From an uncultured Desulfomonile sp. (lineage in GTDB: Bacteria > Desulfobacterota > Desulfomonilia > Desulfomonilales > Desulfomonilaceae): a stretch of 51,794 nt of DNA. The notes beneath the pieces were generated by a model that made no database searches, was not told the origin of the DNA, and worked only from the letters and a program-made list of their open reading frames with translations. Below are positions 1 to 51,794 of this stretch, in pieces. Location: positions 1-51,794 of the forward strand of contig CAITZA010000043.1 in the NCBI GenBank assembly GCA_903896745.1. Reading direction: 5' to 3'. Position numbers and translations under genes: made by a program. Each line of letters starts with the position of its first letter. Positions within the stretch are counted from its first letter, which is position 1.

Positions 1-1028
1 GCCCCCATCCTCACCAACTCCTGAACGTGCATGAAACGGTTTTCGAAAACCTGCTCGGTAATCACACAGCTTGCATCGCCCAACGCCATCAACGCCATGT
101 ATTGGGCCTGAAAGTCCGTGGCAAAACCTGGATAAGGGTCAGTCACAACATCTCTACTGTGCAAAGCTCCGTTGGAAATAACCCTCACATTTTTGTCAGA
201 TATTTCCACCTTAAGGTCAGCCTCTTGCAACTTTGCGAGTAACGATTCCATGTGAGCGGGCTCACAACCTTCAACCGTAACATCGCCTTTAGTTATGGCG
301 CCGGCCAGAAGATAGGTGCCGGCTTCAATCCTGTCCGGCATAACCTCATGAACTATTCCGTCCAGTCTATCGACTCCTTCTATGACGATCTCAGGCGTTC
401 CCGCGCCGTAAATCCTGCCTCCCATACGGTTGATCACATGGGCCAGTTCACAGACTTCCGGTTCAATTGCGCAATTTCTGAGAACCGTTGTTCCCTTTGC
501 CAGTGAAGCCGCCATAATGAGATTTTCAGCTCCGGTTACCGTGTTGAGGTCAAAGGTGAACTCAGCGCCTTTCAACCTCGACGCTCTTGCCTGAACATAT
601 CCGTTATTGAGCTCAATTCTAGCTCCCAGAGCCTCAAGCCCCTTGAGGTGCTGATCAATAGGACGGGCGCCTATGGCGCAACCTCCAGGAAGGCTGACAT
701 CCGCGCGTCCCTCACGGGCCATCAATGGGCCAAGAACCAGAACTGAGGCCCGCATCGTCTTGACCAACTCGTAAGGGGCGGTATGATCCGTAATTTCACG
801 TGCCTTGATTCTCAGGGCCCCGGGGGTAAAATCGTCCAACTGAACACCAAGCTGCAACAGGAGTTGTTTGGTTGTCCTGATGTCCATCAACGCGGGCATT
901 CGATGGAAAATCATTTCATCCGTGGTTAACAGGGCCGCGCACATCAATGGCAGGGCGGCGTTCTTCGAACCACTTATCTGAACATTCCCTGTCAGTCGAT
1001 TCCCGCCTTTTATAACTATTTTTCGCAT
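1..1028 (-). CDS. murA: UDP-N-acetylglucosamine 1-carboxyvinyltransferase, 3' end outside the window
   Basis: Reading the minus strand from ATG at 1028 gives MRKIVIKGGNRLTGNVQISGSKNAALPLMCAALL..., with the active-site loop LPGGCAIGARP. Open to the window edge, so absent from the ORF track. Confidence 0.95.
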   Translation of the reverse strand, partial: MRKIVIKGGNRLTGNVQISGSKNAALPLMCAALLTTDEMIFHRMPALMDIRTTKQLLLQLGVQLDDFTPGALRIKAREITDHTAPYELVKTMRASVLVLGPLMAREGRADVSLPGGCAIGARPIDQHLKGLEALGARIELNNGYVQARASRLKGAEFTFDLNTVTGAENLIMAASLAKGTTVLRNCAIEPEVCELAHVINRMGGRIYGAGTPEIVIEGVDRLDGIVHEVMPDRIEAGTYLLAGAITKGDVTVEGCEPAHMESLLAKLQEADLKVEISDKNVRVISNGALHSRDVVTDPYPGFATDFQAQYMALMALGDASCVITEQVFENRFMHVQELVRMG

Positions 1029-1336
1029 TTATCACGTTCCTTATACCGCTAACAGGCGGGATTAGTATTTTACAGAGAAGAATGATTACTTGTTTGACAC
1101 GAAATTATACGAGGCATCGTTACTTGTTCTCAATAGTGACGCAGGGTTATATCATTTTAAGAATCAGGGCGCAACCGGTTAACTGCCACTGAGGCGAAAA
1201 CATTTATCGGGAGCCAAAAAGAAATCTTCACTTTCCAGGGGCATTGTCGGCCCTTGATTTATCCTCGCAAGAACACCCCGATCTACGAGTTTATGCCCAA
1301 TCCTCCCCCCGAACCAGCATGTTTAATAAACCGAAG

Positions 1337-4300
1337 TTAATATGAAATCAGCTCAATGAGGTCTTCCCTCGAGAAGTGTTTAAGAATCAGCTTGTCATCC
1401 TGTCTTACCACGGATTCCATCAGTCTCTTCTTTTTCAGGATGATGGTGTCAATTTTTTCTTCCAATGTATTCCTTGTTACCAGCTTGAACACCTGAACGC
1501 CCCGTTGTTGGCCAATCCTGTGAACCCGGTCGGTGGCCTGCTCTTCACGAGCCGCGTTCCACCAGCGATCGTAATGTATGACTACCGAGCCTCCGGTAAG
1601 GTCTATCCCGAGACCTGAAGCGCGAAGTGACGCAGTGAACACCTTGCATTCCGGGTCTGTGTTAAACTTCCTGATCGCCTCGGCACGCTTTCTTGTATGT
1701 CCCTTTATTGTGGAGAAATTCAGGCCAACATCAATCAGATAGCTCTCGATCAGTTCCAGCATCTTGACATACTGACTGAACACAACAACCTTTTGACCGG
1801 ATCGAACACTCTCATCCAGCAGATCTACAAAAGTGTCCCACTTGCCTGACTCATACTTGGCATAGTCTTTTGTCTCACCCTCAAGAAGCGCTGGATGGTC
1901 GCATATTTGTTTGAGACTGTTCAGAATGGCAAATATATGCATATACGGGACGGTCTTGTCAGGATCCTTGAGCGTCTGAACAAGCTCCTGCCCCTGATTA
2001 TCCACCACATCCCGATAAAACCTGTACTGAGTTTCGCTTAAATCACACCGCCGGATGTCCTCAATCTTCGGAGGTAGCTCCTTGAGCACCTGTTCCTTTT
2101 TTCGCCTTAGCGTGAAGGGATGTATCAGTTTTGCAAGTTTATCCTTGGCGTTAGTATCTGATTCCTCTTCAATGGGGACCCTGAAGTATGTTTCAAAAAC
2201 AGTCTCTGAGACAAAGTATCCTGGCAGCGTGATATCGAAAAGCGATTTCAGCTCAGTGACGCTGTTTTCTATCGGGGTTCCCGTAAGGCCTATGACACAT
2301 TTTGCATGCAGGGACTTTATTGCATGATACGTCTTGGTCAGTCTGTTCTTAACGGCCTGAACCTCATCCAGCACCATCAGGTCAAAGCTTGTTTCAGAGA
2401 GTATTTCCCGATCTCTCAGGGCAATGCCGTAAGAGGTTATGATTAGCGGATGTTTTTCCCAATCATCGTGGGCGGCCCTGTCAGCGCCATGATAAATGAA
2501 CGGCCGCAGATAGGGACAATATTCCAGCACTTTGTCGTACCAGTGACTCAGCACCGTGGTAGGACATACCACGATGAATCGCGTGCTTACATTTGCTCTC
2601 GAACAACGATTGTGTATGCCGGTCATCAGCGCCATTACCTGATGAGTCTTTCCAAGCCCCATGTCATCACAGAGTAGCCCGGAAAAACCATTCTCATAAA
2701 GGAACCACAGCCATCCATATCCGTTTTTCTGGTAAGAACGGAGACGACCTTTCATGGAACTGACAGAAGGGACTCTTGTGGGAGCTTTTAATCCATCGAG
2801 ATCCTCAAACCAATTCCTGAGCTTGGCGCTTTCGTACCTTTTTTCGATTTTTTCCTGAAGAGCGAGAAACCGCAAGTATTCAACCTTCGACAGGGTTATC
2901 TCATCCCCATCCACCGCAACCGCATTGTCCCGACTGTTTATCCAGGCAAACTCGGCGCCCAGGGTATCTATCCATTTTGAACCATAAACTATGAACCTCT
3001 GGTTGTTGCGCTTTGCCTCAAGTATTTCCCTGAATGAAACCGTAAAATCGCCATAATCATAACTGATTTCAATTTTAACCTGCCCCGAAGGAGAGGGCTT
3101 GTGGGTCACGATTACCTTGTTACAATTCTCGACTGTCTCCCGCTCAAGGAGGCTCTTATCCACTATTATTGACGGCTCATCCCGTAGTAATTCAAAATTT
3201 TCTTTTAGAAATGATGAAATCTTTTCGGGGTGAACCATAACTCTTTTCTGGGGTGAGAAATATTCGGAGGGAAGATTCGCCACGCTTACATGAATCCGGT
3301 AAAAACCAAAATCAGGAAAAAAGTAGTAAGCGCCGAAAAGGTGTTTGTCCAGAGTAGACCGGTCAATAAATTTGTTCTCTTCTCCAGCCTCGTCATCAGG
3401 ATTCCGTACCACCGGTTTTATCAGCAGGGCTGATGACTCGGTTACCTCGATAGTGTATCCCGTCTCCAATGGTTTGGGATTAATAAAAAGGTTGGAGCCG
3501 ATTATTTCTTTCTTCTCCGCTCGCTCTATTACCGGCCCAATAAGGATACGTGGAGGAATGAACCGGATTATCGTTTCACCCTCTTCGTCCATGCCCTCTA
3601 CGATTAATTCTTCCCTATGCTCAAGAAAATTGAAGCTGAAATGCCCCCCTAGACGGCCCGCCAGAAGAAAACCTACCTTCGCAATCCGATGCCATATACT
3701 TTCTTCCATACTTTGACGGGCTGATTTGATGCCCCGCTTGTTTATTTCCAGTTCATCCTCGGTATATTGCCACGGTTTGCGTCTTAATGACGGCACATTG
3801 GGGTCTTTTAACTTCTTCCCATACATTCTCTTGTATACGGTCGGATCTATGTCCCGTCTTATGATCTCGAAAAACTCGTGCAGAAATTCGTCTACCAGTC
3901 TTTCTCCCGGCATGAATGACAGTATCTCGTCAGACCCACGATCCGAATACGTCATCCTCAGACCCTCTCCACCATGGTTTACATGCGCCCTGAAACCTAG
4001 TGACGAATCACCGAAATTCTTGAAACCAAACCAGCTTATTTCATTCCAGAAACTCTCCTGGAAATCTTCACACAGACTCTTTAATTTTCCTGTTTCTTGA
4101 TCTGTCCTGAGAATGTATCGGACAAAAGTAACTATGTGATGACAATAGGTTCTGGTGGATGACCTGAAGCAGCCGCAATTAGCTTTTGAGAGAATTCTGG
4201 TTTCCGGATCCAGAGTTACATGAACATTAAAACTTTTTGTTGAAGACTCTGAAATAAGACCAAAATATGCTTCTCTACCAAAATTTATGTGTGAAATTCG

Positions 4301-4432
4301 CGAAGACTCAACCAGCCTGAGTCCCCTGTTCAACGCCTCAGAATTGAATTGCTTCGTGATCTCGGACGGGAGCTCGCCACCACAGGACACACCCGACAGA
4401 TTCTTCTGAAAATCCAGGATTTTTTCAAACAC
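1337..4432 (-). CDS. SNF2-family DEAD/DEAH-like helicase with N-terminal SWIM zinc finger
   Basis: DDMGLGKTHQ (Walker A), VLDEVQAVKN (motif II, DEVQ variant), GLTGTPIEN, and C-terminal RWWNAAREEQATDRVHRIGQ. Upstream CGCF...YCHH is SWIM-like. Confidence 0.93.
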   Translation of the reverse strand: MFEKILDFQKNLSGVSCGGELPSEITKQFNSEALNRGLRLVESSRISHINFGREAYFGLISESSTKSFNVHVTLDPETRILSKANCGCFRSSTRTYCHHIVTFVRYILRTDQETGKLKSLCEDFQESFWNEISWFGFKNFGDSSLGFRAHVNHGGEGLRMTYSDRGSDEILSFMPGERLVDEFLHEFFEIIRRDIDPTVYKRMYGKKLKDPNVPSLRRKPWQYTEDELEINKRGIKSARQSMEESIWHRIAKVGFLLAGRLGGHFSFNFLEHREELIVEGMDEEGETIIRFIPPRILIGPVIERAEKKEIIGSNLFINPKPLETGYTIEVTESSALLIKPVVRNPDDEAGEENKFIDRSTLDKHLFGAYYFFPDFGFYRIHVSVANLPSEYFSPQKRVMVHPEKISSFLKENFELLRDEPSIIVDKSLLERETVENCNKVIVTHKPSPSGQVKIEISYDYGDFTVSFREILEAKRNNQRFIVYGSKWIDTLGAEFAWINSRDNAVAVDGDEITLSKVEYLRFLALQEKIEKRYESAKLRNWFEDLDGLKAPTRVPSVSSMKGRLRSYQKNGYGWLWFLYENGFSGLLCDDMGLGKTHQVMALMTGIHNRCSRANVSTRFIVVCPTTVLSHWYDKVLEYCPYLRPFIYHGADRAAHDDWEKHPLIITSYGIALRDREILSETSFDLMVLDEVQAVKNRLTKTYHAIKSLHAKCVIGLTGTPIENSVTELKSLFDITLPGYFVSETVFETYFRVPIEEESDTNAKDKLAKLIHPFTLRRKKEQVLKELPPKIEDIRRCDLSETQYRFYRDVVDNQGQELVQTLKDPDKTVPYMHIFAILNSLKQICDHPALLEGETKDYAKYESGKWDTFVDLLDESVRSGQKVVVFSQYVKMLELIESYLIDVGLNFSTIKGHTRKRAEAIRKFNTDPECKVFTASLRASGLGIDLTGGSVVIHYDRWWNAAREEQATDRVHRIGQQRGVQVFKLVTRNTLEEKIDTIILKKKRLMESVVRQDDKLILKHFSREDLIELISY

Positions 4433-4495
4433 TTGTTTCTCCTGTATCCGAGTCTCTTACTGAGAAACGCTTGGCGTGCGTTATCATACCAGCAA

Positions 4496-4510
4496 AATGT
4501 TGTCAACATT
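4496..4510. promoter_or_regulatory. Perfect inverted repeat AATGTTG-T-CAACATT upstream of the SNF2 gene
   Basis: 7-bp arms with 1-nt spacer. A further CAACATT half-site lies at 4536-4542 in a very AT-rich intergenic region. Confidence 0.4.
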
Positions 4511-4769
4511 AAATTATTATTTTATAATTTATGCTCAACATTTATTTATACTGGATTTATTTATGATCATCCTTTGTTAAAGTTAAATATTGAAATAGAG
4601 TATTATTTTCTCGCGAAAATTACTATATTTTGGATTTGACGCCTAATTTTTATGATTTCACAAGGGTTTATTTATCCCGTCTTCTAAATTCTTTCCGACA
4701 GAATACTTCCTTGAGGCATAACACTTTTACTGATATGATTCACGGGTCAATCATGCTTCGTTCCAAAGA

Positions 4770-5789
4770 ATGAAGGAAATCATACTGATGAATAAAAAGC
4801 ATGTGGTCCTGATAGTATTATTGGTGGTGGCAGGCCTGACAACGGGGATTTCGCTGTATTTAAGAAAGCCGTCCATACCTCCCGGGACAGTGTTCGTGAG
4901 TGGTAACATTGAGGCCATAGAGGTGGATTTATCGTTTCGGATAGCGGGGCAGATAAACAGCCTGCCCATAATGGAGGGCGATCGGGTTGCCAGGGATCAG
5001 GTGATAGCCGCATTGGATATCGATACGCTTGAAGCGCTTCGAGGCTCGGCTCAATCGGAAATCGCCACGGCACGTGCCGTGCTGGACGAACTCGAGGCTG
5101 GAACAAGAGAAGAAGAGATCAAGAGCGCTCGAGCCATTTCAAAAGCTGCGGAGAGCAGACTGGCCAACGCGCGTGACGAATACGAAAGGCATCTGAGTCT
5201 GTACAAGGGTGGCGCTATTTCCGCATCTGCCCACGACAGCAAGGAGATGGCGTTCAAGGTCGCCACAGAGGAATTCAACAACTCCGTTCAGAGATTGACC
5301 GAGCTTGAGAGAGGCCCGCGCGAAGAACAGATAAGGGCTGCGCGTTCCAGGCTTGAACGTTCGAGGTGGGAGTTGAAACGGATAGAGCTGGACATTAAAC
5401 ATTCCTCATTGCAATCACCAATTAACGGTGTAGTCCTGGTTAAGGCCAATGAACTCGGTGAGGTCATTTTACCCGGAGCGACGGTTGCGACGGTTGCCGA
5501 AATAGATGAGGTATGGCTCAAAGGATATGTTGGAGAAAAGGACCTTGGCAAGATCAAGCTTGGCCAGAAAGCCCACATTAGCATAGATACATATCCGGAC
5601 AAATTCTATAAGGGAATTGTAACTTTCATATCGACCCGCGCCGAGTTTACCCCTAAAAACGTTCAAACACGAGAAGAGCGGATAAAACAGGTGTACAGGG
5701 TAAAAATCACTATTCCCAACCGGAACCAGGACCTGAAAATCGGCATGCCCGCTGAAGGATTTATTATTGTTGACGACGTGCAACAGTGA
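4770..5789 (+). CDS. HlyD-family membrane fusion / periplasmic adaptor protein (start probably ATG 4788)
   Basis: N-terminal TM, barrel-sandwich FVSGNIEAIEVDLSFRIAGQINSL, coiled coil, SPINGVVLVKANELGEVILPGATVATVAE. Confidence 0.92.
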   Translation: MKEIILMNKKHVVLIVLLVVAGLTTGISLYLRKPSIPPGTVFVSGNIEAIEVDLSFRIAGQINSLPIMEGDRVARDQVIAALDIDTLEALRGSAQSEIATARAVLDELEAGTREEEIKSARAISKAAESRLANARDEYERHLSLYKGGAISASAHDSKEMAFKVATEEFNNSVQRLTELERGPREEQIRAARSRLERSRWELKRIELDIKHSSLQSPINGVVLVKANELGEVILPGATVATVAEIDEVWLKGYVGEKDLGKIKLGQKAHISIDTYPDKFYKGIVTFISTRAEFTPKNVQTREERIKQVYRVKITIPNRNQDLKIGMPAEGFIIVDDVQQ

Positions 5790-5804
5790 CTAGAGGACTC
5801 TCTT

Positions 5805-6779
5805 TTGCCCAAATCTCTTAACTCGGGTTCGCAAGATGATGGACATGTAATTATTACTGAGAATTTGTGCCGTGATTTTGGTTCGACCAAGGCCGTTTCA
5901 GATCTGAATCTGATTGTAAAAAGAGGTGAGTTATTCGGGCTGGTAGGACCGGATGGGGCCGGAAAGACCACTACGATCAGAATGTTGGCCGGAATCCTTG
6001 AACCAACCTCGGGTAATGCGTGGATCGACGGAATTTCTGTAATCGATGATCCGGAGGCGGTTAAGGAACATCTTGCATATATGCCTCAAAGGTTTGGTCT
6101 CTATCAGGACCTCACGGTTCTGGAAAACCTTGTTTTCTATGCAGACCTCTTTCAGGTTCCCAAAAAAGATCGTCCGGCACGTATGGAAGAACTCTTTGGA
6201 TTCAGCAGGCTTGGTCCTTTCAAGGACAGGCTGGCCGGCGCCCTGTCTGGCGGCATGAAGCAAAAACTGGGCCTGGCTTGCGCTCTAATCCATTCTCCAC
6301 GCCTGATTCTGCTTGATGAACCTACCAATGGGGTAGATCCCGTTTCCAGGCGGGATTTCTGGAAAATACTTTATGAATTACTCAAACAGGGAATCACGAT
6401 CCTTGTCTCAACGGCCTACCTGGATGAAGCAGAGAGAACAACCAGAACCGGATTGATGAGTAATGGCAGACTGATAGAGGTAGGATCTCCCAATTATTTA
6501 AAAAGCCTTGTCAAAGGTGTAATGATGGAGCTTGTTCCGTCTGATGTTGCGATGGCCCGGAAATGTCTTGACCGCGGAAACGGAATCCTCGATGTGAACG
6601 TTTTTGGAGATACGCTCCATGTCAGGTTTCAGGACAAATCGGTCGAAAAAGTAGCGCGGGATAGTCTCCATGAATGCGGTGTCAGAATAATTTCTTCCAG
6701 ATGGATAAACCCCGCGATGGAGGACGCATTTTTGTCCCTGATCCCTCAGAAAATCGAAGGCCGGAAAATTGAAGGTTAG
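5805..6779 (+). CDS. ABC transporter ATP-binding protein (YbhF N-half-like), TTG start
   Basis: GPDGAGKTTTIRML (Walker A), ALSGGMKQKLGLA (signature), LILLDEPTNGVDP (Walker B). Confidence 0.93.
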   Translation: MPKSLNSGSQDDGHVIITENLCRDFGSTKAVSDLNLIVKRGELFGLVGPDGAGKTTTIRMLAGILEPTSGNAWIDGISVIDDPEAVKEHLAYMPQRFGLYQDLTVLENLVFYADLFQVPKKDRPARMEELFGFSRLGPFKDRLAGALSGGMKQKLGLACALIHSPRLILLDEPTNGVDPVSRRDFWKILYELLKQGITILVSTAYLDEAERTTRTGLMSNGRLIEVGSPNYLKSLVKGVMMELVPSDVAMARKCLDRGNGILDVNVFGDTLHVRFQDKSVEKVARDSLHECGVRIISSRWINPAMEDAFLSLIPQKIEGRKIEG

Positions 6780-6785
6780 TCAAGT

Positions 6786-7730
6786 TTGAACAACGATACT
6801 CCGGAAATAGCCGTGTTTGCCCATGATCTGTCAAAAACTTTCGGGAGTTTTGTGGCTGTCGATCATATCAGTTTCGAAGTCCGGAAGGGTGAAATATTCG
6901 GCTTCCTCGGTCCCAATGGCGCAGGAAAAACCACTACGATAAAAATACTTTGTGGCTTGCTTACGCCGACTGCGGGTGTGGCGAGGGTCTCAGGATTTGA
7001 CGTTTCTACCGAGTTCGAGGAAATCAAGAAGCATATTGGCTATATGTCCCAGAAATTCTCATTATACGAGGACCTGACTGTTTCGGAGAACCTTGATTTC
7101 TTTGGTGGAATTTACGGTCTTACACCCGATAGGAAAGCGGCTCGCGACGAGTGGGTCTTAAAGATGGCCGACCTTACGGATAAAACCGGAACACTTACTG
7201 GCGCCTTACCCCTCGGATGGAAACAGCGCCTGGCTCTCGGGTGCGCTGTACTTCACGAGCCGCCGGTATTGTTTCTTGATGAGCCCACATCCGGTGTTGA
7301 TCCTCTCTCGAGACGAAATTTCTGGGATCTGATTAACGAGCTGGCATCCCAGGGGGTAACCGTCTTTGTAACAACTCATTACATGGAAGAGGCCGAATAC
7401 TGTAACCGCTTGGCGTTAATGGCCGCTGGACGCATCATAGCGTTGGGTTCTCCTAACGAACTTAAGACCAAATGGATGACCGAAACGGTTATTGATCTTG
7501 AGTGCGAACATATCATTGAAGCGGCTGAGTTATTGGGGGCTGAAAAGATTTTCTCTGAAACGGCAATATTCGGCAGCCTGATCCATCTCGTGACCAGAGT
7601 TCCGGACACTGCCATGCAGACAACGCGCGACGTTCTCGAAAGGGCAGGGATTGGTATTTCCCGTATGGAGATCATTACTCCAAGCCTTGAAGATGTTTTT
7701 GTAACCCTCACGTCTAAAGACTCCAGGTAA
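6786..7730 (+). CDS. ABC transporter ATP-binding protein (YbhF C-half-like), TTG start, non-canonical signature
   Basis: GPNGAGKTTTIKIL, GALPLGWKQRLALG (LPLGW in place of LSGGM), VLFLDEPTSGVDP. Confidence 0.93.
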   Translation: MNNDTPEIAVFAHDLSKTFGSFVAVDHISFEVRKGEIFGFLGPNGAGKTTTIKILCGLLTPTAGVARVSGFDVSTEFEEIKKHIGYMSQKFSLYEDLTVSENLDFFGGIYGLTPDRKAARDEWVLKMADLTDKTGTLTGALPLGWKQRLALGCAVLHEPPVLFLDEPTSGVDPLSRRNFWDLINELASQGVTVFVTTHYMEEAEYCNRLALMAAGRIIALGSPNELKTKWMTETVIDLECEHIIEAAELLGAEKIFSETAIFGSLIHLVTRVPDTAMQTTRDVLERAGIGISRMEIITPSLEDVFVTLTSKDSR

Positions 7731-7753
7731 TATAACCAGTTTTTACGAAAAGC

Positions 7754-8890
7754 ATGAACATTGCCAGAACATTTGCCGTAGCCAGGAAAGAAACCCGTCA
7801 GATAATAAGGGACTCAAGATCACTGTATCTGGCTCTGGGAATTCCTGTGATGCTGATGGTTCTGTTCGGTTATGCGCTATCGCTGGACGTTGACAACATA
7901 CCCATCGCGGTTTGGGATCAGGATAAAAGCCCGCAGTCCAGAGAATTTCTGGACCGCATGACAAGTTCGGGATACTTCAGTACCGTCATGACAACCGGTT
8001 CCTATTCCACCATTGTTTCCGCGATAGATTCGAACCAGGTCAGCGTAGGCCTGATAATCCCTTTCAATTTCAGCCAGAGCCTGAAGAAAGGCAAAGAAAC
8101 CACCGTTCAGGCGCTTGTTGACGGTTCAGATTCTACACGAGCCGGCCTGGCCATAGTTTATATGGAGACCATCGTAGGAACATTTGAGCTTGATTTCAAG
8201 AATGAAGCCCTCACAAGACAGTCCGTCGCAGGTCGCGTAAATCCTCCGGTTCAGCCCAAAATAAAGCTGATGTACAACCCTGAACTACAGAGTCGAAACA
8301 ATATTATTCCGGGACTGATCGCAATAATCATGATGGTTATCGCAGCGCTTCTGACATCCCTGACAATCGTTCGGGAAAAAGAAACCGGAACACTTGAACA
8401 ACTGATATCGACTCCGGTGAAATCCAACGAACTCATTGTAGGGAAACTCATACCATACTTTGCCTTGGGATACGTCGATCTCCTGCTGGTCTATTTGATG
8501 GGTCAATATGTTTTCCAGGTGCCATTCAGGGGCAGCCTGCTGTTAATGTTTTTTGTTTCAAGCATTTTTCTTGTAGGCGCCCTGTCGGTCGGTTTTCTAA
8601 TATCGGTAGTCGCGTCAAATCAGTTTTTTGCAACCCAGTTGGCGTTGCTCGGAACATTCCTGCCGACTTTTCTGCTATCAGGGTTCGTTTTTCCAGTATC
8701 CAACATGCCGTATGTGCTTCAGATAGTGACGTATGTTGTTCCTGCCAGGCAATTGATTACAATATTGAGAGCTATCTATCTCAAGGGCGCCGGCCCTGAG
8801 GCGATATTTTTCCCAACACTTCTGCTTTTTGTTTTTGGTGTCTTTATTACAACAGTCGCTGTCCTCAAACTGAAGAAGAGGTTAATGTGA
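7754..8890 (+). CDS. ABC-2 type transporter permease (YbhS/YbhR-like)
   Basis: ABC-2 family motifs: VREKETGTLEQLISTPVKSNELIVGKLIPY. TM-rich C-terminus. Confidence 0.92.
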   Translation: MNIARTFAVARKETRQIIRDSRSLYLALGIPVMLMVLFGYALSLDVDNIPIAVWDQDKSPQSREFLDRMTSSGYFSTVMTTGSYSTIVSAIDSNQVSVGLIIPFNFSQSLKKGKETTVQALVDGSDSTRAGLAIVYMETIVGTFELDFKNEALTRQSVAGRVNPPVQPKIKLMYNPELQSRNNIIPGLIAIIMMVIAALLTSLTIVREKETGTLEQLISTPVKSNELIVGKLIPYFALGYVDLLLVYLMGQYVFQVPFRGSLLLMFFVSSIFLVGALSVGFLISVVASNQFFATQLALLGTFLPTFLLSGFVFPVSNMPYVLQIVTYVVPARQLITILRAIYLKGAGPEAIFFPTLLLFVFGVFITTVAVLKLKKRLM

Positions 8891-10131
8891 CGACTTCTCC
8901 CATAAAAACCGATTCGACAACATTGATTTCAAACGGGAAGACTGTGTCCATGAAACTGCTGACAAATGGGTTTCATCAAAAAAAACAGAGAATTAAACGA
9001 CTTGTAATTAAAGAATTCATTCAGATCGCCAGAAACAGGCAGAATTTTGCGCTGTTGCTCATCGCTCCGCTATTGCAGTTGATAATTTTTGGCTCCGCTT
9101 CCCGGCTGGATGTCAAAGATGTCCGAACGGTGGTTGTTGATCTGGACCAGAGCGCATCCAGTCGTCAAGTGATAGAATCCTTCAAGAAATCCGGCTATTT
9201 CAGAATAATCGGAACGCCTGAAAAATATGAGGATGTCGATCCTTACATGCTTGAAACCAGAGCGGTAATGGCCCTGTTGATACCTCCCGATTTTGAACGT
9301 AGGGTCAGGGCGGGCAGCACTGCTGAAATTGGGGTCTTAATAGATGGCGTGGATACAATTACAGCCGGCACTGTTTCCGGATATGCGCAGGCAATAATTA
9401 ACGGTTTTTCAAACGAGATACTCGTCTCGCGGATAAATACCATGCAGGGACTTCTGTTCGACTCTACCAGCCCGCGCTTGATCACTCCACAGTTTAAGGA
9501 CGCCTCCCGTGCCTGGTTTAACCCAAATCTTAATTCAAAGGAATTCTTTGTCCCGGGTGTAGTTGTCTTGATTATTCTGGCAATGTCCACCGTCCTGACA
9601 AGCGCTGTAATCGTCAGGGAAAAAGAGATCGGAACCATAGAACAGCTTATGGTGGCCCCGATTTCAAGGCTTGAACTTATTTTGGGTAAAACCATTCCCT
9701 GCTTTCTGATAGAAATCGTCACGCTTCTGGTCATTACCCCACTGGCGCTGGTAATGTACGACGTCCCCTTCCGGGGCTCGTTGATCTTTTTTTTCGCGGC
9801 CTCAATGCTCTTCCTGACTACCGCGTCAGGCATTGGAATGACAATCAGCGCCTTCTGCTCCACTCAGCAACAGGCCATTCTGACCTCCTTCATGTTCCTT
9901 CAGCCATCAGTCCTTTTGTCGGGCTATGCTTTTCCTATTGAGAATATGCCGTGGATGATTCAATATGTGACCTATCTGAATCCATTGAGATACTTTATTA
10001 CAATAGTAAGAGGAGTATTCCTCAAGGGTGTGGGGCCTGAAGTGCTCTGGCCTCAGCTCATCCCGATTCTCATCATGGCCTTCTTTTATATCGGGCTTGC
10101 CGCCGCATTACTGAAGCGCCGGATTGACTAG
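8887..10131 (+). CDS. ABC-2 type transporter permease (YbhS/YbhR-like)
   Basis: VREKEIGTIEQLMVAPISRLELILGKTIPCF. Start overlaps the previous stop (GTGA). Confidence 0.92.
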   Translation: MTTSPIKTDSTTLISNGKTVSMKLLTNGFHQKKQRIKRLVIKEFIQIARNRQNFALLLIAPLLQLIIFGSASRLDVKDVRTVVVDLDQSASSRQVIESFKKSGYFRIIGTPEKYEDVDPYMLETRAVMALLIPPDFERRVRAGSTAEIGVLIDGVDTITAGTVSGYAQAIINGFSNEILVSRINTMQGLLFDSTSPRLITPQFKDASRAWFNPNLNSKEFFVPGVVVLIILAMSTVLTSAVIVREKEIGTIEQLMVAPISRLELILGKTIPCFLIEIVTLLVITPLALVMYDVPFRGSLIFFFAASMLFLTTASGIGMTISAFCSTQQQAILTSFMFLQPSVLLSGYAFPIENMPWMIQYVTYLNPLRYFITIVRGVFLKGVGPEVLWPQLIPILIMAFFYIGLAAALLKRRID

Positions 10132-10240
10132 CATTTTTTTGGAGCCAGCGCCATACCTTGATAATATACTGGAAACCTCCGACAATGAGCTGTTCTTTTT
10201 CAGACTGTATTGAATCAGTCAACACACCTCGCTGGAGAAA

Positions 10241-11464
10241 TTGATGTGCGACCACCACAATAACAGGGAAACGATTCAACAAGACAATTTTAGCCTGGAA
10301 GAACGTGTAGTCCAGCTTGAACGGGAAATTCTATTACTGTCTGAACAGTCTGACGCATGCAAAGAAGTTCGCGCCCAGTTGGAAGCTATAATCAAAGCTT
10401 TCGAAGGTTACATATACGTGTGTTCACCCGACCTGAGCATCGAGTTTATGAACGAGCGTCTGATTCAAAGAACCGGATCATATCCAATCGGAGAAAAGTG
10501 TTACAAGGCTTTACACGACAGAGATACGATGTGCCCGTGGTGCATAAACGACAGGGTGCTTGCAGGCGAAACTGTCCGGTGGGAGGTATTGAGCCCGAAA
10601 GATAACAGACACTATTTTGTAATCAATACTCCTATCCATCATCCTGACGGGTCTGTTTCAAAAATGGCCATGATCAGGGATATAACCCAGAGAAAAACTA
10701 TTGAGCAGGAGAGGGAACGCCTCATCTCGGAGCTTGAGGCAAAGAATTCGGATTTGAAGGTATTAAATTTTGCCGTTTCTCATGACCTGCGAGGTCCTTT
10801 GATTACGATCAAGGGGCTCATGAAATGGGTGGAAAGAGACGCAAACGAGGGTAATTTCGAAAGGCTTCAGAAGACTATCGAGCGCATTAATCTGTCCGCC
10901 ACACGCATGGAACAATTGATTGATGACTTGCTAAAACTTTCGCGTGTAGGCTCAATGCATGGCGTTGTAGAGGAGCTATCGGTTGCGGAGATAGCTGCCG
11001 AGGTCGTCGATCTGCTTGCGGGAAAAATCGCGGAACGTGGCGTCACCGTTAACATCGACAAATCTATTCCCAGTATTCAGGGCGAACGAAACCGGCTGCT
11101 AACTATTTTACAGAACCTTATAGAAAACGCTGTCAAGTACATGGGAGATCAGCAACTTCCATCAATTGATGTGGGCTGTAAAATTGAAAATGAGTCACGG
11201 ATCTTTTTTGTTAGGGATAATGGATTAGGGCTTGATCCATCGAATACCAACAAGATTTTTGGGTTGTTCGTGAAAGTGGATAGCAGCACAGAGGGATCGG
11301 GCATTGGGCTTGCCATCCTAAAACGAATCATCGAGGAAGACGGTGGCAGGATATGGGTGGAGTCAGAAGGTATTGGAAAAGGTAGCGCTTTTTATTTTAC
11401 CTTTGACGATAAATTTGAACAGGATACCCCTAATGATGCCGAGGCCCCGTCTGTTTTCCGGTAG
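10241..11464 (+). CDS. PAS domain sensor histidine kinase
   Basis: PAS region with CPWC motif; H-box SHDLRGPLITIKGL; N-box LIENAVKY; G-box DNGLGLDP, GSGIGLAILKRII. Confidence 0.92.
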   Translation: MMCDHHNNRETIQQDNFSLEERVVQLEREILLLSEQSDACKEVRAQLEAIIKAFEGYIYVCSPDLSIEFMNERLIQRTGSYPIGEKCYKALHDRDTMCPWCINDRVLAGETVRWEVLSPKDNRHYFVINTPIHHPDGSVSKMAMIRDITQRKTIEQERERLISELEAKNSDLKVLNFAVSHDLRGPLITIKGLMKWVERDANEGNFERLQKTIERINLSATRMEQLIDDLLKLSRVGSMHGVVEELSVAEIAAEVVDLLAGKIAERGVTVNIDKSIPSIQGERNRLLTILQNLIENAVKYMGDQQLPSIDVGCKIENESRIFFVRDNGLGLDPSNTNKIFGLFVKVDSSTEGSGIGLAILKRIIEEDGGRIWVESEGIGKGSAFYFTFDDKFEQDTPNDAEAPSVFR

Positions 11465-11555
11465 CGGCGACGTTTTGGATAAATTGATATGGTTGATCTC
11501 CAGGGCCTGATTTGTTCAGGGTTTCAATCTCTTTGAATGTCTACGGAAGGTTGAA

Positions 11556-12932
11556 ATGTTCAAGAAAACTATTCTCTGCATAGGCGCCGGGTATGTCGGC
11601 GGTCCTACCATGGCGGTTATTGCCAAACACTGTCCGGAATACAAGGTTGTTGTCGTAGATATAAATCCCAGGAGAATAGCTCAGTGGCAATCAGATAATC
11701 TGCCGATATATGAGCCAGGCCTGGACGAAGTGGTATACATCGCTCGTGACAGGAATCTTTTTTTCAGCACGGATGTGGATTCACACATAGCTTCATCCGA
11801 CATCATTTTTGTCAGTGTCAACACGCCTACCAAGACTTTTGGACAGGGCGCCGGTAGGGCGGCTGATCTTCAGCACTGGGAAAAAACAGCCAGACAAATT
11901 CTCAGGAATAGCTCCAGCGGGAAAATAGTTGTCGAAAAAAGCACATTACCGGTGAGGACCGCCGCGGCTATGGAGAGAATCCTGAACTCGAATGACAAGG
12001 GCATTCATTTCGAGGTGCTGTCCAATCCTGAATTTTTGGCGGAAGGCTCCGCCATAAAAGACCTCGAACAACCCGACAGAATACTTATCGGCGCCAGAAA
12101 TACGGAATCCGGTAAGAAAGCGCTTGAAGAAATAATAGAAATATACGCTCACTGGACTCCCAAAGAAAAAATCATAACTTCAAACGTGTGGTCCAGTGAA
12201 TTGTCAAAACTTGTAGCAAACGCCTTCCTTGCCCAGAGGGTATCCTCAATAAACACGATTTCAGCTCTATGTGAGAAAACCAACGCAGACATCGAGGAAG
12301 TATCCAGGGCCATAGGCATGGATAGCAGGATAGGCCCGAAATTTCTTAAGGCCGGCGTAGGATTTGGAGGTTCATGCTTCAAGAAGGACATCCTAAATCT
12401 CGCTTACATTGCGGAAAGCTACGGCTTGACAGAAGTATCCAGGTACTGGGAGCAGGTTGTAGAAATAAACAGCTACCAGCAGGAACGTTTCGTAAGAATT
12501 ATTGTTACCAGCATGTTCAACACTGTCGCTGAGAAAAAAATTGCCCTTTTCGGTTTTGCTTTCAAGGCTGATACCGGTGACACAAGGGAATCTCCCGCGA
12601 TTTCTATCGCAAAATCATTAATGAATGAACGGGCGATCCTGTCTATTTATGATCCCAAGGCTTCGGAGGGAATCGCTTTTGAATTGGCTGATTATGCGGG
12701 AAGATTCACCGTTGAAGAAGACCCGTACAGTGCGGCTCAGGGGGCTCACGCCATAATTGTAGCGACGGACTGGACTGAATTCGGGAGTTATGATTACCAG
12801 TCAATTTATGAAACTATGGAAAAACCTGCCTTTATTTTCGACGGTAGGAATATTCTGGACCATCACAAGCTATTTAAAATAGGCTTTTCGGTGCATAGGA
12901 TCGGCCGTCCGCCGATGTCGCGCCTGGGGTAA
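11556..12932 (+). CDS. ugd: UDP-glucose 6-dehydrogenase, eukaryote-like subfamily
   Basis: GAGYVGGPTMAVIA, DNLPIYEPGLDEVV, VSVNTPTKTFG, GVGFGGSCFKKDILNL, GFAFKADTGDTRESPAI. Confidence 0.95.
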   Translation: MFKKTILCIGAGYVGGPTMAVIAKHCPEYKVVVVDINPRRIAQWQSDNLPIYEPGLDEVVYIARDRNLFFSTDVDSHIASSDIIFVSVNTPTKTFGQGAGRAADLQHWEKTARQILRNSSSGKIVVEKSTLPVRTAAAMERILNSNDKGIHFEVLSNPEFLAEGSAIKDLEQPDRILIGARNTESGKKALEEIIEIYAHWTPKEKIITSNVWSSELSKLVANAFLAQRVSSINTISALCEKTNADIEEVSRAIGMDSRIGPKFLKAGVGFGGSCFKKDILNLAYIAESYGLTEVSRYWEQVVEINSYQQERFVRIIVTSMFNTVAEKKIALFGFAFKADTGDTRESPAISIAKSLMNERAILSIYDPKASEGIAFELADYAGRFTVEEDPYSAAQGAHAIIVATDWTEFGSYDYQSIYETMEKPAFIFDGRNILDHHKLFKIGFSVHRIGRPPMSRLG

Positions 12933-13009
12933 CAATTTCACGACGGTGGGTTTTGGAGCCGGCCATTGAGCGGGTGATAGCAAGCTCAAAGAGTGGTCGG
13001 CCCAATATG

Positions 13010-13678
13010 TTACCTGTCCTTGTATTTCTTGATCAAATCCTGCGCAGTATCGTCAAAACCCAGCTTGGAGTAATCATCCAGAACCCTTTGCGCAGCGAGT
13101 CGAGCGGCCTTGTAGTTCCCGAGGCTGATGTACGTGTTTGCCTTGTAAATTTCCTTTTCGGCCAGCTTTTTCTTGCACTCGCTAATCTTTTCCTCAGCCT
13201 TCTTGCCCCACTCTCCCGGTTCAGGTAGTTCAGTCACAACCTTGAACGCCTGTATGGCGCTCCTCACAACCGAATTGTCCAGGTCCGTGCCTTTGATTTG
13301 GCTGAAATACGCCATACCGATCTGGTATTTCGCTCTTGGGACATCCGAATTGTTCGGATACAACTCTAGAAACTGAAGATACCTCGCTATCGCCTTGTCA
13401 TAAGAACCCTCGTCATAAAAGCTATCAGCAATCTTGAGATAAACGTTGGGCATTTCCTTGAAGTCCGGATGAGCGGATTTGAGCTTTTCCAGACTTTCTA
13501 TGGCCTGAAAATATTTCTTGTCCTTTAACTGATCCTGAGCCAGCTTGTACAAATCGTCCGGAGAGTCCTTAGATTCCTTGCCGTCCAAGTTCCAGATTGA
13601 AGGGCACGCGCTCAAAGCCATGGTCATTAGAACAACTATTGTAAAAAGGAGTCTTGATTTCACTTCATGGCGCTCCAT
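13010..13678 (-). CDS. bamD: BamD/YfiO-like outer-membrane assembly lipoprotein with TPR repeats
   Basis: Signal peptide with lipobox LSAC; TPR-like helices (YKLAQDQLKDKKYFQAIESLEKLKSAHPD; YDKAIARYLQFLELYPNNSDVPRAKYQIGMAYF). Confidence 0.8.
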   Translation of the reverse strand: MERHEVKSRLLFTIVVLMTMALSACPSIWNLDGKESKDSPDDLYKLAQDQLKDKKYFQAIESLEKLKSAHPDFKEMPNVYLKIADSFYDEGSYDKAIARYLQFLELYPNNSDVPRAKYQIGMAYFSQIKGTDLDNSVVRSAIQAFKVVTELPEPGEWGKKAEEKISECKKKLAEKEIYKANTYISLGNYKAARLAAQRVLDDYSKLGFDDTAQDLIKKYKDR

Positions 13679-13735
13679 GGCTAAATCAAACGTGTTAATT
13701 CTTTAGCAATCATTAATGATTCTGTCAACATAACC

Positions 13736-14701
13736 TTAATATGTTCTATGAAGTATCCGGTCGGACAACTTCACCAGCGCGTTTTTTTCCTCGGATTCAG
13801 CAAAAATATCAAGCGCTTCAACAGCCTTGTCAAGAAAATTGCGCGATATTTCAAGAGCTTCTGAGATACCACCTGTTCGGTCCAGAAAATCTCGCAACCA
13901 GTCCAAATCCGCGCCGGAAATCTTTTTGTTGTCTACCATCTCCCTAATCACAAGTTTCTCATCTTTCGAAGCATTCTTCAGACCCAGAATGAGTGGTAGC
14001 GTAAGCTTTCCCTCTTCGATGTCCTTGCCAGGATTTTTTCCCATAGTCTGCCTGTCTGATCGATAATCTATGACATCGTCTGTTACCTGAAACGCCATTC
14101 CCAGGTTTAGCCCAAAGGTAGCCAGCGCCTCTTCCTTATTGGAATCCAGCCCGCCAAGAATGGCCCCGCCACGACACGCCGCTTCCATAAGTATTGCGGT
14201 TTTGTCGGCTATGACCTGAAAATAGCTTTTTTCCGATAGCTCCAGGTTCCCGATATTCATCATCTGGAAAAGCTCACCCTCACTAAGCCGTTCAGTGGCC
14301 CTGGATACAATCTGCAGTATGCGCAGGTTTCCAATCGCGGTTAGCGCGGAGAAGGCCCTGGCAAGTATAAAATCTCCTCCGAGCACACACATTTCGTTTG
14401 ACCACACGGTATTTGCCGAAGGCCTCCCACGACGGGCATCAGCCATATCAACCACATCGTCGTGCAGCAGTGTGGCAGTATGAATGCACTCTATGGCGCC
14501 GGAAAGTTTTATCGAGTCAGCTCCCTCATATCCGCCCATACGGGCTGAAATCACGCATAACTGAGGCCTGATTCGCTTGCCGCCACTGTTCATTATATGA
14601 GCGCCGATTTCAAAAGCTACAGGGACCCTGCTTTTCAGCTGTTCAATGAGTTCCGTCTCAAGACGCTCCATCGTAAACTTTATAGAATCCAGTAAATCCA
14701 A
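13736..14701 (-). CDS. Polyprenyl (octaprenyl-type) diphosphate synthase
   Basis: First Asp-rich motif LLHDDVVDMADARRGRPSAN, second VTDDVIDY, GGKRIRPQL. Confidence 0.93.
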   Translation of the reverse strand: MDLLDSIKFTMERLETELIEQLKSRVPVAFEIGAHIMNSGGKRIRPQLCVISARMGGYEGADSIKLSGAIECIHTATLLHDDVVDMADARRGRPSANTVWSNEMCVLGGDFILARAFSALTAIGNLRILQIVSRATERLSEGELFQMMNIGNLELSEKSYFQVIADKTAILMEAACRGGAILGGLDSNKEEALATFGLNLGMAFQVTDDVIDYRSDRQTMGKNPGKDIEEGKLTLPLILGLKNASKDEKLVIREMVDNKKISGADLDWLRDFLDRTGGISEALEISRNFLDKAVEALDIFAESEEKNALVKLSDRILHRTY

Positions 14702-14824
14702 ACGTTACTCCGTTAAGCCATTCGTATTAATTAAACAACCCCGACTCTGCAGAGCTGTTCGTTAACCATTTTCGATGTTTCTGCAAATCATGCGTGGCGC
14801 CTGTCAGCATACCCCATTATAACA

Positions 14825-17458
14825 TTAATAAAAGAAATTGGTTATCGCCTCGCTCATCAATACCGCAACGAAGACTGCAACTACAGCGTGAGGCCCGATT
14901 ATGTTGAGCGTATTGCCGGCTGATTTACTTGTCCACAAACCCAGTCTGTAAATGGTTATCAGTGTCCATACAAGCCCTATCCATATAGCCGCCTGCTGGA
15001 GGAAAAATGTGACATCGGTCGGCACTGTAATGATCAGACTGTTGAGCGCCTCAATATCAAAATATTTGCTTACAAGAATGGGAATCTGGACTCCCAGATT
15101 GATAAGGTAATATATGTGGAAAGCTGTAAAAGATCCTAGAGTCAGTGGTAGCATTGCCAACCCGAATCGGGCGAAATTCTGCCTCAATGTGTCCCCACAG
15201 GCCTTTTTCGAAATGACGGAGGCCAGTATCATCAATCCATTGATTACCGCAAGGATGACCAGAAATACTATTGAGAACCTTATGATCGACGGAAAGGGCA
15301 TCCATGATGTGAGAAGCGCATAAACAGGCATTTTGGTGACCATTTCACTGAATAGTCCTCCAATCATGCCCAAGACGAGAAAAGCCGTTCCTGCATGTCG
15401 CTGAGAGTGCTGCCAGATTTCCTGGCCCGGAGCGCGCAGATTAAGATTTATCGCGCCGTGAGGACAATTCTTCAGGCATTGACCGCAGACCTTGCAAACG
15501 CGGTTACTTCTTAATCTCGGACCCGCATGGCCAAACGGGCATCCAGCGCGTTCAGCAGTCCCCAGATAGCACTCATTTGACGAACATTCCGAAATGCAGA
15601 CATTACCGTTGGCTCTCAACTCAACAATCGATGTTTTGGATAAAACCCCAACCATGCCTCCTAACCCGCACAGGTACATACACCATGTCTGCCTCTCATA
15701 AACCATTGCCACCAAGATTGCCGACAGAAGCATCGTGAGTAATAACAATCCGAGATTAAACGGGGAATTCCTTATTGAGGTGGCTGTTTCAAACCAGATG
15801 ATAAAAAGGACTGCGCCTGCTATCAGGAAATCCGAGTTTCTTTTGAGGAAAGCTGGGAATGGTCGTTCGAGAGACAGAATCTTTTTGGACAATGCGGCAA
15901 TGACACCGATGGGGCATAGGGAGCACCAGAATCTGGCCCAAAACAAGGCCCCTATAATCAGTATCGGCCATCCAAGCGCCCAGCTTATCAGCGCCGCAGG
16001 ATTCCTCATCGGATCCTGAGGCCCTAAAAAGAGAAATACAAGAATTATGAAGAAAAACGGCACCGCCGCGCTTTGCAGCACAGCCGGGTATAATGGACTC
16101 TGCAACGCTTTCTTTATAAAGTTGAATCGTAACAGATTGAATTTCCATTTGCCCTCAACTCGCTTTAAATCAAAATATATGTCCTGCGGTCTGAGAACGC
16201 TTCTTTCACATACAAGTATCGCCCTTTTCAGCGAATTGGAAAGCTCGAGGTCATTACCGGGCCATGTGTAGTTGAGCAATGTGTTGAGAGTTTCTTCCGG
16301 GAGTTCGCCCACATTTCTTCCAAGCTCATTTGTGTATTTCTTGACGTAATGCCTTGCCAGAACCGGTATTTCCTTTCTCCTGTTCCGCAATGGAGGAATG
16401 CTCACGGAGCGATCCATCAAGGCATAAATGAAGGGGTGATCCTCAAGTGTAATGTCTGCGGGGTCCAGTCTTGTAGTCGCAATCAGGCGGACTTTGGATT
16501 TAAGGAGCCTCGCTCCGTTAACCCTTCTGAAGGTTTCGGTAACCACCGCCTCCAGAAGCTTCATCTGAACTATTGGGGTAAGCCTTTCCACCCCTCGGAC
16601 AAGGAGCGTCCCATCGTCAGTAAGTTCAAAATAACCGGGGGTTTCTTTTATCCCACCATCAAGTCCGGGTTCCTCAAGACCAAAGAATACTTTCAGTTGC
16701 TGCTCGGTAGTTTCTTCGAGAGACGTCTTTCGTTCAAGTTTCAGTGTCCCAAGTGGCGCCGGACTGTCGGATTTGTTCAGATCAACAATCAGGAAGACTT
16801 CCTTGCAATGGCGACTCTGTTTGAAAAGCCTGTGAGCCAGGACTTCCTTTCCCACACCGCTTTCCCCAATTATCAGCGCAGGCCCCTCACTAGCCGCCAG
16901 TTCTGCAAGCTTGCCAGAAATATTCTTTCGGACATAATCGCCCAAGACATAATCCGGAAATATGTGCTCCTCGCTGCTGATCAACGAATGCAGGGCGCGC
17001 CTCTTCAGCTTACTCCGGAACATGTTCCTGTGTTGCGAGAAAAGCTTCCTTACAAGATTCTTGACCAGCCCAACTATAAAATCGGGGTCTTGTCGCAGAA
17101 TGGATTCAAAAGCAGCGGACCCGATTTCTATGACCTGAGTCGGCTCATCAGCGATTAGTTCCGAATCCATTTGCCAGGGAACACCCGTAAAAAATTCAAT
17201 TCCCCCAAAGATGTCCCCGGGGCCAAGATTATCCACCGATATTTTTTCCTTGTCCTCATCCCTCAATACTACACTGGCAGACCCGGTCATCAGGTACACT
17301 ATCCTGTCAGTATCTGAGCTACGATCCATTATCGTCGAGCCAGTGGCAAATGTCCTTAGGACATCTTCGTCGTAAGCGAGTCGTCTGAGCGCCACTGGAA
17401 GGCGATCCCTGACATCCATCTTGAAAGGTTCTCTGCGCACGGGCTCAGCCATTTTCAA
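14825..17458 (-). CDS. Fusion protein: cyclic-nucleotide-binding domain + degenerate sigma54-activator-type AAA domain + NapH/NosR-like membrane polyferredoxin
   Basis: CNMP-like region (LGPGDIFGGIEFFTG); GESGVGKEVLAHRLF Walker A; YTWPGNDLELSNSLKRAIL; multiple TM helices with CSLCPIG, CMYLCGLGG and CKVCGQCLKNCPHGAI. Confidence 0.88.
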   Translation of the reverse strand: MKMAEPVRREPFKMDVRDRLPVALRRLAYDEDVLRTFATGSTIMDRSSDTDRIVYLMTGSASVVLRDEDKEKISVDNLGPGDIFGGIEFFTGVPWQMDSELIADEPTQVIEIGSAAFESILRQDPDFIVGLVKNLVRKLFSQHRNMFRSKLKRRALHSLISSEEHIFPDYVLGDYVRKNISGKLAELAASEGPALIIGESGVGKEVLAHRLFKQSRHCKEVFLIVDLNKSDSPAPLGTLKLERKTSLEETTEQQLKVFFGLEEPGLDGGIKETPGYFELTDDGTLLVRGVERLTPIVQMKLLEAVVTETFRRVNGARLLKSKVRLIATTRLDPADITLEDHPFIYALMDRSVSIPPLRNRRKEIPVLARHYVKKYTNELGRNVGELPEETLNTLLNYTWPGNDLELSNSLKRAILVCERSVLRPQDIYFDLKRVEGKWKFNLLRFNFIKKALQSPLYPAVLQSAAVPFFFIILVFLFLGPQDPMRNPAALISWALGWPILIIGALFWARFWCSLCPIGVIAALSKKILSLERPFPAFLKRNSDFLIAGAVLFIIWFETATSIRNSPFNLGLLLLTMLLSAILVAMVYERQTWCMYLCGLGGMVGVLSKTSIVELRANGNVCISECSSNECYLGTAERAGCPFGHAGPRLRSNRVCKVCGQCLKNCPHGAINLNLRAPGQEIWQHSQRHAGTAFLVLGMIGGLFSEMVTKMPVYALLTSWMPFPSIIRFSIVFLVILAVINGLMILASVISKKACGDTLRQNFARFGLAMLPLTLGSFTAFHIYYLINLGVQIPILVSKYFDIEALNSLIITVPTDVTFFLQQAAIWIGLVWTLITIYRLGLWTSKSAGNTLNIIGPHAVVAVFVAVLMSEAITNFFY

Positions 17459-17568
17459 TATCCTCCAGCATTTTCCCGGGATGACTGATTCTAGTCCGGA
17501 TTCCCCTCAGGCTCCTCATTTCATTCATTCAGAACCCTCGAATTGTCTTGTATCGGTTTCGGTATCTC

Positions 17569-18021
17569 TCATTTTTCAATAAGAACAGAGCAGGGGCTGA
17601 ATCGCGCGAGATTTCGGGATATGCCCCCCCAGATTGTTTCGTAAATCCTTGAGTGTCCGGTAAAACCGGTGACAAGAAGATCAAAAGAGCCTTCTTTACA
17701 GAAATCCACGATGCAATCAACAGCATGACCCGCAACCACATGGGTGGTCAATGCAATGCCCTGAGCTTCAGCCAGTTCGGTGGCTTCCCTTACAAGCAGA
17801 TTGAAATACGCGTCCTTTTGCGCCCTGACCTCTTCAAATTCCCCTATTGTGGCAACATATTGAGGTAAATCCACTTCCACAGAAATGGAATGAAGTTCAG
17901 CGTCAAAACATCGTGCCAGTATTATCGCCCTCTTAAGGGCCTTTCTGGAACCTTCCGAACCATCGAATGCTACAAGCAGTTTCCTGTACATTTGTCTTGC
18001 CTCCAGACGGGGCGTGATCAT
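17569..18021 (-). CDS. Universal stress protein (UspA family)
   Basis: YRKLLVAFDGSEGSRKALKRAI ... DLLVTGFTGHSRIYETIWGGISRNLARFSPCSVLIEK. Confidence 0.93.
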   Translation of the reverse strand: MITPRLEARQMYRKLLVAFDGSEGSRKALKRAIILARCFDAELHSISVEVDLPQYVATIGEFEEVRAQKDAYFNLLVREATELAEAQGIALTTHVVAGHAVDCIVDFCKEGSFDLLVTGFTGHSRIYETIWGGISRNLARFSPCSVLIEK

Positions 18022-19163
18022 TTTTGCCAGCTACCCTCAAGATCATCATGCCTTGGCTGATAGAACCACTGGGCAATCAATGTTGGGACAACCGCGCTAC
18101 CAATGACTACCGTAACCAGAATAGTATACTGTTCCTGGGTAATTATGCCGCGACTGTATCCAAATAGAGCTGCGATACTCCCAAATGTCAATCCCGTGCT
18201 CATAAGCAGGGTGGTATACATCCCCAGTTTGTGGGAAAAACGAAACATCGCCGTTAATGGATAAACGCCGATGAATTTTGCCGCTACCTTCACGGCAAGC
18301 AACACCAGAATAATCCCCAGACCTGTCCATATAGCCGCAAGCGATACAATAGTCCCAGCTTTCAAGAAATAAAACGGCGTCAGCAACGCAAACGCTGTTG
18401 TCCTGAGATGCCTGACCATCTCACGATGCTCCTGAAACAGACCAGCTACCACCAGGCCAAGCAGGTAAGCCGGCAGGACTGCTTCGCTGTTCGCATGCGC
18501 AGCAAGCCATCCCAAACCAAAGAGTATCACAAAAATGAGTTTGATCTCAGGTTCACTTACATGACCACCGAAAAAACCAAAGAACCATCGGACAAATCCC
18601 GGCGTAAAAACAAGAACCACCGTGGTTATGACCGCAAAGACAGCCAACCACACATTGTAGTTTGCAAACAGAATCCCCAGCGCCAGGACAGTGCCCAAGT
18701 CCGTCACAAAACACGCCGCCAGTATGATCTTGCCCAATTCCGTTTTGTTTAGTCCGGTCTCCACCATGACTGAGTAGACTACCGCCACCGATGTCGTGGA
18801 AAGAGCCAAACCGCATATCTTTGAAGCGTCCGCCGTCCAGCCTGCAACATAATAGGCGTACCCCATCGCCCCCAAAAATGGCAGCAGAAAACTGAAAAAA
18901 CCTATCGCTATACTTTCTTTCGCATACTTGCGCAAAATGTCCGGCTCAATTTCGGCGCCAGCAAGAAATGTCAGAAGTATCGCGCCAAACCCCGCGAGAA
19001 AGCTTATCCATTCTACACGCGGATCAAGGCCCAGAAAATTTCCGCCTATCACCCCGACGAAAATTTCCACCAGAGCAACTGATATGGCTGTTCTAATCGA
19101 TATGATACTGGCGATAAGCGCCAGTCCAATCCATACCATCGCAACATACCAAGTCTGTTCCAT
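18018..19163 (-). CDS. CPA2-type cation/proton antiporter (Na+/H+ exchanger family, membrane domain only)
   Basis: Many TM helices; FLAGAEIEPDILRK, LALSTTSVAVVYSVMVETG. Overlaps the Usp start by ATGA. Confidence 0.9.
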   Translation of the reverse strand: MEQTWYVAMVWIGLALIASIISIRTAISVALVEIFVGVIGGNFLGLDPRVEWISFLAGFGAILLTFLAGAEIEPDILRKYAKESIAIGFFSFLLPFLGAMGYAYYVAGWTADASKICGLALSTTSVAVVYSVMVETGLNKTELGKIILAACFVTDLGTVLALGILFANYNVWLAVFAVITTVVLVFTPGFVRWFFGFFGGHVSEPEIKLIFVILFGLGWLAAHANSEAVLPAYLLGLVVAGLFQEHREMVRHLRTTAFALLTPFYFLKAGTIVSLAAIWTGLGIILVLLAVKVAAKFIGVYPLTAMFRFSHKLGMYTTLLMSTGLTFGSIAALFGYSRGIITQEQYTILVTVVIGSAVVPTLIAQWFYQPRHDDLEGSWQK

Positions 19164-19256
19164 CAGTTACTCCCTTCGTCCACATCCCACCTCATCGTCT
19201 AGAGATACATCGTTTTTAGATAAAATGTAGGTAATTTTTCGTATCTGATGCGCAAA

Positions 19257-19490
19257 AAGTTTTATGGTCGTTCTTGAGGAAAAAGATGTGTAGAATGCAT
19301 GACTCTGCTTGTCATTCCCACAAAAGCGGGAATCCAGAAATTCTGGACGCCAGATCAAGTCCCGTATCACAAAACATGGACTGGCGCTTACTTCTCCCCG
19401 ATCATGGCGCTTTCGTCGTTAACTGGTGGGGCTTGAGAAAACTGCTCAAGTTTAGGCTTTATCACGTCAAGACTTTTGAGAAACACCGCA
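19257..19490 (+). repeat. Composite intergenic repeat, copy A
   Basis: Contains ATTCCCacaaaaGCGGGAAT (19314-19333), flanked by segments that align by eye with copies B and C and ending in ACTTTTGAGAAA. Confidence 0.75.
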
Positions 19491-19694
19491 TAGACACTAA
19501 AGAGGCTAACTGACTGTTGTTATTGCACTGATTCATGTTGCAGGAAGGCTTCAGGCTCAATTTCCCGCCGGCATTCCCATCACTCTCATATACCTAGACG
19601 GCGTCCCCCCACATGTATCGGGTTCATAGAGTCCAGCCCCATATCCAGATGTGGAAACGGGAGCCGGACTCCAGCCCAGAAAGATATTCAAATA

Positions 19695-22600
19695 CTAATT
19701 TTTCATCAACGCGCGGGCAACAACCAGGTCATTCCGGAATTCGACCCACGCCTCTATCTCAGACAATCCCATCCGGTTCACAGCCTCGCCGGCCTGATTC
19801 CGGAATTCCAGTCTTGCCCGTCCGCAACTATCTATATTCGAAACGATGACATCCTTGAGGTCATATCTCAATCCAACCCCAATGGCCTTCAGGCTCGCCT
19901 CCTTCAAAGACCAGATCGCATTCAGGGTTGACCAGCGGTCAAGACCAGCGCCAGCAAGCGTGATTTCTGTTTCATCAAAATAATCACCAACCCAGGACTC
20001 GGTTCTACGCTCAACCTTCTCGACATCTATTCCAAACCCAGCAAAATGTTCAACCGATGCGGCTGCAGCCATTGCAACCCCATTTGAATGTGTGAGAGAA
20101 AGAGCGCCAATCCTTGTTCCCGACTGGGAAGCCAGTTCAGCGAAAGGCTTTCCAAAATCATCCTGAAAAATCCTTATGTCCGTGGCTGGGGCGCCGCCTT
20201 TCCCCTCCATGGCAAGAAGCCTGCTGACCGAACGTTTGAGCGCAATTCTGCCACTCAGCCATTCCTTCTGACGCTTGCCCGAAGGTTTTGATTTTGCCTC
20301 GGCAATTTCGTCTGGTGTCAGAAACTCGAGAATTTCGGGTCGTCCGAACGACTCATCGTCCGGTATCAAAGTCCCGATCTCCACGGTGGACTCATGAAGT
20401 TTCCCCACAAACCTGGCTTTGGCTTCAAGTTCAATCATTTCTACTCCGTAGAGGCTGATCATCAAATTGCCGTCGCGATCTTTTATCCATCCATCAAATT
20501 TGAAACGCGAGCGCTCTTGATCTGAAGTTGCAGTAATGACCTCTCTTCGGGTTAACTCTCCGTCAAAAGGAATGGAATCAGCCTTATGAATGATGGCTTT
20601 CTCAATTCCAATCGGAAGCGCCATGACCCCATGAGACTCCATCCCAAACGCGGCTACTGCCTGAAAAACGGCCTCAACCGCCGCCGGTATGACATCTGAA
20701 AACATGTCCGGTCTTTGATCGGTATCCCTGTAACGGAATCGAATCGCATTCCAACCGCCTTCAATAGAGCAATGATCAAGCAGTCTGAAGGCCGGGCCAT
20801 GGAAAAACTGCGCATAAATCTCGGAATACGGAACGAACAGCGTCTGGCTCCAGAATTCAGGCTCCGGCCATTCTGGGGCATCGGCGCCGGCCAGTTGCAA
20901 CCTGCATTGATGGTGAACCCGCGGTTCGCCAAAGGCCCTTCCCTCCTTGTCTATAAAAATCGAAGTTATTTTAGCCTTATAGGTTGGGTTGGAGGAGTCA
21001 GGCGCGTCTTCGGACATGACCTCTATTTCAGCCTGAAACGGATCATTCCTGAAAACCTTGAGTGGTTGAAGGTAACGAACTTCTGAAAAAGTCACATTAC
21101 CGGCCTCAGGTTTCAGTAGTTGAAAGGCGCCCCTCATCAGTTCCAGTCCTCCAACCCCCGGAAACACCGCAGCCCTGTTTATGCGGTGATGATCCAGCAA
21201 CGGATGGGTTGGATCAAGAAACACTTTTACTCTTATTTTCTCACCGGGAATCAAATCAATGATATTCGCCTTCTGGCCCCCGATGATGACATCCCTGGTC
21301 TGCAAGGCGTTCGGTATTTCAAAAGCGTCTTTGTTGAAAGGCCCGAGTTTGCCTGCTACCAGAACTTCACGCGACGAACCCCTTCTAAGTATTTCAGCTT
21401 CGAGAAGCTCTGCGCCGGCCCTTGGAGGTATGAAATCTATGCCCGCGTTTTCCAGTGTCGCCTGGACACTGCCTCTGACAGCCATACCGATTTCCGCCCA
21501 TGGCGCCCAATCGATTATTGACGCCTTCGTTTCACCACCTGCGGATATAAACCGTATCAGATGAGCCAGTGAATCGTTGGCCGCTGAATAATCGAGCTGG
21601 GCAATGTTTCCAAACCGTCCCGAAACACTCCCGAAACCGATTATCCTCTTGGGTGGAAGGCCGTGTTTTTCCAAGGCTCTCAAAACATTCCACATACCCT
21701 GAACTTTCACATTGTAAACTAGCTCAATCTGTTCAAGCGTCTTTGTTCTAAGCGCCTTGCTAACATCCAGCCCGGCGCCGTGTATCACCATGTCCACACG
21801 TCCACACACAGAAGCGACATCACCCACAAAATCATCAACCGATTTCTCGTCCAGGATGTCAATCGAACGATACATAACCTCCGATCCCATGGACTTCAAC
21901 TCGCTAATGTTCCTGAAAACCTCTCCCTCTCCACGCATCCTGGAGAGTTCTTTTTCCACTTTCACAGGGGTGGGAGATACGCCTTCGCGTTTCATGCGCT
22001 CAACAACGCGATCCCGCTCTTTCAACCAATCTTCAGCGGAAAAATTGGCATAACCCTCCGATGAGGGTGTCTGACTGGTTCTGCCAAGCAGCGCAAACGT
22101 GAAAGAATTGTTTGAAGCCAGCCTCTTGAGACATTCGGCGGTAATTCCCCTCGCGCCTCCAGTCACAAGTATTACGTCACCGGCGTTCAAAGCATTGCTA
22201 TCCCTATCCCTGGAGGCCTCAATAAATCTTATCGCCTCAAGAGTTCCCGCGCCTGTTGTAGCGGTTTCCAGTGGATACTCCGAATTGAGGGATTTCACTA
22301 TTATTTCTACTTGCCGACCGAAACTCAGGGATGGATTTAAATCAATGATTCTGGACAGTGTTTCAGGATATTCCCGTGCAAAGGATTTTGCGGCGCCGGT
22401 CAAGGCGCCGATCCTGAAACCGTCTGGCTGGGGACTTCTAAACCCGTAAGCGCCGTCTTCCTGAACCACGGTTAACAGGACTGCCGGACCATTTTCGAAA
22501 AGTCCGGCAAGCTCGATGAAAAACTCGAAGCTCTTTTTCTCCAGATCATCAGTAGGGTTTATACCCATAAGGTTTATGATTCCGGTCGCGCCGCCGGCAA

Positions 22601-25600
22601 AGCGATGAAGCTCGCCAATCTCTTCAATCCTTGAAACATCCCTGTGTCCTGAAACGACCAGCTCCTTTTCAAGGAGTTCAGCAAGTTCATTAGGTCCGGA
22701 GATCACTACAAACCTATCGATCGTTCGGGGCTCGGTTTTATTTAATTCAGGCAAAGCTACCAGTCGGGCCTCGTAAAGATTTATTTCCGGGCCGGTCTCG
22801 GTCCTGGTTTCAACTTCCGGTTTGGCGCTTACGGTTGTTTCCCCAGCGGGAATACCCGACTGCCTGCGTTCCATGACAAACCCGATGATATGTTTGATGG
22901 TTGGGAAATCGGCGATCTTAAGACCATCTATCCGTGGAATATCGAAGGCTTCCCGCACTTCGGTGATGAATTCGGCCTGTTTTACCGTATCAATCCCCAG
23001 ATCGGCCTCCAAATCCAGCTCCACATCCAGCATATCCGCCGGGTAACCCGTCTTCTCAGACAGCAGACCAAGTATTTTCTCCTGAACAGCCGCTTCGTTA
23101 ACGGAATCCTGTGAAGCCGGCATGTCGTCCGGCGATGTTGCGCCCGATCGAGATGCCGTATGTGACAGCACAAAGTTGATGATATGCTCAATGGTAGGGA
23201 ATTCCGCTATTTTCAAACCATCGATACGGGGAATTTCAAACTTCTCCCTGACTTCCGTAATGAATTCCGCCTGTTTTACCGTATCGATACCGAGATCAGC
23301 CTCAAGATCCAACCCGGTGTCAAGCATATCCGCCGGGTAACCAGTCTTTTCGGACAGCAACGCCAGGACTTCAGATCTGACCTGATTCGTGTCGTGTACG
23401 GAAGAGGATAGGCTTAACTCTGCCACATCCTGCGAATCCTGTTTTTGTTCTATGTTTAGCGTTTCATGCGCCACGATTTCTACCGCGCCCGCAACACGCT
23501 GCGCGACCTTGAGCGTTCTGTCTTCTACCGTGACGACGGGGTCGTCATATCCGGTGATCTTCCTGAGCCACTCCCTATGAGTAGGTAAATCGACTATCCT
23601 GTTTTCCTCATGTGATTTGGCCTTATAGAGTGACATTACTATCTGTGAGCCGAAGCCGGCGGCCAGTCTCAGGGCGTATTGCGCATCGCATTTACCGCCT
23701 CTACTCAGATTGAGGTCCTGAAAGTCCGGGTCAGGCGTTTTCAGATTCGGGATTGGAGGCAAGAGACGTTTTTGCAAGCACCTCAGTGAAACGGCGTCCT
23801 CTACGCCCACCCCCATTGTGTGACCGGTAAATCCTTTCGTATTAGCGATCGGGATCTGAGTCACGCTATTTCCGAAAGTATTGCGCAGGGCCTTGATTTC
23901 CGCGTCTGCGCTTCCACCCCTCTTGGGAGAATAGGTTTCGTGGGACATGAAAAACATCTTGCCAGCAAGCTCTTCCCGACTGATTCCAGACTGCTTTTCC
24001 CATTTGGAAATCATGTCTTCCATAACATTGGAGATATGATCAACATCCAGTCTTGTGCCGTGAAAACCGCTATTTGCGACCATGCCGGCTTCTATTGACG
24101 CAACACTTTCCATGCCGCGGTTTTTGATGAGCTGTTCTTTTTCGAGGACAATCCCGACTGCGGCTGACCCCAGAATCAGGCCGTGACGCCTGTCATCAAA
24201 CGGCAATGCGGCTTCAGAAAGGCTCGAATTTGTGGTCGCCGCTCCCATCGCAAGAAAGCCCGAACCGATCCACGGTAACAGCGTGCGACCCGCAACATCG
24301 TCTGCGGCAATGATTATGACCCTGTTGGCCTGACCGGTCCTAATCCAGTCACGCCCCAGCAGTATTGCCTGAGTGGTTCCTGCGCAGGCCGCATCCACAT
24401 GGGTGTTCGGTCCTTGCGCTCTCAGCAGTTGAGCCAACTGTCCATGAGCCATGCTCATGACCCGTAGTAAAAAGGTCCTGTTGAAGGTGTACAGATCTTC
24501 ATCATCGGAGCCCGCAAGCTTCCCAAATTCTTGTGTAAACCATCTTGTTACACGTTCGCGCTCCCTGTCATCCCTGATCCTTTCGACAAGTCCGGCATAA
24601 AAATCTATAAGTCTTTTCTTTGCGCCCGCTCCATACTTGGCGGCCGTTTCGCGTGTCACCTCATCCACCAGTGAAGCCATTCCAGGGAACGCCGACGCAA
24701 ATATGACACCGGTCTCCTTACGAAGTTCAGGCGCAAGGGCCCAAGAGTCCGGAAGCTCCTTTCCCGTGCTTGTGGTTTTCATCTGCCGGACGAGTGGAAT
24801 GCCTGCGTCTCTCAGGGCCTCAAGACCGGCTGCCACCGCCAGTCTTGTGGTAACATCCATTGCCGCCACCAGCTTGTCATCCAGACCATACTCCTTAGCT
24901 ATCTCACCATCGTTGAAGAAGCCGGCAAGCTGAATGACACCCGATATGTCATCAACCGCCCTGAGATCAGCTTCACCCTGCGGCCCCTTGTACAAACGCT
25001 CAACGTTCTTGTCGAGCATCTCGACGCGACCATCCTCCGGCACCTGCTTGATGAAGTTCTTTCCCAAGATCAAATCATCCAAATTTTCCCGGTCGAAAGC
25101 AAAACGCACATCCGAAGGGAGGCCTGCGGAAACACCTGATATTACTACCGGCGTAAAATCCATGCCTTCGGATTTCACGGTTTGGACGGTTTTCTCAAGC
25201 GGCAGGATATTTTCTACAAACGACTGATAGCCGGTTTTCAATAAAGCCCGGATAGGTGAGCCCTGCATTTCGATGTATCTGCCAAATTCCTTCCTGGTAG
25301 CTATGGCCTCAAGCTCGTCATCCAGAAGCAGATCCAATGGGGAGGGTATCAGCTTTACGGTTGGACTGACGGGCGCCGCAGATACTGTCTGCTGTATGTC
25401 ATCCGCTCGTACCAAACGCAATTCTGGCTTTTTGTCGGCGGTTGAAACCCTTGAGGAAACGGCGCCGGTCTCCTCAAAATCTACGTCGAAACCCTCGACC
25501 ATGAGCGCGGCCAGGCTTTCCATCAACTGAAGTATCCCACCCTTTTTCGGATGGTTTGTCGGCAAGGCCAGAGCCTCGCTCGAAAGGGTGTCCAGCGTGA

Positions 25601-28600
25601 GATTCGTCATCACCCTCTTGGGTCCGCATTCGACGTATACCTTTATGCCCTCGCTATACATTTTTCTAAGTGTTTTTACCCATTCGACAGGCGCTGCAAA
25701 CTGTTTTCCGAGAAGGTCTCTAATCCTGTCAGGCGCCGCGGGACCGACGGGGTAAAAATCTCCTGTGACATTAGATAGTATTGGGGTGGTCGGCGGATTG
25801 ACCTTTAGCTTTTCGAGGGTTCTCATGAATGGTTCTCTCGCCGGAGCCACCACCCCCGAATGGAACGCAGCGGAAACCGGTACCAGTATTCCCTCAAGCC
25901 CTCGGGATTTGAAGAGCTCACCAGCTTTTTTTACCGCCTCAGTCTCTCCGGAAATGACTGTCTGTTTGGGTGAGTTTTTATTTGCCGCCACCACGTAGCC
26001 GTCAACCTCCGCCAGAGCCTCTTCCACAACTCGGGCGTCAGCCGGTATGCTCATCATAAGACCCGGATCAGCAATGCTAACCCTGGCCATTTCACGGCCC
26101 CTCACTGCCACGGCTTCGAGAGCGTCTCTGAACGAGAAAACTCCGGCGGCCACACATGCGGCATACTCTCCCAATGAATGTCCAGCGCACGCCGCCGGTT
26201 TAATCCCGAGCGATTCGAGCAGCCGGAACATCGCGGTATCAGCGGTCAGAATCATGGGCTGGAGGATCTGGGTGTCCCTGAGCGGGTCACTTTCCTCTCT
26301 TGCAGATCTGTCAAGCGCTGCCTCATCCGGAAATACCGTTGAGATTATTGAAGGCAGACCGAGGGCTTGCAGTATTTCGTCCGCGTCTGCAAAAGTCCGG
26401 GCCACTATGGGGAAACGGTCGGCAAGGTCCCTGAACATGAATGGATATTGAGATCCCTGCCCCGGGAAAAGGAACGCGGCTCCAGGTTTAAGCCGACCGG
26501 CCGACCCTTGGGCAAAACTTATTCCACGAGCCGGCAATACTGCCCTCTTCGACGCATCCCCAATTACATCCATTATGGTTTCAAGCTTCTTGACAACCAT
26601 TTCAGCGTCTGTTGCGCCAAAACCGAACCGCAGCTCGAATCCCGATACATTCTTTCTCGAATCCGAGGAGAGCTGTTTGAAATTTGAAGGATTTATTTGC
26701 CCAAGAAGTTGCTTCACCCTCTTTTCTAGCTCTTCAGGCGTATTGCCCGCGACAGCCCAGACCTCGCCTTCAGTCCTCAAATTGGCCGGTTTCGGCCAAC
26801 GTGGTGGAACGAATTCAACTGTTTCAGCCTTTTCGGCAACCGGAGCATTTCTCGGGACTAGCTTCAGGCCAGGAGAGAACTCCTGAAGAATTACATGGAA
26901 GTTGGTTCCTCCAAACCCGAATGCGCTGACACCAGAGCGGCGTGGATTGCCATTCCGGGTCTTCCATGGTTCAGAGTCGGTCAAGAGTTTTAGTGGCGAA
27001 TTTGTCCAGTCTATGCAAGGGTTTGGGGTGCGGATGTTTATTGTTGGGGGCAAGGTCCTGTGGTACAGGGCAAGTAGGGCCTTGATGATTCCCGCTGCCC
27101 CTGCGCCGGCCTTCAGATGGCCTATCTGGGATTTTACCGAACCGATTCCAACAGACCCATTGGCCGATCCGGCTTCACGGAAAAAGGTGTCCAGCAAAGT
27201 CAGCTCGGTTTTATCGCCAACCGGGGTAGAAGTGCCATGCGCCTCTATAAGTCCAATAGATTTCGGATCTACGTCTGCAGCCTCCAGGCAAGCCCTTATG
27301 GCCCTCTCCTGACCGGCCGCGTTAGGCGCCGTAATGCCCTTTCCCCGACCGTCGGAAGATGACCCCACTCCTAACACCACACCGTAAACACGGTCATTAT
27401 CCCGGATGGCGTCAGATAGTCGTTTCATGACAAGAATCCCTGCGCCCTCACCCATTATGAACCCGTTGGCCCCGGAATCGAACGGCCGCGAACCATCAGC
27501 CGAAAGCGCCCCAACCTTACAGAATTTTATGAACGAAGAAGGATGCATGGCAGCGTCAACCCCGCCGGCCAACGCCACCTCCATGAATCCGGCTCGAAGA
27601 CCGTTCACCGCATTCATCACCGCTGCAAGCGATGACGCGCAGGCCGCGTCCACAGTAAAGTTCGGCCCCTCCAGATTGAATACATTGGCTACGCGTCCTG
27701 ATATTACGTTGGGGAGCTCACCGGGAAGTGAATCCTCCGTTATCTCCGGCAATCCCTCCAGATAGCGCTGCCTGAATATTTCTATCGCCGCCTCGCCCGA
27801 GGCAGGATCAAGACCCGCCTGTTTAAAAGATTCCTTTAAAACATCAACAGCGCGAGGGAGCGACAGCCTCTCGGCGTAACGGTCCGTCGTCTCGCCTCCC
27901 ATGGAATTTCCAATTACTATCCCGACTTTCTTGCCTTTGAGATGCTCAGGTTTGAGACCGGCGTCTTCGAGGGCGTCCGCAACGCAGGCTACAGCCAGTT
28001 TCTGGGTCCGATCCATCTTCTTTGCCACAGATGGCGGTATGCGGAATTTCAGCGGATCAAACTCAAAATCGGTAACAAACCCGCCTATACATGAATAGGT
28101 CCTGTCAGGAACCTTTGGATTGGGATCATAATAATAGTCTATGTTCCTCCACCTGTCGGCCGGCGCCTTAACTATGCCGTTTTTCTGATCAATTATGTAT
28201 TTCCAGAAACTTTCCGGTGAATCCGAGCCCGGTAACCTCAGGCCGATTCCAACAACCGCTATGGGTTCATGTGACTGCCTGAAATGAAGCTCGACCTGTT
28301 CCGACTCCTCTGACTGCTCCGGTTCAGATTTTGCCGGTATGCTTTCGGAAGCGACCGCCGCAGTCTCAACAGGCGGAGTAGGCACGGATTCTGTTTTTGC
28401 GGCCATGTCAGGAACAGCCGGACTGTCGGGTTGCTCATGAATCGTTTCAGTAACGCCTAAAGTGTTTATTGGCGATGATTGCCTCATGTTTGAAGGATTT
28501 TCCATGACAAAAATATCTCGACCTTTATCCATGATTTCATGATGAATTTCATCAATGGTGGTTTTGCGCTCCAGCAGGCATACACCCTGCCCCATCAGAT

Positions 28601-30509
28601 AGAGGCCTCGCTCAAGTTGATCGACCTCGGACAAATCACAAAAAACGGGATTTTCGGAACAGGCTGTTGACGGATCTATCGCGCAACCTTTTGACGCCAA
28701 TCTCAGGGCGCCGAGATTATCTTTCTCGTATAGTTCCTTGCGTTCCCTGAGAGGCACACCGTCCCGCAAGCGGTCATGTTCCCTTGTGATGAGCAGCGAG
28801 GCCATTGGTGATCCGGCTGCCCTGGCCTTAATATTGACGGTTCGACCAATGACGACCGTTCCGGTATTCTCGATGGTAAGCCTTTGGTAGGTGTCGGTAA
28901 TGGCGCATGTTGAAACTATTTCGGAAGCGGTAAGATAGGCTGTTCCCAACTGGAGCCCCGATCGGAGTCCCCTAGATGTCAAATCCCCCAGCATACCCGC
29001 TATGAACGCGGTAGCCTGAGGCGAGGCCACACCGCCTGCAAAAAGAACAGATAACTCGCTCAAATCAAGGCCCGACTCCGCATGTTTCTCCAGTTCATCA
29101 AGGTTCGAACTCCACAGGGTAAGGCTACCGAGATTGCCAATATGTCCGCCGGATTCATTACCCTCAAAAACAAATCTCTTAAGCCCGGACTTGATCCCAT
29201 CCGAAAGCATCGCTGGCGCAGGACAATGCAGGTAGCACTTCACCCCAAGCGCCTCTATCCTCTTGGCAAGGTCAGGTCCACCGGCCGCAAGGATGGCAAA
29301 CTTCGGTGGTTTTTTTGACATTAACTGAAGATGGGCCTCGTACCGGTTGGCGTTTACATCCAGCCCCATCAGTCCAACGCCATACAAATCATTCGTCTTC
29401 TCCCAAGCCGCATCCATAGCCTGTCTGGCTATCGGTCCAGGCATGTTGCCAAGCGCCAGAAATGGCAAGGCCCCGCCTTTGGCCACCAACGCAAGAAAAT
29501 CGGCGTTGTCGCTGACATGCGCCATCGGCCCCTGAACGATGGGATATCGGGTTCCATGATCCCTGCTTAAAGCAGACCCCTCCGAAAACGGCCACGAGGT
29601 TTCCCCCTCGTTCATGCTCCTCCCAAACTCCTCCACTATCGCCGATACGCTTCCGAACCTTGACGCCAGATTCTTGCCGAGAATGATGTCCTCAGACAAA
29701 GGAAGCAGGCCCTCATCAATGTCAGGAGTGTTGGAAGGATTACCTATCGAGGTGTTGAGTCTGAAAAAATAGGATGGCAGTTCGTCGGGTGTTAAGGATT
29801 CCTCAATCTTGCGAAGCTCCCTGACGATTTTTGTCCCGACCCGCGAATACACCCTCAGAATTCTGGAGCCGCCTTCTCCCAGAGTAGATGTCGCCGGCAA
29901 TGCAAGCCCGGACAGGAATTTCTTGAGGTCTTCGGATAACGCAGATGATTCAGTCAGAAGAAGATGATTATCCAGAATCACGCCCGCAGCGCCGGCCCTC
30001 ACCGCCCCCGCCGCTGTCCTCAATGAAACGCCGCCCTGAAGAAGAACCGGAAGGTCTGACGACTGCAGTATCTTCTGAAGCAACACAAAACCATTCGTCT
30101 CGCTCACCCAACCGGGTCCCTCAGATCCACGAACAATAACTCCCGCAGCCCCCGCGTTTTTAACTATCGAAGCATGCTCGGCTTTACCAACTTCCACAAA
30201 TACTGGAAACGGATTCCTGGAAAGAATTCCATACTCCAGCGTCCGCAGGTCTTCTACATCATTCAGCGTAATTATCGCGAGCCGAACGTTTGGCGCCGCC
30301 GAATACCGCTCGAGCTCCCTCAAATTCACCCGAACACCGTAATTTACGTTTGCCGGGACCTCGATCAGGCATTGGCCAGCGGTAGCGTGATCCACAACCC
30401 CAAGCCCACCCGCCTGTCCAACTTCTACTATCAGACCGGAATCATTATTGAAATACGGGTTCACATATAGCAACGGAATCCTTAAACCGGAAACTCCAAT
30501 AGATCTCAT
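19695..30509 (-). CDS. 3604-aa single-chain lipid/polyketide megasynthase: NPD-like ER x2, KS, AT, second KS, ACP x2, KR, DH, Sfp-type PPTase
   Basis: Uninterrupted ORF with recognisable motifs for each domain (see domain features). Start overlaps the TetR stop (ATGA). Confidence 0.95.
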   Translation of the reverse strand: MRSIGVSGLRIPLLYVNPYFNNDSGLIVEVGQAGGLGVVDHATAGQCLIEVPANVNYGVRVNLRELERYSAAPNVRLAIITLNDVEDLRTLEYGILSRNPFPVFVEVGKAEHASIVKNAGAAGVIVRGSEGPGWVSETNGFVLLQKILQSSDLPVLLQGGVSLRTAAGAVRAGAAGVILDNHLLLTESSALSEDLKKFLSGLALPATSTLGEGGSRILRVYSRVGTKIVRELRKIEESLTPDELPSYFFRLNTSIGNPSNTPDIDEGLLPLSEDIILGKNLASRFGSVSAIVEEFGRSMNEGETSWPFSEGSALSRDHGTRYPIVQGPMAHVSDNADFLALVAKGGALPFLALGNMPGPIARQAMDAAWEKTNDLYGVGLMGLDVNANRYEAHLQLMSKKPPKFAILAAGGPDLAKRIEALGVKCYLHCPAPAMLSDGIKSGLKRFVFEGNESGGHIGNLGSLTLWSSNLDELEKHAESGLDLSELSVLFAGGVASPQATAFIAGMLGDLTSRGLRSGLQLGTAYLTASEIVSTCAITDTYQRLTIENTGTVVIGRTVNIKARAAGSPMASLLITREHDRLRDGVPLRERKELYEKDNLGALRLASKGCAIDPSTACSENPVFCDLSEVDQLERGLYLMGQGVCLLERKTTIDEIHHEIMDKGRDIFVMENPSNMRQSSPINTLGVTETIHEQPDSPAVPDMAAKTESVPTPPVETAAVASESIPAKSEPEQSEESEQVELHFRQSHEPIAVVGIGLRLPGSDSPESFWKYIIDQKNGIVKAPADRWRNIDYYYDPNPKVPDRTYSCIGGFVTDFEFDPLKFRIPPSVAKKMDRTQKLAVACVADALEDAGLKPEHLKGKKVGIVIGNSMGGETTDRYAERLSLPRAVDVLKESFKQAGLDPASGEAAIEIFRQRYLEGLPEITEDSLPGELPNVISGRVANVFNLEGPNFTVDAACASSLAAVMNAVNGLRAGFMEVALAGGVDAAMHPSSFIKFCKVGALSADGSRPFDSGANGFIMGEGAGILVMKRLSDAIRDNDRVYGVVLGVGSSSDGRGKGITAPNAAGQERAIRACLEAADVDPKSIGLIEAHGTSTPVGDKTELTLLDTFFREAGSANGSVGIGSVKSQIGHLKAGAGAAGIIKALLALYHRTLPPTINIRTPNPCIDWTNSPLKLLTDSEPWKTRNGNPRRSGVSAFGFGGTNFHVILQEFSPGLKLVPRNAPVAEKAETVEFVPPRWPKPANLRTEGEVWAVAGNTPEELEKRVKQLLGQINPSNFKQLSSDSRKNVSGFELRFGFGATDAEMVVKKLETIMDVIGDASKRAVLPARGISFAQGSAGRLKPGAAFLFPGQGSQYPFMFRDLADRFPIVARTFADADEILQALGLPSIISTVFPDEAALDRSAREESDPLRDTQILQPMILTADTAMFRLLESLGIKPAACAGHSLGEYAACVAAGVFSFRDALEAVAVRGREMARVSIADPGLMMSIPADARVVEEALAEVDGYVVAANKNSPKQTVISGETEAVKKAGELFKSRGLEGILVPVSAAFHSGVVAPAREPFMRTLEKLKVNPPTTPILSNVTGDFYPVGPAAPDRIRDLLGKQFAAPVEWVKTLRKMYSEGIKVYVECGPKRVMTNLTLDTLSSEALALPTNHPKKGGILQLMESLAALMVEGFDVDFEETGAVSSRVSTADKKPELRLVRADDIQQTVSAAPVSPTVKLIPSPLDLLLDDELEAIATRKEFGRYIEMQGSPIRALLKTGYQSFVENILPLEKTVQTVKSEGMDFTPVVISGVSAGLPSDVRFAFDRENLDDLILGKNFIKQVPEDGRVEMLDKNVERLYKGPQGEADLRAVDDISGVIQLAGFFNDGEIAKEYGLDDKLVAAMDVTTRLAVAAGLEALRDAGIPLVRQMKTTSTGKELPDSWALAPELRKETGVIFASAFPGMASLVDEVTRETAAKYGAGAKKRLIDFYAGLVERIRDDRERERVTRWFTQEFGKLAGSDDEDLYTFNRTFLLRVMSMAHGQLAQLLRAQGPNTHVDAACAGTTQAILLGRDWIRTGQANRVIIIAADDVAGRTLLPWIGSGFLAMGAATTNSSLSEAALPFDDRRHGLILGSAAVGIVLEKEQLIKNRGMESVASIEAGMVANSGFHGTRLDVDHISNVMEDMISKWEKQSGISREELAGKMFFMSHETYSPKRGGSADAEIKALRNTFGNSVTQIPIANTKGFTGHTMGVGVEDAVSLRCLQKRLLPPIPNLKTPDPDFQDLNLSRGGKCDAQYALRLAAGFGSQIVMSLYKAKSHEENRIVDLPTHREWLRKITGYDDPVVTVEDRTLKVAQRVAGAVEIVAHETLNIEQKQDSQDVAELSLSSSVHDTNQVRSEVLALLSEKTGYPADMLDTGLDLEADLGIDTVKQAEFITEVREKFEIPRIDGLKIAEFPTIEHIINFVLSHTASRSGATSPDDMPASQDSVNEAAVQEKILGLLSEKTGYPADMLDVELDLEADLGIDTVKQAEFITEVREAFDIPRIDGLKIADFPTIKHIIGFVMERRQSGIPAGETTVSAKPEVETRTETGPEINLYEARLVALPELNKTEPRTIDRFVVISGPNELAELLEKELVVSGHRDVSRIEEIGELHRFAGGATGIINLMGINPTDDLEKKSFEFFIELAGLFENGPAVLLTVVQEDGAYGFRSPQPDGFRIGALTGAAKSFAREYPETLSRIIDLNPSLSFGRQVEIIVKSLNSEYPLETATTGAGTLEAIRFIEASRDRDSNALNAGDVILVTGGARGITAECLKRLASNNSFTFALLGRTSQTPSSEGYANFSAEDWLKERDRVVERMKREGVSPTPVKVEKELSRMRGEGEVFRNISELKSMGSEVMYRSIDILDEKSVDDFVGDVASVCGRVDMVIHGAGLDVSKALRTKTLEQIELVYNVKVQGMWNVLRALEKHGLPPKRIIGFGSVSGRFGNIAQLDYSAANDSLAHLIRFISAGGETKASIIDWAPWAEIGMAVRGSVQATLENAGIDFIPPRAGAELLEAEILRRGSSREVLVAGKLGPFNKDAFEIPNALQTRDVIIGGQKANIIDLIPGEKIRVKVFLDPTHPLLDHHRINRAAVFPGVGGLELMRGAFQLLKPEAGNVTFSEVRYLQPLKVFRNDPFQAEIEVMSEDAPDSSNPTYKAKITSIFIDKEGRAFGEPRVHHQCRLQLAGADAPEWPEPEFWSQTLFVPYSEIYAQFFHGPAFRLLDHCSIEGGWNAIRFRYRDTDQRPDMFSDVIPAAVEAVFQAVAAFGMESHGVMALPIGIEKAIIHKADSIPFDGELTRREVITATSDQERSRFKFDGWIKDRDGNLMISLYGVEMIELEAKARFVGKLHESTVEIGTLIPDDESFGRPEILEFLTPDEIAEAKSKPSGKRQKEWLSGRIALKRSVSRLLAMEGKGGAPATDIRIFQDDFGKPFAELASQSGTRIGALSLTHSNGVAMAAAASVEHFAGFGIDVEKVERRTESWVGDYFDETEITLAGAGLDRWSTLNAIWSLKEASLKAIGVGLRYDLKDVIVSNIDSCGRARLEFRNQAGEAVNRMGLSEIEAWVEFRNDLVVARALMKN
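19698..20270 (-). other. Megasynthase domain: C-terminal Sfp/AcpS-type phosphopantetheinyl transferase
   Basis: LSLTHSNGVAMAAAAS, FGIDVEKVERR, AIWSLKEASLKAIGVGLRYDL. Confidence 0.9.
20420..21215 (-). other. Megasynthase domain DH-like double hotdog
   Basis: THPLLDHHRINRAAVFPGVGGLELMRGAF ... FFHGPAFRLLDHCSIEG ... DVIPAAVEAVFQAVAAFG. Confidence 0.75.
21330..22185 (-). other. Megasynthase domain KR (ketoreductase)
   Basis: VILVTGGARGITAECLKRL; MVIHGAGLDVSKAL; GFGSVSGRFGNIAQLDYSAANDSL. Confidence 0.9.
22867..23379 (-). other. Two tandem ACP domains with Thr at the canonical phosphopantetheine Ser position
   Basis: Both read DLEADLGIDTVKQAEFITEVRE. The codon is ACG in both, checked on the nucleotide sequence. 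Confidence 0.92.
23615..25160 (-). other. Megasynthase domain KS2 (divergent ketosynthase retaining the Cys-His-His set)
   Basis: THVDAACAGTTQAILLG; SHETYSPKRGGSADAEI; NTKGFTGHTMGVGVED; LAAGFGSQIVMSLYKA. Confidence 0.85.
25580..26500 (-). other. Megasynthase domain AT (malonyl-type acyltransferase)
   Basis: FLFPGQGSQYPFMFRDL; GHSLGEYAACVAAG; VRGREMARV; SAAFHSGVV, consistent with malonyl selectivity. Confidence 0.9.
26880..28275 (-). other. Megasynthase domain KS1 (ketosynthase)
   Basis: EPIAVVGIGLRLPGSDSPESFW; active Cys VDAACASSLAA; EAHGTSTPVGDKTEL; SVKSQIGHLKAGAGAAG; GFGGTNFHVILQE. Confidence 0.95.
28770..30509 (-). other. Megasynthase domains: two tandem 2-nitropropane-dioxygenase-like FMN TIM-barrels (PfaD/ER-like); the second is the more canonical
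   Basis: First: LIVEVGQAGGLGVVDHATAG...GAAGVIVRGSEGPG...LQGGVSLRTAAGAVRAGAAGVI. Second: YPIVQGPMAHVSDNADFLALVAKGGALPFLALGNM...FEGNESGGHIG...FAGGVASPQATAFIAGM...LQLGTAYL. Confidence 0.75.
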
Positions 30510-31465
30510 GATATCACCTTTAATATCCCGGCAGTCCCGGGCTCTTCGGGTTTGATCGCAAACCCGTAAAACAAAACCTCCCGAACGGTATCGATCTCGT
30601 CCACAAGTGAGCCTTCGCCTCCCTCATGGAGCCACTTCTGGATTACCCCGTTCAGGAATCCTATGATCCCAAAAAATACCGTGTAATAATTCATCTGTTT
30701 CAGCTTGCCTAGACGTGAAGCCTTCCAGCAACGCCTCTTCAAAGAAGGCAAAGCCCCTATAAGCTCCTGAATGAACTTCTCAGAAAACTCGCGACCAAAG
30801 TCCTTGTGCTCCTGAATGATCACCTTGAAAAACGCCGAATTCTTCTCGAAAAAACTGAGGTAAATCTTTATGATGCTCTCTATGATCTCGAGCACATCCT
30901 CCTGGCCGCTTAAACGCCTCTTCGCAAGCTCAATGAACTCACTCATCGTGTCGTCCTTGAGCGCTGTGAAAAGACCCTCCTTAGTACTGAAATAACGGTA
31001 GACAGTGCCTTTGGCTATCCCAGCGCGGTCCGCAATGCTGTCAATTGTCGAGGAATGAAACCCCTTCTCCGAGAACTCCGCCAACGCAGCCGCCAGGATA
31101 CGCTCACGAGCGTCCTTCTGCTTCTTGCGTTTGTGGGGCTCATGCTGCGTCGGACGCCTTAAACTCTGGAACAAAAGGTCCTCCAGTATCTCGTTACGCC
31201 TGACGCCAAGGTTTTCCACAGTCTCCAATACGCATCGGTAAAACTCCCTGATCAATGCGTCAGAGTAAATCGGGGCCACGGTGAGCGCCCCAAACACGCT
31301 TTCCACAAAAGCCAGCGTTGTCTCAGCCTTCGAATTTTCATCGAGCCCATCCTGGCTCAACTGGTCTGAAAGCAGCCTGATGAGTTGTGGAACGGCGAAA
31401 GTATCCTTGTGGGCCTTTGTGCGGGAAACGACATGACTGATCTGATCCTCTACCTTTTGATCCAT
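30506..31465 (-). CDS. TetR/AcrR-family regulator with about 115-aa N-terminal extension
   Basis: HTH: ARERILAAALAEFSEKGFHSSTIDSIADRAGIAKGTVYRYFSTKEGLFTAL, starting around residue 118. Confidence 0.93.
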   Translation of the reverse strand: MDQKVEDQISHVVSRTKAHKDTFAVPQLIRLLSDQLSQDGLDENSKAETTLAFVESVFGALTVAPIYSDALIREFYRCVLETVENLGVRRNEILEDLLFQSLRRPTQHEPHKRKKQKDARERILAAALAEFSEKGFHSSTIDSIADRAGIAKGTVYRYFSTKEGLFTALKDDTMSEFIELAKRRLSGQEDVLEIIESIIKIYLSFFEKNSAFFKVIIQEHKDFGREFSEKFIQELIGALPSLKRRCWKASRLGKLKQMNYYTVFFGIIGFLNGVIQKWLHEGGEGSLVDEIDTVREVLFYGFAIKPEEPGTAGILKVIS

Positions 31466-31522
31466 ACTCTCCTCACCAAATCCTGACGATAACGAACCAG
31501 ATCAATACATTAAATATTAATG

Positions 31523-31536
31523 ACTGACTGGTAAGT
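31523..31536. promoter_or_regulatory. Candidate TetR operator, imperfect palindrome ACTGACT/GGTAAGT
   Basis: Lies about 60 bp upstream of the TetR start; 5 of 7 positions are dyad-symmetric. Confidence 0.35.
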
Positions 31537-31683
31537 ATGATAATCTGTTTAACGAACATGCCCGGTTTTGTCAAGACTCTTGTGAGCTCCCACATCGTCC
31601 CCCACCTCAGACCAAAAAAAACAAATCCTCCATATTGGTCGGCATTTCTTTCAGGTATGACAAAAATGTAGCCTTTTCGGATG

Positions 31684-31744
31684 ATGTTTTGGCATAACGG
31701 ACTCGATCCGGCATACAGGATTCCAACCTTCGTGAAAACGACAG
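31684..31744 (-). repeat. Possible degraded partial copy (D) of the composite intergenic repeat
   Basis: Minus strand TCACGAAGGTTGGAATCCTGTATGCCGGATCGAGTCCG resembles the REP + ATGCCGGATCGAGTCCGGCAT core of copy B. Confidence 0.4.
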
Positions 31745-31889
31745 CGCAAGTCATTAATACTATTGGCCTTTATTTTGTTTATCGGCCATGTTTCATGTTT
31801 CTTACACAATACAAAGGAATTGGCGCCGTTATTGCTTCTTTATTTTGCAACCTTCAAGGCTAGTTTGCCACTCATTATACATACTCAGA

Positions 31890-31926
31890 AAAAGACCTTG
31901 GCTCCCACCTATCTCCAAGGTCTTTT
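31890..31926 (-). terminator. Rho-independent terminator, probably bidirectional, downstream of the alpha/beta hydrolase gene
   Basis: Perfect 12-bp stem AAAAGACCTTGG/CCAAGGTCTTTT, 13-nt loop, T-runs in both orientations. Confidence 0.85.
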
Positions 31927-31939
31927 ATTTTTTCTAGCG

Positions 31940-32818
31940 TTACGGGATGATTTTCAGGCCGGCCAGGAATTCAAAGACTGAATTGGCGGTATCGTGCGGT
32001 TTTTCCATGGGGACGAAATGGCTGGCGCCTTTAATACGATTTAGAGTCACATGAGGAACTTCACGCAGGAATTTGTTTGCGCAACCCTTGAGGAAGACGT
32101 CTGAGCTTTCGCCGTAAATTATAAGGACAGGGGTTTTGAGCAGACGCGGGTATTTCCATACACCCGCCGGACAGGCGGCAAAGCATTTTGATTCCCATTC
32201 CGGTTCGCATCTTATTCGGGTTAGACCGCTTGAAAGATCCTGAAAACCGTGTTCTATGTATGCGTTGAGAAATCCTTCTGACCAATTTTTGAAAGGGTGT
32301 CTGTTCAGGTATGCGTCGAGGACGGTTTGTTTTGATGGCCAGATTCGGGTTCGCCGGGCGGCGCCGGAGATTATGGGGAAAAGGTTTGTCATTCCGAGCT
32401 TCTGGGCCCCGAATAGGATCAGGTTCATGTATTGCGGCATAATGGTCGGGTCTATAAGGATAAGCGCCTGAAAGAGTTCGGGGCGCCTGGCCGCCAGCAT
32501 CATGCTTGTCACAGCTCCAAGGGAGTGACCGATAGCCACGACAGGCAGGCTGAGGTGACTCAGGAAATCGCCCAGATCGTTTGCAAAGACATCCCAGTTC
32601 TTGAGGGTTGAGGGATCAGACGGGACGGTGGTTTTACCGTGACCTCTGTAATCCATCCCGACGAGCCTGAGCCTTGAGGCGAGAATCCTGGCCAGTGGCG
32701 AATATGCGCCGGCGCAGAAGCCTGTCGCGTGGGCGAAATGAGCAAGCGGCCCTCTGCCTCCCCAGTCAAGATAGGCAAATGTTCCGTCCTTAACCTCAAC
32801 AGATTTCTGAACGGCCAT
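31940..32818 (-). CDS. Alpha/beta hydrolase
   Basis: VVAIGHSLGAVTSMML nucleophile elbow; VLIIYGESSDVF; GASHFVPMEKPHD. Confidence 0.92.
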   Translation of the reverse strand: MAVQKSVEVKDGTFAYLDWGGRGPLAHFAHATGFCAGAYSPLARILASRLRLVGMDYRGHGKTTVPSDPSTLKNWDVFANDLGDFLSHLSLPVVAIGHSLGAVTSMMLAARRPELFQALILIDPTIMPQYMNLILFGAQKLGMTNLFPIISGAARRTRIWPSKQTVLDAYLNRHPFKNWSEGFLNAYIEHGFQDLSSGLTRIRCEPEWESKCFAACPAGVWKYPRLLKTPVLIIYGESSDVFLKGCANKFLREVPHVTLNRIKGASHFVPMEKPHDTANSVFEFLAGLKIIP

Positions 32819-32865
32819 GACGGGCTCCAGGCTTCTAACAACTCCAGGATGGTTTGATAAACAAA

Positions 32866-32901
32866 AATGGCAAGAGTTTCTTCGATGAATCCCTTGCCAT
32901 T
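32866..32901 (-). terminator. Stem-loop terminator for the RRM gene
   Basis: AATGGCAAG/CTTGCCATT 9-bp stem, followed by TTTTT on the minus strand. Confidence 0.75.
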
Positions 32902-32929
32902 ACTATAAGCCAAGAAAGAGTATCGGGTC

Positions 32930-33247
32930 TTACCAGCGTGATCTACCGCCGTCCCTTCTCTGACCGCCACCACCGCCACCGCCACCGCCTCTGGTGTTGG
33001 TTTTTGGACGGGCTTCATTGACCTTCAGGCTTCTGCCGTTAAAGTCCTTCGAATCAAGCTCCTGAACGGCCTTGAGTCCTTCTTCACGGTTTGACATTTC
33101 GATGAAACCAAATCCACGGGATCTGCCGGTGAACTGGTCCGATATGATCTTTGCCGAATCTACCGTGCCATAGGTCTGGAAAAGGCCCTTGAGTTCGTCC
33201 TCTGTTGCGTTGAAAGGCAGGTTACCTACATAAATGTTTATACTCAT
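32930..33247 (-). CDS. RRM-type RNA-binding protein with Gly-rich tail
   Basis: IYVGNLPFNATEDELKGLFQTYGTVDSAKIISDQFTGRSRGFGFIEM (RNP2 and RNP1); tail GGGGGGGGGQRRDGGRSRW. Confidence 0.95.
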   Translation of the reverse strand: MSINIYVGNLPFNATEDELKGLFQTYGTVDSAKIISDQFTGRSRGFGFIEMSNREEGLKAVQELDSKDFNGRSLKVNEARPKTNTRGGGGGGGGGQRRDGGRSRW

Positions 33248-33588
33248 TCTCTAACTCCTAAAAAAATGGCGCCGTCGAATCATGGTAGGCGCGGTAAAAT
33301 GTTACGAACAAGGGCTTTTTGTGAACGGGGATAAACCAGAAGTGAACCTTGGTGTGTCAATCCGCGGCACGGGCTCCTATGTCCTAGGATCTTAATCGTT
33401 GTATAACGCCCGAGTCCTAACGAGAGGTCTACTGGAGAAACACAAGATAAGCTTGCGTGTATTTTATTTACAGGAAGCCTTTTTGTCAATCTATGTTTAT
33501 GCCCTAACGCATTGATGATTGCCAATAAGTCTCATTAACGTCTACAATAATTACCTATATAATGTGACAGAAAAAAGGAGCGCGTAGG

Positions 33589-34026
33589 ATGTCCCGATTC
33601 AATCCGTCCGATCCCGACTTTGAGAGGCGAGTGCGCCAGAGTTTTGGCGAGCAGAGGATAATGCAAACCCTCGGCGCGAGCATCACCCGGGTAATGCCCG
33701 GGGAGACAGTTATTGAGCTTGATTATGGGGCTCACCTCACCCAGCAGCATGGGTATCTGCATGCGGGTGTTGTCACCACGATTGCAGACAGCGCCTGCGG
33801 GTACGCGGCCTACACCCTGATGCCGGCGTTGTCTGAGGTTTTGTCGGTGGAGTTCAAGACAAATTTCCTTTCACCGGCCAGGGGGAACAGGTTCGTGGCT
33901 ACCGGTCAGGTAATAAAACCCGGTCGAACCCTTACAATATGTAAAGCCGAGGTAGTGGCTCACGACGATAATGAGACCAGACTGGTGCTGATAATGCAAG
34001 CCACCATGATATGTATACAGCGATAA
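33589..34026 (+). CDS. PaaI-family hotdog thioesterase
   Basis: QQHGYLHAGVVTTIADSACGYAAYTLMPALSEVLSVEFKTNFLSPARG. Confidence 0.88.
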   Translation: MSRFNPSDPDFERRVRQSFGEQRIMQTLGASITRVMPGETVIELDYGAHLTQQHGYLHAGVVTTIADSACGYAAYTLMPALSEVLSVEFKTNFLSPARGNRFVATGQVIKPGRTLTICKAEVVAHDDNETRLVLIMQATMICIQR

Positions 34027-34270
34027 TTTTTCCGGAAAAATTTCTTAACATACCATTTGGAATGTTATAAGATCCCGGCAGTAAGGGTCTTGTTCAAATC
34101 ATACCCCGGAAATACTCCCTGATTTCTTTGCGTGTGAGTTTGTAAACATTACGCGCCCACTGAAAGATTTATCCGCTCTGAATCCGAAATATTAGCATAA
34201 TTATACGGTGTTATGGGGATGATAGGTTCGTACTGATTATAGCCGTAACTTACCCAAAAGGAGCCTGAAA

Positions 34271-35059
34271 ATGACCGAAGCGCTTTATAGGGATTCTGCA
34301 GAATTCATTTACGAGAATCTTCGCCTGAAAACATTTCCTGTGGCGGCAAAATTTCTTGATTCCGCAACATTCCCGGACAAGACGGTTAGGCCTAAAGGTC
34401 GTCTCGGGAACAAGATCACAATATGCATGGCTGTATCCATGGCAAGGATGTATGGATGGACCGTCGGTCTGGCCAGGGAAGACATTATTTGCGTCCCCGC
34501 AATGATTTCTTTTGGTTTCACCGGATCTACGAACCAGGCGGACACAATAGGCAAGCTCTTTTGTGACGTAACTTTTGCAAAAGATCGGGAATCCGGAATG
34601 AGAGAAGCCTCCCAGATGAGTTTTATCCCGAGCAGGGAGACAGGAGCGGTGTTGATAGCTCCACTGACAAGGGCGGAATTCGAGCCGGATACTGTTGCAA
34701 TATACGGGAATCCTGGCCAGATAATGAGGTTGATCCAAGCGTGGACATATAGCACGAGCGAGCGGGTCACGGGTGTTTTTGGCGGAAAAATCGAATGTAC
34801 GGAATACCTTATTGCTCCTTACAAAACCGGCAAACCCAGAATTGCCATTCCCGGAGCGGGCGACAGAATTTTTTCGATGACCCAGGACGAGGAGATGGTT
34901 TTCGCAATGCCCACCTCCGGTATTGAGGCCGCCTGCGAAGGATTGAAACAGGCCGGCAAAAAAATAGGCTCAAAATACCCGATAACCTTCTATCAGAACT
35001 ATCAGCCGGAATTCCCCCCACACTACAAGACATTGGCCAAGGAACTGGGGATTGATTGA
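34271..35059 (+). CDS. DUF169 family protein
   Basis: FPVAAKFLDS...ICMAVSMARMYGWTVGLAREDIICVPA...FGGKIECTEYLIAPYKTGKPRIAIPGAGDRIF is consistent with the DUF169 family. Confidence 0.8.
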   Translation: MTEALYRDSAEFIYENLRLKTFPVAAKFLDSATFPDKTVRPKGRLGNKITICMAVSMARMYGWTVGLAREDIICVPAMISFGFTGSTNQADTIGKLFCDVTFAKDRESGMREASQMSFIPSRETGAVLIAPLTRAEFEPDTVAIYGNPGQIMRLIQAWTYSTSERVTGVFGGKIECTEYLIAPYKTGKPRIAIPGAGDRIFSMTQDEEMVFAMPTSGIEAACEGLKQAGKKIGSKYPITFYQNYQPEFPPHYKTLAKELGID

Positions 35060-35187
35060 TATAACCACACCGTGTGGAATGAAACAACGTGTATCAGGAA
35101 GGATTAAGAACAAACTAATGCAAAATAACTGATGTTTCTAACCGGTTCCCGGCTTTATAACCGGACTGGCGGTTCGGAGGCCAACAA

Positions 35188-35895
35188 ATGAGCGCAACGG
35201 CACATCACCTGGGATCGTCTTTATTGAAGACGCTGTCGGCAATACCGAGACTTCGCTGCATGAGACTGGCTATCGCAGGGATTCATTTTCAGGTGGACGC
35301 TACGAGCCTGGTTCATGACCACATCTGGGACAACACTTCCTTATTGTTGCGTAAAGCTATCAGGCGATATTTGAAAGATGATGATCATGTTCTGGATCTG
35401 GGAACCGGTCACATAGGACTGCTTGCAATTTATTGCGCAAAAATCAGACACGTGACCGTTTTGGCGATTGATATTAATCCGGATTTTATCGAAAACGCCC
35501 GAATCGTGGCAATGACCAGCCTCACTCAGGGCGTTGAATTTCGGCAAAGTGACTGGTTTTCGAGAGTGGAAGGTCATTTTGACCTTATTTTTGGGAATGT
35601 GCCATACATTCCGACTGATGTGGCGAACGATAGTCTTTATTCGCACGATCACCCCGAGATATGGGACGGGGGTTTCGATGGCCTCAATCCGGCAAGAACC
35701 GTGCTCACCAAGGTTCCGGACTACCTCACGGAGGATGGTGTCCTGCTGTTGGGGCTTGACACCGCGTTTGTCTCGGATGCGTCCATGACAGGCCTGATTG
35801 AAGCATCAAGAGATCTTGAGTTACAGCAAATCATCAAATCGTGGATTTCCAGCAGCGAAGTTTACGTGATACGGCACAAACATCACTTTCACTAG
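35188..35895 (+). CDS. SAM-dependent methyltransferase (HemK/PrmA-like fold)
   Basis: HVLDLGTGHIGLLAIYCAK, VLAIDINPDFIENAR, FDLIFGNVPYIP (NPPY-like). Confidence 0.88.
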   Translation: MSATAHHLGSSLLKTLSAIPRLRCMRLAIAGIHFQVDATSLVHDHIWDNTSLLLRKAIRRYLKDDDHVLDLGTGHIGLLAIYCAKIRHVTVLAIDINPDFIENARIVAMTSLTQGVEFRQSDWFSRVEGHFDLIFGNVPYIPTDVANDSLYSHDHPEIWDGGFDGLNPARTVLTKVPDYLTEDGVLLLGLDTAFVSDASMTGLIEASRDLELQQIIKSWISSSEVYVIRHKHHFH

Positions 35896-35917
35896 TTCAG
35901 GGGGGATAATATATCTT

Positions 35918-36152
35918 GTCTCAAAAGTATTGCCGTAATGCGACCTAAATTGGAGTAATATACCTTGGCTCCACCGGTTCACGACAAGGGCGCCGTAAGC
36001 TGGAGAAATCAGGGTCAGGTACTGTCTTCTCATGCCGGACTCGATCCGGCATCCACTATTACTCGATTCCCGCTTTCGCGGGAATCACAGAGCAAAACAT
36101 GCATTCAATTCGCCCTTGTTTTTGAGAACGGCTACAAAGCATCCCTTATTCC
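35918..36152 (-). repeat. Composite intergenic repeat, copy B
   Basis: GATTCCCGCTTTCGCGGGAATC (36065-36086) and perfect palindrome ATGCCGGACTCGATCCGGCAT (36032-36052); flanks align with copies A and C on the opposite strand. Confidence 0.8.
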
Positions 36153-36998
36153 GAGTAGTTTCAGGGCGTTGTTTTGAAAAACATCCGAGCAATCGCCGCG
36201 TGAGAGGTTTGCCTTCAAGAGGATTGACCTTATCAGGGGGATTTCCTGGCTATGTCTGAACCATGGCCAGTCCGTGCCGAACAGCACATGCGATGCGCCA
36301 TGTATTCGAAGCATTCCGATGAACTCACTTTCTCGCAGAGTGTGGGCTGCGTTGGATGTGTCCAGATAAAAATTTGGAGCGGGTGTCAGATATTTTTCCA
36401 GGTCGTCAAATTTCGCCGTAAGGCCGCCCATGTGCGCGCCAATGAAGTTTATTCCAGGGTATGCCGGATAAATTCGCGATAACCTCGACGGTGTGGTTAG
36501 ATGATCGGGGTCTGCGCCGAAACCTTTATCAGCCTTGCAAAAGGTGTCAAGAATTACGACCGGCGTTAAGCCGTTCCTTATCCCGGCCTTTTCTACAGCC
36601 TTCATCGTTGACGCCATTTCTGGAGATTCAATGCTGAACCGCTGGGAAAAACTCGAAAACTTGAATCCCCTTATCCCACGGTCGAATGATCGCTGTATTT
36701 CCTTTTCAAGACCGCTCATATTGGGGTGCAGGGTCGCGAAAGTCAGCAGAAGGTCATGTTTCCGGCTTATCTGGAAACAACGGTCGTTTTCCTGCGTCAC
36801 CTTGTCGGGCAGGGCGCTCGGAAGTATGACACAGCCCGACACATCGCACGAAACCGCAGCGGCCTCCAGGTCACGTGGCCTGAAATTAACCGCCGCCTCC
36901 GCAACATCTAGTTGGAGCTCTCTTACCATCTCGGTTTTAGCGCCGACATTTTCTATGATGCGCTGAGTGAAGATATGACAGTGACAGTCAAAATACAT
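36132..36998 (-). CDS. Amidohydrolase family 2 (metal-dependent hydrolase)
   Basis: MYFDCHCHIFT (HxH), FIGAHMGG, HVLFGTDWPW. Confidence 0.9.
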   Translation of the reverse strand: MYFDCHCHIFTQRIIENVGAKTEMVRELQLDVAEAAVNFRPRDLEAAAVSCDVSGCVILPSALPDKVTQENDRCFQISRKHDLLLTFATLHPNMSGLEKEIQRSFDRGIRGFKFSSFSQRFSIESPEMASTMKAVEKAGIRNGLTPVVILDTFCKADKGFGADPDHLTTPSRLSRIYPAYPGINFIGAHMGGLTAKFDDLEKYLTPAPNFYLDTSNAAHTLRESEFIGMLRIHGASHVLFGTDWPWFRHSQEIPLIRSILLKANLSRGDCSDVFQNNALKLLGIRDAL

Positions 36999-37079
36999 GA
37001 TTACAGCTTGCTCCGTCTTGGCAGAACCGGTCTTTGCGCCGGCTGATTATAATTTATTTATTCATTTCCACAGCCCGTC

Positions 37080-37312
37080 GGAATCATTTTTATAGCTGCT
37101 CTCAATAATAAACGCGAATTTAATGCAGTTTTGCTCTGTCATTCCCGTGAAAGCGGGAATCCATCGTAAATGGATCCCCGATCGAGTCGTGGAAGACAAC
37201 ACAGGGCCGAGGGGCGCCTTCTTATGAACACGGCGCTCCCGTGCTGAACGAATGTAGCCAGCGTGTACTATCTTCAACTATTGTTTGATTCCGGCAATAC
37301 TTTTGAGAAATC
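37080..37312 (+). repeat. Composite intergenic repeat, copy C
   Basis: ATTCCCGTGAAAGCGGGAAT at 37141-37160 in the same internal order as A and B; ends GGCAATACTTTTGAGAAA. Confidence 0.8.
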
Positions 37313-37559
37313 CCATAATACTCCGGCACGGAGGCCGGCGCTACTAAAACTGAGTATTAATCATGATATAACGATGTTGAGGTTATAAATAAAGAATAAG
37401 CCCGAGCGCAGGCCGGCTCTGCCATGGAGTATTTGCTTGTCAGATTGCGTGCGTATGTACTAAATTGGACATGACTCGCAGCGCAACCGGGTCATGGCCG
37501 GAAACTCCGAACGAAGAAACATGAATCAGCGCTGCGAATTCATATTATAGGGCGGTTAA

Positions 37560-38009
37560 ATGGAGCTTTTACCCAATCCATATAGAAATGGCGAATGTTT
37601 CTTTTGCGGCCCTGCCAATCCGGTCGGGTTGAAGCTGAGCTTCTATCGGGAAGGCACGGAACCGGAGGAGCTTGTATGCAAATGGTTTCCGTCCCATCTT
37701 TACAAGAGTTTCGGCAAGATATTGCACGGCGGTATACAGAGCGGTCTTTTCGACGAGATCATGGGGTGGACTACATTGCATTTGACCCGGCAAATGGGAG
37801 TAACATCCAGCATCAATGTGGAATTCATCAAACCGCTCTATGTTGAGCAGGACATAGAGGTTCGATGCCGGATAGCGTCCCGTGAAGGCTCAAGGATAAA
37901 TCTGGCTTCGGAGATTCGCAACAGCCGGGGTGAGATATGTTCCAGAGCCACGGGGACTTATGTCCTGATGGATCCCGAGCGTTTCAAAAGCGCCACAAAA
38001 GAGGAATGA
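37560..38009 (+). CDS. PaaI-family hotdog thioesterase
   Basis: CFFCGPANPVGLKLSFY...KILHGGIQSGLFDEIMGWTT. Confidence 0.88.
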   Translation: MELLPNPYRNGECFFCGPANPVGLKLSFYREGTEPEELVCKWFPSHLYKSFGKILHGGIQSGLFDEIMGWTTLHLTRQMGVTSSINVEFIKPLYVEQDIEVRCRIASREGSRINLASEIRNSRGEICSRATGTYVLMDPERFKSATKEE

Positions 38010-38116
38010 CTCAGGTCATGTCCTGTTCATGAAATGTTTATCAAGCTTATATCTTAGGATAATCCGTGATAATATGATATTCCGCTTAAAGGACCAATCC
38101 CGACGATCAGGGGGAA

Positions 38117-39457
38117 ATGCCAGTGACAGCGTTCCAGGACAACAAGGATTTTAGCAATCCTGATTTTCCCTATATATCAACCATATCGCAGAAAGACCAT
38201 AAATCGGGATATTCGGAGTATAACCCTTACGCCAATGCTTTGGCCCAGTTCGACAGGGCTGTGTCCCACCTCAATCTCAAGCGTGGCGTCATCGACATGC
38301 TGCGATGCACGAAACGCGAACTTTCCGTCAACTTCCCGGTGATGATGGACAACGGCGATACTCGTATTTTCAGGGGCTACCGTGTTCATCACTCGGTTGT
38401 GAAAGGCCCGACCAAAGGTGGCATTCGCTATTCGCCGGCTGTTTCACTTGACGAGATTCGCGCTTTGGCAATGTGGATGACCTGGAAATGCGCTTTGATG
38501 AATCTTCCTTTCGGTGGGGCCAAGGGTGGAGTTATTGTAAACCCGAAGGAGCTTTCACAACGGGAGCTTGAGCGTCTGACGAGGCGTTACGCCACCGAAA
38601 TAAGCATAATGATGGGGCCGGAGAGCGACATACCCGCTCCGGACGTGGGCACGAATCCCCAAATCATGGCCTGGATCATGGACACATACTCGATGCATCG
38701 GGGCTTTTCCATTCCCGCAGTTGTTACAGGCAAACCTCTCGAGATCGGGGGATCCCTCGGGCGCACCGAGGCCACAGGCAGGGGGGTAGCTTTTTGCGTG
38801 GCAGAGGCTTTGAAACTCAGGGGTATTGATCCAAGAGGCGCCACAGTTGCAGTGCAGGGTTTCGGAAATGTCGGGTCCGTGGCCTGTCGTCTTGTTAACG
38901 AAATGGGGATGAAAGTAATAGGCGTAACATGCTCGAAAGGCGGCATGTACCGTTCGGATGGGCTGGACATTGATTCGGTTTCGGCACACTTCGCATCGGG
39001 AGGATGTCTGACATCTCTCACGGGAACAGATTTCATATCGAACGAAGAGTTGTTGACGCTTGATTGCGATGTGCTGATAGCCGCTGCTGTTGAAAACCAG
39101 ATCACTACCTCTAACGTCAACGAGGTAAGAGCCCGGATAATTGCGGAGGGGGCCAACGGGCCTATTACCGCGGAGGCTGATGAGACGCTGAATGACAAAG
39201 AAGTGTTCATTATCCCGGATATCCTGTGCAATGCCGGGGGCGTAATAGTTAGCTATCTGGAGTGGGTTCAGGACCTTCAGTCATTTTTCTGGCCGGTAGA
39301 CGAGATTAACCTGAAACTGCAGTATCTTATGCGACAGGCGTTTGACAGCGTGCTCGATTGTTCATCGCAATACAGGGTCGCCATGAGAGAAGCAGCGCAG
39401 ATACTTGCAATCCAGAGAATATCTGAAGCGATAGTACTGAGGGGGATTTACCCGTAG
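38117..39457 (+). CDS. gdhA: Glutamate dehydrogenase (Glu/Leu/Phe/Val family)
   Basis: GYRVHHSVVKGPTKGGIRYSPAVSLDEIRALAMWMTWKCALMNLPFGGAKGGV; VQGFGNVGSVA. Confidence 0.95.
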   Translation: MPVTAFQDNKDFSNPDFPYISTISQKDHKSGYSEYNPYANALAQFDRAVSHLNLKRGVIDMLRCTKRELSVNFPVMMDNGDTRIFRGYRVHHSVVKGPTKGGIRYSPAVSLDEIRALAMWMTWKCALMNLPFGGAKGGVIVNPKELSQRELERLTRRYATEISIMMGPESDIPAPDVGTNPQIMAWIMDTYSMHRGFSIPAVVTGKPLEIGGSLGRTEATGRGVAFCVAEALKLRGIDPRGATVAVQGFGNVGSVACRLVNEMGMKVIGVTCSKGGMYRSDGLDIDSVSAHFASGGCLTSLTGTDFISNEELLTLDCDVLIAAAVENQITTSNVNEVRARIIAEGANGPITAEADETLNDKEVFIIPDILCNAGGVIVSYLEWVQDLQSFFWPVDEINLKLQYLMRQAFDSVLDCSSQYRVAMREAAQILAIQRISEAIVLRGIYP

Positions 39458-39495
39458 CATCCGGAGGTGGGTAGGCGGGATAAGGCGATAAACCG

Positions 39496-40734
39496 CTAAC
39501 GTATGTTAGATCTCGATACTTTCCATTTCTCAAGATCTTCTATCATTGTCTTGCCTATCGCATACTTGTCAAATTTGACAGGGTTTGACCTTTTTCCGTT
39601 CTTGATGAAGTCCTGAAAACGGGAGGACGCATCGTCAAGGAAAACACTGTCCTCGTTCATTACCAGTATGTTGCTTGCCGTGACGCTGTGCGCCCGCAAT
39701 TCCTGTTCGCCGCCTCCGTGACTTTCAGGAATGATTATGGCTCTTGCTCCGGTGAGGAGAATCTCATTGACCGTATTGTAACCTGCCCTGGAAATGACGA
39801 GGTCCGCCTGATTGAACAGGTCAACTAGGTCCGGCAGGAAGCTTATGAAACGAACCCCTTCACAGGAAACATTTGCCCGTAGGGCCGTCGCGGCAACCTT
39901 GTCAAGATAGGTGTCAAGGACCATGACAATTTGATACTGGTCACGATCTAGCGATTTTCGCAGTATTTCGGTCAGCTTTACAGACAGATCAAATACTCGA
40001 CCGTTTCTTCCGAGCGATATGACAATCAGTTTTTTGTCGGGCAATCCGAAACGTTCGAGGGTTTCGTGTCTTGAGGATAATTCTTCGTAAACCTTGTTCG
40101 TGATCTTACCGAGGTAGTTGATCTTGGGTTCGAGTTCCGAGTCATTCCCGAGGAAGGTTTTGTTTATGTCTATGACCTCCCTGTCTTCGAGGACATACAT
40201 GAAATCATAAAGCCCACCGATATTTATTGATTCAGATCTATGTCTTGGGTTCTGGTATGGAATCTTTAGCAGCGGCACCCATTTCATTATTCCCCTGCAT
40301 ATATGGACGAGCGCGAAATCGACCGGGCCGCCTTTTCGCATCCATTTCTTCATGAGAAGCGGGATGAGTTCGCTCATCTGCCCAGTCATATTGTGCTCGA
40401 TGATAAGCGCGTCGGGTTGCAGGAAATCGAAACTGGACATTATGAGGCTCTGTCGGAAATCAAATACGGATTCCAGTTCAAAACCGGTGAGGTATCTTGA
40501 GTGCAGGGCGTTCTGTCGCCGGTCAATATCCATTTTCACGGAAGGGAGCTTTATTACCTCGATACCTTCCTTGAAAAACACCTGGGGGACGGACGTCCCC
40601 GAAATAACCAGAAAATCAATATCAGGTCGCCATTTCTTTATTCCGGTTATGACGGCAGCCGTCCTGAAGGCATGACCTACCCCAATAGAATTGTGTGTAT
40701 ATACAAGAATTCTCTTTATTGAATCCTGCCTCAT
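39496..40734 (-). CDS. MurG/GT28-like glycosyltransferase
   Basis: VYTHNSIGVGHAFRTAAVITGIKKWRPDIDFLVISGT; ADLVISRAGYNTVNEILLTGARAIIIPESHGGGEQELRA. Confidence 0.85.
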   Translation of the reverse strand: MRQDSIKRILVYTHNSIGVGHAFRTAAVITGIKKWRPDIDFLVISGTSVPQVFFKEGIEVIKLPSVKMDIDRRQNALHSRYLTGFELESVFDFRQSLIMSSFDFLQPDALIIEHNMTGQMSELIPLLMKKWMRKGGPVDFALVHICRGIMKWVPLLKIPYQNPRHRSESINIGGLYDFMYVLEDREVIDINKTFLGNDSELEPKINYLGKITNKVYEELSSRHETLERFGLPDKKLIVISLGRNGRVFDLSVKLTEILRKSLDRDQYQIVMVLDTYLDKVAATALRANVSCEGVRFISFLPDLVDLFNQADLVISRAGYNTVNEILLTGARAIIIPESHGGGEQELRAHSVTASNILVMNEDSVFLDDASSRFQDFIKNGKRSNPVKFDKYAIGKTMIEDLEKWKVSRSNIR

Positions 40735-40832
40735 ACTAGCCTGGCCTCATGGGTCATAAATTCTGTTCAGGGTTCATAAAGCCGAACCATGCGCTGAACA
40801 TTCATGATAGCGTACAATTCATATAAAAACTA

Positions 40833-41867
40833 TTATATAGCGCATCCCAAAGCGTCACATCCATTGAGGTCGAGGGCTTCGGAAAAATGACAAGCCACGA
40901 CATGATCCGGCCCGATCTCCCTCAGGAGAGGCTCTTCTCTGGAACAAACGTCCTGAGCATAGACACATCTCGGATGAAAAGCGCACCCGGGAGGCGGGTT
41001 TATAGGGTCAGCGGTTTCACCTTTCAGTATGATCTTGTGGCTGACAAAGTCCGAACGGACACTCGGCACATTTGACATAAGCGCCTCCGTGTACGGATGT
41101 CGAGGTTTGCCGAACAGGTTTGCCGCCGGAGCGTATTCCACTACCTTCCCCACATACATAAGGACGATTTTCTGGCTAAAATGCCTGACAAGCCCGAGGT
41201 CGTGGGAAATAAACAGGTAGGCCAAACCCATTTTGTTCTGAATTTCGAGCGCCAGATTTACTATTTGGGCCTGAACGGAAACATCAAGAGCCGAGGTTGG
41301 CTCATCGGCAACCAGCAATCGCGGATAAAGCGCCATAGCGCGCGCCACACAGATCCGCTGACGCTGCCCACCGGAAAAAGCGTGGGGATACCTTGTAAGA
41401 TACTGGACCTTCAGGCCTACCAGCTCTATCAACTCCCTTACCCTACCCTCCAGAGCAGCTCCTTTTGCCACCTTGTTCACTATAAGCGGTTCCGCCAGGA
41501 TTTCCCGAACGGTCATCCTGGGATTGAGCGACGCGAAGGGATCCTGAAAAATCATCTGTATATGAGGCCTGATGGGTCTCATTTGAGCGGGCGTCATTTC
41601 CGCAAGGTTAAGCCTGGGGCCCCCATCTGGAGTCTGAAACCATATCTCACCACCGGTTGGCCGATAAGCGCCCATTATCATTCTGCCAACAGTCGTTTTT
41701 CCGCAACCTGATTCACCCACCAAACCGAGCGTTTCCCCCTGTCTTATGGAAAAACTCACGCCATCTACCGCCTTGACGTGCCCGACGACCTTCTTGAAAA
41801 CACCCTTCTGGATGGGAAAATATTTCTTTAGGTTCTTGACCTCAATGAGTATGTCTGATGCTGACAA
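40833..41867 (-). CDS. dppF: Oligopeptide/dipeptide ABC transporter ATP-binding protein (DppF/OppF-like)
   Basis: GESGCGKTTVGRMIMG, FSGGQRQRICVARAMALYPRLLVADEPTSALDVSVQAQIVNL; C-terminal Cys cluster CAFHPRC. Confidence 0.93.
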   Translation of the reverse strand: MSASDILIEVKNLKKYFPIQKGVFKKVVGHVKAVDGVSFSIRQGETLGLVGESGCGKTTVGRMIMGAYRPTGGEIWFQTPDGGPRLNLAEMTPAQMRPIRPHIQMIFQDPFASLNPRMTVREILAEPLIVNKVAKGAALEGRVRELIELVGLKVQYLTRYPHAFSGGQRQRICVARAMALYPRLLVADEPTSALDVSVQAQIVNLALEIQNKMGLAYLFISHDLGLVRHFSQKIVLMYVGKVVEYAPAANLFGKPRHPYTEALMSNVPSVRSDFVSHKIILKGETADPINPPPGCAFHPRCVYAQDVCSREEPLLREIGPDHVVACHFSEALDLNGCDALGCAI

Positions 41868-41877
41868 ATCCGTATCC

Positions 41878-42900
41878 TCACAATTTAATACACATACGCG
41901 GACAGGCTACAAAATGCTCTGGAGAGACTTTTGTCAATTCATAGGGTTGGTCGCGGCATACTGAATCGCCTCCACACTCTGTACATCTCCCATAGAAAGG
42001 ACATCCGACGATATAAGCGAGAGGATCGGGCAGAGTTCCTTCAATGGTGGCGAGTTCCGTCCTCACCGGAGTGTCTATTCCCGGAACCGACCGTAAGAGG
42101 GCCTGAGTATAGGGGTGAAGGGGATAATCAAAAATATCTTTTACCGGGGCCTGCTCCATCACTCTCCCAAAATATACCACGAGGACGTCGTCGCTTATGT
42201 CGGATATGACCCCGAGGTTGTGGGAGATGAAGATTATTGCCATGCCAAACTCTTCCTGGAGCTCCTTGAGGAGGGCGAGTATCTGGGCCTGCACTGTGAC
42301 ATCAAGCGCAGTGGTCGGCTCATCGGCAATCAGGACTCTCGGTCTGCATACAAGGGCCATTGCAATCATGGCCCTCTGGCGCATTCCGCCCGAAAGTTGG
42401 TGAGGATATGCGTCAATCCGGTTTTCGGGCTGGGGAATCCCTACTCTATGAAGCATTTCTATTGCCTGATTGCGCGCTTCGGCCTTCGAAACATCCGAAT
42501 GAATCAGTAACGCTTCCATGATCTGGCTGCCGACCGTATGAACGGGGCTGAAGGAATTCATTGGTTCCTGGAAGATCATGGATATGTCGCTGCCCCTGAT
42601 GCTGCGAGCAAGCGCCCCCCTGGGATCGATTGTAACAAGGTCGAGCGTCTGCTGCTGCAAGTTTTCTTTCTCGTCTACCTGTAACAAAATCCGACCGTTT
42701 ACTATCTGACCCGGAGAGGGAACAATCCGGAGTATCGCCTGACCGATCACACTCTTTCCGGAACCTGATTCGCCGACTATCCCAAGGGTCTTGCCCTGTT
42801 CAAGGGAAAAGCTGACTCCATCAACCGCCCTGACAGTTCCCTCGTCTATGAAGAAATGAACCTGAAGATCGTCAACTTCCAACAATGGCGGCATTAACAT
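41878..42900 (-). CDS. dppD: Oligopeptide/dipeptide ABC transporter ATP-binding protein (DppD/OppD-like)
   Basis: GESGSGKSVIGQAIL, LSGGMRQRAMIAMALVCRPRVLIADEPTTALDVTVQAQIL. Confidence 0.93.
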   Translation of the reverse strand: MLMPPLLEVDDLQVHFFIDEGTVRAVDGVSFSLEQGKTLGIVGESGSGKSVIGQAILRIVPSPGQIVNGRILLQVDEKENLQQQTLDLVTIDPRGALARSIRGSDISMIFQEPMNSFSPVHTVGSQIMEALLIHSDVSKAEARNQAIEMLHRVGIPQPENRIDAYPHQLSGGMRQRAMIAMALVCRPRVLIADEPTTALDVTVQAQILALLKELQEEFGMAIIFISHNLGVISDISDDVLVVYFGRVMEQAPVKDIFDYPLHPYTQALLRSVPGIDTPVRTELATIEGTLPDPLAYIVGCPFYGRCTECGGDSVCRDQPYELTKVSPEHFVACPRMCIKL

Positions 42901-44006
42901 TACCTCGAATACGGGTCTACGGCGTCACGCAGTCCATCGCCCACAAAATTGAATGAGAGCACAATAATGATAACAAACGCGACGGGAATAAGTAGCCATG
43001 GGTATAAGGCGACCGTGGTTACGTTCTGTGCCTCCTTCAGGAGGACACCCAGGCTGGTTATCGGCGGTCTCAGTCCTATACCCAGAAAGCTTAGCGCCGT
43101 CTCAGCCAGGATCATTCCAGGTATGGCAAGCGTCACCGACACGATGATATGCGAAGTGAAGGAAGGCAACAGATGCCTGAAAATGATCCGTGCGTCACTA
43201 GCTCCGAGGAAACGCGCTGCCAGGACGAACTCTTCCTCACGTAAGGCGATAAGTTTGCCTCTAACCATTCGCGCCAGGTCGGTCCACCCAACCAGTGACA
43301 GGATTAGCGTTATGGTAAAATAAACCTTCAGGGCCGGCCAATGAGGCGGCATTGAGGCGGAAAGCCCCATCCAGAGAGGAATACTCGGAAAACACCGGAT
43401 TATCTCTATAATTCTCTGAATTACTACATCCGCCCACCCACCGGAATATCCGGAGATACCGCCCAGCGTGAGCCCCAGGACAAGACTGAGAAAAACGCCT
43501 ATCATACCAATGGAAAGCGAAATTCTCGTCCCATACAAACACCGTGAAAAGACATCCCGACCCATGCGGTCAGCCCCGAAAAGGTACAGTTTGGCGGGAG
43601 AATCCACCCCGAAGAAATGTATATCCGTCTCCCATAAACCCCAGAAAAGGTACGTGTCTCCCCTCACAAACAGTTTTATGGGATAGTTGACACCCATTAC
43701 CTCCCTGAAGGTCATCTTGTGGGTTTCCAAATCTATTTCCATGTCCGTTTTCCTGACAAACGGCCACCTCAGACTGCCATTTTCATCGAATATGTGAACG
43801 GTCGATGGAGGCGAATAAATGGCCTCCAGATGTCGTGTGTCCTTTTCGTAGGGCGCCAGAAACTCACAGAATATTGCGGTGAAATACATGCCGGTTATTG
43901 AGACCAACCCTATCATCGCCAGCGTATGTTTTTGGTAACGCCACCACACAAGCTGTCTCCATGTGGCGTTCAGGTATTTCATTTCTTTCTGTTTTTGTTC
44001 CATCAC
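42900..44006 (-). CDS. dppC: Oligopeptide ABC transporter permease (DppC/OppC-like)
   Basis: LFGADRMGRDVFSRCLYGTRISLSIG, FLGASDARIIFRHLLPSFTSHI, ETALSFLGIGLRPP. Confidence 0.92.
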   Translation of the reverse strand: MMEQKQKEMKYLNATWRQLVWWRYQKHTLAMIGLVSITGMYFTAIFCEFLAPYEKDTRHLEAIYSPPSTVHIFDENGSLRWPFVRKTDMEIDLETHKMTFREVMGVNYPIKLFVRGDTYLFWGLWETDIHFFGVDSPAKLYLFGADRMGRDVFSRCLYGTRISLSIGMIGVFLSLVLGLTLGGISGYSGGWADVVIQRIIEIIRCFPSIPLWMGLSASMPPHWPALKVYFTITLILSLVGWTDLARMVRGKLIALREEEFVLAARFLGASDARIIFRHLLPSFTSHIIVSVTLAIPGMILAETALSFLGIGLRPPITSLGVLLKEAQNVTTVALYPWLLIPVAFVIIIVLSFNFVGDGLRDAVDPYSR

Positions 44007-45001
44007 AAACCCTCCCTGGCGCCAAAACGAATCCGGGGGTCAACCCATGCCAGCAAAATATCCGACAGAAGGGTCCCAACAACCGTCAGAGAGGACAAAA
44101 GCATGATGAATGTTCCGGCAAGCTGCATGTCCTGGCTCAAAAGAGCGCTCAGCAACAGCGGACCGGTCGTGGGCAAATTGAGCACCACCGCTGTTATTGC
44201 AATTCCTGAAACCAGTTCGGGCAGGGTCCAGCCAATGGTGCTGACCAGGGGGTTGATCGCTACCCTGACCGGATATTTCAGGATTAGATGAGTTTCCGAC
44301 AGGCCCTTGGCTCTGGCCGTAGTCACATAAGGCTTTCTCAATTCATCCAGGAGATTGCCGCGAATAATACGGATGAACTTTGCGGTATGCGACGTTCCGA
44401 CAATGACAACCGGTATCCACAGGTGTTTGAACAAATCGAAAACCTTGGCAAAGCTCCACGGGGCCTCCGCATACTCTGGAGAAAATAGCCCACCAATGCT
44501 CAAACCGAGGTAAGCGTAAGACACCCAGAGCATTACCAGGGCAAAAAGGAAATTGGGGGTGGCAAGCCCGATAAAACCGATGACGGTCAGAAAATAATCC
44601 ATCCATGAATATTGACGGACGGCGGAATATATACCGATAGGCAAAGAAATAGCCCAGGTAAACAATATCGTACATATCGAAATTATTACCGTCAGGCTGA
44701 GTCGTTCCCCTATCAGTTCGGAAACCGGCTTGTTCCACTCGAACGAATGCCCAAAATCTCCTTGAAGAAAATTCATGGCCCATTTCAGGTATTGTTTGTA
44801 AAGCGGTTCATCCAGACCAAAACGCTCCTTAAGCGCTTCGAGTTCCGCCTGATCGACGGTTTCCCCACTAGCGCTGAGCTGGGAAACGTATGTGGTCAGA
44901 AAATCTCCCGGAGGTAATTGGATGATGATGAAGGAAATGATGGAAATAGCTATCAACGTCGGAATCATGATCAGAATCCGGCGAATAATGTAGGCGATCA
45001 T
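44003..45001 (-). CDS. dppB: Oligopeptide ABC transporter permease (DppB/OppB-like)
   Basis: IIRRILIMIPTLIAISIISFIIIQLPPGDF; YVTTARAKGLSETHLILKYPVRVAINPLV. Confidence 0.93.
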   Translation of the reverse strand: MIAYIIRRILIMIPTLIAISIISFIIIQLPPGDFLTTYVSQLSASGETVDQAELEALKERFGLDEPLYKQYLKWAMNFLQGDFGHSFEWNKPVSELIGERLSLTVIISICTILFTWAISLPIGIYSAVRQYSWMDYFLTVIGFIGLATPNFLFALVMLWVSYAYLGLSIGGLFSPEYAEAPWSFAKVFDLFKHLWIPVVIVGTSHTAKFIRIIRGNLLDELRKPYVTTARAKGLSETHLILKYPVRVAINPLVSTIGWTLPELVSGIAITAVVLNLPTTGPLLLSALLSQDMQLAGTFIMLLSSLTVVGTLLSDILLAWVDPRIRFGAREGL

Positions 45002-45156
45002 CCTGCCATCCCTCTCTCAATAAAATATAGCGGCATACGAACCGGGTGTATCAATTGCGCCGAGGCGTCAGAAAACTTATAAAATATTATTTAATCGCTC
45101 ATTCCAGACCCGGACAGGGACATAACCCTAAAGTCAGGCCTGAAAGTTATTTAAAG

Positions 45157-47142
45157 CTAGTTTTTTCCACCTACAAAAGAGAACTGCTCAGGATGTATAG
45201 GACCAGGGTTCGGATACATCCAGCTCTGAAAGTCCTTTTTTACGACATTTATCATATTTTTTGAGACCACATAGTAGTCGGGCGGATCATGAACGAGTCC
45301 AATGACATACAGGTTCTTCTCGTTTGCGGCCAGAATCCTTGCGAAAAGCTCCCTGCGTTTTTCCAGGCTGATAGCCGTCAATATTTCATTGTACGTTTGC
45401 ATCATTTCCTTGATGTCCGCCGGAGGCTCCTCACCTTTTTTCCCGCCACTCTGAAACCACTGCGCATAGAGTGGAGCGTTGAGGCTTTCGGAATTGTAGG
45501 GGAAATACCATCTGGGTTCGAGGAGGCACTCGATACCGCCGTCTCCAGGCCAGAGGGCTATTTCATGAGCGGCGTTCTGGGTTCGTTGCCTGAACAGTTC
45601 CATGGTTTCGGACTTGACCTCGGTTTCGATACCCACACTTTTCAGGTTGGAGGCTATAACCTCCGCTGAATCGACCCACCCGGGGATTGATACGGAAACA
45701 TCGAGTGATATTTGCAGGGGTTTACCGTCCGGACGCATCCTCTTTCCGTCAGGACCGGTTTTGAGCCCCATTTCATCTAGATATGCATTGGCTTTGGCAG
45801 GATCATGCTCTATATAGGCTTTTTCGTACGAAGCGCTATAAAATTCGGATTCCGGCAGCGGGGCGGCCTGTCGGGCAACGCCCTTGCCACGACAGATAAT
45901 CTTGTTGATTTCACCCCTGTTTACCGCGTGAGATACGGCTTTCCTGAAACGGGGATCGTTAAGAACCTGGCGCATCGCCGGGTCTTTGTGGTTGAGGTTT
46001 GGCGCCAAAAGTATTCCCACCGATGCAGTGGAAGTTTTAGGCACAAGCCTGTAATTGCCGTTTGCAGCGCTGGCCAAAAGAAGGACGGAGTTCTGCATGC
46101 TACCGAGGTGACGGCCCTGCATATCTATTTCCCCGGCTATCGCTTTTAGAACTATCGTCTTGGCCTCAGCCTGAAGGTCATGAACCAGTGTGTCTATATA
46201 AGGAAGCTGATTTCCGTTAGTATCAACTTTCCAGTAGTACGGATTACGTTCCATGACAAATCTTTTGGCCGGCGCCGGAACCTTGGTGATCCAGGCGCAC
46301 AGGGAGGGCATCTTGTCAGTGATGAACATGGAGTGTCTCAGGCTGGAAGCGTCAAGAAACAGTTTTACCCACGTAGACGCGTTCCTTGCGGTCATGAGTT
46401 GTTCAAGCTTTTCAGGCTCGGCATATTTTTTGTGGAACTGCTTCAGGTAGTGTTTTGGTTTTGTAACAAGCTCCATACCCTGTGGGCAGGCAAGTTGTTC
46501 TATGAAAAGACTGTAAGGTTTTTCAAACTCTATTTTGAAGCTGTAGTCGCTTAATTTCTCTACTTTTGGGGGAACGCCTTCCGTGGACAACCAGTTCGGG
46601 GGCGAGGAGGTCAATTCCTTGTTCAGGAGAATATCCTCAAAATAAAATATCACGTCATCGGCTGTAAATGGCGCGCCATCCGACCATTTGACGCCCTCGA
46701 CGAGGTGAAAGGTATAAACACGGCCCGTTTCATCCACTTCCCATTTCGTCGCAAGGTTGGGCACAACCCTGTATTCCGGGTTCCAACGCACCAGAGGTTC
46801 ATAGAGCACTCTGCGAACCCCTACGAGGTCAGAAAGACCGGTATATGCGCGCCTCCATGTTCCACCATAAACTCCAACCTTATCAACAGGCTTTATAACG
46901 GGTGGAGATGCTGGAAGTCTTTGTTCTACAGGAGGCAATTGCCCCGCCTTAACCAGTTTCGACAGCATCGGAGATTCATTGAAGGCCAGGACATTGTCAC
47001 AAACCGGCATTGTGATAAATACCAGCGATAAAATCAGAAATAGTGACAATTTGATGATGTAACTTCGCATCGCGCCTCCGGGGATTCCTGAAAGTAGACT
47101 TGTAGAAAACCGACTACACCACAGGTTAACGCTTTTCTGCAT
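45157..47142 (-). CDS. Extracellular solute-binding protein, family 5
   Basis: Signal peptide; VRRVLYEPLVRWNPEYRVVPNLATKWEVDETGRVYTFHLVEGVKWSDGAPFTADDVIF. Confidence 0.93.
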   Translation of the reverse strand: MQKSVNLWCSRFSTSLLSGIPGGAMRSYIIKLSLFLILSLVFITMPVCDNVLAFNESPMLSKLVKAGQLPPVEQRLPASPPVIKPVDKVGVYGGTWRRAYTGLSDLVGVRRVLYEPLVRWNPEYRVVPNLATKWEVDETGRVYTFHLVEGVKWSDGAPFTADDVIFYFEDILLNKELTSSPPNWLSTEGVPPKVEKLSDYSFKIEFEKPYSLFIEQLACPQGMELVTKPKHYLKQFHKKYAEPEKLEQLMTARNASTWVKLFLDASSLRHSMFITDKMPSLCAWITKVPAPAKRFVMERNPYYWKVDTNGNQLPYIDTLVHDLQAEAKTIVLKAIAGEIDMQGRHLGSMQNSVLLLASAANGNYRLVPKTSTASVGILLAPNLNHKDPAMRQVLNDPRFRKAVSHAVNRGEINKIICRGKGVARQAAPLPESEFYSASYEKAYIEHDPAKANAYLDEMGLKTGPDGKRMRPDGKPLQISLDVSVSIPGWVDSAEVIASNLKSVGIETEVKSETMELFRQRTQNAAHEIALWPGDGGIECLLEPRWYFPYNSESLNAPLYAQWFQSGGKKGEEPPADIKEMMQTYNEILTAISLEKRRELFARILAANEKNLYVIGLVHDPPDYYVVSKNMINVVKKDFQSWMYPNPGPIHPEQFSFVGGKN

Positions 47143-47401
47143 ACGAACATACTAAATAGTAACATTGTTTCGGTGAAACTCAAAATTTTAGTCGTAATTA
47201 TTACTATATTACTAGCAGCACAAAGATCCCCCCATTACCGGCTTGGTCTGCTTTTTACGTCACAACAGGAAGGGGAAAAATCGTGTTCTCAATTGAAACC
47301 GTTAACGCTCGAAACGTCATAATTACGACAGATCGAAACAACAGGTTTGTTTTTTTGCCTGTCGTTTCTGAACAAACACAGGGGATTGCCTGTGTTAATA
47401 G

Positions 47402-47881
47402 CTAGAAAGGGATTTCATCTTCGGGTGGTGGTGGATAATACCCTCCCTTTTCGTCATTTCTAGGTTTGGAGGCGGATGCCGGTCTGGCAGGCGGTGAAGC
47501 CGGTTTCCTGGCTGAGTCGTCGGGCTTGAAACCCTGACCGCCGCCCGAGCCACCCAAGAGGATGAGATCACTGGCGACTATTTCAACAGTTGTCCTTTTG
47601 TTTCCATCCTGATCTTCCCACTCACGGCTCTGAATCCTACCCTCGATAAAAGCCTGCTTGCCTTTGCCGAGATATTCTCCACAAATTTCACCGAGTCTGC
47701 CCCAGGCCACTATCCTGTGCCATTCCGTTCGCTCCTGATCATTACCCTCCTGATCACGCCATCGTTGCGAGGTCGCCAGGGTAAAAGTCGCTACCGCCCG
47801 GCCTGACGCTGTATAACGAACCTCAGGATCTCTACCCACATTTCCCAACAACATCACTCGATTGAGGGACCTTCCCGCCAT
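47402..47881 (-). CDS. ssb: Single-stranded DNA-binding protein
   Basis: SLNRVMLLGNVGRDPEVRYTASGRAVATFTLAT; acidic tip PPEDEIPF. Confidence 0.97.
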   Translation of the reverse strand: MAGRSLNRVMLLGNVGRDPEVRYTASGRAVATFTLATSQRWRDQEGNDQERTEWHRIVAWGRLGEICGEYLGKGKQAFIEGRIQSREWEDQDGNKRTTVEIVASDLILLGGSGGGQGFKPDDSARKPASPPARPASASKPRNDEKGGYYPPPPEDEIPF

Positions 47882-48008
47882 GTGACACCTCCGATATTCA
47901 GATGTGCAAAGCTTGTTAAAATAATTTGCCCAAGACTTGTTAGATCAAGTATCCTCTACGATAATGTCGTAGATTGTCAAGCATTCCGGTTCAGGCAATC
48001 AAGGGAGT

Positions 48009-48320
48009 TTTGGAATTCAGACGATTCGTCAAAAAATACTGGATTTGTTGCTTCAGGGCGATTTTTCTTCAATAAGCCTGTCCAAGCTGCTTGGAATAAA
48101 GGAAAAGGATGTTCTTGACAACCTGCCTCATGTACGAAAAAGCCTTGGGAAAGGTTATGAAATAATATCCGAACCTGCGCGTTGTCTTGACTGTGGGTTT
48201 GTTTTCCGGAAGCGTGAGAGGGTCAGCACACCGGGGCGCTGTCCGGTTTGCAGATCTGAGGCCATTGCTCCACCACTGTTTGGTATTTCAGCGCCCAGCG
48301 CAACAAAAGGGTATTCTTGA
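48009..48320 (+). CDS. Predicted HTH + zinc-ribbon transcriptional regulator (start uncertain; track start is 48045)
   Basis: Upstream in-frame TTG gives LEFQTIRQKILDLLLQGDFSSISLSKLLGI...CLDCGFVFRKRERVSTPGRCPVCRSEAI. Confidence 0.75.
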   Translation, partial: FGIQTIRQKILDLLLQGDFSSISLSKLLGIKEKDVLDNLPHVRKSLGKGYEIISEPARCLDCGFVFRKRERVSTPGRCPVCRSEAIAPPLFGISAPSATKGYS

Positions 48321-48425
48321 ACCCGAATCAGCGCTATTTATAATTTTCTCTACGCTGGCCTCAATTTTTTTACCGGTTACGCTTCGGGTTAGCTTAAATA
48401 CATGGTACACGACTCCAAGTCATGA

Positions 48426-48431
48426 TATAAT
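48426..48431 (+). promoter_or_regulatory. Candidate extended -10 (TGATATAAT) for cysE
   Basis: Exact TGnTATAAT at 48423-48431; no convincing -35. Favours the ATG at 48463 as start codon. Confidence 0.4.
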
Positions 48432-48441
48432 TTCAAAAAAA

Positions 48442-49446
48442 ATGGTGGAGCTATTTTCAGAAATGAGTCCAATAACAAAATTCGATGACGTTTGCGAGTT
48501 TCAGGAGGACACAATACTACCGCTTCAGGAAGAGCGTCTTCGCAGTACAGTCGCGGCCATGGTGCAGACGTGCAAGGAAGAGAGCACGGTAGATCATGTC
48601 GGAGCAGCCCTGATACCATCCAAGGATGAGATAATACGGATTCTGGGTATACTGCAGGACCTCCTGTTTCCGGGCTTTTTCGGAAAACAGGAACTCTCCA
48701 GTCATACTCTTGAATACCATCTCGGCGCTGAGATGATTCAACTTTATGAAGCGCTATCGGCCCAGATTTCTCGCAGCATCCGTCACGAATGCCGGCGTGC
48801 TGACAACATTTGCATGAAATGTATAGAAAAGGGTCGAGAGGAAGCGATAGTCTTTATTGAAAAACTCCCCGGATTACGTCGTGTATTAAGTCGTGATGTA
48901 ATGGCTCATTATGACGGGGATCCTGCGGCCAAGAGTCTGGATGAGATAGTTTTTTCCTACCCCGGGCTGTATGCCATTTTTGTATACAGAGTGGCTCATG
49001 AACTGTTCACAAGACAGATACCGCTGATGCCGAGAATAATGACGGAACATGCGCATTCTCTAACCGGAATAGATATAAATCCCGGGGCCACGATAGGATC
49101 GGATTTTTTCATTGATCACGGCACTGGGGTTGTCATCGGTGAAACCACACATATCGGAGACAGGGTCCGAATTTATCAGGGAGTAACTTTGGGCGCGCTT
49201 TCGGTTCCCAGGGAATCTGAGGGTGGAAATGCCCTGAGAGGCGCCAAACGTCATCCCACCATTGAGGATGACGTCACGATCTATGCCCAGGCCACCATTC
49301 TTGGTGGAGATACGGTCATAGGCGCAAGGTGCGTAATTGGTGGTAACGTGTGGCTAACCACATCGGCGCCTCCGGATACAACCGTGTTCATAGAGCCACC
49401 CAGGCATATCTTTAAAGAGGACAGGCACAAAATATCTGGTGATTAA
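48442..49446 (+). CDS. cysE: Serine O-acetyltransferase, EpsC-like (start 48442 or 48463; the ORF-track start 48187 overlaps the upstream gene)
   Basis: Left-handed beta-helix hexapeptides: TGIDINPGATIGSDFFIDHGTGVVIGETTHIGDRVRIYQGVTLGALS. Confidence 0.92.
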   Translation: MVELFSEMSPITKFDDVCEFQEDTILPLQEERLRSTVAAMVQTCKEESTVDHVGAALIPSKDEIIRILGILQDLLFPGFFGKQELSSHTLEYHLGAEMIQLYEALSAQISRSIRHECRRADNICMKCIEKGREEAIVFIEKLPGLRRVLSRDVMAHYDGDPAAKSLDEIVFSYPGLYAIFVYRVAHELFTRQIPLMPRIMTEHAHSLTGIDINPGATIGSDFFIDHGTGVVIGETTHIGDRVRIYQGVTLGALSVPRESEGGNALRGAKRHPTIEDDVTIYAQATILGGDTVIGARCVIGGNVWLTTSAPPDTTVFIEPPRHIFKEDRHKISGD

Positions 49447-49606
49447 AACAACGTATCCTGCTATATTAAATTTGTATATTTATACAGTCATTCGCCGGAT
49501 GCAAATTTGATCAGACTGAACAGATGCATGATCTGGCGTTATTAATTTCATTAGATCGCAGACTTGAACCAATAGTCTGATTTTGTTACACTGCATGGCG
49601 TAATAA

Positions 49607-50650
<1,044 letters not shown>

Positions 50651-50955
50651 TTTAATTGTTCTTTAAGATGCCATATTTATTGTTTTGATGCGGGACGGGA
50701 ATACTGGCAGGCCCCGTCTCGCCGACCCAAACGTCGAATCTTTGAAAAAACCATTGTGAACTAAAAATTCGCTAGAGGCCGCTAAAGGTTATCCAGGCAG
50801 GCCTCAAGAAAAAAAATCGAGTCAACGCGCAAGGTGCGTGAAGCGCAAGGGTATTTTGATTGTGGGCCCGTTACGAAATTATTCGACGGGTTTCCGTACA
50901 ATTCTGATCAACTTCGGGGGGCCGATTTGCGTTTTTAGAAAGGACAACGGCCAAT

Positions 50956-51794
50956 ATGATTAAGAGTATTAAAGTTAAGAATTTTAAGAATTTCAAAGAT
51001 GCTGAATTCGACGTAAGGCCATTAAACATATTTATCGGACCGAACGGGACAGGAAAGTCAAATTTGGGTAATTTCCTGTTAATGATGAGTTTTCTTGCTT
51101 CCGGTCCATTTAGCAGCGCATTCGGCCCGGGACCCTTTACTTTCAGACAGACACTTAGCAGAAAGGAAAAAGGAGCGTCGGACATTCAGGAACTGGACCT
51201 TAATTTTGACATAACTCTTGAGGTAGAAGGTGTAAACTATAGCTATTCCATAGTCTTTACCGAAATAAGGCGCAACGAGTATCTGATTAAGGAAGAAACT
51301 CTTCAGGAGGTTCAGGGAGAGATTCTCTTTACCATATCGGATGTAAAAGCCAGAGAATCCAAGATGGCGCAGATGAGAAAAGGCCACGCCTGGAATGATT
51401 CAGAGAAAAGAATCCGGTCTGTGGCGCAATACCTGTCAAAAATCAAGCGTTACAGATTCATACCTGATCTCATAAAAAAACCATCGTCGGTTCAGGATTC
51501 ATATCTGCTTGATCATACGGGGGAGAATCTGGCCGCGGTGGTGCATCATCTTGAAAAAAACCATCCTGAGAATTTCTGGAGGATAGTCCAGGAAGTCAGG
51601 CGTTGTATTCCGGGAATAAAAAGAATATTCACCCCTCACCTCGGTGATCCTCATCAGGTTGGCATAGGCGTGGAGGAAGACAACAAGTCCGGTTATTTTG
51701 TAGGCCCTCAATTGTCCGACGGCTTTCTGGTATTCCTTGCGTTAATCACTCTTTTTAACCTGCCTGACCAACCGAGGATCTTTTTCATCGAAGA
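50956..51794 (+). CDS. RecF/AAA_21-like ATPase, 3' end outside the window
   Basis: Translating from ATG 50956 gives MIKSIKVKNFKNFKDAEFDVRPLNIFIGPNGTGKSNLGNFLLMMSFLA...PQLSDGFLVFLALITLFNLPDQPRIFFIEE. No stop before the edge, so missing from the ORF track. Confidence 0.88.
   Translation, partial: MIKSIKVKNFKNFKDAEFDVRPLNIFIGPNGTGKSNLGNFLLMMSFLASGPFSSAFGPGPFTFRQTLSRKEKGASDIQELDLNFDITLEVEGVNYSYSIVFTEIRRNEYLIKEETLQEVQGEILFTISDVKARESKMAQMRKGHAWNDSEKRIRSVAQYLSKIKRYRFIPDLIKKPSSVQDSYLLDHTGENLAAVVHHLEKNHPENFWRIVQEVRRCIPGIKRIFTPHLGDPHQVGIGVEEDNKSGYFVGPQLSDGFLVFLALITLFNLPDQPRIFFIE

What the first reader, a model, noticed from the sequence alone, without database searches (positions are those of the whole stretch)
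19695..30509. Whole secondary-lipid/PKS assembly line in one 3604-aa chain (ER-ER-KS-AT-KS'-ACP-ACP-KR-DH-PPTase)
The ORF carries domains that the established bacterial PUFA synthase system spreads over PfaA (KS-AT-ACP-KR-DH), PfaC (second KS/CLF), PfaD (NPD-type FMN enoyl reductase) and PfaE (PPTase). Here they are one chain with the ER at the N-terminus and its own PPTase at the C-terminus. FMN-type ER plus integrated PPTase also recalls fungal/actinobacterial FAS I, but the order differs. I see no thioesterase domain, so the release mode is unknown. Domain identities are read from motifs; the product is not predictable from sequence alone.
Basis: partly seen in the sequence, partly recalled or inferred. 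Interest (0 to 1): 0.85.

Follow-up and report, generated by a model that had tools for sequence, protein, structure and literature searches.

The report
One-chain fatty acid synthase, threonine carriers
A sulfate-reducer family (Desulfomonilaceae) carries a single giant enzyme holding every step of an iterative fatty-acid/polyketide assembly line, and both of its carrier domains have a threonine where carrier proteins almost always have the serine that holds the growing chain.

Summary
Window 19695-30509 (minus strand) is one intact 3604-aa ORF: ER-ER-KS-AT-KS'-ACP-ACP-KR-DH-PPTase. All eight Desulfomonilaceae genomes that are at least 90% complete carry it, and no other genome in the sample has an orthologue. 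It sits in a two-gene operon behind a FadR-like TetR regulator. The ER is a FabK-like tandem whose first barrel lacks the active histidine. KS' is not the PfaC chain-length factor: it keeps Cys-His-His and forms its own clade. The closest characterised layout is ArsA+ArsD (phenolic-lipid FAS). The closest core is an actinobacterial KS-AT-KS'-ACP-KR-DH synthase resembling "Type R" secondary-lipid synthases. The most unusual part was missed: both ACPs read LGIDTVK, with Thr in place of the phosphopantetheine Ser, in all 20 orthologue ACPs. Yet the ACPs are the best-conserved domains of the chain, and other carriers read from these genomes have Ser. Actinobacterial relatives also have Thr. Type II FAS genes coexist, including a FabMG-FabZ fusion, so this is probably a dedicated secondary-lipid synthase. 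The product is unknown. Thr-linked phosphopantetheine is inferred, not shown.

The parts
19695..30509 (-). 3604-aa single-chain iterative type I synthase ER-ER-KS-AT-KS'-ACP-ACP-KR-DH-PPTase
   Evidence: ORF and Pfam calls; full-length orthologues
29595..30488 (-). ER1 (aa 8-305): FabK/NMO-like TIM barrel, catalytic His replaced by Trp134 (EGPGWVS), probably structural
   Evidence: PF03060 in this piece, alignment, model with two beta/alpha barrels
28440..29594 (-). ER2 (aa 306-690): FMN-type FabK-like enoyl reductase with GGHIG, His456
   Evidence: PF03060, TIGR03151, Foldseek FabK
26670..28277 (-). KS1 (aa 745-1280), Cys957/His1091/His1131
   Evidence: PF00109+PF02801, alignment
25515..26492 (-). 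AT (aa 1340-1665), GHSLGE Ser1445, His1550; malonyl-type motifs
   Evidence: PF00698, fabD match, alignment
23550..25157 (-). KS' (aa 1785-2320): divergent second ketosynthase, Cys2042/His2190/His2230 (DAACAG, SHETYS, GFTGH), invariant in orthologues
   Evidence: PF00109 partial, FabF-like in PDB search, alignment, tree
23166..23372 (-). ACP1 (aa 2380-2448) with Thr2410 at the phosphopantetheine site (codon 23280-23282)
   Evidence: PF00550; LGIDTVK in all orthologues
22872..23078 (-). ACP2 (aa 2478-2546) with Thr2508 at the phosphopantetheine site (codon 22986-22988)
   Evidence: PF00550; aligned to Ser-type carriers of PigH 5y08
21480..22712 (-). KR (aa about 2600-3010; SDR core 2780-3006, Tyr2974)
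   Evidence: PF08659, alignment
20400..21257 (-). DH double hotdog (aa 3085-3370), His3107; second-half catalytic Asp position reads Glu (PAAVEAVFQ) in all orthologues
   Evidence: PF21089, PF14765, alignment
19698..20342 (-). Sfp-type PPTase (aa 3390-3604), GIDVE and WSLKEA intact; P1b' type (LSLTH)
   Evidence: PF01648, PF17837, TIGR00556, alignment
30506..31465 (-). TetR-type regulator (319 aa, FadR/FasR-like), overlaps the synthase start by 4 nt; only gene conserved next to the synthase in all orthologous loci

Best explanation
It is a self-contained iterative type I fatty-acid/polyketide synthase that makes a long, reduced acyl chain for a special (secondary) lipid of Desulfomonilaceae. 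AT loads malonyl units onto two ACPs. KS1, perhaps with KS', condenses them. KR, DH and the FMN enoyl reductase ER2 (with the His-less ER1 barrel as its built-in partner) process the beta-carbon, and the cycle repeats. The C-terminal PPTase activates the chain's own ACPs, most likely on threonine rather than serine. A fatty-acyl-responsive TetR regulator in the same operon controls it. Release is probably by transfer to a partner not encoded nearby. Shown: architecture, conservation, intact motifs, Thr at the site, operon. Inferred: activity of each domain, iteration, Thr-phosphopantetheine, regulation, release. Guess: the product, possibly the signature branched long-chain hydroxy fatty acids reported for the LPS of Desulfomonile tiedjei.
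For: Every catalytic step of a FAS cycle has a domain, with key residues intact except in ER1. All eight family genomes of at least 90% completeness carry it, 15 of 18 overall. The TetR-synthase operon is the only conserved context, and the regulator's best model is FadR. The ArsA/ArsD system has the same tandem ER with a His-less first barrel and a DH-PPTase; ArsA makes C23-C25 fatty acids (PMC4824345). The ACPs are the most conserved domains: 86% and 83% mean identity against 47-78% for the other domains. Thr is present in 20 of 20 orthologue ACPs, with ACG, ACC and ACA codons. Most genomes with the synthase have an AcpS and another PPTase beside the second synthase, so the fused one looks dedicated.
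Against: No product, expression or biochemical datum. No thioesterase domain and no conserved partner gene. KS' has a very long branch, and its structure model was unusable (pLDDT 43). DH has Glu at the usual Asp position. Type II FAS genes exist in the same genome, so the need for this synthase is not explained. The lipid record of D. tiedjei is known here only from the title of a cited paper.
Confidence: 0.66

Rival explanations
1. It is the main (core) fatty acid synthase of these bacteria, a bacterial analogue of FAS I that replaced type II FAS.
For: No canonical FabZ/FabA and no canonical FabH in Desulfomonilaceae; Shulse & Allen proposed the same for Desulfobacterium autotrophicum Type S (PMC3098273).
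Against: G000 has a FabD-FabG-AcpP-FabF operon and a FabMG-FabZ fusion ORF; weak FabA/FabZ hits, mostly in ORFs of similar size, occur in 13 of 18 family genomes, though not in G005. The sister family f2 lacks the synthase yet also lacks FabZ/FabH by these models.
Confidence: 0.12
2. It is a PUFA (EPA/DHA-type) synthase with all Pfa activities fused.
For: Best NCBIfam model is PfaA; tandem ACPs, KR, ER and PPTase present.
Against: Below the PfaA cut-off; KS' not a CLF; ER not PfaD; one PKS-type DH instead of a FabA-like DH pair; no PfaB-like AT.
Confidence: 0.05
3. The Thr ACPs are never phosphopantetheinylated; they are vestigial, and the chain works with a carrier in trans (or not at all).
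For: Ser is the attachment residue in known carriers (own knowledge); other carriers exist in the genome.
Against: ACPs are the most conserved part of the chain; no other conserved Ser near the site and the PPTase domain stays intact; Thr fixed in all orthologues and shared with actinobacterial relatives.
Confidence: 0.15
4. It supplies acyl chains to type III PKSs for phenolic lipids, as ArsA does.
For: Same ER-ER-KS-AT-ACP-ACP-KR and DH-PPTase parts as ArsA/ArsD.
Against: No chalcone/stilbene synthase-type PKS over the cut-off in 12 family genomes; KS1 outside the Ars clade.
Confidence: 0.03

Closest known systems
ArsA/ArsD type I FAS of Azotobacter vinelandii and Beijerinckia (Type P, phenolic lipids)
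   Same: ER-ER (first barrel His-less)-KS-AT-ACP-ACP-KR in ArsA and DH-PPTase in ArsD, seen in the Beijerinckia copy
   Different: Two proteins there, one here; no KS'; Ser ACPs; type III PKS partners present there and absent here; KS1 in another clade
KS-AT-KS'-ACP-KR-DH synthases of Actinomycetota (Nonomuraea gerenzanensis and anonymous genomes)
   Same: Same core order, KS' with SHETY motif, Thr ACPs, highest-scoring KS1 and KS' outside the family
   Different: No ER and no fused PPTase; next to a large acyl-CoA carboxylase; function unknown
Type R secondary-lipid synthases (Shulse & Allen 2011: Acidobacteria, Elusimicrobia, Roseiflexus)
   Same: KS-MAT-CLF-ACP-KR order in one protein followed by a PPTase; P1a xGxP and P1b' hShxH PPTase motifs (PMC3098273)
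   Different: PPTase is a separate gene there; no N-terminal ER reported; 3-6 ACPs; their ACP residue could not be checked here
Pfa (PUFA) synthases, Types A-E
   Same: Overall set of activities, multiple ACPs, PfaA is the best NCBIfam model
   Different: Spread over 3-5 genes; PfaC KS-CLF with paired DHs; PfaD-type ER; Ser ACPs
Enediyne PKSE (own knowledge)
   Same: KS-AT-ACP-KR-DH-PPTase run in one chain
   Different: No ER, no KS', one ACP, conserved thioesterase partner

Membership tests
PfaA / PUFA synthase | PfaA model TIGR02813 over its cut-off | tested here: not met
   929.8 bits against 1010.1
PfaA / PUFA synthase | PfaC-type KS-CLF with Cys-less CLF | tested here: not met
   KS' keeps Cys/His/His and is a separate clade
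PfaA / PUFA synthase | PfaD-type enoyl reductase | tested here: not met
   Only FabK among enoyl-reductase models matches; FabK top in Foldseek
Ars (Type P) synthase | Tandem ER-KS-AT-ACP-ACP-KR plus DH-PPTase | tested here: met
   Same order, with KS' inserted and both halves fused
Ars (Type P) synthase | Type III PKS partners | tested here: not met
   No PF00195 over cut-off in 12 family genomes
Ars (Type P) synthase | KS in the ArsA clade | tested here: not met
   ArsA KS groups with G042 and L053, not with KS1
Type R secondary-lipid synthase | KS-AT-second KS/CLF-tandem ACP-KR in one protein | tested here: met
   definition from PMC3098273
Type R secondary-lipid synthase | KS phylogeny with the Roseiflexus/Solibacter/Elusimicrobium references | not tested
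   No Type R reference genome could be reached; only actinobacterial look-alikes
Type R secondary-lipid synthase | PPTase motifs P1a xGxP and P1b' hShxH | tested here: met
   FGKP and LSLTH in the window copy
Fungal/actinobacterial FAS I | FAS I domain order (AT-ER-DH-MPT and ACP-KR-KS-PPT; own knowledge) | tested here: not met
   Order here is ER-ER-KS-AT-KS'-ACP-ACP-KR-DH-PPTase
Phosphopantetheine carrier protein | Ser at the attachment site | tested here: not met
   Thr in both ACPs of all orthologues
Phosphopantetheine carrier protein | PP-binding profile (PF00550) over its cut-off | tested here: met
   30.4 and 33.4 bits against a cut-off of 20.8

The most novel reading that the evidence does not exclude
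A natural class of acyl carrier domains carries 4'-phosphopantetheine on threonine instead of serine. In Desulfomonilaceae it is activated by a PPTase fused to the same chain, and in both phyla where it was found it goes with the KS' (SHETY) ketosynthase.
Probability: 0.5. Interest if true: 0.75.

Novelty: new variant of a known kind. Interest (0 to 1): 0.6.

Why it matters
If active, this is a one-gene lipid factory, simpler to move between hosts than four- or five-gene Pfa systems, in a family with reportedly unusual signature lipids. The threonine carriers would break a rule used to find and annotate carrier proteins and PPTase targets (Ser only), and they allow a direct, cheap test: mass spectrometry of one small domain.

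Tried and rejected
Core-FAS idea: suggested by missing FabZ/FabH but weakened by FabD-FabG-AcpP-FabF and the FabMG-FabZ fusion. Alkylresorcinol idea: no type III PKS. Release by nearby hydrolase or thioesterases (31940-32818, 33589-34026, 37560-38009): not conserved near orthologues. KS' structure: model too poor to use. A pattern scan of viral contigs for Thr ACPs found none. A further pattern search meant for another phylum returned only a genome with the same match coordinates as G004, so it is not independent. Literature searches for Thr carrier proteins found nothing relevant; absence in this library is weak evidence.

Full report
Observation. The ORF at 19695-30509 is real and on the minus strand: 3604 aa, no internal stop. 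Whole-chain and piecewise Pfam scans give ER1 and ER2 (both PF03060), KS (PF00109/PF02801), AT (PF00698), a second KS (PF00109, weaker), two PP-binding domains, KR, a two-part PKS dehydratase and a PPTase (PF01648/PF17837), in that order. The start overlaps the upstream TetR-type gene by 4 nt.

Conservation. A search of 60 genomes finds the N-terminal ER-ER part at 51-62% identity in the other family members, 15 of 18 family genomes in all. That includes all eight that are at least 90% complete. None of the other 42 genomes has a match of that kind (best 31%). A named scan shows the family is Desulfomonilaceae (Desulfomonile MAGs and relatives). G005 has the size of the D. tiedjei DSM 6799 chromosome (own knowledge, not confirmed by the tools). 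Seven other complete orthologues are 3524-3576 aa and 57-60% identical end to end. The only gene conserved beside them is the regulator, 63-71% identical, with the same 4-nt overlap. Its best NCBIfam model is the fatty-acid regulator FadR, below cut-off.

Anatomy. ER1 and ER2 are two FabK-like barrels (model with pLDDT 76 and pTM 0.80; Foldseek top hits FabK). ER2 has the GGHIG His; ER1 has a Trp there in every orthologue. The same pattern, a His-less first barrel and a GGHxG second, is in the Beijerinckia ArsA-type protein and in other ER-ER synthases, so it is a trait of this ER type and not decay in the window copy. KS1, AT and KR have their catalytic residues. DH has its His but Glu at the usual second-half Asp. 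KS' keeps Cys2042, His2190 and His2230 in all orthologues. In a tree of 38 KS domains, KS' and its actinobacterial counterparts form a 100/100 clade apart from Pfa-type CLFs, on a long branch whose position is uncertain.

Threonine carriers. Both ACPs read LEADLGIDTVKQAEF. All 20 ACPs from eleven orthologous ORFs have Thr, with varied Thr codons. The alignment to a solved carrier (PigH, 5y08) puts this Thr on its Ser. The ACPs are the most conserved domains of the chain (86% and 83% mean pairwise identity; AT 78%, KS' 75%, KS1 69%, ER2 67%, KR/DH/PPTase about 50%, ER1 47%), so they are not degenerate. The other carriers read from the same or sister genomes have Ser. ACPs of seven other Pfa/Ars-like synthases from the plasmid collection and of two deltaproteobacterial ones have Ser, but the closest hit, Nonomuraea gerenzanensis, has Thr (LGVDTVKQAE). 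A degenerate DNA pattern for this motif hits 5 of 395 genomes of the window's phylum, all Desulfomonilaceae, and 3 of 397 genomes of the actinobacterial phylum sample; the backward-read control pattern hits none. The actinobacterial hits that can be read are KS-AT-KS'(SHETY)-ACP-KR-DH synthases or fragments of them, next to a large acyl-CoA carboxylase. Thr therefore goes with the KS' type in two phyla. Most genomes with the synthase have three PPTases: an AcpS, the fused one, and one beside a second, Ser-type synthase.

Second synthase and FAS II. The same genomes have a second chain of about 2650 aa, ER-ER-KS-AT-ACP(Ser)-KR-DH. Canonical FabZ/FabA and FabH were not found in this family or the sister family f2. 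However, G000 has FabD-FabG-AcpP-FabF in a row and a 546-aa FabMG-FabZ fusion. A type II route is therefore likely present, and the giant chain is more likely a secondary-lipid synthase.

Placement. By order of domains the closest characterised system is ArsA+ArsD; ArsA makes C23-C25 acids for type III PKSs (PMC4824345). Type III PKSs are missing here and KS1 is not of the Ars clade. By core (KS-AT-KS'-ACP-KR) it fits the description of Type R in Shulse & Allen 2011 (PMC3098273), whose products are unknown; Type R references could not be fetched. It is best filed as a new variant: a Type R-like core with Ars-like ER-ER and PPTase ends in one chain. A looser all-in-one relative, ER-ER-KS-AT-ACP(Ser)-KR-AT-DH-PPTase of 3451 aa, exists in another deltaproteobacterial MAG (L053), so full fusion by itself is not unique.

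Product. Unknown. A lead: a 1994 paper cited in PMC2211471 reports signature branched long-chain hydroxy fatty acids in the LPS of D. tiedjei (title only). A KR-containing long-chain synthase would suit, but the second synthase is an equal candidate. This is a guess.

Noticed in passing
L064:5585-7225 (G000 C363): 546-aa fusion of a FabMG-type enoyl reductase with a FabZ-like hotdog dehydratase, the probable FAS II reductase and dehydratase; weak FabA/FabZ hits, mostly in ORFs of similar size, in 13 of 18 family genomes.
   Followed up: partly
Desulfomonilaceae and sister family f2 genomes: No canonical FabH over the model's cut-off in any of these genomes, although FabF and AcpP are present in those read; priming of fatty acid synthesis must differ.
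   Followed up: partly
L033 (G000 C352) and L034-L039: Second single-chain synthase of about 2650 aa, ER-ER-KS-AT-ACP-KR-DH, with an unusual Ser carrier motif (LSIRSS) and usually its own PPTase nearby.
   Followed up: partly
window 14825-17458 (-): 877-aa protein joining a cyclic-nucleotide-binding domain, a sigma-54 AAA+ domain and a membrane 4Fe-4S part; next to the synthase also in three close relatives.
   Followed up: no
L053:9554-19909: 3451-aa ER-ER-KS-AT-ACP-KR-AT-DH-PPTase chain, effectively an ArsA-ArsD fusion, in a deltaproteobacterial MAG.
   Followed up: partly
window 30506-31465 (-): The TetR-type regulator has a conserved extension of about 115 aa before its DNA-binding domain.
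   Followed up: no
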